Virus record (IMG/VR): IMGVR_UViG_3300014501_000021 | Location: 1 to 59,180 of that record | Length of the DNA stretch: 59,180 nt | Strand: one strand, 5' to 3' | Source: a virus | Part shown: piece after piece, positions 1 to 59,180 of the stretch | How positions within the stretch are numbered: the stretch's first letter is position 1 | How the letters are laid out: each line of letters opens with the position of its first letter | The notes under the pieces: model-generated | Told to the model about the DNA's origin: nothing | Seen by the model: the letters and a program-made list of their open reading frames with translations, nothing else | Database searches by the model: none | Made by a program: the position numbers and the translations under genes

Positions 1-1
1 A

Positions 2-349
2 GAAAGCAATGTACAACAGCCGCTCCAGGGGCCTGGCGGACTTACGGTAGGTGTTGGTTACGACTATACCAATTTCGATCGTGGTGGTCTTATCAGCGTA
101 TTCCAGAACGGTGGTTCGTTTGAGCTTTTCAACGACCAAGGCGAACTTGCGCCTCTTTCCCCAAGTGGTGGTAACCCTTTCGTTATCGGTGACACCTTCG
201 TATCAAATAACTACGTGTATGCACAGGTCAATACTGGTTTAGTTACTGCCGTTGCCGCTGGTAACTCTGCCCCAATCGGCTCATGCATTTCCGTAACGAA
301 TGCCGGCAGCGCTGCAGATATGGTACTGCAGATCAAGCTAAGCATCTAA
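2..349 (+). CDS. Virion structural protein, C-terminal part (5' end outside window)
   Basis: The reading frame is open from base 2 to the TAA at 347-349 and has no start inside the window, so this is the last 115 or so residues of a larger protein. It is rich in Gly, Asn, Val and Thr with no charged clusters, and reads like a beta-rich virion protein (for example VGVGYDYTNFDRGG near the visible start and DMVLQIKLSI at the end). It lies 15 bases upstream of the major capsid gene and shares its direction, so a capsid decoration or stabilising protein is the simplest guess. I do not recognise a family. The placement beside the capsid gene is seen; the role is inferred. Confidence 0.7.
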   Translation, partial: ESNVQQPLQGPGGLTVGVGYDYTNFDRGGLISVFQNGGSFELFNDQGELAPLSPSGGNPFVIGDTFVSNNYVYAQVNTGLVTAVAAGNSAPIGSCISVTNAGSAADMVLQIKLSI

Positions 350-364
350 AAGGAGACAATGAAC

Positions 365-1360
365 ATGGAATCTAAAGTAACTCCTGCAGATGAGCAGGTC
401 TATGGTATTAACTTAACTTCATCTCAGGTTGAGGATCGCCTCAGCCGTTTGATGAACAGCCCGGGTGGCCTACAGAAAATTGCGCAACAGATGCTTTCAC
501 CTCTGAAGCGTGATCTTTTGTTTGAGGGTCGTATTCGCCAGATCTACCAGACGTACAAGTTAGCTCTTGGTGAAGAGGCCGTATTCGACGCAGATCTTGA
601 CGTACCGGCAGCTAGTATTTCTGTCGAAGGTTTGCCCGAACAGCTAGAAGTTAGATCAGACCGTATTCGTATTGAAACGTCTCCAATTACCGTTCGTCCT
701 ATGGTACGTTGGAACGAGTCTAACTTCCGTAAGTTCGACGTGCTTAACCGTGCGCAGGAAAGAGGTAAGGCTTCCATTCAGTTCCAGGAAGATGCACGCG
801 GCTTCGCGCTTCTTCAGTACGCAGCAACTCTAACTAACCAGCCTCAGGTCGAGTCGTTAATCGCCTATGAGCTTGGTGCAGCTGGAGTTACAACTGCGGC
901 TAACAACAATGCAACAGTCGTGACCACTTCAGTTGGTGCCGGTCGCCTTCTGCAGGAGTCATTGGTTGAGGGTATTGTAGACCTTCGCGGTAAGCTCTTG
1001 GTCGCTAACAAGATCTTTATGCATCCGTTCCGCGGTAAGGACTTGATGTTATTCAACACCAGCGTCTCCGGATCTGGTGGCGCAGGAATCTTCGCGCCGA
1101 ACTTCCAGGATCAGGCCCTTAAGGCTGGTCGCGTCGGAAGCATTTGGGGCGTAGAAGTCTTAGAGGACATTATCGTTCCTACGAGTCAGGTATATGTCCT
1201 TGCTCCTGCTGACTATCTTGGAGTCATGGCGGTTCGTACTGACGTCTCCGTCGAGACACTTAAGGATAGCAACAAGTTCGCTGACGTATTCGCAATCTGG
1301 GAAGACGTTGGCTTCGTAATCCGTTACGCCAAGGGAATCTGTCAGATTCAAGTCAGCTAA
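365..1360 (+). CDS. Major capsid protein, HK97 fold
   Basis: A 331-residue protein that should form the head shell. The order of parts fits an HK97-type capsid: a helical N-arm (about residues 1-55), an extended E-loop-like segment with alternating charged and hydrophobic residues (about 75-120), a long helix with FQEDARGFALLQYAA (about 138-155), and a C-terminal beta segment ending WEDVGFVIRYAKGICQIQ. No separate prohead protease is visible in the window. Start choice: the AGGAG at 351-355 lies 9 bases before the ATG at 365 but only 3 before the ATG at 359, so 365 is preferred; the longer form would add two residues. A strong terminator follows at 1385, which fits a very highly expressed gene. 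Family assignment is from overall pattern, without a search. Confidence 0.85.
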   Translation: MESKVTPADEQVYGINLTSSQVEDRLSRLMNSPGGLQKIAQQMLSPLKRDLLFEGRIRQIYQTYKLALGEEAVFDADLDVPAASISVEGLPEQLEVRSDRIRIETSPITVRPMVRWNESNFRKFDVLNRAQERGKASIQFQEDARGFALLQYAATLTNQPQVESLIAYELGAAGVTTAANNNATVVTTSVGAGRLLQESLVEGIVDLRGKLLVANKIFMHPFRGKDLMLFNTSVSGSGGAGIFAPNFQDQALKAGRVGSIWGVEVLEDIIVPTSQVYVLAPADYLGVMAVRTDVSVETLKDSNKFADVFAIWEDVGFVIRYAKGICQIQVS

Positions 1361-1384
1361 GCGACGTTCTACACAAAAACAGAG

Positions 1385-1430
1385 CTGGCGGGGCGGCCGA
1401 AAGGCCGTCTCGCCAGTGATGTTTTCATTC
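1385..1430 (+). terminator. Rho-independent terminator after the capsid gene
   Basis: Arms at 1385-1398 and 1403-1416 form a 14-bp stem (12 Watson-Crick pairs plus two G-T wobbles) closed by a GAAA tetraloop at 1399-1402, followed by a T-rich stretch (TGATGTTTTCATT). It lies 24 bases after the capsid stop codon and would end or attenuate the capsid transcript. Confidence 0.85.
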
Positions 1431-1563
1431 TCAGGGACGAAACGTTAAGTCTAGCTGGAAGTTAACGATGTAGCCCTGCAACTAGTATTCTTGCTCGCCA
1501 TCGTTCTCTCCCTCCTCGGCTTGAGCACTTTCCCCTCCGATAATTCACTCGTTAGGAGTCTTC

Positions 1564-2229
1564 ATGGATAATGAAACGCTAAGAAAAGAAAAGTATCGTT
1601 GTACGTTCAAAGGATCAGATGGCATCACGATAAGCGACCTCGTAATTAAAGCGACAAACCCTACATATAATCGTAAGATATCCCTTCGTTACGGTGAGTA
1701 CATTCTTACTGAACTATTAGATTTTGAGGACTTAAAGAGATCGCGTATGGCAGGAGCTCTTGCTCGATTCATTGAGATGGGATGGGTTGTCGTTGAAAAT
1801 CCTTCCATCCCAGTTGAGAAAAGAGAGCCTGTTAAGCCAGTAGAGGCCGCGAAGCCCGCGGTCGTACGCGCCATTACAGAAGCGGCAGCACAAGGTCGCC
1901 CTGAGAAGCAAATATACGCGGCGACTGGTCCTACTAGTTCTATCGGCTTTCCAACGGAAGAGAAGACTGTGTCAACAGAGGTTATTTCTGTTGAACAATC
2001 GCGCAAACTTAACGGTCTTGCGATCTCCGAAGTAGATGTGAAGGTTGCTGCAGTCAATGCAACGGTTACGTTAGACAAGTTCAATGCCTTGCGCTATTTC
2101 CAAAAGCTGAAGACTATTAAAGATACTGAGGACATAGCGTTATTAGAACTAGTCGCGACAAAGTCTAACTATCCTCAGCTGGTCCACAACGCAAAAAATC
2201 GTCTTCGCGAGATCAAGAACGGTAGATAA
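1564..2229 (+). CDS. Hypothetical virion-region protein, 221 aa
   Basis: The start has GGAG 7 bases upstream (GTTAGGAGTCTTC). Residues 1-78 form a compact alpha/beta domain (YRCTFKGSDGITISDLVI; then TELLDFEDLKRSRMAGALA). Residues 79-150 are a Pro/Ala/Glu-rich linker. Residues 160-221 are a helical C-terminal domain rich in Lys and Leu. The stop overlaps the next gene's ATG by one base (TAATG), so it is translationally coupled to the fibre block. The first domain looks like a small head-proximal or adaptor domain, but I do not recognise a family and assign no function. Confidence 0.7.
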   Translation: MDNETLRKEKYRCTFKGSDGITISDLVIKATNPTYNRKISLRYGEYILTELLDFEDLKRSRMAGALARFIEMGWVVVENPSIPVEKREPVKPVEAAKPAVVRAITEAAAQGRPEKQIYAATGPTSSIGFPTEEKTVSTEVISVEQSRKLNGLAISEVDVKVAAVNATVTLDKFNALRYFQKLKTIKDTEDIALLELVATKSNYPQLVHNAKNRLREIKNGR

Positions 2230-4202
2230 TGGGAACAAAGTATACTGCGGACAATATCGGTGACCTTTCTATCATAGGAAACCTTACTGCTCTGGGTTCC
2301 CTAGCGATAGGCTCTTTCAGTTCGAGCCCCGCGTTAACCGTAACTACAGTTGGCAATTTTGCTACCGTTGGAAACATTTCAGCTGATGGAACGTTAGTAA
2401 TTGGAACTACTGGTCTCTTCGGCGGCAATGTTAACGCTCCTACATTTATTGGAGCGTTAACAGGTCATGCGTCGTTGGACTTGGCGTTGACAGGTGGTAC
2501 TCTTTCTGGTTTACTAACCGGTACGACTATTGATGCTACCACCTTTAATGGTGGAACATTTAATGGTACGCTTAGTGGGTCTAGTACAAGTCTTGCGGGA
2601 GGTACCGCAGGAGAAGTTCCTTATCAGACTGGCGCGAGTACTACCGCGTTTACATCTGGCGCGGGAAGTTCTGGGCAAGTATTAACTTCTTCTGGTGGCG
2701 GCGCTCCTACATGGACAACGCCTTCTCCTGGAGGAGTTACTAGCATTATAGCTGGTACTAATATAACCATTTCGCCTCTAGGCGGCACTGGGAACGTTAC
2801 TATCAACTCTACCGGCGGCGGAGGTGGGTCCTATTCTCGATCGTACGGAACTGGAGATAGTTCTACTACCGTCTTTACGGTTCCTACTTATGTACTAGGA
2901 AATAATTCTCTCTTAGTATATCAGGATGGTATCTTAGCCAAGCCTACCGTAGATTATACGGAGACTAGTACTACTTCTATTACGTTTGCGACAGCGCCTC
3001 CGACAGGTGCCATACTATCATTCGTAGTAGCGAGTACATCGGCCGTTGGAGGTATTGCAGGAGGCTCCGCTGGCGAAGTACTTTTCCAAACTGGTTCAGG
3101 TACTACAAGCTTCACTGCCGTAGGAACAACCGGTCAATATTTAACTTCAGCAGGAACAGGGACGCCAACTTGGACTACCGCCGGTGCAGCTAGCAGCCTT
3201 AGCGGAGGAGCTGCGGGAGAAGTTCCTTACCAGACAGGAGTAGGTACTACTGGCTTTACCGCAGTCGGTACGACAGGACAAGTTTTAACTTCAGCAGGAG
3301 CGGGTACTCCCACATGGACTACTATTTCGGGCGGTGGTGGAGGATATGCTAAAGTAGTGATGGCTGCTCCTACAGGTAGCTCTGCAGATACTACTGCAAT
3401 AAACGCGGCGCTTACCACTTTAGGATCGGCAGGCGGGGTTATAGTATTCAGAGAAGGAACTTACTGGATAACTTCCACCATAACAATTACTAATCCTGGA
3501 GTAACTTTTCAGGGACAGGGTAAAGATGTTACGATTCTTCAGGCGCAGTCTAGTGTAGGTAATGCTAGTGTCCTAACTCAGTCTGGTCCAATTAATTACT
3601 TCTCCATGCGAGATTTAACTATTGATGGAGGTTTTGCATCTAGGCCCGGCGTCAATACGAGCGATATATACTTAGTAGGCAGCACGTATAATGGTATAGT
3701 TACCAATTGTAAGTTTACTAATAATGCAAGTGGTAATACAACTCCATGGATGTTATGGGGTTTTGAAGTAATTCAAGGCTGCGACTTCTTAATAAACGGT
3801 AATACAACCGCTGAGGCAGCTGTTTCTATTGCGAATACAGGTGGAGTATTCTCAGGTAATACTATCATTGTAACGAAGGCTTGCGCCGAGGCGCTTTATA
3901 ACGGCGGTAACCAAGCAGTAACTGGTAATTATATTTCGATGGCGGCTAATATACAATATATAATTGAAACGGCAGGAGCCATCTGTTGTATTGCTAATAA
4001 TATTATTTCGTATACATCGGGAACTACGACCTACGCAATTCTTCTATCAGCATCCTCGAAAGTAACCGTTATGGGTAATATCTCTACTTCTACGTCAGCA
4101 GGAGGGATTTTCTTCAGTACGGGAGGCTTCTCATCTACCGGTACATGTATCGGTAACATGGGCTTTAGCTCATACACGGGAACTACTTCCGGTAACATTT
4201 AA
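2229..4202 (+). CDS. Tail fibre/tailspike with C-terminal pectate-lyase-like beta-helix
   Basis: A 657-residue receptor-binding protein candidate. The N-terminus MGTKYTADNIGDLS is nearly the same as that of the fibre at 5337, which suggests a shared attachment domain. Residues 60-370 are linker modules: three copies of an AGEVPYQTG...GQVLTS-G-G-PTWTT unit and one YxDGIL-xxVDYTE beta module. Residues about 375-657 look like a right-handed parallel beta-helix: DTTAINAALTTLGSAGGVIV, then FREGTYWITSTITI and FQGQGKDVTIL, as in pectate lyase 3-type tailspikes, followed by many N-rich rungs. Such domains in phages bind or cut surface polysaccharide. No catalytic residues can be assigned by eye. The start overlaps the previous stop by one base. 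Confidence 0.85.
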   Translation: MGTKYTADNIGDLSIIGNLTALGSLAIGSFSSSPALTVTTVGNFATVGNISADGTLVIGTTGLFGGNVNAPTFIGALTGHASLDLALTGGTLSGLLTGTTIDATTFNGGTFNGTLSGSSTSLAGGTAGEVPYQTGASTTAFTSGAGSSGQVLTSSGGGAPTWTTPSPGGVTSIIAGTNITISPLGGTGNVTINSTGGGGGSYSRSYGTGDSSTTVFTVPTYVLGNNSLLVYQDGILAKPTVDYTETSTTSITFATAPPTGAILSFVVASTSAVGGIAGGSAGEVLFQTGSGTTSFTAVGTTGQYLTSAGTGTPTWTTAGAASSLSGGAAGEVPYQTGVGTTGFTAVGTTGQVLTSAGAGTPTWTTISGGGGGYAKVVMAAPTGSSADTTAINAALTTLGSAGGVIVFREGTYWITSTITITNPGVTFQGQGKDVTILQAQSSVGNASVLTQSGPINYFSMRDLTIDGGFASRPGVNTSDIYLVGSTYNGIVTNCKFTNNASGNTTPWMLWGFEVIQGCDFLINGNTTAEAAVSIANTGGVFSGNTIIVTKACAEALYNGGNQAVTGNYISMAANIQYIIETAGAICCIANNIISYTSGTTTYAILLSASSKVTVMGNISTSTSAGGIFFSTGGFSSTGTCIGNMGFSSYTGTTSGNI

Positions 4203-4211
4203 GGGTAATCT

Positions 4212-5333
4212 ATGTCTACTACTGTACATCCAGTCTACCTTACTCAAACATCTACTCCTCCGACTACTGGGCAAGTATTGACTGCTACTAGCGGTACCGC
4301 CGCTGCCTGGCAGACTCCTTCAGCAGGGACAGCAACAAATCTTTCTCTTGCAGGCTCGTCAGCAGGGGAAGTTGTCTACCAGACTAGCGCAACTACGACA
4401 GGTAACACTGCGGTTGGAACTTCTGGACAAGTTCTTACCTCTGCAGGAACGGGAGCGCCTACTTGGTCAAACACAGTCAATGAAGCGGTCTATTCGGTAA
4501 GTCCTTGGTCAAATAAAGTTTCTTTTTCGTCTAGTACTACGTTTACTGTCCCTTACGGCGTAACTAATATTCTTGTTGAATGTTATGGCGCAGGTGGCGG
4601 AGGTAACGGCGGAGGAGGCGGAGGCGGAGGGACTACAGCTTTTTCACAAAACTTTGCAGGAGGGGGAGGAGCAGGCGGTTGTGGAGGTTCCGGCGGAGGC
4701 TACACTCGTGATATTCTTGTCACTACCGCGGGCACAGTCATTACCGTTACAGTTGGGACAGGCGGCACTGGTGGAGCTGGAGGCGTTGGCGGCACCGGAG
4801 GTACAACTGGAGCGCTCGGAGGTACTCCGGGAAGTGGCGGTCTAGGTGGCACAACTTCTTTCGGAACTATAAATTCAACGGGTGGCGTTGGTTGCGAAGC
4901 TCCCTACTCTTTGGCGAACACTGTAGGGTATGGAGGTAGTAATAGCGAGGGTAACGTCGGAGGTACCGCCTTCTACGGATTACCTGGTGGTGTTGGTAGC
5001 GGCATAATCGATACACCTGGTGAAGCAGAGATTGCTAGCAGTAATGGGACTGGTTCTACCTATGTAAATAATAATCTTTCTACTCCCGCAGGAGCTGGAG
5101 GCGCTGGTAGTAAGGGTGCGTTATGTTATCCGCAGTCATCCGGAGGAGGCAACGCAGGAGCTGCTGGAGCGATTAATTCTGGAAACGGAACTGCTGGAAC
5201 TAACGCAACACAAGTTGGCTGTGGTGGCGGTGGTGGAGGTGGTGGCGGTGGTGGCGCAAACACCGGAGGCGTTGGCGGTAATGGTGGTGCAGGTGGTAAC
5301 GGCGCAAACGGTTTAGTCAATATTTGGTATTAA
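4212..5333 (+). CDS. Glycine-rich tail adhesin, 373 aa
   Basis: The N-terminus (MSTTVHPVYLTQTSTPPTTG) is closely matched by that of the 1149-residue fibre at 18272, a second type of shared attachment segment. Two GQVLT linker units follow (residues 20-95), then a short beta segment (TFTVPYGVTNILVECYGAGG) and a strongly glycine-rich region from about residue 125 to the end, with runs such as GGAGGVGGTGGTTG and a 12-residue GGGGGGGGGGGA stretch. Long GGx patterns are known in adhesins such as phage S16 gp38, where they form packed polyglycine-II helices at the fibre tip. That fold is inferred here from composition. It sits 9 bases after one fibre and 3 bases before the next. Confidence 0.8.
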   Translation: MSTTVHPVYLTQTSTPPTTGQVLTATSGTAAAWQTPSAGTATNLSLAGSSAGEVVYQTSATTTGNTAVGTSGQVLTSAGTGAPTWSNTVNEAVYSVSPWSNKVSFSSSTTFTVPYGVTNILVECYGAGGGGNGGGGGGGGTTAFSQNFAGGGGAGGCGGSGGGYTRDILVTTAGTVITVTVGTGGTGGAGGVGGTGGTTGALGGTPGSGGLGGTTSFGTINSTGGVGCEAPYSLANTVGYGGSNSEGNVGGTAFYGLPGGVGSGIIDTPGEAEIASSNGTGSTYVNNNLSTPAGAGGAGSKGALCYPQSSGGGNAGAAGAINSGNGTAGTNATQVGCGGGGGGGGGGGANTGGVGGNGGAGGNGANGLVNIWY

Positions 5334-5336
5334 CTA

Positions 5337-7943
5337 ATGGGAACAAAGTACACAGCAGATAATTTTGGCGACATCACAGCCGTAGGTTCTTTAACTATAG
5401 GCTCCCTGGGGCAGTTTGTTGTATCAACCCTAGGTGTCGTCACTGCTCCCTCATTTATCGGGCCGCTCACAGGTCACGCTAGCTTAGACTTGTCTTTGAC
5501 AGGAGGTACACTAACAGGATTATTAACGGGCACTTCTATTACTGCGACGACCTTCACAGGAGCATTGATTGGGGGAGCTAGCCTCGATTTACCTTTGACG
5601 GGCGGTACACTAACAGGAAACCTTACTGCTCCAACCTTCTTCGGCAACCTAACGGGAAATGTAACAGGTAGTGCGTCGTTGGACTTACCTCTAACAGGAG
5701 GAACACTGACAGGTGCCTTAGCAGGTACTACGTTTAGTGGCGATGGCTCAGCGCTAACTAATTTAACGCCGGCAAATATTGCAGCAGGTACTGCAAATAT
5801 CAGCATCACAGGGACTGCGGCATCTGCGTCGTCGGTCGCAGCGAATACGTTAACTGGAACTACTTTAGCTTCTAACGTAGTAACTTCTTCGCTTACATCT
5901 TTAGGTACTCAGGCGTCTTCCCTTAATATGGGAAGTAACCAAATTATCAATTTAGCAGATCCGTCTTCGGCCCAAGGAGCGGCAACTAAGAATTACGTAG
6001 ACAGCGCTATAGCGGGTCTATATTGGAAAGAAGCGTGTCTTCTAGCCACCACTACAACCCTCCCTGCCTACAGCTATCTCAATGGATCCAGCGGTGTAGG
6101 TGCTACGATTACTGCTACAGCTACTGGCGCAGTCACTATTGACGGAACAGTTTTAGCTTTGACCGACCGACTTCTCGTTAAGAATGAAGTAGGTGGTAAC
6201 CAGCCGTATAATGGTATTTATACGGTTACGACAGCGGGAGCTCCAGGAGTACAACTTGTTTTAACTAGAGCTATAGATTATGATAGTACTGCTACTATCA
6301 ATGCGGGCGATGCGGTATTCATTGAGTCTGGAACTATCAATGCGACGTCTGCGTGGGTTCAGACAACCGTAGGACCTATAAACGTAGGTGTTACCGATCT
6401 TGATTTCGTTCAGTTTTCAGGTCCAGGATCTTATACTGCTGGAACAGGATTAACTTTAGTAGGAGTGCAGTTTAGTTTAACGACGCCTGTCACGATCTCC
6501 GATGGAGGTACAGGCACTGCTTTTACCTCCCAGAGCTTTGCGTTTATTGGTCCCTCTTCTGGATCAGGGGCGCCGTCATTCAGAGCGTTGGTCGCAAGTG
6601 ACATACCTACTCTGAATCAGAACACAACAGGTAGCGCAGCGACAGCAGCTGTTGCTACTACCGCAGATGGTCTAGCAACATCTTCCACTACAGTAGTTGT
6701 ATCTGGAGCTACCGCTCCTACTAGCGGTCAGGTATTGACCGCATCATCTGGTACTTTAGCTAGCTGGGTAAGTCCTTCGGCAGGAGGCATAAGCGCACTG
6801 ACTGGTGATGTCACTGCGTCAGGGTCAGGCTCAGTTGTGGCGACTGCTGCTGCAACTCAACCGAATATAACTACTCTTTCGAACGCTTCTGGTGTATCGA
6901 TTACCGGTACAAATTTAACATTACCTGATTTGTTACTAACGACTAACTCGATAGAAGCTACTAATCCATCGCTACCTGCACTCAACTTAAGTGCATACGG
7001 CGGAGCAAATGCAGTTCGAATTAATTCAGATCCTTATACGGGTACGGGTGGTATTGCAATATTTTCAGGTGCAGGAGCAACGCCTACTCAGGTAGCATCT
7101 ATTGATGGTAGCGGTAACCTCTCAGTTTCAGGAACTACTAGTTTAGATAACGGGGCTATAACTACAGACGGCTCCGGAGATCTCCAAACTACGGGCGTCC
7201 TGTACGCAGGCTATGGATACTCTTCTAGTATCGGTACTAATATTGTTACGGGCGGGTCAATTTTAGCTTCAGGACCTATTCAATCAGATTCTGGAGGCAC
7301 AGGCGTAACAAGAATAGTAGGTACTGGGGTTACCCAGACAGGTGCAGGACAGAATTTAGTTCTTACAGCTCCAGGCGGCGCGAGTATTACTACTACTAAT
7401 AATTTTAGTGGTACGACTATTTCTGCTACTACGTTTACAGGCGCACTAACGGGGAGTGCAACAGAGGTAGGAGGAATTACTGTTACAGGAACTCCTTCTT
7501 CGGGCCAAGTCCTTACAGCAACCTCTACGACCGCAGCGGATTGGCAGACACCTAGTGGTGGTGGTGCGTCTCTTTCTTGGACGTCATACACTTTACCTTA
7601 TACTTCTTTTACAACAGGCGCCCCAAGCGCATCAATATTTACTTTAGCTGCCCAGGAAATGGTACACGCCGTTGTAATTAAACATTCTACAGCATTTACC
7701 GGTGGCGGCTTGACAGGCTATACGATTAGTGTAGGACCTATTTATTCAGTTAATAAATATGCTAGCGCATTCAATGTTTTCCAGACAGTCGGATCTCAAG
7801 CCGCACAAACTTCTCAGTGTCTCTTTATAGAAGATTTCAGTTCGGCTAATGTTATTTATGCTACCGCGGTTGCTACAGGTGCTGCAGTTAGTGCTGCTAC
7901 AGCTGGGAGCGTAACAATATGGATTTTAACTAGCACAATATAA
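5337..7943 (+). CDS. Long tail fibre protein, 868 aa
   Basis: The N-terminus MGTKYTADNFGDIT is shared with the fibre at 2229. Residues 40-160 carry repeated SLDLPLTGGTLTG units, the repeat commonly seen in shaft regions of phage fibres. Residues about 205-370 match a known fibre module (YVDSAIAGLYWKEACLLATT; DRLLVKNEVGGNQPYNGIYTV; WVQTTVGPINVG). Then come more GQVLTA linkers, a SLDNGAITTDGSGDL unit, and a C-terminal beta-sandwich-like domain of about 120 residues (VHAVVIKHSTAFTGGGLTGY onward), which is the likely tip. The start lies 3 bases after the preceding stop with no clear Shine-Dalgarno, so re-initiation is probable. Confidence 0.85.
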   Translation: MGTKYTADNFGDITAVGSLTIGSLGQFVVSTLGVVTAPSFIGPLTGHASLDLSLTGGTLTGLLTGTSITATTFTGALIGGASLDLPLTGGTLTGNLTAPTFFGNLTGNVTGSASLDLPLTGGTLTGALAGTTFSGDGSALTNLTPANIAAGTANISITGTAASASSVAANTLTGTTLASNVVTSSLTSLGTQASSLNMGSNQIINLADPSSAQGAATKNYVDSAIAGLYWKEACLLATTTTLPAYSYLNGSSGVGATITATATGAVTIDGTVLALTDRLLVKNEVGGNQPYNGIYTVTTAGAPGVQLVLTRAIDYDSTATINAGDAVFIESGTINATSAWVQTTVGPINVGVTDLDFVQFSGPGSYTAGTGLTLVGVQFSLTTPVTISDGGTGTAFTSQSFAFIGPSSGSGAPSFRALVASDIPTLNQNTTGSAATAAVATTADGLATSSTTVVVSGATAPTSGQVLTASSGTLASWVSPSAGGISALTGDVTASGSGSVVATAAATQPNITTLSNASGVSITGTNLTLPDLLLTTNSIEATNPSLPALNLSAYGGANAVRINSDPYTGTGGIAIFSGAGATPTQVASIDGSGNLSVSGTTSLDNGAITTDGSGDLQTTGVLYAGYGYSSSIGTNIVTGGSILASGPIQSDSGGTGVTRIVGTGVTQTGAGQNLVLTAPGGASITTTNNFSGTTISATTFTGALTGSATEVGGITVTGTPSSGQVLTATSTTAADWQTPSGGGASLSWTSYTLPYTSFTTGAPSASIFTLAAQEMVHAVVIKHSTAFTGGGLTGYTISVGPIYSVNKYASAFNVFQTVGSQAAQTSQCLFIEDFSSANVIYATAVATGAAVSAATAGSVTIWILTSTI

Positions 7944-7946
7944 ACT

Positions 7947-8813
7947 ATGCCATTTGTATACTATTACGACCCAAGTGACGGAGTTCCATCTGAATCAAAG
8001 GTAGGTGCTTTGACTGGAGCAGCGACCAATGTGCCTGGAGTTTTAACAAACGCTACTCCTCCTTCAGCTAACCAAGTTTTGGCTACCACAGATGCTAACG
8101 ATGCCACGTGGACTTCTACTCCTACCATTAATATTACAGGTAGTGCCTCCTTGGACTTGCCTCTGACAGGAGGATCGTTGTCGGGCGCAATATCCATTCC
8201 TAGCGGCGATTTCTATACGTGGACAACTGCGGGAGATCAAATCCCAGGTATAGGTGCTACAGCTTCCACGAACGGGATTATGGTTCTTCAAACGTATGGA
8301 GGAACCGGCGCAGTCTACATTAACCCTAATCCTTCTACAGGTACAGGTGGTCTTGTTGTATGTGCTGGAGGAGTAACGACCTTCTCTGCCGTTGGAGGCA
8401 TCAGTGGCGCTGGAGTCGTAAGCGGTACATCTCTTTCCGTATCTGGTCAAGTTGGAGGAGGCTCTGCAAATATTACGGGAGCAGTCCTCGGCGGTCAGTT
8501 TACAGACACGATTGATAACTTAACCCCAGGCAGTGGAAGTTATACTGTCAGCTGGGCGTCAGGCGCAATCGTTAATCTCGATTTAACTACGAGCACCACT
8601 ATTACTTTTTCTGGTGCGGTAGCTGGACAGACTCTAACATTCTTCTTAACTCAAGGCGGTTCCGGATCAAATACGGTTGCTTGGGCGAATACTATAAGAT
8701 GGCCCGGCGGTACTGCTCCGACACTTACAACGACCGAAAGTAAGACAGATGTTATATCTTTCTTTTATAATGGATCGAGCTACTTCGGATTCATTGGTGG
8801 ATTAAATTTCTAA
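7947..8813 (+). CDS. Short tail fibre protein, 288 aa
   Basis: The first 45 residues are unlike the other fibres (MPFVYYYDPSDGVPSES). They are followed by a degenerate linker (SANQVLATTDANDATWT) and one SLDLPLTGGSLSG shaft unit. The C-terminal 90 residues (IVNLDLTTSTTITFSGAVAG through DVISFFYNGSSYFGFIGGLN) resemble a beta domain that ends many phage fibres. It is 3 bases after the preceding stop and 1 base before the next start, so it belongs to the same translationally coupled fibre series. Probably a tip or accessory fibre; its receptor cannot be inferred. Confidence 0.75.
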   Translation: MPFVYYYDPSDGVPSESKVGALTGAATNVPGVLTNATPPSANQVLATTDANDATWTSTPTINITGSASLDLPLTGGSLSGAISIPSGDFYTWTTAGDQIPGIGATASTNGIMVLQTYGGTGAVYINPNPSTGTGGLVVCAGGVTTFSAVGGISGAGVVSGTSLSVSGQVGGGSANITGAVLGGQFTDTIDNLTPGSGSYTVSWASGAIVNLDLTTSTTITFSGAVAGQTLTFFLTQGGSGSNTVAWANTIRWPGGTAPTLTTTESKTDVISFFYNGSSYFGFIGGLNF

Positions 8814-8814
8814 T

Positions 8815-9456
8815 ATGCGTATTGGTCATCTCGTTATAGATGCGTACAAAGGCTTACTTCCTAATATATACTCAACGCCGGGGAGTTATTCTTTAACAGT
8901 ACCTTCTGGCCATACGCAAGCGACTATCCTCCTACACGGTCCCGGCGGAGGCGCCGGAGGAAGCGGAGATCCTTTGAATGAAGAAGGAGGATATTGCGGT
9001 GGAGGTGGAGGTGGATTTACCGCGGGATCTACGGGAACTTATGGTTATGGTGATCCTCCAGGAACTGCGGGAACTAACACTACTCTTTCACATAGTAGTA
9101 CTACTATAGCGATAGCAGCAGTTGGCGCCGGAGGTCAAGGAGGAAATGGTCCGGGTAATTCTGGTTTTCCAGGACCTTTCGTCGGAGGTGTTGGAGGCTC
9201 TGCCGGAACTAGTTCTGCATCAGGACTTACGCTAGTAGCGGGCGGAGGCTCGTCTGGCGGCGCTCCTGTTTTATTCAATGGTTCTGGAGGTTCTTCAGGT
9301 GACGCAGTAAGTGGCACAATTTCGGTTACTAACGGAGAAGTACTTACTATTGTCGTAGGAACAGGAGGCGGGGGAGGCGCGTGCTCGTACGCCGGTTTTT
9401 CTCCTCCTAAGGGTAATCCTGGCTCGTCTGGGTACGTGTCTATAACTTTTATTTAA
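8815..9456 (+). CDS. Glycine-rich tail adhesin, 213 aa
   Basis: A short N-terminus (MRIGHLVIDAYKGLL) and a small beta segment (YSLTVPSGHTQATILLHGPG) lead into a glycine-rich body with GGAGGSG, GGGGGGF, GGQGGNG and GGVGGSAG patches and a closing GYVSITFI strand. The layout (beta strand, glycine-rich helices, final beta strand) is the same as in the proteins at 4212 and 47618. It starts 1 base after the stop of the fibre at 7947. A fibre-tip adhesin with polyglycine-II packing is likely by analogy; this is inference from composition and context. Confidence 0.75.
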   Translation: MRIGHLVIDAYKGLLPNIYSTPGSYSLTVPSGHTQATILLHGPGGGAGGSGDPLNEEGGYCGGGGGGFTAGSTGTYGYGDPPGTAGTNTTLSHSSTTIAIAAVGAGGQGGNGPGNSGFPGPFVGGVGGSAGTSSASGLTLVAGGGSSGGAPVLFNGSGGSSGDAVSGTISVTNGEVLTIVVGTGGGGGACSYAGFSPPKGNPGSSGYVSITFI

Positions 9457-9457
9457 T

Positions 9458-9775
9458 ATGAAAATGATAAGATGGCTCGGAACAAATATAAGCTGGTTCT
9501 TCGATAAGCTAACAAAAGATTTAAACAAGCACAGGACTATACTGTGTTGGGTATATTCTATCTCATATCTGGTATTAGTTAGGTACTGTGTACTGACTAA
9601 TCCGTCGACAATGAATACAGCTATTATGACCACAGGCGGAGTTTGTGGTACGATTTTTTCAGCATGGGTAATTGGTAGCGCCCACGTTTCTGCTACGCGA
9701 ATTCAGTATCCAATGCCGGTTACACCCGGTAGTACAGGCGGCGATCCCGTAGATATGACCGACCCCGGATTCTAA
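9458..9775 (+). CDS. Small membrane protein, holin candidate
   Basis: A 105-residue protein with a basic N-terminal amphipathic stretch (KMIRWLGTNISWFFDKLTK), two hydrophobic segments (about residues 27-46 and 53-75) and a hydrophilic Pro/Gly-rich tail. Two membrane spans, this length, and a neighbouring single-span membrane protein at 9787 fit a holin or holin partner. It starts 1 base after the upstream adhesin stop. The endolysin is 41 kb away (51251), so the lysis genes would be split. It could instead be a virion or host-envelope membrane protein. Confidence 0.6.
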   Translation: MKMIRWLGTNISWFFDKLTKDLNKHRTILCWVYSISYLVLVRYCVLTNPSTMNTAIMTTGGVCGTIFSAWVIGSAHVSATRIQYPMPVTPGSTGGDPVDMTDPGF

Positions 9776-9786
9776 GGAGTATTTAA

Positions 9787-10131
9787 ATGGGTAGAGATCC
9801 AGACAGAGAGTGGCAGCTGCAAATGACTTCGTTAATTGCGGAAGTTAAAACTAATCAAGAAAATTTACATGTGACGTTAAATAATTATTGTGAAGCTACT
9901 AATAAGCGATTAGAGAAGATGGAGCACATCGTTATAGGAAATGGAAAGCCAGGCTTGTCCGAAGAGGTAAGAAGCCTCAAGGGTAAGTGGGCTGCTTTTT
10001 ATGGACTAGGTCTGCTCCTTCTATCCGGTTTGATTAATTACGCGGTAGAATCCGCTATCTTTAATAGACCAGTAGCTAGTTCACATGTGCCAGTAATAGA
10101 ATCGACAGCTAGTGCGGAAACGACAAGATAA
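9787..10131 (+). CDS. Single-span membrane protein with N-terminal coiled coil (XhlA-like layout)
   Basis: A 114-residue protein with an AAGGAG site about 7 bases before the ATG. Residues 1-65 are polar and helical with heptad character (QLQMTSLIAEVKTNQENLHV). One hydrophobic span lies at about 68-86 (WAAFYGLGLLLLSGLINYA), followed by a short polar tail. Small phage proteins with an N-terminal amphipathic helix and one late span (the hemolysin XhlA-like family) accompany holins. The layout agrees with that, but no diagnostic motif is visible, so lysis function is tentative. Confidence 0.6.
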   Translation: MGRDPDREWQLQMTSLIAEVKTNQENLHVTLNNYCEATNKRLEKMEHIVIGNGKPGLSEEVRSLKGKWAAFYGLGLLLLSGLINYAVESAIFNRPVASSHVPVIESTASAETTR

Positions 10132-10140
10132 GGAGATCCC

Positions 10141-10377
10141 ATGAAGAAATGGATAAGCAACGTTAAAGAATGGTTTAGAAAGCTTTTTGTAAAGGTAGAG
10201 ACTGGTGCGCTTGAAAGGATAGTTCGTGAAAAATTAGCAGCGAGTCCAATAAATTCGTGTGATCATAAGTTTGCAGTAAAGCAGGTATGGACTCGAGTAG
10301 CGACTAGACAGTTTGAGTTGCAGAACGAAATAACTTGCGTAAAGTGCAGTGATCGTAGAGTGGAAGCTATTAGGTAA
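10141..10377 (+). CDS. Small Cys-containing protein, 78 aa
   Basis: Starts with good spacing after AAGGAG (10131-10136). The N-terminal 35 residues are a basic amphipathic helix (MKKWISNVKEWFRKLFVKVE). The C-terminal half has CDH (Cys40, His42) and a CVKC knuckle (Cys66, Cys69) followed by SDRRVEAI, the pattern of a single small zinc ribbon in which the second knuckle is followed by a beta strand. It sits between membrane-protein and fibre genes. Function unknown; zinc binding is inferred from the Cys/His spacing. Confidence 0.6.
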   Translation: MKKWISNVKEWFRKLFVKVETGALERIVREKLAASPINSCDHKFAVKQVWTRVATRQFELQNEITCVKCSDRRVEAIR

Positions 10378-10380
10378 GTT

Positions 10381-10545
10381 ATGGTTTGCGAACTTTGCGA
10401 CAAGCCGTTTGACAAAGAGAAACGCAAACTAACCGTACGCGGTAAGATATTTTACGTGCATGATATGTGTTTAAGAAAGGCTACTAAGAGGCAGTTGGTG
10501 GCTAAAAAAATTATAAAGAAGGACGACTTCAGCTGGAGACTTTAA
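10381..10545 (+). CDS. Small zinc-binding protein, 54 aa
   Basis: ATG at 10381, three bases after the upstream stop, reading to TAA at 10543-10545. The sequence starts MVCELCDKPFDKEKRKL and has an HDMC pair 21 residues after the first CxxC, so CxxC-x20-HxxC, a LIM-like or treble-clef-like zinc site. The rest is Lys-rich (KRQLVAKKIIKK). No separate Shine-Dalgarno is evident, so re-initiation after the 10141 gene is likely. It is the second of two tandem small Cys proteins here. Function unknown. Confidence 0.6.
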   Translation: MVCELCDKPFDKEKRKLTVRGKIFYVHDMCLRKATKRQLVAKKIIKKDDFSWRL

Positions 10546-10550
10546 ACTAA

Positions 10551-13500
10551 ATGGCAAATCTACCAGGTATTATACAACTATCCGACCTTGCTAACTTCAC
10601 AGCGTCTGCGACAGAGCTTGGCTTAATTCAGCTTCTCGGAGACCTTGGAGGATCAGCTACGCTCCCCGAAGTAGTAGGTTTGCGAGGCGTTCCTGTCTCG
10701 TCTACAGCTCCCGTCTTTAATCAAGTTCTTACTTTCGACGGTGCTGCATGGATTCCTTCGTATCTTGGTAACATGGCTGTCGGAGGAGATCTACGCGGAT
10801 CGATATTAGATGCTACGGTCGTAGCGATTCAAGGTATACAGATTATTCCTTATGGAACTGTAACATCAGGAACATCTACATCAGGAGCGAGCCCCTCAAC
10901 AAATCTAACAGGCTTGTCTCCTGCTACAACTGCTGCGGTAGGCGTAACGGTTGATGGCTTATACTTACCATATGTAACATTCAACGCGCTAACTTCTATC
11001 ACTGGTCCCGCTATAGCTTCTAACTTACAGAATGCTATCAATGCTGCGCTATCTGCGACTACAACCGATTCTACTACGGAAGCATTAACCGTTAGTCCCT
11101 CATTCCCTTACACCGTTACACTAGCGCACCTTCCTGTAAATATACCAACAATCTCGGGATATTCCTATGCAGTTAGTACTCCTGCGGCAGGCCAGTTTAC
11201 TGTCAATTTTTCTACAGGAGTTCTGACATTCAATCTAACCGCGGCAGGTTTCCCTGTTGTAGTCGATTACGCCTACACACGTCCCACTTTATCAGTAACT
11301 GCTACGTATACCGGTTCTCATTATGTTGTCACATCTAACTCTTCAGGTCCCTCTAGCTCCGTAGTATTTTCTTCTCCGATATTCGTTGCTCCTCTCGCGA
11401 ACTGGCCAGATGTAACTCCTCTACTCAAGCTCGGCGTAGCTAACGGAGGTACAGAAGTAGCAGGTACTTCAGGAGCTATACCTGTCGGGTACGTACTGAC
11501 CTCAGCAGGATCTAATACTGCTTCTTGGCAAGCAGGCGGAGGCGGAGGTGGTGGATCGGGTCAGGCGCCGGTATTTTTCCCTTCAGTAACTCCTGTATCT
11601 TTTGCGGTACAGACTTTTACTGTTCCAGGAGCAATTAGCTTATGGGCTGGAGTATTTGATGGAACTAATTTTTGGCTAGTAGATAACGGGAGCGATACTG
11701 CAACCTATGTAACGAGTTCTGGCAGTGTACTAAGCAGTTTCTCGGTCGCCGAAGGTATGTCGGGAGTAACATTTGATGGCACTAATCTGTGGATGAGTAG
11801 TGACGGCGAAAGTAATTTATATGTGTACTCAACAGCAGGAACATTACTTCAGACTTACCCTATAAGTAACCCCGCACTGTCTATCACATACGACGGTTCT
11901 ACTTTCTGGGTGACGGATAATGGCGGTAACTTAGTACAGTATTCAAACCTCGGAGTGTTACTGAATACGTATACATTCTCATTTTTTGCGGGGCAGGTCG
12001 TATACGCTGGAGGAAATCTTTGGGCGCTAGATAACGTTAATAATCTTCAAAAGATTTCACTTTCGGGTGTACTTTTAAATACATATCCGCTACCTACTCA
12101 AACCGCTTCTTCTATAACTTTCGATGGTTCTTCTACCCTTTGGATATGGGATGCGTCAAATCCTACGGCACGTCTAGTAAGTGCAACCCTTTCTGGGGTA
12201 ATTACTCTCGTTAATAGCGTACCTTACGATCAAGAAAATTTCAATAATCTCGTTTTTGGGGACGGAAATTTATATGGGATTGGCGGAGGACCCGCTGGTG
12301 ATAATTTCTCGTTAATTAGCACAACTGGCGCAATAACGTATACATGGGAAGTAACGTCTACAACAGAAAGTCAGGTACAGATGGCGGTGCCTTTCGCTAC
12401 TACTGCAGCTAATCTCTACGTATTGCCTACCTCTACTACCGCAGGTGGTTCTTCAGTTTCTGTAACCTTAAGAAAGAATGGTGTAAATACTACATTAACC
12501 GTTACGATTCCTGCAGGCACCTCTACCGCAATATTTGATACAACACACACTGTAGCATTTGCTGCAGGGGATCTCATAGACTTTGGGGTGGCTTCGAACT
12601 TTACATCTACTGGCACTGATCTTCAAATCAGTCTCACGTTATCAGGAGCTGGGGGCGGAGGAGGCGGATCTCCGACAGGTCCTGCGAGTGGTGACTTAGC
12701 AGGAAATTACCCAGACCCAATTGTTAATTCTATCCAAGGCGTAGTTATCACAGGTACTCCAACTGTAGGGCAGGTTCTCGAGGCTACCTCCCCTACTGCG
12801 GCTACATGGCATACTATTACTAGTTCCGCTACATATAGCCGCTCTCCAGCGACAGGAGACGGCAGTACAACCGTATTCACTGTTCCTTCCTACGTACTTG
12901 GTAATAATTCTCTTCTAGTATTTAATGATGGCGTCTTAATGTTAGCGACGGTAGATTATACTGAGACTACTACTACCTCTGTTACCTTCGCGACTGCACC
13001 TGTTTCAGGAGCTACATTATCCTTTATTGTGGCAAGTTCTTCTGCAGGAGGCGGTGGCGCTCCTGGCGGAGTAACTGGCGATATTCAATATAATAACGCG
13101 GGAACATTTGCAGGAGATACCTCATTCACTACAGACGGTGCAGGTAATGTAACGGTAACTACTTTATCCGCCGCAGATATAGGCGCCGCTGCTTCTGTGA
13201 GTGTGGGTGGTGAACTTTCCGTTGTTGGTATATCCTCTTTAGATAACGGAACTATCATTACAGACGGTACTGGCAATGTTAATATGGGTGCATCCCTAAC
13301 GATGGATGGGAACGCTACCAGCATTCATATCTTGGAAACATCCCTGACGCAAGGAGCAATAGTAGGTTATCTCAACGCCTTCCCTTGGTTACACGACGGC
13401 TCCGAACTTGAATTTGGAGGATATTACAGCGGTACTACACCGTTCGCTGTTTCGATGAATGCTCCAAGCGGAAATTTCTACATAGGAGCCGACGGATTTA

Positions 13501-15404
13501 CCCGCTGGGGTGTCGGAGTCAATCCATCCATTGGAACTCTAACGATTGATCAGGCAACTGGAAATCTAGTTTCTCTCGGTACCGCGTCATTCTCAAGTTT
13601 ACAACTAACTCTTGGAGCTACTGCTGGTTATGTCTTAACTTCTGATGCATCGGGTGATGGCTCGTGGCAGCCTGCCGCGAGTATCCCTCCTTCTCTGTTA
13701 TATGAGGGAGGAGTACTTACTGGCCCTATACTTACTCCTTCTATTGTTCCAGGTTCTATAAGCGATTCTTGGACATTTGATTCCTTCCCTACAAGCGGAA
13801 GTTTTCCGATTGGTATAGTATTTGACGGCACCAACATGTGGGTCGCAAATCTATTTAGCGACTCTGTATCGGTATATGCCCCGGACGGGTCGTTATCAGC
13901 AACCTATACAGGTACAGGTTCACAGCCAATAGGTATGGCGTTTGACGGTAGTAATGTATGGACTACCAATAGAGGCGACGGCTCCGTCTCTATAATAACG
14001 TCGGGTGGCGTAATTTCCAACTACTCAATTGGAGCATCTGCTCCTCAGGCTATCTGTTGGGATGGTACCAATATGTGGGTACCGAGTAACGACGGTAATT
14101 TGATTCAAGTAACTCCTTCTGGATCTTTTACTGCTTTCAATCTTTTCCCCGGTGATCAGCCTATAGGTATTGCATTCGATAATACCAATCTATGGGTAAC
14201 GCTGCTTGCTGCAGGGGCAGTCGCAGAAGTTAACACTAGCGGAGTTTTACTAAATACTTATCCTACGGAAGGCGGAGGCTACCCTACAGCTATCGTTTAC
14301 GATAATCTTTTCATGTGGATAGCCAATGAAGGAGGCGCTCTAACTAAAATGGATCCTTCTGGTGGGGTGACCAATTATTATGGTATCCCTACTAGCACAG
14401 GCACTGGCGTGCAGTATATGGGCTGGGACGGTACTAATATCTGGATATCTTCTAACAGTACAGTAGCTGTTGTCCAGAACGGCTTATTAATAGAATCCTA
14501 CCCCTTTGCAGATCCAGGTGGTATTGCATTCGATGGTACTCACATGTGGTTCCCAGACAGAGGAACTAATCTTCTGTGGGAAAGTTTTCCGGGTACATCT
14601 TTCCAAGGTCCTGTTGTAGGTGGAACAGTTGCTGGTGGCGACCTCAGTGGTACTTACCCAAATCCCACGGTTGTTTCCGCTGCTGGAAACTTTACAGTTG
14701 ACGGTAATCTTATCGTTAATGGAACTACTACTCTCGATGATGGGTCAATTACTACAGACGGAGCGGGCAACGCGTCGCTAGTGTCGTTAAATGCCCTTCC
14801 TACTCCGGGCAGCGACTTAACTCTCAATGGATATAATGCCCCTACTGGTCACCGCGGAGGTGACATTGATATTAATGCAGGGCAGGGTGGTACTGCCGGT
14901 GGGACAGTTAGCATAGAGGCCGGCACTGCATTCGACCTGGGCGGTACTGGTGGATCAGTTACCATCGCAGGGGGTTCCAACGCGCTCGGCGGAGAAGTTC
15001 GTATCACTGCTGGTAGTGATTCCAATGGTAACAACGGAGGAGTAATTACTATTGGAGCAGGTGGCTCATCCCATGGCGGTAACATTACACTTACTCCTGG
15101 AGCGGGTTCACCTAACGGGCATGTTCAAATTGTTGACGGTACTCAGGCAGCAGGTAAAGTACTTACTTCTGACTCCTTTGGTAATGCATCGTGGCAGTCT
15201 GCTGGATCCGGATCTGATTCAAATGTGCCTGTTTCTTCTGTAACGACCTATACAGTAACACATAACTTAGGATTCTACCCGATTGTACAAGTCATAGACA
15301 GCAGTGGTTACCTAGAAATTCCAAACAGCGTACAGCACACGGATGTAAATAACTTCACGGTAACATGGGCAACTTCGTTCACAGGCACAATCATTTACAG
15401 GTAA
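10551..15404 (+). CDS. Giant tail fibre, 1617 aa, with two Vgb/NHL-like beta-propellers
   Basis: Order of modules: N-terminus MANLPGIIQLSDLANFTASA; a hook-IN-like module (about residues 130-305, ending LLKLGVANGGTEVAG) interrupted by a GQFTVNFSTGVLTFN module (185-243); a GQVLT-type linker; a first propeller (about 365-605, six clear blades); a membrane-virion beta module with GDLAGNYPDPIV; a YxDGVL module; SLDNG-ITDG linkers; a second propeller (about 1065-1345) with seven FDGTNMW-type blades; another GGDLSGTYPNPTV linker; a glycine-rich stretch (1420-1530); and a final domain, LGFYPIVQVIDSSGYLEIP, typical of fibre C-termini. Blades resemble the virginiamycin B lyase (Vgb)/NHL superfamily. 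In a fibre they most likely serve in receptor binding rather than catalysis. Start 6 bases after the small Cys gene. Confidence 0.85.
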   Translation: MANLPGIIQLSDLANFTASATELGLIQLLGDLGGSATLPEVVGLRGVPVSSTAPVFNQVLTFDGAAWIPSYLGNMAVGGDLRGSILDATVVAIQGIQIIPYGTVTSGTSTSGASPSTNLTGLSPATTAAVGVTVDGLYLPYVTFNALTSITGPAIASNLQNAINAALSATTTDSTTEALTVSPSFPYTVTLAHLPVNIPTISGYSYAVSTPAAGQFTVNFSTGVLTFNLTAAGFPVVVDYAYTRPTLSVTATYTGSHYVVTSNSSGPSSSVVFSSPIFVAPLANWPDVTPLLKLGVANGGTEVAGTSGAIPVGYVLTSAGSNTASWQAGGGGGGGSGQAPVFFPSVTPVSFAVQTFTVPGAISLWAGVFDGTNFWLVDNGSDTATYVTSSGSVLSSFSVAEGMSGVTFDGTNLWMSSDGESNLYVYSTAGTLLQTYPISNPALSITYDGSTFWVTDNGGNLVQYSNLGVLLNTYTFSFFAGQVVYAGGNLWALDNVNNLQKISLSGVLLNTYPLPTQTASSITFDGSSTLWIWDASNPTARLVSATLSGVITLVNSVPYDQENFNNLVFGDGNLYGIGGGPAGDNFSLISTTGAITYTWEVTSTTESQVQMAVPFATTAANLYVLPTSTTAGGSSVSVTLRKNGVNTTLTVTIPAGTSTAIFDTTHTVAFAAGDLIDFGVASNFTSTGTDLQISLTLSGAGGGGGGSPTGPASGDLAGNYPDPIVNSIQGVVITGTPTVGQVLEATSPTAATWHTITSSATYSRSPATGDGSTTVFTVPSYVLGNNSLLVFNDGVLMLATVDYTETTTTSVTFATAPVSGATLSFIVASSSAGGGGAPGGVTGDIQYNNAGTFAGDTSFTTDGAGNVTVTTLSAADIGAAASVSVGGELSVVGISSLDNGTIITDGTGNVNMGASLTMDGNATSIHILETSLTQGAIVGYLNAFPWLHDGSELEFGGYYSGTTPFAVSMNAPSGNFYIGADGFTRWGVGVNPSIGTLTIDQATGNLVSLGTASFSSLQLTLGATAGYVLTSDASGDGSWQPAASIPPSLLYEGGVLTGPILTPSIVPGSISDSWTFDSFPTSGSFPIGIVFDGTNMWVANLFSDSVSVYAPDGSLSATYTGTGSQPIGMAFDGSNVWTTNRGDGSVSIITSGGVISNYSIGASAPQAICWDGTNMWVPSNDGNLIQVTPSGSFTAFNLFPGDQPIGIAFDNTNLWVTLLAAGAVAEVNTSGVLLNTYPTEGGGYPTAIVYDNLFMWIANEGGALTKMDPSGGVTNYYGIPTSTGTGVQYMGWDGTNIWISSNSTVAVVQNGLLIESYPFADPGGIAFDGTHMWFPDRGTNLLWESFPGTSFQGPVVGGTVAGGDLSGTYPNPTVVSAAGNFTVDGNLIVNGTTTLDDGSITTDGAGNASLVSLNALPTPGSDLTLNGYNAPTGHRGGDIDINAGQGGTAGGTVSIEAGTAFDLGGTGGSVTIAGGSNALGGEVRITAGSDSNGNNGGVITIGAGGSSHGGNITLTPGAGSPNGHVQIVDGTQAAGKVLTSDSFGNASWQSAGSGSDSNVPVSSVTTYTVTHNLGFYPIVQVIDSSGYLEIPNSVQHTDVNNFTVTWATSFTGTIIYR

Positions 15405-15408
15405 AACA

Positions 15409-18261
15409 ATGGAACTTAATGGATCTCTAAATATTGACGCTAACCTAATTGTTAAGGGAACTGCTTCTCTTGACAACGGCGCTATCACTACTGATGGTTC
15501 TGGTAATATCAATACTACTGGATCTTTCACAGTAGGAGGTAATCCTCTTCCAGGGGCAGTTGGTTCCATGACTTCTTACGCGTTAAGCGGTACACCTGTA
15601 GGAGTTGCCTTTGATGGTATTAATATGTGGACAGCTAACTATGGTAGCAATACTATAGATAAGATTGGGCCTACTGGAGTTGTAACTACTTATAGCGGTC
15701 TTCAACCCAGCCCAGAAGCTATTGCTTTCGACGGTGTCAATATGTGGATCACTTCTCTCAGTGTAGGAGGATCCGGCCCAGGATTCGTGACTAAAGTTGC
15801 ACCAGATGGTACCGCAACTATTTATAGTGGTACTGGAACAAATCCGGTAGGTATTGCTTTCGATGGCGTTAATATGTGGACGGCTAATGTAGTAGGTCAG
15901 ACGCTATCTAAGGTGGCGCCTGACGGTTCGATGACTGCCTATGCGCTACCTACTAGCGAACCGTATGACCTAGCTTTTGATGGTACGAATATGTGGGTTA
16001 CGGATTACGCTACTGGCAATATAATGGTAGTTACGCCAGACGGCGGAGTTACAGTATATCCATCTCCAGGTGTAGGAACTCCTTACGCTATCGTCTTTGA
16101 TGGTATCGATATGTGGGTAATTTACACAAGTGGTGGGGGTAGTTCTCTAGTTAAGGTTGCGCCAGATGGTACGATGACAGTTACCCCAAATACTGTACAG
16201 TACGCGGATTATCTGTGCTATGATGGTACTAACTTGTGGACTAATTCTTTTGATGGTACTCATCGTATCGCTGTTAAAATTGGCCCAGACGATAGTCTAA
16301 CTTACTACGAAGCAGTAGGAGGTAGCTTAGCTGATATGGCTTTCGATGGTCTAAATATCTGGGCGGTCAGCGAAAACGATCACACCATTACCAAAATTGT
16401 AACAGCCTCTCCTGTCCGAAAACAGCCCGCAAATCTTTATGATTTCGCTCTCGCTTCCGCGCAACTTCCTAGTAGTGCTGCAGGACCGTCTGGCGGAGAT
16501 CTCAGTGGTACTTATCCAAATCCAGTTGTAGCGCAATCTTCGGCGGCAACATTTACGGTAACAGGCGCCCTCGCCGTAGATGGATCAACTTCGCTTGACA
16601 GCGGCACTATAACTACAAATGGTAGCGGTACTCTAACTGCAGCTGGATTAATTACTTCAACACTTCAGGTGACTACAGGAGTAACTTCTGGCGACGTATT
16701 AACTTCCGACGCATCTGGAAATGCAACTTGGCAACCCGCTTCTAGTAGCGCGCCCGGCGGAGTAACTGGAGATATTCAATATAATAACGCGGGAGTATTC
16801 GCGGGAGACACTTCCTTTACTACGAATGGAAGTGGAGGTGTAAGCGTTAATAGCTTATCTATTGGAATTACTCAAGTACTCGACTCAAGTCGCAACTTGA
16901 GTGTTAATAACCTAAGTGTTGGTGGATTATTTTCAGTTTCTAATTTAACTATAAACCAAAATATTACAGTTGATGGTTTAGTAGTATATCAACCCAATAG
17001 TATGGCTCCTGGCGCTGTGCAAGGAGGGGTTTACTATAATTCAAGTCTTAATGCATTGGAAGTTTCGCTAGACGGCTCTACATTCACTCCGATACTAACT
17101 TCTTCATCCAGTATTGCCGCAGCTAATATTTCAGCAGGTACAGCTGGGATTAACATTACAGGTAATGCTGCTACTGCCAACGCACTGAACTCTGCTACGA
17201 CAGTTGTCAACGTTAGTTCCGCGACAGCTCCTACAACTGGACAAGTTCTTACGGCTACTTCAGGTACTGCAGCAACTTGGCAGACTCCTGGAGGATCAAG
17301 CGGTACTCCTGGTTTCACAAGTGTTCTCGGTACGGGAGCAGATGGAGCAGTTGTCATTTCTTCAAATACTGCATTAGCTTCAACATACAACTTTGGAACT
17401 CAAGGAAACGTCGCCGTCAAAAATTATTCTAGCTTAACCGTTAATAACGGATCTACTCTTAGCTTAGCATCTGGAGTAAATGGAATGATTCTTTACTGCA
17501 CAGGAACTGTAACGGTTAACGGTACTATTACCGCGAGTGGACAAGGAGCAACAGGCGGCGTAAACACAGTTGGAAATAACGGCGGCGAAGTTATTGGATG
17601 GGCGACACCTTCTTCAGCACTATTTACGCAATTATTCGCAAATCCGTCTGCTCTCACTGGATCAGATAGCTATCAGGGTTTCGCAAGCGGTAACGCAATC
17701 ATATCGGGAGCAGGGAGTGCAGGAAACAGTGGTAACCCTGGCGGCGCGCACGGCGTAGGTCTTGGAGGACCCGCTCCGTCTGCGGCCCAGCTCGCAATCT
17801 TTAACAACATGCCTGCTTACGCTTACTCTTGGGGAATATTACTCACGGGAGCAGGAGGCGGCGGCCTTGGTAACGGAGAAACGGGACAAGGTGGAAGTGG
17901 CGGTGGATTCGTTATGATCTTTTGCAATAGCCTCATTATTGGCGCGACAGGAGTGATATCTGCCAACGGCGGAAGCGGTCCTACTAGCGGTGCACAGGGT
18001 ATTCCTGGAGCGGGTGGAGGAGGAGCAGGTCTTATTGTTCTTGCGTACGAAACTATCTCTAATAGCGGCTCTCTTCAGTGTAACGGTGGAGCAGGCGGAA
18101 GCGTTGCGGCAGGTGTTGCTCCTGGCGGCGCTGGCGGAACTAATACGACTATCAACGGAACTCCTACTTCAGGATCTAACGGAGTCACAGCAACTGGCGC
18201 GGATATCTCAGCCAGCGGTGGTGGCGGATCAGGCGGACCTATCGTCGGAATTGTAATCTAA
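15409..18261 (+). CDS. Tail fibre, 950 aa, with one seven-bladed propeller and glycine-rich tip
   Basis: The start is 5 bases after the preceding stop with no strong Shine-Dalgarno. An N-terminal SLDNGAITTDGSGNI unit leads into a propeller at about residues 55-335 with seven blades, each marked by an FDGxNMW-type motif roughly 40 residues apart. Then come GGDLSGTYPNPVV, SLDSGTITTNGSG and GQVLTATSGTAATW linkers. The C-terminal 300 residues contain a beta-helix-like region (NNGSTLSLASGVNGMILYC) followed by glycine-rich segments (GAGGGGLGNGETGQGG; GGGGSGG near the end). This combines the propeller of the 10551 fibre with the tip type of the 4212 adhesin, so the fibres exchange modules. Confidence 0.85.
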   Translation: MELNGSLNIDANLIVKGTASLDNGAITTDGSGNINTTGSFTVGGNPLPGAVGSMTSYALSGTPVGVAFDGINMWTANYGSNTIDKIGPTGVVTTYSGLQPSPEAIAFDGVNMWITSLSVGGSGPGFVTKVAPDGTATIYSGTGTNPVGIAFDGVNMWTANVVGQTLSKVAPDGSMTAYALPTSEPYDLAFDGTNMWVTDYATGNIMVVTPDGGVTVYPSPGVGTPYAIVFDGIDMWVIYTSGGGSSLVKVAPDGTMTVTPNTVQYADYLCYDGTNLWTNSFDGTHRIAVKIGPDDSLTYYEAVGGSLADMAFDGLNIWAVSENDHTITKIVTASPVRKQPANLYDFALASAQLPSSAAGPSGGDLSGTYPNPVVAQSSAATFTVTGALAVDGSTSLDSGTITTNGSGTLTAAGLITSTLQVTTGVTSGDVLTSDASGNATWQPASSSAPGGVTGDIQYNNAGVFAGDTSFTTNGSGGVSVNSLSIGITQVLDSSRNLSVNNLSVGGLFSVSNLTINQNITVDGLVVYQPNSMAPGAVQGGVYYNSSLNALEVSLDGSTFTPILTSSSSIAAANISAGTAGINITGNAATANALNSATTVVNVSSATAPTTGQVLTATSGTAATWQTPGGSSGTPGFTSVLGTGADGAVVISSNTALASTYNFGTQGNVAVKNYSSLTVNNGSTLSLASGVNGMILYCTGTVTVNGTITASGQGATGGVNTVGNNGGEVIGWATPSSALFTQLFANPSALTGSDSYQGFASGNAIISGAGSAGNSGNPGGAHGVGLGGPAPSAAQLAIFNNMPAYAYSWGILLTGAGGGGLGNGETGQGGSGGGFVMIFCNSLIIGATGVISANGGSGPTSGAQGIPGAGGGGAGLIVLAYETISNSGSLQCNGGAGGSVAAGVAPGGAGGTNTTINGTPTSGSNGVTATGADISASGGGGSGGPIVGIVI

Positions 18262-18271
18262 CGGAAATATA

Positions 18272-21200
18272 ATGACAACTATTCATCCTATATTACTAAC
18301 ACAAACGGGAACAGCTCCTACGACTGGAGAAGTTCTAACAGCTACTTCTTCAACAACTGCTAGCTGGCTACCTGCTTCAGGAGGTGGTAGTAATGGTCCC
18401 AACTACTACATAATTGGTCCTACAGGTAATTATTCCACTCTGACACAGGCGGTCGCGGCTCACCCAGAATGGACCGATGGGACATTAGCGGTTACGGTCA
18501 CTATATTCTTCCAGGCGGGTGATTATGTAGAATCGCCTATCGTTCTTAATGGAGGAACTGGAAGTATAAATCTAACATGTACAACTAGCCCAGATAGTTT
18601 AGCTATCCTTAATTACAATTCGGCTACTCCTGCGATAACACATGCGGGCGGTACTCTTACTATTGCGCAGTTGCAGATTACGAATCCTGTTGGCGTAGTT
18701 ATAAATTGTACGGGTACGTTTCCTAGTGATGGTCTTATTATTGGTAACGATTCCTTCATAGATACCGATCTTGGCGCAGTCCCTTACGCATTGACGTTTA
18801 ATTCTGCAGGCTCTCTCAATGTTCAGGGTAACTCTCTCGTATTCGGTATTCACTATAATGGATCAGGAACGCAGAGTAGCCTTAATCTTAACCAGGCGCT
18901 TGTTTTCAATTATGGAGCACCTCCTCTATATATTGCAAACGGCCCAGAATTTGGAACACCGTTTGGATTTACCGTTAATTATTCTCAGCTCAGCGAGTTT
19001 AGTAATACGTTCCCTGCTATATTCGGTGCTGCAAATGGCTACGGTGGAAATATCAGTTTCAACGATCTCAATGGATCCGCTCCTACGAGTAATAATATCG
19101 GTACCAACGCGGGCGCGATTGGAAGCGTTCCACTAGCTACAAATCCTAGCGGCGGCGGGGGAATACTTCAAGTACAGGGAGATTTTTCTGCTAACTCTAT
19201 AACAACTCCAGCATTTCAAGTAACAACAGGTGCATCCGCGGGAGCCGTTCTGACTTCTGATGGTTCAGGAAACGCAACTTGGCAGGCTCCTGCGGCCGGA
19301 TTCGTTTTAGGAGCGGTTACTTCATATGCTATAGGTACCACTACCGCTGATGACATTGCGTTTGATGGCGTCAATATGTGGGTATCTGATGGATCTAGTG
19401 GAGGCGGGGTAGCCAAAGTTTCTCCAGATGGTGGCTACACCTTCTATCCTGCAGGATCGGGCTATCCTGGAGGTATCGCGTTTGATGGCGTCAATATGTG
19501 GCAAACGGGCTACACCCTCGCTAAAATAGCTCCGAACGGAACTGCAATCACCTTTGCTGCGGCAGCAGGTCAGCCGCAGAGTATCGCTTTCGATGGCGTC
19601 AACATGTGGACGGCTAACTACTCCGATAACTCTGTTACCAAGATCACTCCAGATTTAACACAAACAGTTTACTCTATACCGGATTGCACTACGCCTGGAG
19701 GTATCGCGTTTGATGGCGTCAATATGTGGATGGCTGGGATTGTTAGTAATACTATTTCGATGATTACTCCCAGCGGCGTATCTGTTACTTACCCTTTGTC
19801 AGGAATTAACCCATACGGCGTTGCATTCGATGGCACGAATATGTGGGTCGCATTCGGAGGAAGTCAGGCGGTTTCTATGGTCGCACCTGATGGAACAGAA
19901 ACCTATTATTCTGGAGCTCCAGACTTTGGGGCAAAAATAGCATTTGATGGTACCGATATGTGGGTTACGTGCGGCGGCGGAAGTGGTTCAGGAAATGTCA
20001 TACAAGTATCCCCATCTGGCGCTTTTACACTATGGCCTGTTGCTTCGTCGTATAGTCAAGGTATTGCGTGGGATGGCCAAAATATGTGGGTGGCTTCCTT
20101 CAGTAATAATGTTTATAAAGTAGCGGTTAGCCCAGATTATCACATTGCGCCGAATCCCGATGATCTTTTTGGATACGCAGTATTAAATAAAGAGGGCCAG
20201 GAGAACATAGCGGTAGGAACTACCCTGCTCGATATACCGATTGCTGGAGGATATCAGACAATATTCGATGGAACAAATATTTGGGTTCTCAATTATGCTA
20301 GCAATACAGCTACTCCTGTTTTAGCTTCAACGGGGACTATCGGAACGTCAATTACTGTTGGTAATAATCCATTCAGAGGAGTATTTGACGGAACCAATAT
20401 CTGGGTGATAAGCGCGACTGACGCTAGTGTAACACAAGTTTCAGTTGATACTTTATCGCCAGTTGCAACTTACGTAATAGCAGGGGCCAGTGCTCCTTCT
20501 GGTATTTCTTTTGATGGAACTTATTTTTGGATCGCAGATTATGCTACAGGTGACGTTTATAAAATGAATAATCTGGGAACAGTGTTAGATACTATCCCGG
20601 TTGCCGGCGAATTGTACGGAATACCTTTCGATGGGGCTAACGTCTGGGCAGTGAGCGCATCAGCTAATACCGTAACAAAAATACAGACTTCTAACTCTGC
20701 AATTATAGGCACTTACCCAACAAATCTCAGCTATTCCTACGAAGCGTGCTTTGACGGAAATAATATTTGGGTGTCTGACGCAGGCGGAACTAATGTTACT
20801 AAGTTCCAAGCATCAACAGGTACTCTTCTAGGAACTTTCCCTGCTGGAAATAATTGTTACGGATTGTGTTTTGATGGTACCTATATTTGGTCGCCGGGTA
20901 ACCTCGATAATGTATTAGTTCAGCTTCTCGCAGCGACTGGCGCAACCGTAGGAACTTATCATATTTCTTCGGGCGGCACCCTTGTGGGAGTAACATTTGA
21001 TGGGAATAATATCTGGACAGTTTCCGCGGTCGACTTAACTAAGGTAGCGGACCCCTTGCCACTTGATCCGTGGGCAATACTTCCTCGCGGAGCAATCTTA
21101 TCAACAGGATTAGCAATTCCAACTGGAGCTGCAGGTGGCGATTTGTCGGGAACTTACCCGGATCCTGTCGTATCATCTATAGATGGCGTGCCAGTCTCAA

Positions 21201-21721
21201 ATGTTGCGGGTGGTATCAATGTTCATTTAGCTACTGATGCTAACTTTTTAGTACAGACATTTGGCGTAGGAGACGTGACCCTTTCTGCGGTAAATGACGC
21301 ATACAACGCTAATACGCCAATGGCGTTCCGCGCGAGCAGCTATGTTTTTGAGAATCCGGGCGCAAGCACTGCTACTTTTAACGTTCCAGTTACAATCGCG
21401 GATGGTACACAAGCAGCGGGGTATGTATTCACTTCCGATGCATCGGGCGATGGTTCGTGGCAGGCGCCTGCTGCGCAGCCACAGGTATTAGCTCTTATGT
21501 CTAGTCCGGGAGCTGTTGGGGGAGCTACACAGACATTGACGGTGACAGGGCTTCTTGCTACAGATACTATCTTGGCGGTGACACAGATTACTCCAGGCGC
21601 GTCAGCAACGCTATCATTACTAGGAGTTAATCTACCTCAATCAGACGGATCTATATCCGTTTATTGGGTAGCAGATCCGGGAGTCGGCGCGGTTGTACTC
21701 GTATCAGTTTTACGATCTTAA
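18272..21721 (+). CDS. Tail fibre, 1149 aa, beta-helix plus two seven-bladed propellers
   Basis: The N-terminus MTTIHPILLTQTGTAPTTGE matches the adhesin at 4212. Residues about 45-270 look like a right-handed beta-helix or pectinesterase-like domain (YSTLTQAVAAHPEW; VTIFFQAGDYVESPIVL). A linker with GAVLTSDGSGNATWQAP leads to propeller 1 (about 346-621, seven FDG-N-W blades) and propeller 2 (about 651-925, seven blades). A GGDLSGTYPDPVV linker and a short beta domain finish the protein. Blades within propeller 1 are nearly identical at DNA level (see the repeat entry). Probable role: host or surface recognition. Upstream spacing is 10 bases with ACGGAAA as a weak ribosome site. Confidence 0.85.
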   Translation: MTTIHPILLTQTGTAPTTGEVLTATSSTTASWLPASGGGSNGPNYYIIGPTGNYSTLTQAVAAHPEWTDGTLAVTVTIFFQAGDYVESPIVLNGGTGSINLTCTTSPDSLAILNYNSATPAITHAGGTLTIAQLQITNPVGVVINCTGTFPSDGLIIGNDSFIDTDLGAVPYALTFNSAGSLNVQGNSLVFGIHYNGSGTQSSLNLNQALVFNYGAPPLYIANGPEFGTPFGFTVNYSQLSEFSNTFPAIFGAANGYGGNISFNDLNGSAPTSNNIGTNAGAIGSVPLATNPSGGGGILQVQGDFSANSITTPAFQVTTGASAGAVLTSDGSGNATWQAPAAGFVLGAVTSYAIGTTTADDIAFDGVNMWVSDGSSGGGVAKVSPDGGYTFYPAGSGYPGGIAFDGVNMWQTGYTLAKIAPNGTAITFAAAAGQPQSIAFDGVNMWTANYSDNSVTKITPDLTQTVYSIPDCTTPGGIAFDGVNMWMAGIVSNTISMITPSGVSVTYPLSGINPYGVAFDGTNMWVAFGGSQAVSMVAPDGTETYYSGAPDFGAKIAFDGTDMWVTCGGGSGSGNVIQVSPSGAFTLWPVASSYSQGIAWDGQNMWVASFSNNVYKVAVSPDYHIAPNPDDLFGYAVLNKEGQENIAVGTTLLDIPIAGGYQTIFDGTNIWVLNYASNTATPVLASTGTIGTSITVGNNPFRGVFDGTNIWVISATDASVTQVSVDTLSPVATYVIAGASAPSGISFDGTYFWIADYATGDVYKMNNLGTVLDTIPVAGELYGIPFDGANVWAVSASANTVTKIQTSNSAIIGTYPTNLSYSYEACFDGNNIWVSDAGGTNVTKFQASTGTLLGTFPAGNNCYGLCFDGTYIWSPGNLDNVLVQLLAATGATVGTYHISSGGTLVGVTFDGNNIWTVSAVDLTKVADPLPLDPWAILPRGAILSTGLAIPTGAAGGDLSGTYPDPVVSSIDGVPVSNVAGGINVHLATDANFLVQTFGVGDVTLSAVNDAYNANTPMAFRASSYVFENPGASTATFNVPVTIADGTQAAGYVFTSDASGDGSWQAPAAQPQVLALMSSPGAVGGATQTLTVTGLLATDTILAVTQITPGASATLSLLGVNLPQSDGSISVYWVADPGVGAVVLVSVLRS
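19358..19729 (+). repeat. Near-identical DNA repeats encoding propeller blades
   Basis: The 24-base unit encoding AFDGVNMW occurs without change at 19358-19381, 19478-19501 and 19706-19729. The last two copies are identical over 36 bases (19466-19501 and 19694-19729). The first two are exactly 120 bases apart, which equals one 40-residue blade. This indicates recent blade duplication or gene conversion. Confidence 0.85.
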
Positions 21722-21737
21722 TTATAAGGAGATTAAA

Positions 21738-22202
21738 ATGAAAATTCGTTACGATGGTTCAGGAAATATTAATGCGTGTTGCGTCAATTCCGCCTCTCTT
21801 GGTGGATCAACAGTTATTACTATCCCCGATAACGCCGCACTTCTATCGAACCCTTGGAAGTATACATGGAATGCAACTACTGGTTCTTTAGTACTTAGAG
21901 AGGCGGTGGTTCTATCTACTGCGACTCCTCTTACTAACGGAGTGCCAACCGCTTCCGTGAATACTAACATTGTTGTTACCTTGACTGCTAAGAATTCTTC
22001 TGGGGCAACAGATACATCCGCAAACTTTGTGGTATCTCTTTCGGACTTGAACGCGGCGCCTGGCTCTCCTGCTATCCCTAGCGTCACGCTAGCTTCAGGG
22101 GTAGGTACAGCTACTCTTACATCCGCTACTGCAAAGAAGATGCTTCTATGTGCTCGCTCAGCAGGAGTTTGCTCCGGTAGCCTTGCTGTAGCGTTCGCGT
22201 AA
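21738..22202 (+). CDS. Small virion protein candidate, 154 aa
   Basis: The ATG at 21738 has AAGGAG 7 bases upstream (ATAAGGAGATTAAAATG). An earlier in-frame ATG at 21693 would overlap the fibre gene and has no ribosome site, so it is not used. The N-terminus (MKIRYDGSGNINACCVNSAS) and the pattern of Thr/Val/Ala strands with an Ig-like LTAKNSSGATDTSANFVVSL segment suggest a beta-sandwich. It has five cysteines, more than its neighbours (two at the start, two near the C-terminus). It ends the fibre block. Fibre-associated or decoration protein is a guess; no family is recognised. Confidence 0.65.
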   Translation: MKIRYDGSGNINACCVNSASLGGSTVITIPDNAALLSNPWKYTWNATTGSLVLREAVVLSTATPLTNGVPTASVNTNIVVTLTAKNSSGATDTSANFVVSLSDLNAAPGSPAIPSVTLASGVGTATLTSATAKKMLLCARSAGVCSGSLAVAFA

Positions 22203-22246
22203 AGTAATTTATACTTACAGGCCAGTAGTCTCGTTGAGGATAAACT

Positions 22247-22801
22247 ATGTTAAACTGTGAATGTCGAGATCATAATCGTTGGCACGATAAATGTAATAAT
22301 CACTGCGCTAGTTGCTTTGAGCGCAGATGGAGTGATCAGGAAAGAAAACTTGTTCGTGATTCAATGATTCTTATGCCTGAGCGCTTCAGGGCTACTGCTA
22401 ACGACGAAAGAGTTTTGATGTTCCTCGAAACAGTTGTCGCGGATATCAATGCTATTCCCCCGTCTGAAAGCCTTCGCATAGATGATTTATCTCCGATCAT
22501 AATTCCTATTGTTCGATTCGGTGCGAGCTTGTATGCCCAGATCTTTCAGCAGATGGGTGCGACAATCGACGACTTCACTTGGAGTGACCAGGGTATAACT
22601 GTCGCCATCGATCAGACAAGTAAAATCAATGCGTCTCTCGCAAATACAACGAAGGCGTATGAACGTATGCTTGTTAATTATAAGAAGACTCGTGTTATTG
22701 CACAAGGTGGTCGTGGATTGGGTACTCCTCGGTATCAATCGCAGCTTGGGCAGTTCTTAAAGATTGCGCTTGGAAGCTCGTTCTTATTCAACTCTTTTTA
22801 A
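22247..22801 (+). CDS. Cys-rich N-terminal protein of the neck region, 184 aa
   Basis: Starts 13 bases after a GTTGAGG site. The first 30 residues hold six Cys and several His (MLNCECRDHNRWHDKCNNHC), a probable metal-binding knuckle. The remainder is helical, with PERFRATANDERVLMFLETV and IIPIVRFGASLYAQIFQQMG, and a C-terminal hydrophobic segment (FLKIALGSSFLFNSF). It opens the block that leads into neck, sheath and tube genes. A virion or head-completion role is possible. A shorter start at an internal Met (residue 40) would remove the Cys part. Function unknown. Confidence 0.6.
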   Translation: MLNCECRDHNRWHDKCNNHCASCFERRWSDQERKLVRDSMILMPERFRATANDERVLMFLETVVADINAIPPSESLRIDDLSPIIIPIVRFGASLYAQIFQQMGATIDDFTWSDQGITVAIDQTSKINASLANTTKAYERMLVNYKKTRVIAQGGRGLGTPRYQSQLGQFLKIALGSSFLFNSF

Positions 22802-22827
22802 CGCTTGTCCAAAGCATTTTAAGCGTT
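22800..22827 (+). terminator. Weak hairpin after the 22247 gene
   Basis: Inverted repeat AACGCTT / AAGCGTT (7 bp, 14-base loop) immediately after the stop codon. There is no good T-run after it, so termination is uncertain; it may only slow or process the transcript ahead of the promoter at 22961. Confidence 0.3.
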
Positions 22828-22834
22828 TAAGGAT

Positions 22835-22978
22835 ATGTTTAATAAGCTTTGCTGCTTAGTAAATCCTATTTGTGATGATGGTCCTTGTATTGATTGTATG
22901 CGTGAGTTAGCAAGGAAGTATATGGCTCTAGTTGACGGTGATTTTGTCGCGGCGAAAAATTTGACAGATTTAGTATAG
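22835..22978 (+). CDS. Small Cys-rich ORF, 47 aa
   Basis: Reads MFNKLCCLVNPICDDGPCID and then a short helix with CMRELARKYMALVDG, ending TAG at 22976-22978. Five Cys in 22 residues echo the Cys-rich start of the preceding gene, so it may be a related small metal-binding protein. The ribosome site is poor (AAGGA with one base of spacing), and the end overlaps a consensus promoter. It may therefore be chance, but the coding fills most of an otherwise empty 204-base gap. Confidence 0.4.
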   Translation: MFNKLCCLVNPICDDGPCIDCMRELARKYMALVDGDFVAAKNLTDLV

Positions 22979-22990
22979 ACCGTTTATAAT
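22961..22990 (+). promoter_or_regulatory. Consensus sigma70 promoter
   Basis: TTGACA at 22961-22966 and TATAAT at 22985-22990, both perfect to consensus, separated by 18 bases. The start of transcription is expected at about 22997, nine bases before the ATG at 23006, so the leader is very short. It would drive the neck, sheath and tube genes with host RNA polymerase. Confidence 0.7.
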
Positions 22991-23005
22991 AGCGAACAGG
23001 ATACT

Positions 23006-23482
23006 ATGGAAAAACTGAATAAGTTGAGCGCGAAAGAAGAGTCCGGCGAACAAAATCTTAGTGGCTTGTATAGAGTCACTATGGATGTCCATGTTACTGA
23101 TCAAAATGTCGAAGCTCTTAAGGAGCTTGCAAAGAAGCTGGGCGACATTAATGATATGACAATTGAGAGGCATGCCTCTGAGTCGCCCTTTAGTATTGGC
23201 GACACAATTGAATTGACATCAGAATACACCTGCGACAAATCTGTTTATCAAGATTCTTGCGGGAATCTATTCATCTCTGACAGACCCGTAGAAGGCAGTG
23301 TCGAGAAGATTGGGGTGTTCCGGGTTAGTTTGCCTGCAGGCACTTTCGCTGAAGTCAATAACAAGTCAACAAATGGCTCTACAGAGGTACTCTTCTCTGG
23401 TGAATCTATTTATTTAGATGACATTAGCAGAATTGCCTATCTAGGGATTTTAGCACTACCTTCGGCACTGCTTGCTAAATAA
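23006..23482 (+). CDS. Hypothetical protein of the neck region, 158 aa
   Basis: First gene after the consensus promoter at 22961; AGGA lies 4 bases before the ATG. The N-terminal 20 residues are polar and Lys/Glu-rich. The rest alternates beta strands and loops (YRVTMDVHVTDQNVEALKEL; SIGDTIELTSEYTCDKSVY; STEVLFSGESIYLDDISR) and ends with a hydrophobic helix (IAYLGILALPSALLAK). The stop overlaps the next start by one base (TAATG), so it is coupled to the FN3 protein. No family recognised. It could be a virion component or a regulator expressed early from this promoter. Confidence 0.6.
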   Translation: MEKLNKLSAKEESGEQNLSGLYRVTMDVHVTDQNVEALKELAKKLGDINDMTIERHASESPFSIGDTIELTSEYTCDKSVYQDSCGNLFISDRPVEGSVEKIGVFRVSLPAGTFAEVNNKSTNGSTEVLFSGESIYLDDISRIAYLGILALPSALLAK

Positions 23483-24072
23483 TGATTGCTCCTACTCCAG
23501 TCTATGGCGTATCCGTTGAGAATCTTCTCGCTGGGCGTCGTATGCTCATCGAGTGGGATCTTAACCCATTGAATCAAGGTATAACGCAATATACTGTTTG
23601 GCGTTCGACTCAGGAGTATCAGGGCTTTGAGAAGATCGCAACTCTCAATTCTCCTACGTACCAGTTCATTGATAAGGTTCCTTATACGTTCGGCGTAATA
23701 TTCTTTTATAAAGTTCTGGCTGTTAATGCCGCAGGTGTTTCAAGTAACATCACTCAGTCTAATGCCGTATCAGATCAGACGTTTGATGACTTCGAAGAAA
23801 AACCATTCAGAGCTACTACGTTACAATTTGATGCATTAGTAACTAATGAGACTCCCGGTGGTACCGTTGACGGCGTAAATAAAACATTTACAACAGCTAA
23901 CTTATTCAGATTTGATTCTTTGCAAGTTTATCTTAATGGTATCAACCGCATTAACGCAAATTCAAACGCTTCCGTAGTTGACTATACCGAGGGAGCGAAC
24001 CAGATGTCCTTTACGTTTTCGAATGCGCCGGCGCAAAATGATATCATAGTTGTTACTTATCTTAAACTATAA
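23482..24072 (+). CDS. Fibronectin type III protein of the neck region, 196 aa
   Basis: Residues about 5-95 form an FN3 domain: RRMLIEWDLNPLNQGITQYT, then a YTVWRSTQE strand and FFYKVLAVNAAGVSSN near the end. Residues 115-196 are a separate beta module (VDGVNKTFTTANLFRFDSLQ; VYLNGINR; VVDYTEGANQMSFTFSNAPA) that is also found in the fibres at 2229 and 10551 in the form of VYQDGIL-VDYTE. So neck and fibre genes share this module. FN3 domains in phage virions usually aid weak surface attachment. The coupled start and the stop overlapping the 24072 gene indicate one operon. Confidence 0.75.
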   Translation: MIAPTPVYGVSVENLLAGRRMLIEWDLNPLNQGITQYTVWRSTQEYQGFEKIATLNSPTYQFIDKVPYTFGVIFFYKVLAVNAAGVSSNITQSNAVSDQTFDDFEEKPFRATTLQFDALVTNETPGGTVDGVNKTFTTANLFRFDSLQVYLNGINRINANSNASVVDYTEGANQMSFTFSNAPAQNDIIVVTYLKL

Positions 24073-24677
24073 TGGCACATCTTCAGATTCTTCCATCGAT
24101 CAACGATCGCGTTGATCCGCTTGTTGAGAGATTCCTCGACATGCGAGAGAAGCTTCGATGGATGTTAGCGATGGGTGGAGAGCGTGTCCTTCTTTATAAG
24201 AGATTGTATTCTGGAGAGCTCTCTCCTTATTATGATCCAATTAGAAAGACGGTGCAGGCGAATCCAACAGATTTTATTGGATACGGTACGCCATTCGTTG
24301 GGGGCTTTTACGGACCGTTTGAAATTTTCGTAAGCTTACAGAGCGGTTCAACCCCCCAACAGATCACTTCTTATGATCAAGGATTGAGAAGAACCTTCAA
24401 CGCTGTTGGTAACTGGGCGCTATGGGAACCGCAGCTTAATAATAAAGATTTTATTGTACGTAGAAACAATCAGAGATTGTGGATCACAGATGTAGATATT
24501 TCCAAATGGAGACATCACGTTCTTCATTATTCTTTTAAGACAAGTGAAATTGAGCGTAGCAACGTTATTTACAATATCCCTATAACTGGGTTAGCGGATA
24601 CTCAGACAGGCTTAGTTTGTCCTATAACTCCGTTACCTACATCTCCTCCATTACCAATATCTGAAGTGCAAGTTTAA
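24072..24677 (+). CDS. Neck or head-completion protein candidate, 201 aa
   Basis: Begins at the last base of the preceding stop. Features visible: a basic, helical N-terminus (LVERFLDMREKLRWMLAMGG), a YDPIRKTVQANPTDFIGYGT segment, then beta-rich PFEIFVSLQSGSTPQQITSY and a closing domain (RLWITDVDISKWRHHVLHYS). Its position between capsid and sheath genes and next to the terminator-like 24685 gene is where contractile phages encode connector and tail-completion proteins. The family was not recognised with certainty, so the role rests on gene order. Confidence 0.6.
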   Translation: MAHLQILPSINDRVDPLVERFLDMREKLRWMLAMGGERVLLYKRLYSGELSPYYDPIRKTVQANPTDFIGYGTPFVGGFYGPFEIFVSLQSGSTPQQITSYDQGLRRTFNAVGNWALWEPQLNNKDFIVRRNNQRLWITDVDISKWRHHVLHYSFKTSEIERSNVIYNIPITGLADTQTGLVCPITPLPTSPPLPISEVQV

Positions 24678-24684
24678 ATTTTAA

Positions 24685-25536
24685 ATGGCCAACTATTCAT
24701 GGATCGGTCCCATCATCATCAAACGTGTTCGGGATGCGATTGTCCTGAACTTACGTCGACAATTTTCGTATGACACGATGTATCCCTATGTAGAGACTGT
24801 AACGTTTACAGCTCTTCCAGGTGTAGTGAATCTTGATCTTGAATCGCCGTACGTAACAGGCGCTGGCACTAATTTTACAAAAACTCTTAACGCTGGAAAC
24901 AGAATTCAGTTTGCAAGTGATGTTAATTATTACTACGTCCTATCCGTTGCGAGCGATACTAGTTTAACGTTGACGACTAATTATACGGGACAGACAGTTT
25001 CGAGCGCGACAATAAGTATTGCGTCTAACGTTGTGGTAAATTTTGATTGTACGCGTATAGCCATCAACGACGCAACGCCTCAAGACTATTACTACTTACC
25101 TGCACTTGTAGTAAAGACGGCTGCTGGTGAAGAACATCGTTTTCTACAAGAAGATTTTTTCGAAGAATTTACAGATGTGAATGGAAACCAAAGCGAACGC
25201 AGAGGCGCTCCTATGGATATCAACGTAACGATAGAGGCGTTAGCTATAGACGTAATCACAAGAGATCAGCTGGTAGACCGCTTATACGAAAAGTTCAAAA
25301 TTATTACGACGGATCTTGCAGAAAATGGTATAGGTATCTTAAAGACGTCGATACTTCCTGACGATCGAAAATTCGAAAATGATCGTTGGTGGTATACATC
25401 CAGTATTTCGATGAAGTTGTACGCAGAGTGGTTGGATGAGGATATCGCAGCATTGAATTCGTCGATGACGGGCGTTAAGACGGGAATCTACACAGCACAT
25501 GGCGTTGATCAACGTTTCCAGATCAAAGATAGTTAA
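24685..25536 (+). CDS. Tail-terminator/neck protein candidate with inserted beta module, 283 aa
   Basis: Residues 1-40 and 113-283 make up an alpha/beta protein (IKRVRDAIVLNLRRQFSYDT at the start; VNFDCTRIAINDATPQDYYY; and APMDINVTIEALAIDVITRD) of the size and place expected for a tail terminator or neck protein just upstream of the sheath. Residues about 42-112 are an inserted module, VTGAGTNFTKTLNAGNRIQF then SVASDTSLTLTTNYTG. The same module is found in the sheath (about 270-332) and in the 1273-residue baseplate protein (about 1085-1145). The start lacks a Shine-Dalgarno and is 7 bases after the previous stop. Confidence 0.65.
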   Translation: MANYSWIGPIIIKRVRDAIVLNLRRQFSYDTMYPYVETVTFTALPGVVNLDLESPYVTGAGTNFTKTLNAGNRIQFASDVNYYYVLSVASDTSLTLTTNYTGQTVSSATISIASNVVVNFDCTRIAINDATPQDYYYLPALVVKTAAGEEHRFLQEDFFEEFTDVNGNQSERRGAPMDINVTIEALAIDVITRDQLVDRLYEKFKIITTDLAENGIGILKTSILPDDRKFENDRWWYTSSISMKLYAEWLDEDIAALNSSMTGVKTGIYTAHGVDQRFQIKDS

Positions 25537-25565
25537 TACGGTCAAAAATTTAGGAGAAAATCCCT

Positions 25566-28500
25566 ATGGCAGACACAGCACCTTCTTTAGCGGCAGAGAA
25601 TGCCGAAAGCGGCGTAGTAGTTACATACGTACCCGCTACTAACCAGCCTTCTGTTCCGGGTGGTATACGTGTAGTCGGTCTTATCGGCACGGGATTGAAT
25701 TACAAGAATGTTACCGTTAAGGTAACTCGTGGGTCCGTTCTTAATGGACTTGATCCGCTAACTCCTGTGGCACTATCGCTACCTAGCACGATCACTGATG
25801 AAAACTATGTTGTCTACGCGTTAAATGCTGATTATACTCTTTCATTACCTGAGAGTATCTCTGGCAGCTGGACTCCTGTATCTCTTATAACCGGAATCCT
25901 TGCTCTTAATATTAACGGAGACGGACAGCAGACGATCATGCTTAATCTCGCGGATTCGGGTGGAGCGCAGATCGCAGCAGACATCCAGACTAAGGTGCGC
26001 GCTCTTGTACCTTTCAACTCGTCCAACGCTCTTGCGTATAGCGGCTTCTTAGCCTCTTATAATAATGGACAATTCACGCTAGAGTCTGGAACATTTCCTA
26101 TCGGGTCCGTTGTCGTCAACCCTGCAATCGGTGACGCGGGTATTTTAAATCTAGGAGTCGGTAATCCTGGCGCGGTAGAGACGGCTGGCGGAGGAGTTAA
26201 CTGGGGTCCTGAAGGATTTGCGTTCGATACTGGATCTATTAACGTAGGTGTCGGAGCATTCCCTTACGGAGTTAACCTTGACGGACAGACCTTTGAAGTC
26301 TACGCCAACGGCAGCCAGATGGCGCAGCTCGTTGACTTCGTTGGAGTTAACATTCGCCCTTCCTTCTTTACAGCATTAACAGGTTCTGTATCTCTTACTG
26401 TTGGATCAACAACGGTAACGGGTACGGGTACTACCTTCCTTTCACAGTTAGCTCCTGGCGATATTGTTCAGTTTACAGGAGATCCTACTCATACGTATAC
26501 TGTTGTAAGCATCGCAAGCAATCTCAGCATGCAGCTTGCTACACCTTACGCAGGACCTGCATTAGCTCTTGGATACGCTCTCGTTGCTGCAACTGCCATC
26601 ACGGGATCCGCTGGAGTAGGCACTATCATCAACGGCGATTTAGACATCGCCCCTAACGACCTTACTTCTGTCACTAACTTCCCGCCGGGTGTTGTTAACG
26701 GCGGACAGCATGGTGATGACGCAACCGCCATCGCGGCTCAAGCGGCGGCCTTGGCAGCATTCACAGCCGGGCAGACTGCGGGTGCATCTGGTACTACAAT
26801 TCCATCAACCTTAGATGGACAGACTCTTCTTCCTGGAGCGTATCAGTTTGCGTCGGGCACCGCGACATTGGCTACATCAGGTCCCGGAACTCTTACGTTC
26901 AACGGTCCTTCATCCGCAAGCTGGATCATCTATACAGCTACTACGTTAACGACGGGAGCAGGCGGTACACCTACAATGTCGTTTATTGGTGGATGTTCTG
27001 CGGCAAACGTTCTATGGATTATTGGATCTTCTGCTACACTTAACAGTGGAGTTTCTGGTACTTTTGGTGGAAATCTTATCGCGTATACAAGTATTACGGT
27101 TACTTCAGGTGGAATTGTTAACGGCTCATTGGCAGCGCTGAACGGTGCTATCACTCTATCAGCTCCTACTATCGTTAATGGCTCTTCCGCAAATACCGTT
27201 GTAAGTCTTGGTACTGGAATTATTCAGCAGATGAATGCTGCATTCTCTCCTGTAATAACGTTTAATTCTACTATCTCCTCAGCGTCATATACCGTTACTC
27301 TTCCACAGTTGCCTCAAGCGGGAGATACATTAATTGTATACGTAGGTTCTTCAAGTCCTACTCTTTATACGTGGACTGCGGGAGTACCGCTAGCTACTCA
27401 GTACAACTTGAATCCAGCAACAGGAATCGTAACGTTCAATGCAGCTGCGGCAAATCAATTCGTTGCAATCACTTACGCAGTAGCACCTACGTTAGTAGCG
27501 TCTGTTGATATCGAGGGTAGCGCAAACTACATCAAGGTATCCACTACTTCTAATGATAACGCGGTAGTCCAGATCGGTAATGGTACTGTTAACGCAAGCC
27601 TTGGATTCACAGCAGGTACTCAAGTAGCTGGTCCTAAGGAGCCTGCTTACCTTACGACTTATTCTTTCACGTATGGAACACCAAAGGTATCAACGCTCAC
27701 GCTGGACGATTACGGTCCTACTCTGTACACTGACTTAACAAGTCTTGTTGGAGCGTATGGTCCTGTTGCAACGACAAACGATCTCGCGGGATCTCCTTAC
27801 TCTGTAACTAATACGCTCCCGCTAGGTGCTCAGATTGTCTTTACAAACAGCGCAAACACTGGTGGAATTATGGCAGTACAGTGTAATCCAGCAGATGGTA
27901 CTCCGTTAGCTCAGTTCCAGGCGGCTCTAAATAAGCTAGCATCTGTCCCAGGCGTTAACATCGTTGTATGTTTGACTCCGATGTCTCTTTTGTATCCGTC
28001 TATCGTAGCCCACGTCGTTAACTGCAGTCAGCCGCTAGATGGTCTTTTCCGCACGGCTGTCATGGGGTTTGATCCGACAACAACTACAATTGAGTCAGCA
28101 ATCAATCAGGCGGAAGGAATTGCAGCAAGTGGTAATGGAAGACGCTTCTTAATGCCATGGCCTGCATCTGTCAATATTGCTCTTGCTAACAACACGAACG
28201 CACAACTTGATGGATCCTTCCTTGCAGCTGCTATCGCAGGACTACGTATCAATGGAAACAACGACGTCGCTACTCCGTTACTAAGACAGCAGCTATATCC
28301 GTTCACAACCGCCGCTGTTAACCTTCTTCGCACAGATAAGCTCGAACTGCGCGACGGTGGAGTAACCGTTGTAGAACTTCAGAACGGACTTGTTCGTATC
28401 ACTGAGGATACAACGACCGATCGTTCAACAATTGATAACCAGGAATTCTCTGTAACTGAAATCGTCGACTTCGTTGCAACGACTTGTGCCACACTTCTTA

Positions 28501-28727
28501 ACTCAATCTTCATCGGCGTTAAGATTCTTTCAAATACTACAAGTATCGTTACAGCGACAGTGCAGGTACTTCTTAATAACTTGATCGCCTTGAACATTCT
28601 TACAGACTATCAAAACGTTCAAGTTCAGGTTAACCCGCTGGACCCTAGACAGATCGATATCTCATTCGAAGTCGCTCCTGTATACGGTCTTAGATACATC
28701 TCCGTCACCTTCTCACTAGAGCAGTAA
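25566..28727 (+). CDS. Tail sheath protein, 1053 aa, with inserted domains including DUF3494-type ice-binding domain
   Basis: AGGAG lies 9 bases upstream. The C-terminal half is a contractile-tail sheath: QLYPFTTAAVNLLRTDKLEL, RDGGVTVVELQNGLVRITED, then TTDRSTIDNQEFSVTEIVDF and the closing strand ISFEVAPVYGLRYISVTFSL. The N-terminal region (residues 1-100) also fits. Between them lie insertions: a hook-IN-like module (about 108-205), the VTGTGTTF module (270-332), a DUF3494-like ice-binding domain (340-540), and a further beta module (about 560-640). Usual sheaths are about 400-700 residues, so the excess is explained by these insertions, which would project from the tail surface. It is followed directly by tube genes. 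Confidence 0.9.
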   Translation: MADTAPSLAAENAESGVVVTYVPATNQPSVPGGIRVVGLIGTGLNYKNVTVKVTRGSVLNGLDPLTPVALSLPSTITDENYVVYALNADYTLSLPESISGSWTPVSLITGILALNINGDGQQTIMLNLADSGGAQIAADIQTKVRALVPFNSSNALAYSGFLASYNNGQFTLESGTFPIGSVVVNPAIGDAGILNLGVGNPGAVETAGGGVNWGPEGFAFDTGSINVGVGAFPYGVNLDGQTFEVYANGSQMAQLVDFVGVNIRPSFFTALTGSVSLTVGSTTVTGTGTTFLSQLAPGDIVQFTGDPTHTYTVVSIASNLSMQLATPYAGPALALGYALVAATAITGSAGVGTIINGDLDIAPNDLTSVTNFPPGVVNGGQHGDDATAIAAQAAALAAFTAGQTAGASGTTIPSTLDGQTLLPGAYQFASGTATLATSGPGTLTFNGPSSASWIIYTATTLTTGAGGTPTMSFIGGCSAANVLWIIGSSATLNSGVSGTFGGNLIAYTSITVTSGGIVNGSLAALNGAITLSAPTIVNGSSANTVVSLGTGIIQQMNAAFSPVITFNSTISSASYTVTLPQLPQAGDTLIVYVGSSSPTLYTWTAGVPLATQYNLNPATGIVTFNAAAANQFVAITYAVAPTLVASVDIEGSANYIKVSTTSNDNAVVQIGNGTVNASLGFTAGTQVAGPKEPAYLTTYSFTYGTPKVSTLTLDDYGPTLYTDLTSLVGAYGPVATTNDLAGSPYSVTNTLPLGAQIVFTNSANTGGIMAVQCNPADGTPLAQFQAALNKLASVPGVNIVVCLTPMSLLYPSIVAHVVNCSQPLDGLFRTAVMGFDPTTTTIESAINQAEGIAASGNGRRFLMPWPASVNIALANNTNAQLDGSFLAAAIAGLRINGNNDVATPLLRQQLYPFTTAAVNLLRTDKLELRDGGVTVVELQNGLVRITEDTTTDRSTIDNQEFSVTEIVDFVATTCATLLNSIFIGVKILSNTTSIVTATVQVLLNNLIALNILTDYQNVQVQVNPLDPRQIDISFEVAPVYGLRYISVTFSLEQ
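26583..27185 (+). other. DUF3494-like ice-binding domain inside the tail sheath
   Basis: Residues about 340-540 of the sheath. Family hallmarks are in order: TAITGSAGVGTIINGDLDIA, VTNFPPG, a helical segment with AAQAAALAAFTAGQTA, LDGQTLLPGAYQFASGTATL, TLTFNGPSSASWIIYTATTL, a Cys-Ser-Ala-Ala-Asn-Val-Leu-Trp-Ile-Ile-Gly-Ser-Ser motif, GGNLIAYTSITVTSGG and NGSLAALNGAIT. DUF3494 proteins such as TisAFP and ColAFP fold as a beta-solenoid with a long helix and bind ice. Ice binding here is inference. Confidence 0.85.
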
Positions 28728-28735
28728 TCTGACCA

Positions 28736-29326
28736 ATGGCTACGCCGCAACTACCGCAAACAGAACAGCGTCTAGCGACATCGCTCTCCATTTATTTCTT
28801 ACCGGAGAGTTCGATTAGCTTAAGCACTTCTTTTGCAAGTATCTTTGCGCCGAGATCTACGACAACGGCCGTTGTAAATCAAATGCAACAGTTAGATGGT
28901 ATTGTTTCTTTTAATGAAGAACAGTCTAGAACGTTAGACTGGCGGTATGAAATAGATTCGGACGGCATTGGGGCCCCGCTAGAAGTTATGGCGTCCCCAG
29001 TGCGTCATACTATTAAACTTAAAAGGGCTGTAACGTACTATGCCGACTTAATTAGTATTCTTGGATTCAACTCATTAGGGATTAATTCAAGTCAAGGAAT
29101 ACCCGCTGACGGAACAGTTGACGGCGGATTGCTCGCGCAAGCTATCACAAACCCCTATATCTTCATAAAGAAAGAGATTGATCCGTCGGGTAACGATATT
29201 GTTACTTTTTATAGAAATTGCTTGCTAGGCACCATAACGAAGGATGCGGCTGTAAATGCAGGGGTGCTAGGCATGTATGAAGACGCCGTGATTTACTACG
29301 CAGATCGTCAACTATTTACAGGCTAA
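28736..29326 (+). CDS. Tail tube protein, copy 1 (196 aa)
   Basis: Lies 8 bases after the sheath stop, the standard tube position. It shares its N-terminus (MATPQLP-T--RL-TS) and overall plan with the following gene at 29342, so the two are paralogues. Visible segments: VSFNEEQSRTLDWRYEIDSD, then RHTIKLKRAVTYYADLISIL and DIVTFYRNCLLGTI, with a conserved YADR near the end that matches YSER in copy 2. Copy 1 carries an extra 20-residue insertion (NSSQGIPADGTVDGG). One copy may build the tube and the other cap or initiate it; which is which cannot be told from the sequence. Confidence 0.7.
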   Translation: MATPQLPQTEQRLATSLSIYFLPESSISLSTSFASIFAPRSTTTAVVNQMQQLDGIVSFNEEQSRTLDWRYEIDSDGIGAPLEVMASPVRHTIKLKRAVTYYADLISILGFNSLGINSSQGIPADGTVDGGLLAQAITNPYIFIKKEIDPSGNDIVTFYRNCLLGTITKDAAVNAGVLGMYEDAVIYYADRQLFTG

Positions 29327-29341
29327 TCGCAGGAGAAATAA

Positions 29342-29869
29342 ATGGCAACACCACAATTACCAGTAACAGTAGCCCGATTATCTACATCGGTTACTATCAG
29401 ACTTATTCCGATGGATACTCTTAATGCGGCAGCATTAGCTAACCCTGCGTCTATTCTGACAGCGGTGCAGAGCTCCCCTATTGGTGCTGTAGAGAGTTTT
29501 TCGGAAACTAATTCGCGCCCAGCGGTAATCCGTTTCGAGATGAACTCTGACGCTCCAGGAGTTGTACAAGAAGTAACTCCTAACCAGGTTGAAGCTCGTA
29601 CTATTACTCTTGATCGCGTTGTATTGTATTCTGGCGACGTTCTCGATACCTTTGATGTTACGAATGGAGATATCGTATTCCAGTATTATCCCTTCGCATT
29701 GATCAAGGTAGAAGTAGCGCCGGCATCCGCTAACCTTCCCGACATTATCACCGTTTATCGTGACTGTTGGTTCACAACTAACCCGAAGGCATACGCAGTC
29801 CGTACTGACTTAAAGATCATCCAGACGGTTAACATCACATACTCAGAGAGAGAAGTCGTACAAGTATAA
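29342..29869 (+). CDS. Tail tube protein, copy 2 (175 aa)
   Basis: A good AGGAG site lies 7 bases before the ATG, unlike copy 1, which has none; this suggests that copy 2 is made in larger amounts and is the main tube subunit. Matching segments to copy 1: MATPQLPVTVARLSTS, AVESFSETNSRPAVIRFEMN, EARTITLDRVVLYSGDVLDT, then DIITVYRDCWF and VNITYSEREV. It precedes the tail-assembly chaperones, as in lambda-type and contractile tails. The function is inferred from position and duplication. Confidence 0.75.
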   Translation: MATPQLPVTVARLSTSVTIRLIPMDTLNAAALANPASILTAVQSSPIGAVESFSETNSRPAVIRFEMNSDAPGVVQEVTPNQVEARTITLDRVVLYSGDVLDTFDVTNGDIVFQYYPFALIKVEVAPASANLPDIITVYRDCWFTTNPKAYAVRTDLKIIQTVNITYSEREVVQV

Positions 29870-29897
29870 TTCGTTTTGATTTATCGGAGAAGAAAAG

Positions 29898-30290
29898 ATG
29901 ACACAAGCAACCGCAGGAACGCCCGATCCAAAAAAGCCAATGACGTTAGCAGACATATCCCAGCTTGGTTACATTCAGAAAACCCGCGAAGTATTCGAGG
30001 GTGCGACTCTGACTGTCCAAACTTTGTCGTTATCCCGCCAACAAAAAATCCTACTAAACATTCCCGCCGACACGACGGACCCTCTTGTGCGGTATACTCA
30101 TCTACAGATTGAGACCCTGGCAAATGCGACGCTTGCAATTAACGATGAGAAGTACTCCGAGGCAGATGTAGATCGTTTACGGAAGTTTTACAGTGGTTTG
30201 CAGGCCAGCGTCTTACAGTCGTTCTACGAAGTCTACCAGGAAATGATGGTTGACCAAGAGAAGACGCTTGCGAGTTTAAAAAAAACCTAA
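29898..30290 (+). CDS. Tail assembly chaperone, short form (gpG-like)
   Basis: A 130-residue, mainly helical acidic protein between the tube and the tape measure, with a GGAG site 9 bases upstream. It ends ASLKKT and stop at 30288-30290, and the slippery heptamer lies 7 bases before that stop. This arrangement (short chaperone, -1 slip, long fused chaperone, tape measure) is the lambda G/GT scheme, in which both products guide assembly of the tube around the tape measure. LSLSRQQKILLNIPADTTDP and KFYSGLQASVLQSFYEVYQE are representative segments. Sequence of such chaperones varies widely between phages, so identification rests on order, size and frameshift site. Confidence 0.85.
   Translation: MTQATAGTPDPKKPMTLADISQLGYIQKTREVFEGATLTVQTLSLSRQQKILLNIPADTTDPLVRYTHLQIETLANATLAINDEKYSEADVDRLRKFYSGLQASVLQSFYEVYQEMMVDQEKTLASLKKT
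30275..30281 (+). promoter_or_regulatory. Programmed -1 ribosomal frameshift site (T TTA AAA)
   Basis: In the frame of the upstream chaperone the bases at 30275-30281 read T_TTA_AAA, a perfect X XXY YYZ heptamer, followed by four more A. After a -1 slip the frame stays open through 30625, whereas the zero frame stops at 30290. Confidence 0.85.
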
Positions 30291-30625
30291 ACCTTGAGGA
30301 GTTGCCGTTTCGTGACGAATACGAAATATGCAAGCTCTTAAACTGTACTCCTAACGATTCGAAGTTTACGGACCTTACTAAAGCCCAACGGCTTTGGTTC
30401 TTGCTTAATATCCATAAGGATAAAATGGAGCAAGCAGAGATGGTGCTAAATCTCTGCAAGCATATACAGCCACAGGCCTATTTCAAGAAGCAGGCTGACG
30501 CTGTAAATACCGACTTTATCTCGGATATTTTGGCAAAGTTAGGCCGCGAGCTCACTCCCGAAGAAAAACTTGCTTTAAATGTTCCTGACGATAAGGATGA
30601 TGTTGATATAATCACGAGGGACTAA
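30281..30625 (+). CDS. Tail assembly chaperone, frameshift extension (gpT-like)
   Basis: This is the -1 frame part of a fused protein, join(29898..30281,30281..30625), about 242 residues in total. It is not an independent gene: the first possible start in this frame is a TTG at 30302 placed directly against GAGGAG with no spacing, and the frame is already open upstream (KNLNLEELPFRDEYEICKLL). Residues then run through RLWFLLNIHKDKMEQAEMVL and LTPEEKLALNVPDD, helical and acidic. The stop overlaps the tape-measure ATG by one base. The long form would be the minor chaperone product contacting the tape measure. Confidence 0.8.
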   Translation, partial: KNLNLEELPFRDEYEICKLLNCTPNDSKFTDLTKAQRLWFLLNIHKDKMEQAEMVLNLCKHIQPQAYFKKQADAVNTDFISDILAKLGRELTPEEKLALNVPDDKDDVDIITRD

Positions 30626-32388
30626 TGAACGAAGACGCCTCAGGCGCACCATTAGATTCAGGCGGCACCCCGTCTGTTCCAAATCAAAATGATACATTAG
30701 ACCACCTTAAGAGGGAAATCGACCTCATTAACGGGAAGAATAGAGCTCTAGAATCTACTAATACTCTCGGGGCAGAGTCTGTTAAGCAAGCGCTAACGTA
30801 CGCGGAGGCGATGGCGAGAGTCCAGGCAAGTTATGAATCAGTTAGACATGATCTGATAGGTCTTACTGGTGAGCGTCATAAAGAAGGGATTGCTCTAGCT
30901 AGGGTAGCGGACCATAATATTAAGTTGATGGCGTCGGCTGAAAAGTTTCTTGGGATCACAGATAAAACAAATAAGTTAATCCAAGAACGTAAAGACGTCA
31001 TGCTTGGCCTATTGCAGATAGGCAAGCAGATGAATATTTTGGGTACTGAAGAGTATACCGACGCTGTTAAGCGCGCAGACTTAGACTTTAAGAAGCAACT
31101 GTACGATAGGGCTAAAGGTGATTGGACCAGTGCAATAAATACCGCTGGTGAGATAATCAACTATCAGTTCCAGTCGCAGATGCTCGGAGCGATGGGAAGA
31201 GGACGTACCTTGATGCAAGGTGCGGGTATGGGTCCCTCAACTCCTGGCGGGGCCCTAGGCGGCGCTGATCGTATGTTTGGCGCTACAGGTTCTGCAATGA
31301 ATCCTTTGGAGCGAATGAGCGCCTTCAATAAGATCCTTGAAGAAGCGCCACGTGCGGCTAACCAATCTACGGCGTCCATGAAGAACATGATTGGTACTAT
31401 GGCCTACTTCGGTGCGTCTACCGATAAGATGGTAGCCTCACTGATCAAGGGTTCCAGAGAAGCAGGCATGACCGCGAATGATATCGCGAAAGTTTATAGT
31501 TTCTCTAGTATTTCCGCAAAAGAGCTTGGATTATCTACTATGGAGACAGGAGATAATCTATTAGAATTAACTCATATCTTTAGACAAGTCGGCGGTGGAG
31601 TTAACCAGGCCGCAGCTGTTCTAAGTATGTTTAGTCATAACATCCACGCTCTAGGTATAAATTTACAAGGTGTTGAGAAACTAGAATTAGCTTCAAAATT
31701 TGTGCAGGGTATCTCGTCACTGCCTTTTGATAAAATGGCAGGCTTGACGATGTACAACACAGGAAAGCCGCTACAAGCTATCACAGAGCAAGATATGAGT
31801 AGCCCTTTGAAAACAGCTATGGCGACCTTTCAGAGAATTTCAAGCCAGATAGGTCCTGGCTTCGTTAACCAAGGTGCCGCGGTAGAGAAGACTGCGGAGT
31901 TACTTGGCATGCATTTGAATGCACTGCAAACAGTGTCTTTACAGAAGATTTTAAGAGAGGGCGGTACAGCAAACGAAAAGGCTTTCGAAAAGTTAGCAGA
32001 CCCGACGAAGTATATGGCAGAAGGTATTGACAATCTAAAAGAGAGCATGGAACCTCTTAAGAGTATTGACAATAATATAAAGAATATACAAGGTATGATG
32101 TCGAGTATGCTTTCATGGGGCTCCGCTATAACTGGCGTGATTCCTGCGCTTACGGGTCTTAGAATTCTTGGAGGAGCTGCAGGCATTTCTGGCGGGCTTG
32201 GTACTGTAGCTGCTGGTGCTTCATCACTGGTTCTAGGAGAAGAGGCGGCCGCAGCAATAGGTACGGGTGTTGCTGGCGCCTTTAGTGCTCCAGCGTTAGT
32301 AGGCGTGGGCGCCTTGGGAGCTCTCGCTTACGGAGGATATAAGGCAGGACAGATGGCTAAGAAGTCGTTCGGGACGGGGAGGCAGTAA
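30625..32388 (+). CDS. Tape measure protein, 587 aa
   Basis: Directly follows the chaperones and precedes baseplate genes, the fixed place for a tape measure. The N-terminal two thirds are long helices with coiled-coil character (VRHDLIGLTGERHKEGIALA; QERKDVMLGLLQIGKQMNIL). The middle includes repeated small-residue helices (KMAGLTMYNTGKPLQA). The C-terminus is a hydrophobic Gly/Ala-rich region (GLRILGGAAGISGGLGTVAA to ALGALAYGGYKAGQMAKK), as in tape measures that insert into the host membrane. At about 1.5 angstrom per residue (family rule), the tail would be about 90 nm or less. No peptidase or lysozyme domain is visible. Confidence 0.85.
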   Translation: MNEDASGAPLDSGGTPSVPNQNDTLDHLKREIDLINGKNRALESTNTLGAESVKQALTYAEAMARVQASYESVRHDLIGLTGERHKEGIALARVADHNIKLMASAEKFLGITDKTNKLIQERKDVMLGLLQIGKQMNILGTEEYTDAVKRADLDFKKQLYDRAKGDWTSAINTAGEIINYQFQSQMLGAMGRGRTLMQGAGMGPSTPGGALGGADRMFGATGSAMNPLERMSAFNKILEEAPRAANQSTASMKNMIGTMAYFGASTDKMVASLIKGSREAGMTANDIAKVYSFSSISAKELGLSTMETGDNLLELTHIFRQVGGGVNQAAAVLSMFSHNIHALGINLQGVEKLELASKFVQGISSLPFDKMAGLTMYNTGKPLQAITEQDMSSPLKTAMATFQRISSQIGPGFVNQGAAVEKTAELLGMHLNALQTVSLQKILREGGTANEKAFEKLADPTKYMAEGIDNLKESMEPLKSIDNNIKNIQGMMSSMLSWGSAITGVIPALTGLRILGGAAGISGGLGTVAAGASSLVLGEEAAAAIGTGVAGAFSAPALVGVGALGALAYGGYKAGQMAKKSFGTGRQ

Positions 32389-32891
32389 TGGCTAATACGA
32401 AGTTTCCTCTTAAACTAAATGGCGTAAGTTTTCTAGTTAACCCGACTAACATAAGTGTTAAGAAACCCATCGTTAAAGGGTCACTTAATACTCAGGGCGG
32501 TGTACGATTTCAGGTATGGTATAATGAACCGGAGATATTGATCATCAATGGTATCTCTACTGGACAGTCTGCCTACGCTGAATTACAATTTCTTAAGCAG
32601 AACTACGAAGTTACTAAGACGACAAATTTAAGTACGCTTTTTTACAAGACTAAGAATTATCGCGGCTTTATAGACTCTATAGAGGTGGGACACTCGATTG
32701 ATAGGCATCAGCGGTGGCCTTATACGATTCAATTCCAATTGCTTCAGGGAGAGCAATTTAACATACAAGACTTCGCTCTACAGCCTAGTGGCCTTGTCGG
32801 GCAGGTTACGAACTTGCTGGAACAAAATATCAACGCACCTATCGCAAGAGCGACCGGGGCTCTTGGATCTGCTCTAGGTAAGATTATCTAA
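32388..32891 (+). CDS. Baseplate/distal tail protein between tape measure and hub, 167 aa
   Basis: The start overlaps the previous stop by one base, and the end overlaps the hub gene likewise. Residues 1-130 are a beta-rich domain (FPLKLNGVSFLVNPTNISVK; GGVRFQVWYNEPEILIINGI; NYRGFIDSIEVGHSIDRHQR), followed by a C-terminal small-residue tail (IARATGALGSALGKII) that resembles the tape measure's end. Proteins in this slot connect the tube to the hub (similar in place to T4 gp53/gp48-type or LysM-like tail proteins). No LysM motif is obvious. Role by position. Confidence 0.7.
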   Translation: MANTKFPLKLNGVSFLVNPTNISVKKPIVKGSLNTQGGVRFQVWYNEPEILIINGISTGQSAYAELQFLKQNYEVTKTTNLSTLFYKTKNYRGFIDSIEVGHSIDRHQRWPYTIQFQLLQGEQFNIQDFALQPSGLVGQVTNLLEQNINAPIARATGALGSALGKII

Positions 32892-35800
32892 TGGGAGTAA
32901 ATTACTCAACAGGAGTTGTATCTCCTAATACGGCTACGAGTGGACCGCCTAGCGGCTCACCTAGTGGACAACCATCGGACCAGGATGCATCTAGTCCGTT
33001 GCTAATCGACTATTTGAAAACTCGCTGCTATTTATATAAGTTTACTCCAAATATAGTCTATGGCGGCGCGAATGGTCAGCAGAATGTCGCTCCTACTTCT
33101 CTACAAAAGAATCTGAATGCTCAGGTAGCCTCTCAGCAGATAATGGCTAATACGTTAATAGCCCTTATGAATGCGTTGAATGGTATCGGACAAGTAACAT
33201 CGGCTACCAATCGTTTTGACACAAATATCGTAAATGCGGGTAATCTTCTTGCAGCATTTCTTAATCTTCCAAACGTTCAGAGCGGCAATCTAAACGTAGG
33301 TACTGCTACCCAACTCCCTATAGACCCTACGACTCTCTCGGAAGCCAACGCATTAAAGAATTGGTTCTTTACGGGCTCGGGGTTTACGTTTGGTGGTGGA
33401 AGTATCAATAGCTGGATCTCAGCTGTTACTAAGTGGCTAGCTGGTACTATTTATACCCTTCAGGTATCGATCGATACGGAGCAGTCACAGACTGCACCAC
33501 AGTTAGCGGCCCAGCAGCAGTTAATTGAAGGAGCCCTATCCCAATTTCAAGTTAGTCGATTCACTTATGATTTAAATGTCGCAGATTTAACTCGCTACGA
33601 TATTTCTAAATTCATGAGCGGGTATACTATTGACCAACAGTTGGGTAATGTTTCTGCAGTTGGTTTTATTAATGGCTCAGCTACGTTGCAGAACGCGATA
33701 ATCCCTCTGCAAGATTTACAACCGGTGCCTGGCCCTACAGCTGTTAGACGTCCGATCTTCTTCCCTAACGCTAATGGAGATTATCCTGGCTATACAAACG
33801 GGTTGCCAGTAGCGGCTGCTCTCAAAGCAAATAACCCTCCTATCCTGGATCCCATGTCGCAGGAACCGATATCGACTCTACAATCGGTGGGAGTAGGTAA
33901 CGAGAATTTAATAACACGCATAGCGATACTCCAGACTCTAGAAGATAACGGAGGAGGCAATGGCCCTCCTACAGGTATCCAGGGTTTTAATGATGCTTAT
34001 CTCGCTGACGCAGCTACAGTAGAGATAGCAATTCGTTTGCGGGGGATAAGTAACCCCAGAAAGAGAGAATTGATTGTCAAGTATTTTAGTACGGGTACTG
34101 TAGACGATGAACTCGTTCGTCTAGTAGCAGTAATCGGGTCCCAGCCGAGCTTATCTAATATGGTTGCAACCGCACAGTTGCAAGCGGGTCCTGCGTTAGG
34201 CTTACCTGGCTCACTCGCTAGCGCAACTACGTTAACAGCGGCGCAACAGAAAATCAAAAACAAGTTAACATCGAAGCCGGGGCAGGTAGGAAGTCAGCTT
34301 GATGATTTACAGCTCACTCTCTCAGATCCTAGAGTAGATGGTATTACGCTAGGCGACTTGATACAGAAGTACGATTTCTTTAGCATCTTCGTTTATAAAC
34401 ACGAAGTTTCTCCAGATGTCGTTGAAAGTACTGTACAGGGTATTACAAACGATCCTAACTTCTTCGATAAGGAATCGTTATTTATAGCGACTCCTGTTAC
34501 ATTCCTTTTAAATCAAGCCGACAATAGAAATTTCGCGATGTATAGCCCCGAGATCAACGGTTTCGTAGTAGAGACCTCTTATACCTCTACGCCCTCAAAT
34601 GTAAATACTATAACAGTCAATCTTATGGGTTCCATGGGATTGATGGGCGCAACAAAACGAGTGTACAACTCAACCATATTCCAGCAGTCCGTTTTCGATG
34701 CTGCAGAACTAATGGATAGCAGTATATTCAATCTTTATCAAAATTTATATCAGGGTAAGGATCCTTTACAGATTCTAACGATATTATTAGATAGTCTGTA
34801 CATGTTGCGCGTAGTATTTCCAAAACCTGCGCAACAAATCACATTAGATCCTATCGCGGCTCAAACTATCGCGACCAATTTGACGACTGCGGCGGCTAAC
34901 GCAGTACCTCCTGTTGCACCCGGAAGTGCTGCATTAACTACTGCGATTACTAACGCACAAGCGTTAGCGTTACAGCAATTACAATTAACAACGCTCGGTG
35001 GTAAGGTTCTTCATGATAATACGGGGAACCTATTTTCCTATTTTGATATCCTTAGCTTACGCGCCTTTGATCAATTCAACATGACGGGGGATGACGGAGT
35101 ATTTCTTGGACCGTTACATCTCTTCAACATGGCTTCATTCCTTTACGCCAACGTCATGCGCTCGAGAAAGTTTAATGTCAGAGTTGCTACGCAGGCTCAG
35201 GTAAATGAATTGGATCCGGAGTATGGTGGAGCAGGCGTTTCTCCGACAGGTACATTCCCTTATTATATTACGGAGAATGGTTCTGACTTAGGCGCCTTCC
35301 AGCCGTTTACTCCTACGGCAGGAGTTCTCACTTATCTGCCTAAGGAAGCAGATGGATCAGGTGGAAGCGTTTTAGAGATTAATCCTCTTATAGATACCTC
35401 TACTACAAATCCTGCGGCGACAGTTCCGCAAGCGCTAGCTTGGAAATCTTACTTCGTTTTCTTAACAGCAAGTCTGGGAAACTTCGTCGCCGATCTAAAA
35501 ACCCCTTTTGAAATAATGAATGATGTTGCCAATTCTTGTTATTTAGAATTGTATGAAACTCCAGGCGGCCGCTTTGTCTTTAGAACACCTCAGTACAATA
35601 ATAATATAGCATTGTACCAGCTTAATTCTCAGAGCGGAACGGTTACTAGTTCTGCTTCTCCGTCATTAGTAACAAGCGCTGGCGGCACGACAACTCTACA
35701 AACAACAACGTCTGAATCATTTCAGAGTGCGCACATGCTCACGTCGAGTGACATAATTGTTATCTCGACACAGTATAATCAAACCGTAAAAAATTTGATA

Positions 35801-36550
35801 TCTAAGCAAGCTATGGCTTACGGCGCAGATCTAATCGGCGTTCCTATTGAACAGCTGTATTACTTCTACAGTAACGGTAAGATGGTATCGCAGTATGGTC
35901 TATCATTAGGAAGTGCTGTTGAAAACCCCAACGTGAGAGCCATCCCTCGCGCTAAGTTGTTAGACGCTGACTTGACTTCTCAGAATTCTACATACATGAT
36001 GGGAGTATTCCATTACTGTCGTTTCTTCTTGGAATACACTAACATGAATAACTTTACGGCCACTATTACTGCTGTAGGAGATCCGGCTATCGAAGCGGGA
36101 CGTACCTATTTCGATATTGAGAATCAAAAGTTTGGGTATATAAGTCACGTGACTAAGGAATTGTCTGTGGGAAGTACTTATACGTGTACATTCCAGTTAA
36201 CTGCGGTTCGTGACGCATGTTACGGCGCTGTACCTGCTCCTCAGGGTAATGTTAATGCACAAGTACCTCTCGGAGTTCCGGTATTTCGCATATTGCCAGA
36301 GATGGAAGATTTTATTCCTAAATTTACGGGAAGCGTTGTGGATCTTCTCAATCTATCACCTATACAGTTTAGTAAAGCACCTCCGGTATCCGCAGCAAGC
36401 ATATTGGTGTACAATGGTCCTATAGGCCCTTCTGCAAATTCTTCCCAGAGTATGTCGTCAGCGGTACTAAATCCTTACAATTTGACGGCGCCGCAGCCTT
36501 CGATAAATGCCGCTTCTGTTCCTACTATGCAAGCAGGACCTCCTCAATAA
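32891..36550 (+). CDS. Baseplate hub protein (gp27/gpD-like C-terminal part), 1219 aa
   Basis: A very large protein. The N-terminal 170 residues are a Pro/Ser/Gln-rich segment and helices. The middle (about 400-640) includes mixed domains (DAYLADAATVEIAIRLRGIS). The C-terminal 250 residues carry hub features: IVISTQYNQTVKNLISKQAM, YFYSNGKMVSQYGLSLGSAV, and a GDPAIEAGRTYFDIENQKFG step followed by YISHVTKELSVGSTYTCTFQ, the strand pattern seen at the end of gp27/late-control gpD hub proteins. It lies right before the spike gene at 36554, which fits hub plus spike. It is far longer than the usual hub (about 350-450 residues), so extra domains are fused. Confidence 0.75.
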   Translation: MGVNYSTGVVSPNTATSGPPSGSPSGQPSDQDASSPLLIDYLKTRCYLYKFTPNIVYGGANGQQNVAPTSLQKNLNAQVASQQIMANTLIALMNALNGIGQVTSATNRFDTNIVNAGNLLAAFLNLPNVQSGNLNVGTATQLPIDPTTLSEANALKNWFFTGSGFTFGGGSINSWISAVTKWLAGTIYTLQVSIDTEQSQTAPQLAAQQQLIEGALSQFQVSRFTYDLNVADLTRYDISKFMSGYTIDQQLGNVSAVGFINGSATLQNAIIPLQDLQPVPGPTAVRRPIFFPNANGDYPGYTNGLPVAAALKANNPPILDPMSQEPISTLQSVGVGNENLITRIAILQTLEDNGGGNGPPTGIQGFNDAYLADAATVEIAIRLRGISNPRKRELIVKYFSTGTVDDELVRLVAVIGSQPSLSNMVATAQLQAGPALGLPGSLASATTLTAAQQKIKNKLTSKPGQVGSQLDDLQLTLSDPRVDGITLGDLIQKYDFFSIFVYKHEVSPDVVESTVQGITNDPNFFDKESLFIATPVTFLLNQADNRNFAMYSPEINGFVVETSYTSTPSNVNTITVNLMGSMGLMGATKRVYNSTIFQQSVFDAAELMDSSIFNLYQNLYQGKDPLQILTILLDSLYMLRVVFPKPAQQITLDPIAAQTIATNLTTAAANAVPPVAPGSAALTTAITNAQALALQQLQLTTLGGKVLHDNTGNLFSYFDILSLRAFDQFNMTGDDGVFLGPLHLFNMASFLYANVMRSRKFNVRVATQAQVNELDPEYGGAGVSPTGTFPYYITENGSDLGAFQPFTPTAGVLTYLPKEADGSGGSVLEINPLIDTSTTNPAATVPQALAWKSYFVFLTASLGNFVADLKTPFEIMNDVANSCYLELYETPGGRFVFRTPQYNNNIALYQLNSQSGTVTSSASPSLVTSAGGTTTLQTTTSESFQSAHMLTSSDIIVISTQYNQTVKNLISKQAMAYGADLIGVPIEQLYYFYSNGKMVSQYGLSLGSAVENPNVRAIPRAKLLDADLTSQNSTYMMGVFHYCRFFLEYTNMNNFTATITAVGDPAIEAGRTYFDIENQKFGYISHVTKELSVGSTYTCTFQLTAVRDACYGAVPAPQGNVNAQVPLGVPVFRILPEMEDFIPKFTGSVVDLLNLSPIQFSKAPPVSAASILVYNGPIGPSANSSQSMSSAVLNPYNLTAPQPSINAASVPTMQAGPPQ

Positions 36551-36553
36551 GAT

Positions 36554-37588
36554 ATGATAAAATGGTACGAAGGGGAAATTGTTTCGTATAATCCTTCCGG
36601 ATTTCAGACAACTCCGGTAGTGAGAGGTACTGTTCGCGAATTAACTCAGGGCGTAGAGATTCAGAACGTACAATTTCCATTACTTTCTGCTAATCAAATT
36701 AGACCAGCTGTAGGTACGAAAATTGCATTTTATCGCGACTCTGCTGCGACTGCGAAATTTGGATTTATTATAAGCGATCCATTACCTATCTTTTCTCCTA
36801 TTTATTATGACACAGCTGCTCTCGAGTCAGAGCAAGGCGCTACTGTTTTCGATTATGGCGAAGTAGCAATGGCCGCAGCAGGTATAAATACTGCAACATC
36901 ATTTAACCCTGGCGGCAAGATGTGGCTTAGAAATACGGGCGATGCTATGTTTATTTCTGGCTCAGGAGTACAGAGAATAAATGCTAGCGACTCTTCTAAC
37001 TCTATCGACATACAAGGTACTAATGTCGATATCTACGGAACAGGTAACCTACTACTAACTAACTTTTTTAATATCAAGAATACTCTAGGCATAACTACTT
37101 TGAGTCTGGGCCTCCGAAACCCTATCACAGGCATCGGTTATACCACTTTAGAGTGGAACGACGATGGTTCTTTTGACATGGGAGATTCGTTAGGTCTCTC
37201 TGGTATTAGTTATAATCTGATTGCGTCGCTGCCTCTCGTATCAGAAGTGCCTCAGATATCTTTGACTTCAGTACCTCTAGTATCCGAGTTGATTGTCAAT
37301 CCACTAGGTCTTACTGTCTTTGGGCCCAAAATATCTTTGTCGGGAATCATGACTATAGATGGAGCTACGACAATCACGGGTGATACGGATATTACGGGAG
37401 ACGTTAGTATTACTGGCGATACAGATATCGAGGGCTTGGTATCTATTAAAGGAGACGTAGCGATTGATGGAGACATAGGCCTCGTGGGCCTCTTGAGTAT
37501 TAATGAAGTTCCAGGCTTTACAGGATCGGTAACTATTGCCGGCGTCACTCTTGTTTACGATAGCGGCATTCTAATTGCGGTAACATAA
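36554..37588 (+). CDS. Baseplate spike protein with OB-fold and hexapeptide beta-helix, 344 aa
   Basis: Residues 1-75 look like the OB-fold of gpV/gp5-type spikes (IVSYNPSGFQTTPVVRGTVR; KIAFYRDSAATAKFGFIISD). A beta-rich middle follows. At about residues 268-320 there is a clear row of six-residue repeats, ITGDTD-ITGDVS-ITGDTD-IEGLVS-IKGDVA-IDGDIG, the signature of an intertwined triple-stranded beta-helix that forms a membrane-piercing needle. It directly follows the hub gene. No lysozyme domain or His-x-His iron site is apparent at the tip, which ends VYDSGILIAVT. Confidence 0.85.
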   Translation: MIKWYEGEIVSYNPSGFQTTPVVRGTVRELTQGVEIQNVQFPLLSANQIRPAVGTKIAFYRDSAATAKFGFIISDPLPIFSPIYYDTAALESEQGATVFDYGEVAMAAAGINTATSFNPGGKMWLRNTGDAMFISGSGVQRINASDSSNSIDIQGTNVDIYGTGNLLLTNFFNIKNTLGITTLSLGLRNPITGIGYTTLEWNDDGSFDMGDSLGLSGISYNLIASLPLVSEVPQISLTSVPLVSELIVNPLGLTVFGPKISLSGIMTIDGATTITGDTDITGDVSITGDTDIEGLVSIKGDVAIDGDIGLVGLLSINEVPGFTGSVTIAGVTLVYDSGILIAVT

Positions 37589-37589
37589 T

Positions 37590-38165
37590 ATGGGTTTAGA
37601 TATTCTAACAGCGGAGCTTCAGAATCTCCGCAAAAATCAAGCAGCTGCTAACAACGTAGGTTTTCTTTTAAACATCGCAAACCTACTTTGTCTCGATGAA
37701 TTTTTAGCATTCTTAGCTCAGCATATAACCGTCCTCACCGCATTTAAGAATATGTTGAATGCTATGATTGCTACCGCGGCTGCTCAGATCGCACTTCTCA
37801 ATGTAGTTGTTGCAGAACTTGAAGCAGCCAATACAATTTTAGAAACTTTTATCAATATCTTTAAATCGGCATTAACAGCTGCACAATCTAAGTTGCAATT
37901 ATTTCCTTTTAACAATCCTAATTTTATACAGTGTCCGCCGGTTCAGTTTATTGAATCAGCTATAGCATCTGTTCTTCCGTCGCCTTCAAGTGCTTTCGCG
38001 AAACTATATAAACAGAGTTTAGCGGATATTAACGAAATGCAATATCGTCTTATTTTGAATGGTAAACAAATACAACAATTAACTCAAAAGATAGCACAGC
38101 TTCAGGCACAGGTTCTTGCGTGGCAAGCTATCGTAAATGCTATCGCGGCACAATTCCACGCATAA
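37590..38165 (+). CDS. Helical coiled-coil baseplate-region protein, 191 aa
   Basis: Starts one base after the spike stop. The sequence is almost all helix: AAAQIALLNVVVAELEAANT and LTQKIAQLQAQVLAWQAIVN are heptad-like. A short loop with cysteine (FIQCPPVQFIESAIASVLPS) divides two long helices. It sits between spike and gp25-like wedge protein, so it is probably a baseplate or assembly factor. No family recognised. Strong Leu/Ala/Gln bias may allow trimer or hexamer bundles. Confidence 0.65.
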   Translation: MGLDILTAELQNLRKNQAAANNVGFLLNIANLLCLDEFLAFLAQHITVLTAFKNMLNAMIATAAAQIALLNVVVAELEAANTILETFINIFKSALTAAQSKLQLFPFNNPNFIQCPPVQFIESAIASVLPSPSSAFAKLYKQSLADINEMQYRLILNGKQIQQLTQKIAQLQAQVLAWQAIVNAIAAQFHA

Positions 38166-38174
38166 GGAGAATAA

Positions 38175-38651
38175 ATGGATTTTCTTTTACAGACGCTTCA
38201 AAATTATAATGATCCTTATAGTAATCCTGTTTCGAATGCTTTATCCAATACATTTTGGGGTCAAGGCACAAACGATCTAATTGTCGACACTACGGGCGAT
38301 TTTGCTACGGTGGACGGCCTTAACAATTTGGCCCAATCGATGATGAAGATTATTACAACCGAGAGGGGCGCTAATATATTCACACCGATGTACGGCTCTA
38401 CTCTTAACGATTTTGTCGGCGCCGACATTAATATCGATGAGCTTAGAGCTAACGTTAAGACCGACATGATTGACACTCTTCGTATATACCAGTTTATTAA
38501 TCAAGGAAATCCAGATCTAAATGAGCAGATCGATACGTTACAGTCTCTTGCTGTCAACTTAATCCCAGGAATTAACGGAATTAACGTTAGTTTTCAAGTA
38601 ATTACTCGGTCGGGACTCCAAGCGGGTAGTACTATACAAGTCGAAGGATAA
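38175..38651 (+). CDS. Baseplate wedge protein, gp25/gpW-like, 158 aa
   Basis: AAGGAG lies 8 bases before the ATG. The central segment, NLAQSMMKIITTERGANIFT followed by PMYGSTLNDFVGADINID, is the gp25/gpW (GPW_gp25) pattern, in which a helix ending with ERG is followed by a P-x-YGS-L motif. It then continues with NVKTDMIDTLRIYQFINQGN and a closing strand. These proteins anchor sheath to baseplate wedges and are conserved in contractile injection systems. It is next to the J-like wedge gene at 38655, the standard pairing. Confidence 0.85.
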   Translation: MDFLLQTLQNYNDPYSNPVSNALSNTFWGQGTNDLIVDTTGDFATVDGLNNLAQSMMKIITTERGANIFTPMYGSTLNDFVGADINIDELRANVKTDMIDTLRIYQFINQGNPDLNEQIDTLQSLAVNLIPGINGINVSFQVITRSGLQAGSTIQVEG

Positions 38652-38654
38652 TCT

Positions 38655-40109
38655 ATGATTCGCACGGTAACTCAAGTAATTAACAGCGCTGTTTCATATA
38701 TCCAAGGCGTCATCCCTGGACTATCTCTTTTGGCAGGTACTGTCGGCAGAGATGTCGTAGTTGAATCCCCCGCTCAAGAATTTGGATTAGTATGGACCGA
38801 GCTGGGCCGCGTTGAGTCTATGCAGCTTATGAATGATCCTACAGCATTCATTAATAATGAGCTTGACGACTTAGCTTCTAGCTTTGGATTAACGAGAAAT
38901 CCCGGTACTGCTTCACAGGGTTCAGCAATTTTTGCGCTTACTACTTTCTCGACAGCATCTTCCAATGTTGTCATTCCTGTCGGTACCGATATCTCTACTC
39001 AGTCTAGTCTTTCTAATAATGTAGTAATTTCTTTCGTGACTACCGCAACAGCTACTTTCGTGGCCGCGAACGCTAGTGAATATTTTAACCCGCTTGATGG
39101 TTTGTATGAATTAACGGTGCCTATCCAAGCCTCCGCAATAGGATCTGCTAGCAACGTCGCGGCTGATACTATCACGGTGTTAACAACTTCTATTCCAGGT
39201 GGCCCTACTGTTAACAACCCTAATCAAACAGCGGGAGGAAGCGATGCGGAATCAGACGCGTCACTGCTATCTCGTATTCAAACTAAGCTAGCGGGTACTG
39301 CTATGGGTACGCCTAACGGCATCCTTAGCTTTGTCGACGCCAACCCTAACGTTATAGCCTCTTTACTTGTTGGCCCAACGGATCCACTATTAGTGCGTAG
39401 CTCGTATGGTAACGCTGCTGACGTATATATCATTGGAGATATTCCAACGCCTGTCACAGAGAGCCAGACGTACATAGCGGGTATTAACACTTACGTGTTG
39501 GAGCAACAGCCTGTAGAGGCTGGGTCTGTTAATTCTATTATTCTTGGAACCGTTGGCGGCGTAGCGTTCAATTTTATACAGAATACTAACTTCGTAGTTA
39601 ACCAAGATAATACGACGTCGTATGGAGGATCGTCATCCGCCCAGACTTCTATTACGTTTCTTGGTTCGCCTTTTCCGGACGCCAACACCGCTTTCACAGT
39701 TAACTATTCTATCAATAGTTTAATCGTTACGTTGCAGACTGCAATCAATTCAGACGCTAACCAGATCATCGGTACGAATATTTTGATAAGAGAGGCTATC
39801 GAAATTCTTGTTAACGTTGGTGCCTACATTACTGTCTACCCTGGTTTCACAAAAGCGAATGTAACTGCCGCCGCAGAAAATAACGTTGAAACTTTGTTGA
39901 ATACATCGACGTTAGGAACGTCAATTAGTGAGTCCGATATTATTGCGACTATCCAAGATACGCCAGGAGTGCAGGCGGTTCAGATACCTATCTCCATAGA
40001 AATATCAACTCCTACGATGCCGACGTTTACATCCGTCTCTACGCTTACAACTGCAGAGAACGAATATCTGCGACCGAACCCTGCGCCTAACTCAATAGCA
40101 ATTACTTAA
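38655..40109 (+). CDS. Baseplate J-like wedge protein (gp6/gpJ family), 484 aa
   Basis: Three bases after the gp25-like gene. Baseplate-J features: an N-terminal helical domain with NNELDDLASSFGLTRNPGTA, the VIPVGTDISTQSSLSNNVVI strand, the AIGSASNVAADTITVLTTSI segment that typically follows GxxGNV, then GGSDAESDASLLSRIQTKLA (the conserved GG-D-ES-D-LR/R region) and a C-terminal domain with ILVNVGAYITVYPGFTKANV. In T4 and P2-like phages this protein forms the wedge ring that opens on contraction. Two or three inserted residues aside, its length fits the family. Confidence 0.9.
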   Translation: MIRTVTQVINSAVSYIQGVIPGLSLLAGTVGRDVVVESPAQEFGLVWTELGRVESMQLMNDPTAFINNELDDLASSFGLTRNPGTASQGSAIFALTTFSTASSNVVIPVGTDISTQSSLSNNVVISFVTTATATFVAANASEYFNPLDGLYELTVPIQASAIGSASNVAADTITVLTTSIPGGPTVNNPNQTAGGSDAESDASLLSRIQTKLAGTAMGTPNGILSFVDANPNVIASLLVGPTDPLLVRSSYGNAADVYIIGDIPTPVTESQTYIAGINTYVLEQQPVEAGSVNSIILGTVGGVAFNFIQNTNFVVNQDNTTSYGGSSSAQTSITFLGSPFPDANTAFTVNYSINSLIVTLQTAINSDANQIIGTNILIREAIEILVNVGAYITVYPGFTKANVTAAAENNVETLLNTSTLGTSISESDIIATIQDTPGVQAVQIPISIEISTPTMPTFTSVSTLTTAENEYLRPNPAPNSIAIT

Positions 40110-40121
40110 CGAGGATCTAAA

Positions 40122-40739
40122 ATGGCTCTATTAACTCTTAATCCTGTTCCAATTCTATCCACTAGCCTTGTAACAGAATTTGATCAACACACTTTTACTC
40201 CGACATCATATACTTTCCAGCTATATGTTGTGCCTAGCGATGGGGTTGTCTTCTTGCAGGAAGACCCACTGCAGATAAGCCAGAGTATCCCTACAGGAGT
40301 AACTGTTACGGAAACGTCTGGTACTAATGTTGGAACCATGATTGAGGTTACGACAGCGCCAGGTCCTGGCCAATTTCAGGTTAATTATTTTAACGGTTCC
40401 ATACTGTTTAGTATTGCCGTTGGAGGAGACGCAGGAGCCACAGTTGCCGTTTCATATGAAGGAATAGGATCCGTCGTCTTAGCGGAGACTATTAACAATA
40501 TGAATAGTTATCTAATCCCTGCGTACAACTTCGCCGCTACTATCAATCCTTCTAACGACTTGACGAACTTTACTTTTACTAATGTTACGGTTACAGGAAC
40601 TCTTATCGCTGAAGTTAAAGATGTAGAAGCGGTGCTTTCTATGGATCCTGTCTCTCCAGCAGTAGGGCAGATCTGGTTTAATACGACCGACGCTCAATTT
40701 AAAGGATGGAATGGTGCTGCTGTTGTAATCTTAGGATAA
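40122..40739 (+). CDS. Baseplate-region beta protein, 205 aa
   Basis: A GAGG site precedes the ATG. Residues 1-110 form a beta module (YTFQLYVVPSDGVVFLQEDP; QFQVNYFNGSILFSIAVGGD; TVAVSYEG) related to the GQFTVNFxTGxLTFN module in the fibres and in the 40741 protein. Residues 115-205 contain LAETINNMNSYLIPAYNFAA, a second strand-rich part, and a short end (AVGQIWFNTTDAQFKGWNGA), which is a common fibre-terminal motif. It sits between J-like and tail-protein-I-like genes. Probably a baseplate-attached protein; the exact role is unknown. Confidence 0.65.
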   Translation: MALLTLNPVPILSTSLVTEFDQHTFTPTSYTFQLYVVPSDGVVFLQEDPLQISQSIPTGVTVTETSGTNVGTMIEVTTAPGPGQFQVNYFNGSILFSIAVGGDAGATVAVSYEGIGSVVLAETINNMNSYLIPAYNFAATINPSNDLTNFTFTNVTVTGTLIAEVKDVEAVLSMDPVSPAVGQIWFNTTDAQFKGWNGAAVVILG

Positions 40740-40740
40740 T

Positions 40741-43700
40741 ATGTCCTTATACTCAACAATTCTATATACTGGTCCCTACGGCCCTACCAATCTCTATACA
40801 GGTAGCGGAGGAGACCAACTTCAAGACCTCGATTTCTACAGAACAGAAGCCGACGGCGAATACGTATTTCACTGGACATTTTTACAGTCTTTTATAAGTC
40901 CGGCGATCGATAATCTTGATTATGAATTGCAGTTGGATACAAACGAAGATTTTACGTTACCTACTTCTTTTGAAACATTCACTGAAACACCTATAAATAT
41001 TATTGCTCAGGGTTTTTCTGAGTCAGCCGTATACGCTGCGACAAATGCGAGTGGAGAGATTTTATATTTCCAGATTGACGGCGATGGATTTAGAAATATT
41101 ACGCTCGGAGTTGATGTAGGCGGAGCAGCTGTTGCTGCGGATATTCAAGCTAAGGTGAAAGCGTTAACCGCTAATAACCCTGCCCTGCAGGCATCTTATT
41201 CTAATTTTACCGCTGTATTCAATGTTACCCATAACACATACACGTTGACATCAGGCGGTACATCATACACAAGTCAAGTCACTGTATATCCTGGCCCTGC
41301 AGCTTCATTATTATACTTGGGCCGTTCTAACGGAGGATATGAGATAAGAGGAAATACTTATATCTTATCACAGCTTCCCGGCGGAATCTTGTCAGTAACA
41401 GATAGCTCTGGGCTAGTTTACCTTGACGTTTCACAGACTACAAATAGTCCTGCGCCGGGGCAGTACGTTACGAGCTTACCTCTGGGGCAGATATCCTTTA
41501 ACTCTGTAAATGTTCCCGACACAATAACTGTTGTCTATTACCCGTCTACAAGCGCGCCTATTCTTGACTACCAAGATGGTAACGTAGAGAAGGGTTTTAC
41601 TGTTCCGGTACCTTCGCGAATAGCTAGTGCTCCCGTTGTCTTCTACGCTCGAGTAGCTATCAAGCAAGGTAACTCGCTAGGCCCTTGGTCGGATACTCTG
41701 AAGGTATTAACGATCCCGAACGTCATATTGGAAACTGCCAGCCGTCTGTTAAATGCGCTTCCAGATTTTCATGTATATCCTACTGACGATCAATTTAGAC
41801 TTGCGCGTTCTCTTGTTGACGGAATAATCTATGCGCCGGGTAATAGCGTACCTCTGCCTAATTACTTGAGTAATATTGCTAAAGTATACATGGCTTATGC
41901 TAATGAATTCGATACAGAGTATCTTGAAAAAGAAAACTGCATAAGAGATGTTAGACAGGATAGGGTACGAGACGACCGCATTGGTCCTATCCTAGGATCT
42001 TTATATAAGTACCCACAGCCTGCTAACATGGTTAATGTGGATTATCGTTTAATTCTCAGCAACATGAAAGCGGCATCGTTAGACGGTGCTACGTACGAAG
42101 CGGTTAAGCTGGTTGGCGCAGCATTTACTGGAGTCGATCCGACAATATTCCCAATATCAAAAATCCTTAATTTTATAACAGCGGGATTTGATCCAGAGAA
42201 TACTGGCCCTTTTTATGATGGAAATGTCCAGAATATAACTGTTAATTCTAGCTTCCAAGCAACGCTCACTAATGGGACTGCAAACGATCCGATTATTCCT
42301 GGATCGCTTATATCGGGCCCTGAGTCGCTTGTTGCCGTAACGCCGACGATACCGTTAACGTCTCCCTATACTATTACGCTATCGCCTACTCCGGCTAGCG
42401 TTCCTACTATACCTGGGTATACTTTTGTATCCACCACAACATTAGCTAATACGGAAACAGATGTTATTAGCAATACCTTTCCGTACATTATTACTTTACA
42501 GTTTCCGCCTCTTAATATCCCTACGATTTCGGGATACTCATATACAACAGGGGTTCCTTCGCCCACGCAGTTTACTGTTAATTTTACCACAGGCGTTGTC
42601 ACGTTTAACGCGGCGGTTGCGAATACATCCGTTACACCGTCATACTTGTATGCCTCTGCGCTGCCATTATCTGGACAATTTAACGTTAACTTTTTAACAG
42701 GTGTTCTTACGTTCAATGCCGCTCAGGCGGGAATGACTCCTTCGATTACGTACATACCGAATTATCTTAGTGTTCTTTCCGGAGAGACTCTCACAATTAA
42801 CGTCGATAGCCTTGGCCCGCAAACTGTCACATTGGAAGGAGGGCCGTATACAACTAAGGATCAGGTTGCTGCAGCTATCGAAGCGGCTGTACAAGCTCTC
42901 GGAGCTCCTCCAGCGGTTACCTTCTTAGGCCTTTTAGCATACTCTACTATCACTAACGTTGGTTTTACTGTAGTCACAGGGGATGTAGATTTATACCCAG
43001 GTACTTCTGTAACAGGTTTTCCTCCTGGAACTTTCTCTGGTACGTTAAATATAGCAAATCCGGTTGCGCAAAACGCAATGACGGTAGCTACCGCAAAGTA
43101 TACTTCAGGACAAACTGCAGGTCTCGCGGGTACTACAATTCCTTCAGTACTTGATGGACAGACTCTAGTGCCGGGAGCGTATCAGTTTGCGTCGGGTGCT
43201 GCGACGTTAGCGGCGTCTGGTAACGCGTCTATGACGTTCAACGGTGCAGGTAATTACATTATATACACCGCGAGTACTCTTAAGACAGGAGCTGGCGGAA
43301 CAGCTACTATGAATCTTACGGGTGGAGCTACTGCGGCTAATATCTTATGGGTAGTTGGATCATCTGCTACTCTTAATATCACTAATGCAGGTGCAGGAAC
43401 CTTTGAAGGCAATGTAATCGCGCAAGCGAGCATTACTACAAACGGCGGAACGATAGATGGGTCACTATCGGCTCTTACAGGTGCGATCACTATTAGTAAT
43501 GCTACTGCGGTGCTGGGCGCAGGCGGCCCCGTTTCTCCTAGTGAAGAAACGGCCTATACGGACTTCTTGGCTAATTATAATTCTGCTACAGATCAATACA
43601 CTCTTATTTCCGGAAATCAGAACCCCACATCGACTAGCACTGTTGTTGTGACGGGAGGTACTGCTGCCACCCAGTTAAGCCTATTAGCAGGTGATGGAGC

Positions 43701-44562
43701 GATTCAGACGTACGGATTAGCTTATGTAACTCCGACTCCGTCTGGCCCCGCGGTTCCAACCGCTGGACAATTTACTAACAACATACTCACTAGCAATGGA
43801 AGTCTGTTAACATTCCCCGCGATTGAAGTAGGCAACCAGCACACAGTACTTTTTTATTCAGCTAATGAAATTTTTACGTATCTTCCTGGAAAGTATACAG
43901 AAACGCTCGTAGTTCCGTCTGTTGCTCCTTATACAGTAACTACATTATACCCTTCCTGCGATATTCCTGTCGTTGCAAAATATGATGCAGGAACTGTATC
44001 TACTGTGCATAATACGAATACTATGACTGGATCTGGAACCTCCTTTTTAACAGATTACTCGCCAGGCGATACTGTCGCATTTTCAGGACAGATGGGAGAT
44101 AGTATTACGTATACTGTCGCGTCCGTTGCTGATGATTTTAATTTAACGGTAACATCTAGCTATACTGGATTAACAACTTCAGGTCTTTTGAGTAACTTAA
44201 GTAGAGGCTACCAGTTTGTACCAACTCCTACAGTAGTGGTACCTCCGGCCGCTTTACCTCCTCCAGTGGTGCTCCTAGCGGATCAATGGACGGATAATTT
44301 TGATTCTCCTGCAACTTTAACGTTTAACGCGTCGTTCGTGAGTAAGGTAGTAGTTGTATCATATACGATAAGGGTTCCTATCCAAGACATAGATACGGTT
44401 AAAGACCATCCTATATTATTTAGCGGTACCGAAGCAGGATTCGGCATTGAAATTATCTTAAACAATCCGGGGCTATTCACTTTGGACCTAACGACCATAG
44501 CATTCCTAATGACCGAAATACTACCAGCGACAACTAAATTCATTCTGACGGAAGTAGAATAA
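40741..44562 (+). CDS. Multidomain baseplate protein with tail-protein-I-like core and DUF3494-type domain, 1273 aa
   Basis: Order: N-terminal beta/FN3-like part (1-95); hook-IN-like module (about 105-205); GQYVTSLPLGQISFN beta module (235-270); a second FN3-like strand set (285-325); a core at about 330-500 (TASRLLNALPDFHVYPTDDQ; LPNYLSNIAKVYMAYANEFD; AASLDGATYEAVKLVGAAFT) resembling phage tail protein I/wedge proteins; three YTITL...GYSY...GQFTVNF modules (535-675); a hook-IN-like module (685-985) split by the ice-binding-like domain (about 730-926); the MTGSGTSF module (1085-1145); and a C-terminal alpha/beta end (KDHPILFSGTEAGFGIEIIL). Tail protein I is usually about 200 residues, so most of this is acquired. 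The start has no Shine-Dalgarno and is one base after the prior stop. Confidence 0.75.
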   Translation: MSLYSTILYTGPYGPTNLYTGSGGDQLQDLDFYRTEADGEYVFHWTFLQSFISPAIDNLDYELQLDTNEDFTLPTSFETFTETPINIIAQGFSESAVYAATNASGEILYFQIDGDGFRNITLGVDVGGAAVAADIQAKVKALTANNPALQASYSNFTAVFNVTHNTYTLTSGGTSYTSQVTVYPGPAASLLYLGRSNGGYEIRGNTYILSQLPGGILSVTDSSGLVYLDVSQTTNSPAPGQYVTSLPLGQISFNSVNVPDTITVVYYPSTSAPILDYQDGNVEKGFTVPVPSRIASAPVVFYARVAIKQGNSLGPWSDTLKVLTIPNVILETASRLLNALPDFHVYPTDDQFRLARSLVDGIIYAPGNSVPLPNYLSNIAKVYMAYANEFDTEYLEKENCIRDVRQDRVRDDRIGPILGSLYKYPQPANMVNVDYRLILSNMKAASLDGATYEAVKLVGAAFTGVDPTIFPISKILNFITAGFDPENTGPFYDGNVQNITVNSSFQATLTNGTANDPIIPGSLISGPESLVAVTPTIPLTSPYTITLSPTPASVPTIPGYTFVSTTTLANTETDVISNTFPYIITLQFPPLNIPTISGYSYTTGVPSPTQFTVNFTTGVVTFNAAVANTSVTPSYLYASALPLSGQFNVNFLTGVLTFNAAQAGMTPSITYIPNYLSVLSGETLTINVDSLGPQTVTLEGGPYTTKDQVAAAIEAAVQALGAPPAVTFLGLLAYSTITNVGFTVVTGDVDLYPGTSVTGFPPGTFSGTLNIANPVAQNAMTVATAKYTSGQTAGLAGTTIPSVLDGQTLVPGAYQFASGAATLAASGNASMTFNGAGNYIIYTASTLKTGAGGTATMNLTGGATAANILWVVGSSATLNITNAGAGTFEGNVIAQASITTNGGTIDGSLSALTGAITISNATAVLGAGGPVSPSEETAYTDFLANYNSATDQYTLISGNQNPTSTSTVVVTGGTAATQLSLLAGDGAIQTYGLAYVTPTPSGPAVPTAGQFTNNILTSNGSLLTFPAIEVGNQHTVLFYSANEIFTYLPGKYTETLVVPSVAPYTVTTLYPSCDIPVVAKYDAGTVSTVHNTNTMTGSGTSFLTDYSPGDTVAFSGQMGDSITYTVASVADDFNLTVTSSYTGLTTSGLLSNLSRGYQFVPTPTVVVPPAALPPPVVLLADQWTDNFDSPATLTFNASFVSKVVVVSYTIRVPIQDIDTVKDHPILFSGTEAGFGIEIILNNPGLFTLDLTTIAFLMTEILPATTKFILTEVE
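42928..43518 (+). other. DUF3494-like ice-binding domain inside the 1273-aa baseplate protein
   Basis: Residues about 730-926. It starts LGLLAYSTITNVGFTVVTGD, continues with VDLYPGTSVTGFPPG (very close to the family consensus GVSPGTAVTGFPPG), a helical part (AMTVATAKYTSGQTAG), LDGQTLVPGAYQFASGAATL, NGAGNYIIYTASTLKTGAGG, NILWVVGSSATLN and ASITTNGGTIDGSLSALTGA. The domain splits a hook-IN-like module. It shares identical 23-base and 31-base DNA runs with the other two copies. Confidence 0.9.
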
Positions 44563-44563
44563 C

Positions 44564-47500
44564 ATGCAGAAAGAACAATTCTTTGAAGATCAACCAATAC
44601 TCGTAAGCGATCTAGAGCTTGCGCAAAGTAGTAAGGAGAGCGCTATCGAACAGCGTCAGCGCGATCTTCTAGATCCTGGCGTCATCATCGGTTCTCAATT
44701 ATTGGGCGAAGTTAGCGCTATGCAAGTTACTAACTCTGCTGACGGGGTAACAAGCGTCGGTTTATTTATTACCGTTAATACCGGTGTCGCCGTCTCCCCT
44801 ATAGCTGAGCGTATTATTATCCCTTCTTTAATAACCTATAACGTGGCGAACCCTATAGCCGTATCAGACAATGGAATTGGTGGAACGGTATTAACTCCGC
44901 AATCTTCTGGGTCTTTAAATGTGCCTGTAATGGATCGATCAATTCCCGGAGGTACAATTAACTGTATCTGGGTAGGTTATCTAGAAACAACCGATACAAC
45001 TGTATTTACAATAAGCGAGGGAAATAATTCCCGCTTATTTGTTAAGCACGACGACGGTTATACTATTGCGGTAACAAGTGCTCCTTCTAACGGACCGGCT
45101 GCTTACACAAATCCTGACCCGTCTGTTTATGTCTTAGTTGCGCAGGTTACTACGAATGGTGGGCTCGTTACATTAATCAACCAAACTAACTTCCTACAAC
45201 CTGCGACGTTTAGTGGAACTATACCGTCTCTTTCACCGTATCAGCTATCATTAATTGGATCTATTCTACCTAATCTTCCGCCGGACTTAGATAGACCTAA
45301 TAGTATTCCAGCTATTCCAGGCTTTACTTACACCGCAGGCGCACCTGCAGCGGGACAATTCTCCGTCAATTTCACTACAGGAACCTTAACGTTTAATGTA
45401 GCAAATGCAAGCACAGCTATAACTGCGTCGTTTCTGGTTTTGAATGTATGTATTCAAAACAGCGTCACTACAGGTAGTACGGTGGGAGCACAGTTGCACT
45501 TGAACGAAAAGACGTTAGTGTATGCTCTTGGATCGGAAGTCACACTAACAGGTCATGTCAACGCTTACGGATCAGGCGTTGTTGGCCCTAATAACCCTCA
45601 CGGAATAGGCGCTGCTGACATCGGATTAGCTAGTGTTAACGAGCTTGGTATCGTATTGGCGGATCAGGGTCTCGTAACTCCCACAGGAAATGCTAGCTCT
45701 ACTACTTCATCTTTATCTCCTTCAGCAGTTTTCCAGGCGTTGCCTCCGTCGGCTAACCTTGTAACTATCGCGCCACTCATTGCAGGCGAGTATGTAAACT
45801 TAAGTGGAAGTATCGTTTCAGCTACTAATATCCCTATTGCGACAACATTCAGCTTTGTAAATCCAAATACGCTAGCACCTCTTCCTGCGGGCACTTATTA
45901 CTTTTACATAGATCCTACGCTACTTACTGTACAACAAGGTACTTCATTACCTACAGGTGCTTACCCTATAGCTTCTATTATGTGGAATGGAGCTACAGTT
46001 GTACTACCAGTAACTGATCTTCGCACATTTGGAGTTATCGGTAAAAATAATCTTCGATTAGAAGTTTTGTTAGGTTTGGCGACGGGAGCGGCTACTGATA
46101 ATAGAACAACTACTCTTTATAGTGCTAAAGTTATTGGGTCAAATATTGCAGTAGCGCCTTACTCTACCTTTGCGGTAGGAGGCTATACGCTAGATATAAC
46201 AGTAAATGGTAACCCAGAGTCAGTAACATTTACAGGCACACTGGGTTCTAATTTATTAATATCGCAAGTTGTTGAACAAATCGAATCGGCTATCCCTAGT
46301 ATAACTGCAGTGGCACTAGATAATCAATTAAAGCTTTTATCGTCGGAATCGATAGCGGTTACAAGTGGCACTGCAGCCACTGTGCTTGGTTTTACGGGTG
46401 TCGCTACCGCAGGTACTTCTGTATCTGGAGTAGGACCCGCAACTACCGCTGCGCCCTCCGGCCTGACGTTCTATGTAAATATCAACGGAGACGGTGCTCA
46501 AGCAGTTAATATCCCGGATACGGCTACTACTGGAGCGTTAGTTGCGTCGGATATGCAAGCTGCTATCGAGGCTCTTATTGCGTTTAACCCAGGCAACCAA
46601 GCGGCTATCAATGCTACAACTGTTTCCTATTCTGCAGGAACAGGATATGCTTTACTTGCTTATTCAGCTATCACAGGCTCTACAGGGATTGGATCTACGG
46701 TTAACGGCAGTCTTTATATTACCCCTACCGCTTTAACGGGTATTACTAACTTCCCTCCTAGCACGTATAGCGGTGTTGAGCTTGGAGGGTCGGCACCCGC
46801 AGCTGTGGCGGCTATGACAGCAGCTAATACTACCTACTCTAACGTTGTATTGGCATCTTCAGGATATACAACTATCTTGCCTACTCTTGATGGTCAGATA
46901 TTAACTCCAGGAGGGTACAACGCAGGTGCCGCTCATTTAGCTACTTCTGGACCAGCTACTCTTACATTCAACGGCGCGGGCAATTATACTATCTATTGTT
47001 CAAGTACTTTGGTGACAGGTGCAGGAGGTATCCCAACTATGAATCTTACGGGAGGAGCTACCGCTGCTAATATCCTATGGGTAGTTGGATCATCTGCTAC
47101 TCTTAACTCAGGTACGGCGGGTACTTTTCAAGGAAGTGTTATAGCTAATGCTAGCATTACGGTTACCGCAGGAGGTACTATTAATGGATCGTTAGCAGCT
47201 CTTAACGGGGCCGCTACTCTTACGGGTACTACGATAGTTAATGCGCCAGCGTCTGGTCCTGCTGAATACATAATTACCTCAGGTACTGTAGGATCAAATA
47301 GCTCAGTCGTTATCACAGGCGCGGGAGCAGCTACACTAGAATTAGGGGTGCCGAATGGTGGTACTGAAACTACCGGAAGCGGCGGTTCAACGGATAGCGG
47401 TAACATTAAAGAAATCTTGATAACCGGAAGTACTTCTTCTACCGGTGTTGCGGGGCAGATTATCCCGGCTGAAATGGATTTAATCTATAATGGAAGCGGG

Positions 47501-47608
47501 GCGTTAATTCAGGTGGTCGCTTTTATGGGTAATGATACGCTTACGACAAATCTTATTTACAATTCTGATGGTTCTCTTAACTCCATCCAAGAAATAGTGA
47601 GCTTTTAA
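44564..47608 (+). CDS. Baseplate/fibre-connecting protein with DUF3494-type domain, 1014 aa
   Basis: The N-terminus (FEDQPILVSDLELAQSSKES) and about 500 following residues are paralogous to the 720-residue protein at 48422: DNGIGGTVLTPQSSGSL, FTISEGNNSRLFV, NPHGIGAADIG and DLRTFGVIGKNNLR each have a match there. The middle contains a GQFSVNFTTGTLTFN module (260-290). Residues 540-615 form a complete hook-IN-like module (YTLDITVNGNPESVTFTGTL ... TSGTAATVLGFTG). Residues 634-935 form a second, split by the ice-binding-like domain (697-893). The C-terminus (about 945-1014) is a small beta domain. It probably attaches a fibre to the baseplate. It starts one base after the previous stop. Confidence 0.75.
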   Translation: MQKEQFFEDQPILVSDLELAQSSKESAIEQRQRDLLDPGVIIGSQLLGEVSAMQVTNSADGVTSVGLFITVNTGVAVSPIAERIIIPSLITYNVANPIAVSDNGIGGTVLTPQSSGSLNVPVMDRSIPGGTINCIWVGYLETTDTTVFTISEGNNSRLFVKHDDGYTIAVTSAPSNGPAAYTNPDPSVYVLVAQVTTNGGLVTLINQTNFLQPATFSGTIPSLSPYQLSLIGSILPNLPPDLDRPNSIPAIPGFTYTAGAPAAGQFSVNFTTGTLTFNVANASTAITASFLVLNVCIQNSVTTGSTVGAQLHLNEKTLVYALGSEVTLTGHVNAYGSGVVGPNNPHGIGAADIGLASVNELGIVLADQGLVTPTGNASSTTSSLSPSAVFQALPPSANLVTIAPLIAGEYVNLSGSIVSATNIPIATTFSFVNPNTLAPLPAGTYYFYIDPTLLTVQQGTSLPTGAYPIASIMWNGATVVLPVTDLRTFGVIGKNNLRLEVLLGLATGAATDNRTTTLYSAKVIGSNIAVAPYSTFAVGGYTLDITVNGNPESVTFTGTLGSNLLISQVVEQIESAIPSITAVALDNQLKLLSSESIAVTSGTAATVLGFTGVATAGTSVSGVGPATTAAPSGLTFYVNINGDGAQAVNIPDTATTGALVASDMQAAIEALIAFNPGNQAAINATTVSYSAGTGYALLAYSAITGSTGIGSTVNGSLYITPTALTGITNFPPSTYSGVELGGSAPAAVAAMTAANTTYSNVVLASSGYTTILPTLDGQILTPGGYNAGAAHLATSGPATLTFNGAGNYTIYCSSTLVTGAGGIPTMNLTGGATAANILWVVGSSATLNSGTAGTFQGSVIANASITVTAGGTINGSLAALNGAATLTGTTIVNAPASGPAEYIITSGTVGSNSSVVITGAGAATLELGVPNGGTETTGSGGSTDSGNIKEILITGSTSSTGVAGQIIPAEMDLIYNGSGALIQVVAFMGNDTLTTNLIYNSDGSLNSIQEIVSF
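46652..47242 (+). other. DUF3494-like ice-binding domain inside the 1014-aa protein
   Basis: Residues about 697-893: LLAYSAITGSTGIGSTVNGS, ITNFPPSTYSG, an AAMTAANTTYSNVV helix, LDGQILTPGGYNAGAAHLAT, TLTFNGAGNYTIYCSSTLVT, then NILWVVGSSATLNSGTAGTF, ANASITVTAGGTINGSLAAL and NGAATLTGTTIVN. It interrupts a hook-IN-like module at GTGYALL, so this is a domain nested inside a domain. It shares a 31-base identical DNA run with the 40741 copy (47076-47106 and 43346-43376). Confidence 0.88.
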
Positions 47609-47617
47609 GGAGAGACA

Positions 47618-48412
47618 ATGTTAGCAGCTATTTTGAGCTTAGTTCAAAAGATTTATAATATCGTAGCGAATAGCCCTATCGCGGGCTCTGGCGTTCAAAA
47701 TTTTACGGCATCCGGTGCCTTTACGGTTCCCGCCAACATAACTACAGTCCAAGTTACGATGTATGGCGGCGGTGGGGGAGGAGCAGGAAGCGGTGATGGC
47801 GGTGCAGGTGGCGGCGGAGGGAGCGGAGGCGCCTGGGTTAATTATTCTGTCGCGGTTACTCCTTTAGCGGTCGTTACTGTAACTGTAGGAACTCCCGGCA
47901 CAGCAGGTACCGCAGGCGCTAGTGGAGGCGCTGGAGGAAATACTTCATTCGGATCTCTTATCGCTTACGGAGGTCAAGGTGGTGTTTACGGCGGAGGGGG
48001 TGGAAACGGTGGAGGCTCTTCAGGCGCAGGTGCTGGGGGAACTGATCCGAGTGGTACTGGAGGCATTGGTTCGTATATAGGTTCTTTCTACTTTCCCGGC
48101 AGTGGAGGGGGAGGCTCTGGCTCTATTCTCAACAGTGCTGCTGATGGCGGTACAGGTGGATCGTTTATCCAGTATATCGGGGGAACAGGTGGTACTCCTC
48201 CAGGAAATATTGGAACAGGATCTGTCGGAGGAGGTGGAGGAGGCGCTGCAGGATATGCAGGTAGTGGGGGTAACGGCGGCTCTGGAGTAGGCGCAGGGTC
48301 TCCTGCGGCAGCAAATACGGGCGCAGGTGGCGGCGGAGCCGGCGGAGGATTTAATAACGGAGGAGCTGCTGGAGCTGCTGGAGGAAGTGGCTTCTGTACG
48401 GTCTCGTGGTAA
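47618..48412 (+). CDS. Glycine-rich tail adhesin, 264 aa
   Basis: AAGGAGAG precedes the ATG. The first 22 residues form a hydrophobic helix (MLAAILSLVQKIYNIVANSP), then a beta strand (FTVPANITTVQVTMYGGGGG) as in the 4212 adhesin, then a glycine-rich body with many GGxGG turns to the end (GGAAGAAGGSGFCTVSW). It has the same plan as the adhesins at 4212 and 8815. It lies between the two paralogous baseplate-fibre proteins, so it may cap the fibre made by one of them. The polyglycine-II fold is inferred from composition. Confidence 0.75.
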   Translation: MLAAILSLVQKIYNIVANSPIAGSGVQNFTASGAFTVPANITTVQVTMYGGGGGGAGSGDGGAGGGGGSGGAWVNYSVAVTPLAVVTVTVGTPGTAGTAGASGGAGGNTSFGSLIAYGGQGGVYGGGGGNGGGSSGAGAGGTDPSGTGGIGSYIGSFYFPGSGGGGSGSILNSAADGGTGGSFIQYIGGTGGTPPGNIGTGSVGGGGGGAAGYAGSGGNGGSGVGAGSPAAANTGAGGGGAGGGFNNGGAAGAAGGSGFCTVSW

Positions 48413-48421
48413 GAGGAAATA

Positions 48422-50584
48422 ATGGAACAAGAAATCTGGCAGGAAGATCAACCTGTACTCGTAAGCGATCTTAATCGCGCGCAATCTACGAAAGAAGATG
48501 CTATTACTTCTCGTATGGGCGACGAATTTTATGCTGGCGTTGTTCCTGATTCACAGATGCTCGCTGAGTCTGTTCCTTTCCTAATAACGGTCGTAACAAG
48601 CACTACTATTAATGTAGGGACGGGTGTAGCGTATGATGTTAATGGACAACGCATCGTTATCCCAGGGCCAGCGCTCGTAACATATAACGGGGCAAATCCT
48701 ACGACACAAACCGATAATGGTATCGGTGGAACGACTTTAACACCTATATCCACAGGTAGTTTAACTATTCCTATCCCACTAAGCACAATATGCTATGTTT
48801 ACATTACGTATATTAACGCGATAGATCCTACTATCTTTACTATAAGTGAGTACAACAACTCACGCTTATTCATTTCAGGGACTGACGGATATCGTATTGA
48901 TATACAGACGGTAGAAGTTCCTCCTTTTCCGGCGTCAATGTTTCTTGGAGCGGTAAGCGCTACACAGACATTGTCAACCACAGGACAGCCTGTCTTCAAT
49001 TTAAAGCCTGGTAATCTTTTAGCATTAGTTCCTCAAGCTACTCAGACGCTTGGAGCGTTAGGATTGCCATACGCAGCCGGTCAATTAGTAACGTTTGGGC
49101 GCGATCCCAGCTTGGCTTATTCAGATCACGTAAGCGGCATAGGCACGGGTACTGTAACTCCTACTAATGTTCACGGTTTATCTATTGCGGACATATCAGG
49201 TACATCTACAGCGGTGCCGCAGTTATTCATGAATAGCGGTATCTCAAATGCTCCGCAGCCTCCAGAAGGAGGGTATAATACTTCAGCGTTATATGGACAG
49301 ATCTTTCCGGGAGGAGGATCTCCTATTCCTCCAGGATATGGTTATGACAACTTCTTAATCTACCCGTTGTCAGGATCACAGACCTTATTAGTAAATGGTC
49401 AGACTATTACTGCGTCAGCGTTTACTCAGGCGCTAGGTTATTTATTCTACTTTATAAGCCCCACAGGCGTCCCTTTGTCTGCGGGTGTATATACAATTTA
49501 CTACAATGCCGGAACTAATCAATTATTACTGGCGGCTAACGGAAGCCCTACTAACACAGCGTATAGTGTGCAGGGTCAAAATTCGTTAACTTTCTTTACT
49601 TCTAACGTCTTACCAATTTCCACTGTTGAAGCTAACCCTAATAATTTCTTACTATGGCAAATTACTTGGGCAGGACTTTCTGGACCTTATCTAGGTATCT
49701 GTCCGTCGTGCGCAGTAGACTTGCGCCAGTTTGGAACAATTGGAAGTACTTCTCTTCAGAGAGATGCGTTAACAGATACGGTTACAATACAGCACAACGT
49801 AGATATTACGGCAGATCCTCTGGGAGTCGGTTTAGGAAATCTCAACGTAGCAGGTAACGCTAATGTAGAGGGGGCCCTCACAGCCGGAGAGTTTGACCCA
49901 ATCTATGTTCCGCCTATTGGTAATAGTCTTAAGGCTAATGCGGTGACTACTGCGACAAGTAATACATTAGCTACGTTCACTGCTGATGTATTGTCCGTCC
50001 AAGGAGTTATACTTGACGCGGTGAACGTAACAGCGAATATTGCGGTGTCGGGAGCTAATGGGCTCGACACAGGCTCTAAGACTACAAATACATGGTATGC
50101 TATACATGTAATTACAAATGACACTTCCTCTGTTGTAGCGGCTCTTCTTTCCTTATCAGCAACAGCTCCTACTCTCCCTTCTGGTTATACGCGATTCCGA
50201 AGAGTAGGCTGGGTTAGAAATAACTCATCAAATGTCTTTAATTATTTTCTAAGTGTTGGAGAAGTGATTATGTATCTCAGCACTATCCCTAATTTAGGAA
50301 CCCCAACAGGAACAGTATCTTTTGCAGCGTATATCCCTCCCACTTCTAGGATGGGAAAATTTACGTTGTACGGTTCTTCTGGAGCTGGAGGATCGGATGC
50401 AGCTACCTTCACAACTCCCGGGTTTTCGAATAGCTTGCTTGTGTGGTATACTGGAGCGCCTCCTAACCCTAATATCGGTCTTAGTGGTAGCTCCGTTGAC
50501 TTTATGACAGACGCCTCTCAGAACGTATCTATTTCAGGTGGCGCCTTTAATCTATTCGTGCCTGGATATTACGACCCAATCTAA
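48422..50584 (+). CDS. Baseplate-attached tail fibre protein, 720 aa
   Basis: Paralogue of the 1014-residue protein at 44564 over the first 500 or so residues: EDQPVLVSDLNRAQSTKEDA, DNGIGGTTLTPISTGSL, FTISEYNNSRLFI, NVHGLSIADISG, DLRQFGTIGSTSLQ. It lacks the ice-binding and hook-IN-like inserts of that protein, so it shows the ground-state architecture. The C-terminal 220 residues form a distinct beta domain (NVEGALTAGEFDPIYVPPIG; YTRFRRVGWVRNNSSNVFNY) likely to be a receptor-binding tip. An AGAGGAAA ribosome site lies 7 bases before the start. Confidence 0.75.
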   Translation: MEQEIWQEDQPVLVSDLNRAQSTKEDAITSRMGDEFYAGVVPDSQMLAESVPFLITVVTSTTINVGTGVAYDVNGQRIVIPGPALVTYNGANPTTQTDNGIGGTTLTPISTGSLTIPIPLSTICYVYITYINAIDPTIFTISEYNNSRLFISGTDGYRIDIQTVEVPPFPASMFLGAVSATQTLSTTGQPVFNLKPGNLLALVPQATQTLGALGLPYAAGQLVTFGRDPSLAYSDHVSGIGTGTVTPTNVHGLSIADISGTSTAVPQLFMNSGISNAPQPPEGGYNTSALYGQIFPGGGSPIPPGYGYDNFLIYPLSGSQTLLVNGQTITASAFTQALGYLFYFISPTGVPLSAGVYTIYYNAGTNQLLLAANGSPTNTAYSVQGQNSLTFFTSNVLPISTVEANPNNFLLWQITWAGLSGPYLGICPSCAVDLRQFGTIGSTSLQRDALTDTVTIQHNVDITADPLGVGLGNLNVAGNANVEGALTAGEFDPIYVPPIGNSLKANAVTTATSNTLATFTADVLSVQGVILDAVNVTANIAVSGANGLDTGSKTTNTWYAIHVITNDTSSVVAALLSLSATAPTLPSGYTRFRRVGWVRNNSSNVFNYFLSVGEVIMYLSTIPNLGTPTGTVSFAAYIPPTSRMGKFTLYGSSGAGGSDAATFTTPGFSNSLLVWYTGAPPNPNIGLSGSSVDFMTDASQNVSISGGAFNLFVPGYYDPI

Positions 50585-50596
50585 CGGAGAATTACA

Positions 50597-50782
50597 ATGG
50601 CAGATATCGTAGCTAATAGCATGAGTGCTACCTCTAGTGTATCTATGACGGTAGGGCAAACTCTTCAGGTGCAGGTTATCAACGCGGATGGCAGTGTGAG
50701 CACTACCCTTTACAGTGGTACTGTTCCTGCTACTTCCACATCTTTTTCAGGCACGGTTTATATAGCAGGTACCCTTAGTTAA
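50597..50782 (+). CDS. Small beta-rich virion-region protein, 61 aa
   Basis: A good GGAG site lies 8 bases upstream (ACGGAGAATTACAATG). Sequence: VSMTVGQTLQVQVINADGSV, then STTLYSGTVPATSTSFSGTV; a Thr/Ser/Val-rich beta protein without cysteines or charged clusters. It lies in the same operon as the fibre at 48422 and is followed 11 bases later by another small protein. Possibly a fibre cap or decoration protein; unknown. Confidence 0.6.
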   Translation: MADIVANSMSATSSVSMTVGQTLQVQVINADGSVSTTLYSGTVPATSTSFSGTVYIAGTLS

Positions 50783-50793
50783 CGGAGAATGAC

Positions 50794-51249
50794 ATGTCAA
50801 TTAATATTTCACAAAATTTTGAACTTACAGTTAACGGCATAAGCCCCAACGCGGGCGCAGGGCTTACGTTGCTTGCTAACCCCTCGTTATCGACAGCTAA
50901 TACTGTCTACGACGACTACCTAGCTGATACGTTTACCCTCAACCCAAGCGTCGCAGCTCCTACCCCTATCTTATCCGTAGGTACTTTAGATGTAGGAGAC
51001 ATTGTAGGATCCTATGTCATGTGGATTCAGACGGATCAGCCTATCACAATTAACTTTGTACAGAACTTAGTAACTAGCTCTATCTTAGTAGATAACTTCT
51101 TTTATATAAGTATGAATCCTCTAGGAGGAAATCCAATGGATAATCCTATTACCTTTACTAATTCTTCAACAGTTAACCCGGCTCATATCACAGTCGTAAT
51201 AGCAGGGGATCGTGCGGTTAATCCGGGAACACCTGGAAATCTATATTAA
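50794..51249 (+). CDS. Small virion-region beta protein, 151 aa
   Basis: GGAG lies 8 bases before the ATG, the same leader as the previous gene (ACGGAGAAT). Sequence begins MSINISQNFELTVNGISPNA and alternates strands, including SYVMWIQTDQPITINFVQNL and HITVVIAGDRAVNPG. It looks like a single beta-sandwich. It directly precedes the endolysin (1 base between stop and start). No family recognised. A head or tail decoration role is possible, but nothing specific is visible. Confidence 0.6.
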   Translation: MSINISQNFELTVNGISPNAGAGLTLLANPSLSTANTVYDDYLADTFTLNPSVAAPTPILSVGTLDVGDIVGSYVMWIQTDQPITINFVQNLVTSSILVDNFFYISMNPLGGNPMDNPITFTNSSTVNPAHITVVIAGDRAVNPGTPGNLY

Positions 51250-51250
51250 T

Positions 51251-51892
51251 ATGAATCAGTGGTTGGCTAAATTAAGCGCTATTGTAGAACTGCTGTTCAG
51301 TTCAAACGGGCAGAGGAATGTTGTAGCTCCTGTTGCTCCGCCAGTTGTTGCGGGGGAAGGAGTTGCTATATTCAGGCAGGATATGCAGCTATCTCCTCAC
51401 TTCTCTCTATATGAACTAACAGCAACGGCGAATGCTTCGCTGCAGGAAGAGAATAGAACTCTGACTGACGATCAGGTTGCGAAGCTAGTGCTTCTGGCAC
51501 AACAGGGAGAGAAGATTAGAGCCATCGTAAATCTTCCTGTTATCGTTCATTCGGGCTATAGATGTGACGCGCTTAACGGTGTCATTCCCGGAAGCTCATC
51601 AACATCTCAACATCCGAGATGCGAAGCGTTGGATTTAGCTATACAGGGTCAAACTATTGATGATACGTTTAACGCATTATTAACTGCTGCGAAAGCTGGC
51701 AGTTTCACATTTGGGCAGTTAATTATAGAAGAGGCTGTGAGAAGTTACGGCGTTGTAAGGTGGGTTCATTGTAGTACAATTGGTACTCTCTCAGCAGAGA
51801 AAGTGGGGCAAGTTATGCAGATGCAAGCAGGGGCAGATGGCGTGCCTCATTATGTGCTTGTTGACAAACTTGATTTCAATGGCCAAAGATAA
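51251..51892 (+). CDS. Endolysin, peptidase M15-family (D-Ala-D-Ala carboxypeptidase/L,D-endopeptidase-like)
   Basis: The start at 51251 is one base after the upstream stop; a longer in-frame start at 51212 would overlap it and is rejected. After a hydrophobic N-terminal segment (LAKLSAIVELLF) and a Pro-rich linker comes an M15_3-type catalytic domain (about residues 45-190): LSPHFSLYELTATANA, VIVHSGYRCDALNG, SQHPRCEALDLAI (zinc ligands His121 and Asp128), LIIEEAV (candidate catalytic Glu160/161) and WVHCS (zinc ligand His173). It should cut peptide crosslinks in peptidoglycan at lysis. There is no signal peptide, so it would need a holin; the N-terminal hydrophobic stretch could instead act as a signal-anchor. 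Confidence 0.85.
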   Translation: MNQWLAKLSAIVELLFSSNGQRNVVAPVAPPVVAGEGVAIFRQDMQLSPHFSLYELTATANASLQEENRTLTDDQVAKLVLLAQQGEKIRAIVNLPVIVHSGYRCDALNGVIPGSSSTSQHPRCEALDLAIQGQTIDDTFNALLTAAKAGSFTFGQLIIEEAVRSYGVVRWVHCSTIGTLSAEKVGQVMQMQAGADGVPHYVLVDKLDFNGQR

Positions 51893-52253
51893 CTATAGAC
51901 TTAGATACAGAAAAGAAGTTTTCTATCCGCGACATAAGGAAAGACTGCTGCAAGAACAGGCGGTCTATTCTAAAACATATTCGATTCTTCATAAAGAGGA
52001 CCGACTATTTTATATGAAGGACTATCAGTATGGTCTTTCAAAAGAACAGTATCAAGAGATGCTGCGACAGCAAAAGTCTTCGTGCGCTATCTGTAGTAAA
52101 GCATTTAAACAAAACCCCTGCGTTGACCATGATCATGAAACAAATAAAGTCAGAGGGCTCCTCTGTCGTAAGTGTAACTCATTACTTGGTTATGCAGGCG
52201 ACAATGTAGTCGTTCTTAAAAACGCAATTGCCTATTTAAAGAGGCAGAAATAA
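51879..52253 (+). CDS. Endonuclease VII-like/HNH nuclease, 124 aa
   Basis: ATG at 51879 lies within the last 14 bases of the endolysin gene. The C-terminal 60 residues match the recombination endonuclease VII family: zinc pairs CAIC (Cys69, Cys72) and CRKC (Cys96, Cys99), with the catalytic CVDHDHETNKVRGLLC region (Asp83, His84, Asp85, His86) between them and Asn100 after the last Cys. The N-terminal half is basic and helical (YRLRYRKEVFYPRHKERLL), suited to DNA binding. Family members resolve branched DNA before packaging, or act as homing nucleases; the fixed spot after a lysis gene favours neither strongly. Confidence 0.85.
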   Translation: MAKDNYRLRYRKEVFYPRHKERLLQEQAVYSKTYSILHKEDRLFYMKDYQYGLSKEQYQEMLRQQKSSCAICSKAFKQNPCVDHDHETNKVRGLLCRKCNSLLGYAGDNVVVLKNAIAYLKRQK

Positions 52254-52277
52254 ATGTTTAGTCTTCGGGAGGTAGTC

Positions 52278-52466
52278 ATGTTCTTTTTCGCATGCCCCGC
52301 ATGTTCTAGCCGTATTGTTATGTGTGCAGGTAAGGTTGCACCCGTTGTTACTCGATGTCCGGAATGCTCTGTGTTGTTAGCTTTTATCCATGAGCAGCGT
52401 ACGTTGTTAGATAAAATTAAAGACGCTTGGACCCCTTCAGATCTTATTAGAGCGGCCAACGATTAA
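52278..52466 (+). CDS. Small zinc-ribbon protein, 62 aa
   Basis: The start at 52278 is chosen because GGGAGG stands about 6 bases upstream; the upstream in-frame ATG at 52254 has none. Two zinc knuckles, CPAC and CPEC, are 17 residues apart (FFFACPACSSRIVMCAGKVA; VVTRCPECSVLLAFI), a classic rubredoxin-like zinc ribbon. A short acidic helix follows (IKDAWTPSDLIRAAND). Possibly a transcription or nuclease helper; function unknown. Confidence 0.65.
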   Translation: MFFFACPACSSRIVMCAGKVAPVVTRCPECSVLLAFIHEQRTLLDKIKDAWTPSDLIRAAND

Positions 52467-52477
52467 GGAGAAAAACT

Positions 52478-53131
52478 ATGGCACAGTCTTACGGAAATTA
52501 TGTCCCAACAACGTTGGCTAATCCGACAGATAGTATTACGGGCGTGTACAGCGTTGAACAACTATTAGGTACTTCTATATCAGGAGCAGGCCCTGTAGGT
52601 TTTGCAGCACCATCTACATTAACTGTAACTGATAATAGCGTGCCTTATGCGATAACAATACCTGCGTTAACGAATCTATATGATATCGCGGCTTCTATTC
52701 AGTCACAGATAGTAACTGCCGGCGATGCTGGTTTCACTGCTAGATATGATTCAGGGCTAGACCAACTTGTCTTATCTTCAGCAACTGCGGGACAAGCGGC
52801 GAGTAAGTGTACGGTTACTGCGGGAACGGCGCAACCGTTTCTTAAGTTAGGAGTTGCGTATGGTGGTACAGAATCATATGCAACAGCGGAGGTTATTACT
52901 TACTATGTTACCTATTTGTTTGTATATACCGGAAGCTCTTTCGGGGTAGGATCTGTTGTAGTAAATAGTTCTGATATGGTAACTCCTACTAACTTATCAC
53001 AGATGGAAGCTATCGCAAACAAGAGAGCGGCGCAGCTTAAGATAGAGCTGCAGCCTGGATTCCACGTCAATCCTCCTACAGTGGGAACAGCTATTACGTC
53101 ACTGAATGGAGCAGTTGTTCTTAACGCTTAA
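52478..53131 (+). CDS. Hook-IN-like virion protein, 217 aa
   Basis: AAGGAG lies 8 bases upstream. Residues about 40-135 are a free-standing hook-IN-like module (STLTVTDNSVPYAITIPALT; YDIAASIQSQIVTAGDAGFT; DQLVLSSATAGQAASKCTVT; FLKLGVAYGGTESY), close to the modules inserted in sheath, baseplate and fibre. The C-terminal 80 residues include SQMEAIANKRAAQLKIELQP. Its stop overlaps the stop of the minus-strand gene by three bases in a TTAA palindrome, so the two genes converge with no terminator between. Likely a fibre or baseplate accessory. Confidence 0.65.
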   Translation: MAQSYGNYVPTTLANPTDSITGVYSVEQLLGTSISGAGPVGFAAPSTLTVTDNSVPYAITIPALTNLYDIAASIQSQIVTAGDAGFTARYDSGLDQLVLSSATAGQAASKCTVTAGTAQPFLKLGVAYGGTESYATAEVITYYVTYLFVYTGSSFGVGSVVVNSSDMVTPTNLSQMEAIANKRAAQLKIELQPGFHVNPPTVGTAITSLNGAVVLNA

Positions 53132-53562
53132 GGACTGACTGTTAGTTGTCCGGCTACTGTTGGTGAGACCCACTGCGCGTTAGAAGCAGAGGAGGTGGCG
53201 GTAAGTATTGATCCAGTAGTAATATTTGTCGTAGTATATCCACCGGCGAATTGGCCACCTAATGAGATCGTTCCGACGTCATATTGCGGAGATGTATTGA
53301 TAGAAGGGATTTCTTTGGTATTTAATACTAGAGAGATCCCTTTTATATTTTCCGTTAAGCATTCGACGGAACAAATATCGAGACCACGAGAGTAACCATG
53401 TTGGGTTAAATATGGCCCATGCGAGGGATCGCGGGGCTCTTCACGGCGGGCTTGAACGCGGATGACTGCGGCTCCGTCCTTTGCTGTGTTACCGCAGATG
53501 TCACAAACGGTACGGCTTACATTAACATCTATCTCGCGCTTCTCTTTAAATTCTTTCTGCAT
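53128..53562 (-). CDS. Zinc-finger protein with fibre-like C-terminal extension, 144 aa
   Basis: Minus strand, starting immediately after the stop of the paralogue at 53563-53895, with AGGA 7 bases before its ATG. Residues 1-80: EKREIDVNVSRTVCDICG, with Cys20, Cys23, then a DICSVECL pair (Cys64, Cys68), a four-Cys zinc site. Residues about 94-144 are different: GTISLGGQFAGGYTTT, then SGSILTATSSASNAQWVSP-like text (actual TTGSILTATSSASNAQW) and a SPTVAGQ end. This matches the GQVLTATSxTxAxW linker of the tail fibres at 6720-6780 and 18325-18370. It looks like a fusion of a regulatory zinc protein with a fibre fragment. Function unknown. Confidence 0.65.
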   Translation of the reverse strand: MQKEFKEKREIDVNVSRTVCDICGNTAKDGAAVIRVQARREEPRDPSHGPYLTQHGYSRGLDICSVECLTENIKGISLVLNTKEIPSINTSPQYDVGTISLGGQFAGGYTTTNITTGSILTATSSASNAQWVSPTVAGQLTVSP

Positions 53563-53895
53563 TTATTTTCCTATAGAAATTGGTATGTATATTTTCGGCG
53601 ATTTTTTATATTCAACGTCTTCGCACTTCTCTGTAGCATAATTCTTTTCGCGGATACCTGTATCAGCACCTGGTATCATCTTGCCGTCAAGAACACATCT
53701 AATACCTTTAATATTCTTTTCTAAGCAGGCGGGAGTACATACTTCTAATGAATCATCTCGACTTGACGGTCGGCTATCATCCGTTGCATAAAGCCGAATG
53801 AATGGCTTGTCCATTACTATATCACCACAGATGTCACATATCGTCCTACTGATTGATTCTGTGATTTCTCTCTTCTCTTCAAACTTTCTCTGCAT
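53563..53895 (-). CDS. Zinc-finger protein, 110 aa (paralogue of 53128)
   Basis: Minus strand. N-terminus EKREITESISRTICDICG is nearly that of the 53128 gene: both begin MQ(K/R)xFxEKRE. Zinc ligands Cys20, Cys23, Cys53, Cys57 (CTPACLEKNIKGI, compare CSVECLTENIKGI). The C-terminal 40 residues are charged (REKNYATEKCEDVEYKKSP). It carries no fibre-like tail, so it shows the ancestral form. A TGTATAAT promoter candidate stands 18 bases before its ATG on the minus strand. As the first of a leftward operon facing the structural genes, a regulatory role is possible, but this is inference. Confidence 0.65.
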   Translation of the reverse strand: MQRKFEEKREITESISRTICDICGDIVMDKPFIRLYATDDSRPSSRDDSLEVCTPACLEKNIKGIRCVLDGKMIPGADTGIREKNYATEKCEDVEYKKSPKIYIPISIGK

Positions 53896-53913
53896 AATTT
53901 ACGCTCACGACAT

Positions 53914-53921
53914 ATTATACA
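53914..53921 (-). promoter_or_regulatory. TGTATAAT promoter candidate for the leftward zinc-finger operon
   Basis: Reads TGTATAAT on the minus strand, ending 18 bases before the ATG at 53895. No matching -35 box is visible. The same eight-base element occurs at 54215 and 54293. Confidence 0.45.
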
Positions 53922-53941
53922 TATTCTCTGTTCTATTATCG

Positions 53942-53961
53942 CGCACATGGTCACATGTGCG
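53942..53961. repeat. Palindrome, 8-bp arms
   Basis: CGCACATG, loop GTCA, CATGTGCG. No T-run on either side, so it is more likely an operator or protein site than a terminator. Confidence 0.6.
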
Positions 53962-53968
53962 ATTATGA

Positions 53969-53990
53969 AGTAGTTACTTTAGTAACTACT
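53969..53990. repeat. Palindrome, 9-bp arms
   Basis: AGTAGTTAC, loop TTTA, GTAACTACT, placed 7 bases after the first palindrome. No T-run follows. Together the two palindromes lie upstream of the leftward promoter. Confidence 0.6.
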
Positions 53991-54014
53991 GAAGAATCGG
54001 AATCTAAGATTGAA

Positions 54015-54206
54015 TTAAGATTTTATTTGAATTAGAATTAGATTTAGAAGCTGTGGCAATGTGACAATGTGCACTTTAATCATACAGATAGTCGCCTCTT
54101 TAAATAACCCCGCCAATTTCTCCTCATATTCTTGCGCTAATCGCAGTAGCCAACCTACTAGTAACATACCGCTAATTCCTTCATAACTGCGAATTCCTAG
54201 GCTCAT
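54015..54206 (-). CDS. Doubtful small membrane-like ORF, 63 aa
   Basis: Reads MSLGIRSYEGISGMLLVGWL and then RLAQEYEEKLAGLFKEATIC, ending in a hydrophobic Leu/Ile-rich segment. It is supported by a TGTATAAT element 8 bases before its ATG and an AAAGGA next to it (spacing of one base). Against it: low-complexity AT-rich DNA at its 3' end and no recognisable domain. If real it would be a small membrane peptide made early. Confidence 0.3.
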   Translation of the reverse strand: MSLGIRSYEGISGMLLVGWLLRLAQEYEEKLAGLFKEATICMIKVHIVTLPQLLNLILIQIKS

Positions 54207-54214
54207 ATCCTTTA

Positions 54215-54222
54215 ATTATACA
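54215..54222 (-). promoter_or_regulatory. TGTATAAT promoter candidate, leftward
   Basis: TGTATAAT on the minus strand, 8 bases before the ATG of the small ORF ending at 54206, giving a leaderless or nearly leaderless transcript. No -35 box is visible. Confidence 0.45.
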
Positions 54223-54292
54223 GGAAGGCTTATAGGCGTCTTCTGGAGCTTGTCCCGCGACCTTTAGAAAAGGCATCATAGCTCCCAGTTTT

Positions 54293-54300
54293 TGTATAAT
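54293..54300 (+). promoter_or_regulatory. TGTATAAT promoter candidate for the helicase gene, leaderless
   Basis: TGTATAAT ends 5 bases before the ATG at 54306. With usual -10 to start spacing (about 7 bases), transcription would start within the ATG itself. The helicase gene has no Shine-Dalgarno, which agrees with leaderless translation. Confidence 0.5.
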
Positions 54301-54305
54301 TATTA

Positions 54306-55805
54306 ATGGCGATCCTCCCGGAGTCTGCAAAAATAATACAGTGTACGGCCCATATCGGTAATGTTACGACGATGATTACCGGGGAAGTACCTCTCGACTT
54401 CTGGGAAGACTTATCTTTACGAATGTCGTACGAAGTACCCGGCGCTCTGTTTTCTCAAGCGGCTCAGAGTGGTCATTGGGATGGTCGTAAGAAACTCTTT
54501 AACAAACGGGGGTTATCATTCCCCACAGGATTGTTTTCCCACTTCAGGGATGCTTGTTATGATCACGGCATCGCGTATGACATCAATGACACGCGTAGGG
54601 TACCGACGCTTGGTACTCCTCTTCCCATAGTAGGTTTGACATTAAGAGACTACCAGATAGAGTCTGCTGACAAAGCCTTTGCGAAGCAGCGGGGTATGGT
54701 TAGAGTTGCTACCGGTGGTGGCAAATCTCTAATTATTGCATCGTTAATTGGTAAGCTTAATGTACCAACGCTGCTTCTAATTCACAAACAAGACATCTTT
54801 CACCAGTTGGTTAAAGGCCTTAACAGAGATCTAGGTATTAACGTGGGTGAGATCGGTTGCGGAAAAGTTATTCCCCGCGACATCACTGTTGCGATGATTC
54901 AAACGATACACCGCGCCTACGGTGGTACTTACCAAGGGTTGAAAGACGTTGAAAAAGATGCTACGGTCATTTCCAAGCCTGAGCTTATACAGCAGGTAGT
55001 AGAGCGGGCGGAGTGCGTTATCATCGACGAGGCCCACCATGTTTCCTCCACTATTTATACGAAAGTTATGTCTGAATGTCAGAAAGCGTATTACAGATGG
55101 GGCTTCAGCGCTTCTCCGTGGCGTGAAGACAACTCTGACCTACTTCTGGACGCGCACACCGGGGCACGTTGCGTTGACATCTCTGCTTCTGAACTTATAC
55201 GACGCGGCTATCTTAGCAGGCCTACTATTTATCTACATGAGTTTGATCACGGCCGCCCTAATGCTTTTGGTTATCCACACATGTACGAGCAACAGGTGGT
55301 TAATAATACCTTCAGAAATAAAGCAGTGGTTAGAGTAGCTCTGAAGGCCGTAGCCGCGGGTAAGTCCTGCCTGATCGCTGTTACCCGCATCGAACATGGT
55401 AAGATGTTAGAAGCTATGCTCAAGACCGTCGTCCCCGGTAAGGTTAGATTCGCTAGTGGCCAGATAGACTCCATCGAGCGAAGAAACATTTTAGAGGACC
55501 TTAACAACAAGAAGGTTAGTGTTGTTATAGCTACCACTGTATTCGGAGAGGGCATCGACTGTCCATCTCTTGACGTCCTCATCAATGCGAAAGCTAACAA
55601 GTCTTCGATCGATTCCCTCCAGCTAGTCGGCCGGGCATTACGCAAGACTGCTAAGAAAGATAAGGTTACTATCATAGATATGTACGACGACCATTGCAAA
55701 TATTTAGGTACGCACGCAAAAGATCGTTTAAAAATATATAAGACGGAACCGGAATTCATTCTTAAGAAAGTAAAAGGGCCAGAAGAAATAATATTTTCAG
55801 CGTAA
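54306..55805 (+). CDS. uvsW: SF2 DNA/RNA helicase, UvsW-like, 499 aa
   Basis: Motifs in order: Q-like TLRDYQIESADKAF (about residue 112), Walker A VATGGGKS (residues 134-141), motif Ia LLLIHKQDI, Walker B/DEAH IIDEAHH (Asp241-His244), motif III GFSASPWRED, motif IV ILIAVTRIEHGK-type segment, motif V VVIATTVFGEGIDCPSLDVL and motif VI QLVGRALRKT. The N-terminal 100 residues (VPLDFWEDLSLRMSYEVPGA; GHWDGRKKLF) resemble the UvsW N-terminal domain. UvsW remodels D-loops, R-loops and stalled forks in late replication and recombination. The gene has no Shine-Dalgarno and is preceded by TGTATAAT 5 bases away. It heads the rightward replication block. Confidence 0.85.
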   Translation: MAILPESAKIIQCTAHIGNVTTMITGEVPLDFWEDLSLRMSYEVPGALFSQAAQSGHWDGRKKLFNKRGLSFPTGLFSHFRDACYDHGIAYDINDTRRVPTLGTPLPIVGLTLRDYQIESADKAFAKQRGMVRVATGGGKSLIIASLIGKLNVPTLLLIHKQDIFHQLVKGLNRDLGINVGEIGCGKVIPRDITVAMIQTIHRAYGGTYQGLKDVEKDATVISKPELIQQVVERAECVIIDEAHHVSSTIYTKVMSECQKAYYRWGFSASPWREDNSDLLLDAHTGARCVDISASELIRRGYLSRPTIYLHEFDHGRPNAFGYPHMYEQQVVNNTFRNKAVVRVALKAVAAGKSCLIAVTRIEHGKMLEAMLKTVVPGKVRFASGQIDSIERRNILEDLNNKKVSVVIATTVFGEGIDCPSLDVLINAKANKSSIDSLQLVGRALRKTAKKDKVTIIDMYDDHCKYLGTHAKDRLKIYKTEPEFILKKVKGPEEIIFSA

Positions 55806-55822
55806 GATTTTGTCGCAGATGC

Positions 55823-55830
55823 TGTAATAT
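55823..55830 (+). promoter_or_regulatory. TGTAATAT promoter candidate, leaderless
   Basis: TGTAATAT ends 5 bases before the ATG at 55836, the same geometry as at 54293. The gene behind it also lacks a Shine-Dalgarno. The element is a two-base variant of TGTATAAT, so support is weaker. Confidence 0.35.
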
Positions 55831-55835
55831 TTGTC

Positions 55836-55982
55836 ATGACTCTTCAACAAGCTCTAGATCACGCAGCAAAAGCAACCGCGTGGGGTTTAGATATGTCCTA
55901 CGAAGTAGACCAGGATGCTCTGCAGTCTATCTATCGAGCTTATATCAAGGGCGAACTTATTATCAACGCGGAGAAGAAATGA
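55836..55982 (+). CDS. Small helical protein, 48 aa
   Basis: Reads MTLQQALDHAAKATAWGLDM, then SYEVDQDALQSIYRAYIKGE, ending TGA at 55980-55982, overlapping the next gene's ATG. Small, soluble, helical, similar in size to many early phage proteins. No Shine-Dalgarno is present; a -10-like element stands 5 bases upstream. Function unknown; the coding call rests on overlap with the next gene and compact fit between helicase and 55979 gene. Confidence 0.5.
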   Translation: MTLQQALDHAAKATAWGLDMSYEVDQDALQSIYRAYIKGELIINAEKK

Positions 55983-56389
55983 ACGTTTCAGAAGCAGTAA
56001 TTGGGGAAGTATACTCTACTCGATCCGGACTTAGTGTCGAGATCGTAGAGAAGCAGGTAGATAAGGTCATAGTGAAGTCATTAGCTACAGGAAACAATGT
56101 AACAGTACTTCCAACTTATCAGATTACCCCAATTGAGAAAGCTATAGTCGTAAAGGAGGAAACCATGTCAGAAACTAATCAGCCCACGGGTTTGGCAACA
56201 GCTGTTGCCGAGGCGAAGCCGAAGGCGGGGAAGCTAAAGAAGTCTAACGTTGTCGATGACGGTCTTCGTGCAGGGCTGTCTGTAGATGATATCGTTAAGA
56301 ACGTTTTGGCTGCCTTTCCAGAGACGCCCGAAAAGGCCGTACGTAATCTTGTGAGCGTTCGCCGCTCCAAGCTTAAGAAGACTGCTTAA
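55979..56389 (+). CDS. Hypothetical replication-region protein, 136 aa
   Basis: GGAG stands 5 bases before the ATG at 55979; a longer in-frame start at 55880 lies inside the preceding small gene and has no site. Residues 1-62 form a beta-rich domain (VYSTRSGLSVEIVEKQVDKV; LATGNNVTVLPTYQITPI), like an SH3/KOW-type barrel. Residues 63-95 are a Lys/Ala linker (ETNQPTGLATAVAEAKPKAG). Residues 95-136 form a helical domain (GLRAGLSVDDIVKNVLAAFP; AVRNLVSVRRSKLKK) suited to DNA binding. A perfect internal ribosome site at 56153 precedes Met63, so a 74-residue form may also be made. A terminator follows. Confidence 0.65.
   Translation: MNVSEAVIGEVYSTRSGLSVEIVEKQVDKVIVKSLATGNNVTVLPTYQITPIEKAIVVKEETMSETNQPTGLATAVAEAKPKAGKLKKSNVVDDGLRAGLSVDDIVKNVLAAFPETPEKAVRNLVSVRRSKLKKTA
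56153..56167 (+). promoter_or_regulatory. Internal ribosome binding site and ATG
   Basis: AAGGAGG at 56153-56159 lies 5 bases before an in-frame ATG at 56165 (Met63 of the 55979 gene), the best Shine-Dalgarno in the region. It may yield a C-terminal 74-residue product. The same bases also encode VKEE, so coincidence is possible. Confidence 0.5.
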
Positions 56390-56429
56390 TTTTTGAGAGC
56401 ATCGGGCTGCTCACTCAAAGAAGCAACTT

Positions 56430-56463
56430 GGGCGCCTCTGTAAAAGGAGGCGCCCATTTTATT
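56430..56463 (+). terminator. Rho-independent terminator
   Basis: Arms GGGCGCCTC (56430-56438) and GAGGCGCCC (56447-56455), an uninterrupted 9-bp GC-rich stem with an 8-base loop, followed by ATTTTATT. It ends the transcript of the helicase and 55979 genes. Confidence 0.85.
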
Positions 56464-56465
56464 CT

Positions 56466-56639
56466 ATGATAGATCCAAAATGGTTCATCTTACCCCATAG
56501 AAGATGTTGGAGATGTTCACTTAAGAATATTAAGTGGATCAACTGGGAACCCATACTCAGTCAAGAATGTATGTATTGGTATTTACCTCCCTACGGCCCC
56601 ATTTTTACAACAGTCACAGTCACATTCGATATTAAATAA
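56466..56639 (+). CDS. Small Cys/aromatic protein, 57 aa
   Basis: Reads MIDPKWFILPHRRCWRCSLK, then a Trp/Tyr-rich part (INWEPILSQECMYWYLPPYG), ending TAA at 56637-56639. CWRC is a possible half of a zinc site, with Cys35 later. It begins just after the terminator T-run and ends one base before the next start. No Shine-Dalgarno is visible. Its high Trp/Tyr content is unlike the neighbours. Function unknown; coding support is moderate. Confidence 0.45.
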   Translation: MIDPKWFILPHRRCWRCSLKNIKWINWEPILSQECMYWYLPPYGPIFTTVTVTFDIK

Positions 56640-56640
56640 A

Positions 56641-57045
56641 ATGCTAATGGTACAACGAGAAAAGAGTATTCGAGACTACAACTCGAATGACTTCGTAAAA
56701 TATTTCGCAAAGAAATACCTTGTAGCGTACGATAAGGCATACCCCGTTATCTTCGCCAGAGACAGTTCTATAATGTTAAAGGTGATGAGAGCCTTCTTCG
56801 AGGAGAACCGTCCTCTTAAAGACATATTCAAATTTATCGATGATATGTTCGAGGAGTATCCGAAACGTAGAAGATTGACCTCGATAGATTTAAACTGGGT
56901 ATTCAATATGACAAAAATTTATTTACGGCCAGGTGCAGTAGAAAAGAAAGGTAACAAAGCTAAAGCTCCAGAAATGGAACTTGACGACGAGATGAAAGCA
57001 TGGCTAGAATCCGAAAAAGAAAAGCTTCAGAAGCCGAAGGATTAA
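56641..57045 (+). CDS. Hypothetical replication-region protein, 134 aa
   Basis: Starts one base after the previous stop without a Shine-Dalgarno (AT-rich lead AAATAAA). Residues 1-100 are helical and basic (REKSIRDYNSNDFVKYFAKK; FFEENRPLKDIFKFIDDMFE; YPKRRRLTSIDLNWVFNMTK). Residues 105-134 are charged and Lys/Glu-rich. Its place immediately before a DnaC-like loader and DnaB-like helicase suggests a helicase-loading, primosome or DNA-binding helper, but no family is recognised. It overlaps the next gene by 46 bases. Confidence 0.6.
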   Translation: MLMVQREKSIRDYNSNDFVKYFAKKYLVAYDKAYPVIFARDSSIMLKVMRAFFEENRPLKDIFKFIDDMFEEYPKRRRLTSIDLNWVFNMTKIYLRPGAVEKKGNKAKAPEMELDDEMKAWLESEKEKLQKPKD

Positions 57046-57254
57046 AGGCTTTAAAAGAAGAAGAGCCCAATAAGTCGCTGTGTTGTAATGTCAACCCCGC
57101 CAGATCCTGCTCCAGATGTCCCACCCGTTATTGTGAAGATCATCTTAAGAAAGTATATGAAGGCGAAGGAATGATTTATTACATCCGCGGCAGATTTGTT
57201 TGTCATCGATGTTTAAGTATAGAGATACTGTTTGGAGAAGGCAATGCTAAGTGA
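57000..57254 (+). CDS. Zinc-binding protein of the replication operon, 84 aa
   Basis: Overlaps the preceding gene by 46 bases in another frame and overlaps the loader's start by 11 bases. The basic start (MARIRKRKASEAEGLKALKE) is followed by CCNVNPARSCSRCPTRYC, then EDHLKKVYEGEGMIYYIRGR and a final FVCHRCLSI: several CxxC pairs that could bind two zinc ions, as in RING/zinc-ribbon folds. Coupling with the helicase loader suggests a partner in replication. Function unknown. Confidence 0.6.
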   Translation: MARIRKRKASEAEGLKALKEEEPNKSLCCNVNPARSCSRCPTRYCEDHLKKVYEGEGMIYYIRGRFVCHRCLSIEILFGEGNAK

Positions 57255-57933
57255 AAGAGACCGTAAACAACTGCTGAAGTTAAAGAAGCAGATAATTGAA
57301 GAGTGTCCACAGTGTCGCGGTATGGATTATCGTTGCAGTTGCGTTGATGCCTTCCGGTTTGAATTCAAGAAAGTAAAAGCGAATGTCGCTGCTAAGTATC
57401 GAGATCTCACCTTCGCACAGATAACCCACCCTCAGACAACGGAAGTCCGCGCGAAGATTGGTAAGTATATAACCGACATAGAAAAGAATTTAGATGAGGG
57501 TAAGGGTTTATTCTTGTACGGATCTACTGGATTAGCTAAGACAGGTTTAGCTTCAATCGTCCTAATGGAGGCTATCAAACGTGGTCGATCTGGTTACTTC
57601 ATAACGTTGAATGCTTTAGTTGATTTATATGCTGATGGATGGAAAGATGAAGATAAGAAACAACAGTACGAAGATCTTGTCCTGGGTGTTGATATACTTG
57701 TCATTGACGAGGTAGGAAATGAATCCAAGACTAACACAACTCTCGTCGGTGGATGTCTTAACGATGTACTTCGTAGGCGTTTCAATAATTTACAGACTAC
57801 TATCATTACCAGCAATCTTTATTTTAAGAAGGTCAAAGATGTTTACGGAGAAGAAGTGTATTCTATTCTTAGCGAGAGCACGACGCAACACGAATTTAAA
57901 GGCGTAGACTACAGACAGGGAATGGCATCATAA
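57244..57933 (+). CDS. DnaC-like helicase loader, AAA+ ATPase, 229 aa
   Basis: ATG at 57244 has GGAG 7 bases upstream; a TTG at 57232 is rejected. N-terminal zinc-like cluster CPQC...CSC (Cys21, Cys24, Cys31, Cys33), as in DnaI/DnaC-type loaders. Then the AAA+ core: GLFLYGSTGLAKTGLAS (Walker A, residues 93-100), ILVIDEVGNE (Walker B, 151-156), TTIITSNLYF (sensor I, about 186-193) and a C-terminal RQGMAS. Walker A has Ala in place of the usual Gly before Lys (GLAKT instead of GxGKT), as also seen in MoxR-type ATPases. It would load the DnaB-like helicase encoded next (TAATG overlap). Confidence 0.85.
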   Translation: MLSERDRKQLLKLKKQIIEECPQCRGMDYRCSCVDAFRFEFKKVKANVAAKYRDLTFAQITHPQTTEVRAKIGKYITDIEKNLDEGKGLFLYGSTGLAKTGLASIVLMEAIKRGRSGYFITLNALVDLYADGWKDEDKKQQYEDLVLGVDILVIDEVGNESKTNTTLVGGCLNDVLRRRFNNLQTTIITSNLYFKKVKDVYGEEVYSILSESTTQHEFKGVDYRQGMAS

Positions 57934-59180
57934 TGGCAGTAGAAAGAGAATTTTTAAAGAAAGCTTTATTTTCAACGTCTGAACTTTCGCTTGCTGCAGA
58001 AAAGCAAGTTGAATCGGATCTTATCCTAGATCCTGTTAATAAGAAATTATTTGAGATCGTATCGTGGTATTTCCAGAAGTATAGTGCAGTACCGACAACC
58101 GATACGCTCAAGATGATTCTAGCAAAGAGTAAGATTGACGAGGGTATGAAGCAGAAAGTACTACTCCTATTCACAGAGCTAGCGGCAGCTACCTATCCCG
58201 ATCGACCGCTTACCTTCCTTATCGATGAGCTAAAGCAGGATTTTAAGTCATTCAAGCTACGGGATACTCTGATAACGTCCGTTAACCACCTCGAAGCAGA
58301 TAAGATCGGGGAATCGATTAATAGCTTGAAAGAAGGTATCTCCAAGTTAGAGCTAGTAGGCCGTGATGATGTCCGTGAAGGCTACTTAGATAAGTCCGCT
58401 GACGACAGATTAGCTCACTACACTGACATCAAGACAAACCCTGATAAGTACAAAGGCATACCTATCGGCTGGCCCACCTTTGATACTATCACCAACGGAG
58501 TGCGCGGTGGTCAGTTAATGGTTATTATCGCCGCGGTTAAGGAAGGTAAGTCGACCGCCTTGATGAATATCGGCTACAGCTGCCATGCAGCCGGTTATAA
58601 TGTTTTGTACGTATCCGTAGAAATGCCTAAGGAACAGGTAGAAAGACGCTACGATTCTAGAGCTTCTGGTCTAGAGTATAGCAAGATCCGTGATGGTAAG
58701 CTTAACCCGATGGAAGAAGAGATCTACAAGCAGTGCCTCAATATACAAAAATCTAGAACGAATAAATTTTATGTGATTGACGCTCACGACTGCAATACGA
58801 CCTTGATTCGATCGAAGCTCAAGACTTTCCCTCAGAAGTTCGATCTTGTAATAGTAGACTACCTTACTATCGTAAAGCCCGCAGTAAAGGCTACAAGTGG
58901 TAGAGATCAGTGGGAATCGATCGGCAAGGTGACAGAAGAGATCCGAGCCATAGCCAGAGAGTTGAACATTCCTATCATTACAGCGGCACAGGCTAACCGC
59001 GACGGTATCAAAGAAGCAAAATACAAGTATAATGTAGAAAATATTGGTTTGTCACATCTTATCTCGGCACACGCTGATACTCTATTATCCCTTCGTTTAA
59101 CAGATAGGGACGAGTTGGAAGTTAGCGACGTTGTTGAAATGACAGCTGCTACGATAGCAATCCGTGATGACAAAGGCTGC
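57933..59180 (+). CDS. DnaB-like replicative helicase, 3' end outside window
   Basis: ATG at 57933 overlaps the loader's stop; the frame is open to the end, 416 codons. Residues 1-150 are the helical N-terminal domain (LKMILAKSKIDEGMKQKVLL; FLIDELKQDFKSFKLRDTLI). From about 178 the RecA-like motor begins: GIPIGWPTFDTITNGVRGGQ, Walker A AAVKEGKSTALMN (residues 200-208, starting with Ala as in E. coli DnaB), VLYVSVEMPKEQVERR, Walker B FDLVIVDYLTIV, then VTEEIRAIARELNIPIITAA and QANRDG. This is the fork helicase, 5'-3'. The end, including the last motifs, lies beyond the window. Confidence 0.9.
   Translation, partial: MAVEREFLKKALFSTSELSLAAEKQVESDLILDPVNKKLFEIVSWYFQKYSAVPTTDTLKMILAKSKIDEGMKQKVLLLFTELAAATYPDRPLTFLIDELKQDFKSFKLRDTLITSVNHLEADKIGESINSLKEGISKLELVGRDDVREGYLDKSADDRLAHYTDIKTNPDKYKGIPIGWPTFDTITNGVRGGQLMVIIAAVKEGKSTALMNIGYSCHAAGYNVLYVSVEMPKEQVERRYDSRASGLEYSKIRDGKLNPMEEEIYKQCLNIQKSRTNKFYVIDAHDCNTTLIRSKLKTFPQKFDLVIVDYLTIVKPAVKATSGRDQWESIGKVTEEIRAIARELNIPIITAAQANRDGIKEAKYKYNVENIGLSHLISAHADTLLSLRLTDRDELEVSDVVEMTAATIAIRDDKGC

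Follow-up and report, generated by a model that had tools for sequence, protein, structure and literature searches.

The DUF3494 ice-binding proteins AnpIBP (7bwx) and EfcIBP (6eio) are solenoids braced by a helix, with an FPPG cap and a B-face rich in Thr, Ser and Ala. In AnpIBP the residues of the ice-binding B-face have been listed, and mutation of S153 or T156 brings the activity to 17% (PMC7277481). The contractile tail sheaths of phages such as 812 and T4 have a core built from both ends of the chain, with extra domains between them. These extra domains, mostly Ig-like beta-sandwiches or helical, are placed at a distance from the tube, and a role in stability or adhesion has been suggested for them; ice binding is unmentioned (PMC9230969). 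DUF3494 genes encoded by viruses are known from Arctic vOTUs (PMC11515562) and from Hyperionvirus (BFVD) as stand-alone proteins. Those of the Arctic viruses were read as auxiliary genes that help the host, and a fusion with a sheath is undescribed there (PMC11515562).

The locus described here lies in a metagenomic virus record of 59,180 bases, given as one strand and hereafter called the window. Its tail sheath carries a domain similar to AnpIBP and EfcIBP in family, fold, cap and B-face. However, these two are separate cellular proteins, whereas the phage domain is built into a protein of the virion. Similar to the sheaths of phages 812 and T4, the core is formed by both chain ends and the additional domain lies between them.

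The earlier note, made from the DNA letters only, knew of no described phage sheath of this kind, and our searches are in agreement with this. No literature naming DUF3494 together with phages, or tail sheaths together with ice binding, was found, subscription papers and preprints being mostly outside the scope of the search; for PF11999 and phages, the search gave only the work on Arctic viruses (PMC11515562), and the papers retrieved for tail sheath and antifreeze appeared unrelated by title and abstract. Neither the sheath domain nor a canonical-type viral copy matched any of 50,697 phage records; therefore, there is no isolate to cite. Sheaths and DUF3494 are each of known kinds; what is new, as far as checked, is that the two are combined, that this recurs, and that a permuted form, described below, exists.

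General features of the window and its tail sheath gene

Positions 359-1360 of the window encode a major head protein (PHROG 2522, 4.5e-32). A Baseplate_J gene is present at 38655-40109 and matches to baseplate PHROGs at 38175-38651, so that baseplate genes lie near the sheath, as in a myovirus. The Baseplate_J gene and the major head protein indicate that these are the structural genes of a phage with a contractile tail. Among the tail-region genes, a 950-aa protein (15409-18261) has a match to a Virginiamycin B lyase-type propeller (PF24684, 5.9e-14). An M15-type peptidase, likely an endolysin, is encoded at 51212-51892 (PF08291, 1e-10).

The sheath gene encodes 1053 aa (Table 1). Its C-terminal part, which holds the sheath core, matches PHROG 2839 (1.6e-32) and PHROG 279 (1.3e-23), and residues 961-1050 match PF17482, the sheath C-terminus. 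By tblastn, the product resembles proteins annotated as sheaths in Rhodococcus phage E3 and in mycobacteriophages. Judged from its sequence, the product is a contractile-tail sheath, and the carrier protein had been recognised correctly in the earlier note. A PHROG profile match was not found for the first ORF 3' of the sheath (196 aa). The order of this ORF and the following one of 175 aa is kept in two relatives, L002 and L161. The sheath (26382-26582, residues 273-339) and the protein encoded upstream of it (24685-25536) have a small beta module in common, which matches tail-fibre PHROGs 1980 and 2712; for the copy in the sheath, there is a further match to 23gd, a distal tail protein of solved structure.

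Table 1. Features of the tail region of the window, with residue numbers of the sheath where given
Feature	Position	Strand	Basis and remarks
Tail sheath gene with insert	25566..28727	+	1053 aa; PHROG 2839, PHROG 279, PF17482; tblastn to annotated sheaths
Approximate insert extent	26550..27203	+	residues 329-546 versus empty-site sheath of L161; alignment with L002, L161
DUF3494 / Ice_binding domain	26583..27173	+	residues 340-536; PF11999; AlphaFold; Foldseek to 7bwx, 6eio
B-face strand b1 TAITGS	26592..26609	+	residues 343-348; mapped on AnpIBP
B-face loop TSVT	26664..26675	+	residues 367-370, immediately before FPPG; mapped on AnpIBP
Long helix alongside solenoid	26721..26786	+	residues 386-407; DSSP of model
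B-face strand b2 ATLATS	26862..26879	+	residues 433-438; mapped on AnpIBP, loosely aligned
B-face strand b3 TTLTTG	26940..26957	+	residues 459-464; mapped on AnpIBP
B-face strand b4 SSATLN	27027..27044	+	residues 488-493; S153/T156 equivalents; mapped on AnpIBP
B-face strand b5 TSITVT	27087..27104	+	residues 508-513; mapped on AnpIBP
B-face strand b6 GAITLS	27144..27161	+	residues 527-532; mapped on AnpIBP
Candidate tail tube ORFs, 196 and 175 aa	28736..29869	+	position only; gene order as in L002, L161
Baseplate genes	38175..40109	+	Baseplate_J 5.2e-21; PHROG 975
Second DUF3494 copy	42934..43506	+	in 1273-aa ORF 40741-44562; PF11999
Third DUF3494 copy	46655..47236	+	in 1014-aa ORF 44564-47608; PF11999

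DUF3494 domain in the tail sheath

The sheath carries a complete, folded DUF3494 as an extra domain in its non-core part. The claim of such a domain at residues of about 340-540 was borne out by the match to PF11999 (E 3.7e-27, 95.8 bits, against a Pfam gathering cut-off of 28.7 bits), and the motifs quoted in the earlier note are present in the translation. The closest PDB sequences are the ice-binding proteins 6eio (2.5e-20) and 7bwx (9.4e-20). The domain lies inside the sheath reading frame, unlike a stand-alone auxiliary ice-binding protein with a gene of its own.

In the AlphaFold model of the sheath, computed from an alignment of 15 rows, most of residues 340-540 had pLDDT values of about 90-98. 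According to the model and DSSP, the domain is a beta-solenoid braced by a long helix, as the earlier note had expected of the fold, and Foldseek aligned it with 7bwx (TM 0.85, rmsd 2.1) and 6eio (TM 0.80). The remainder of the sheath was modelled poorly (mean pLDDT 52, pTM 0.39), and the alignment is shallow there; therefore, we make no claim on the orientation of the domain along the tail.

Ice-binding-type B-face

The residues equivalent to S153 and T156 of AnpIBP are S488 and T491 in the aligned sheath copy. Counted over five strands, with the loosely aligned strand b2 and the loop left out, and assigned by alignment rather than from coordinates, 20 out of 20 outward residues of the sheath copy are Thr, Ser, Ala, Gly or Asn, and 50% are Thr; the comparable B-face figure is 68% in AnpIBP and 84% in EfcIBP. 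Among 30 phage copies, small residues make up 96% at B-face positions versus 60% elsewhere, and the entropy is 0.72 bits at the B-face versus 1.46 bits elsewhere (p 1e-4). The solenoid fold may account for part of this conservation, and Thr and Ser are also favoured on the same face in those DUF3494 proteins that come from ice-free habitats (PMC12337378). For both reasons the B-face supports ice binding but does not prove it.

Boundaries of the insertion and its empty site

A natural empty site was found in L161, whose sheath of 778 aa is 69% identical in the sheath core and keeps both flanks, with about 15 residues at the point where the window has DUF3494. Judged against L161, the insert is a little wider than the range given in the earlier note. 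About 80 residues located shortly after the insert in the window are likewise absent from the L161 sheath. Sheaths that are 60% identical and have their own DUF3494 in frame are encoded on contigs L001 and L002, from two other metagenomes. The G+C content of the domain is 0.51, compared with 0.44-0.49 in other parts of the gene. The scan of a genome collection with the domain gave six weak cellular matches, and no host or donor was identified from it.

Since the window comes from a metagenomic virus record, the assembly may be asked whether a host ice-binding gene was mis-joined into a phage sheath, a circumstance that the earlier note had named as fatal to its reading. We consider this extremely improbable. 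A single open reading frame spans sheath and domain, the identical architecture is present in the contigs of two other metagenomes, independent cases occur in a second sheath family, the G+C content of the domain is close to that of its flanks, and cellular relatives are few and weak. A mis-join or chimera is rejected on the basis of the matching contigs L001 and L002, the alignment with L161 and the G+C content.

Recurrence in other sheaths and circular permutation

The earlier note described a single insertion. That insertion is real, but the phenomenon is recurrent, extends to several proteins, and includes circularly permuted copies. The sheaths of a second group, which is divergent and has lengths of about 900-960 aa, match PHROG 279 at 2e-22 to 4.5e-28 (seven tested), and in this group DUF3494 is circularly permuted, with the helix and strands b2-b6 first, followed by b1 and the cap. 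With BLAST, the N-part of the window domain aligned to residues 355-398 of L069 and the C-part to residues 197-346, whereas the opposite order was obtained with L102. L068 (7382-10213) and kindred sheaths carry the permuted DUF3494. In the AlphaFold model of L068, the same chain matched the sheath of phage 812 at 6e-14 and an ice-binding protein at 1.1e-5.

The scan with the sheath core revealed relatives free of the domain. Their sheaths are mostly about 600-750 aa long, and some share 86-87% core identity with L068. Alignment of L068-type sheaths with these relatives shows a clean insert. The sheath of L102 has a canonical-order DUF3494 at yet another site. A scan with a two-sequence sheath-core alignment returned known relatives only. 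PHROG 2839, searched over 46 records, matched in G002 only, since sheaths of the second family are assigned to PHROG 279 instead.

In the tree, the phage copies form a group of their own, with one long-branched Bacteroidota row among them, and the permuted copy of L092 groups with cellular-type domains. A single origin of all permuted copies was considered and is unsupported, as these copies are scattered in a tree in which many branches are weak. At least three insertion sites are present across two sheath families. Taking the family of the window, the permuted second family and the site in L102 together, sequence comparison indicates that tail sheaths have probably gained DUF3494 on at least three occasions.

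Further DUF3494 copies in the same phage and in other viral proteins

Beyond what the earlier note reported, the window contains two more copies of DUF3494, and many further viral contigs also carry the domain. The second and third copies of the window, both in tail-region proteins, are 55-56% identical to the sheath copy, and the relative G002 also has three copies. By eye, each of the two lies inside a small repeated domain of the form INGDGxQ...ADIQxKVRAL...LTSG, a repeat type that is also present in the sheath of the window. L069 has a weak, sub-threshold match to Flagellin_IN.

The domain scan revealed 54 viral loci with DUF3494. Forty-five records were reached through it; PF11999 was present in 45 out of 45, in many of them in multiple copies. 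Other carriers of DUF3494 are very large ORFs and proteins about 520-540 aa in length. L012 encodes a 2335-aa protein (3411-10415) that combines Baseplate_J with DUF3494. In L072, a 523-aa protein (6423-7994) combines a permuted DUF3494 with a chitobiase C-terminal-like domain; it is encoded among apparent head genes, as read from the ORFs only, and is possibly a head fibre.

Among contigs of at least 30 kb reached through the sheath core, extra copies were present in three out of four with a sheath DUF3494 and in none out of 22 without (Fisher p 0.0015), as counted by hand from tables, with phage kinship ignored, many contigs being fragments, and some of the domain-free contigs of the scan checked. 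With the clade of the window and the contigs found through DUF3494 added, a set thus partly chosen by the domain itself, the counts are 8/9 and 0/23. Because of kinship, fragments, incomplete checking and this choice, we read the accompaniment of sheath copies by further DUF3494 copies in the same phage as a trend.

Possible function of the domain

Each assembled sheath subunit would bear one ice-binding-type solenoid, and the two further tail-region proteins of the phage would add one each. Well-studied myoviruses have well over 100 sheath subunits per tail. At such numbers, even weak binding by a single domain would become multivalent. Given the stoichiometry of the sheath, display over the full length of the tail may fairly be inferred, and we likewise infer exposure on the assembled tail, affinity for ice and a benefit for the phage. 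The likeliest working would be multivalent surface binding, in which the virion would keep its flat and uncharged B-face of Thr, Ser and Ala accessible. The putative target ranked first, with about an even chance, is ice or the ice-water boundary; it is the best guess because the B-face matches solved ice-binding sites and exceeds the remainder of the domain in conservation. Attachment to ice would keep virions near hosts concentrated at ice boundaries. Alternatively, the benefit could be less freeze-thaw damage to the virions.

Ranked second, and rather unlikely in our view, is a general adhesin, a solenoid that weakly binds host polysaccharide, extracellular matrix or minerals, with ice irrelevant. 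Extra sheath domains, for example Ig-like ones, have often been proposed as adhesion aids (PMC9230969), DUF3494 proteins are termed ice-binding or substrate-binding and are present in ice-free places (PMC12337378), and copies are also found in tail-fibre-like and baseplate-like proteins. Nevertheless, the face is uncharged and flat, with a Thr pattern as in ice-binding sites, and it is conserved above the remainder of the domain, while a receptor-binding face is expected to vary among phages. Less probable still, and ranked third, is a structural cement, in which the domain would stabilise the virion by packing on its neighbours along the tail, with the B-face as the packing surface. Close relatives build their sheaths without the domain, the same domain type recurs in other tail proteins with different neighbours, and there are several insertion sites and two chain orders, all of which argue against a cement, although an extra domain of the phage 812 sheath touches the adjacent subunit (PMC9230969) and in AnpIBP crystals the ice-binding faces are packed against one another (PMC7277481).

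With ice as the preferred target, a wider reading falls slightly short of an even chance, namely that several distant phage lineages independently made their sheaths into putative ice-binding filaments, partly via permutation, with well over 100 sites per virion.

Biological meaning

Even without ice activity, the fact that sheaths repeatedly gained the domain, with two chain orders and several insertion sites, provides a clear natural experiment on what the exterior of a contractile tail tolerates. Should the domain bind ice, we would know of no earlier virions with an ice-binding surface of their own, and the sheath would be a natural multivalent ice-binding filament, useful in cryobiology. 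In that case the virus ecology of frozen soils and ice would become directly testable. These virions may stick to ice, or survive in it.
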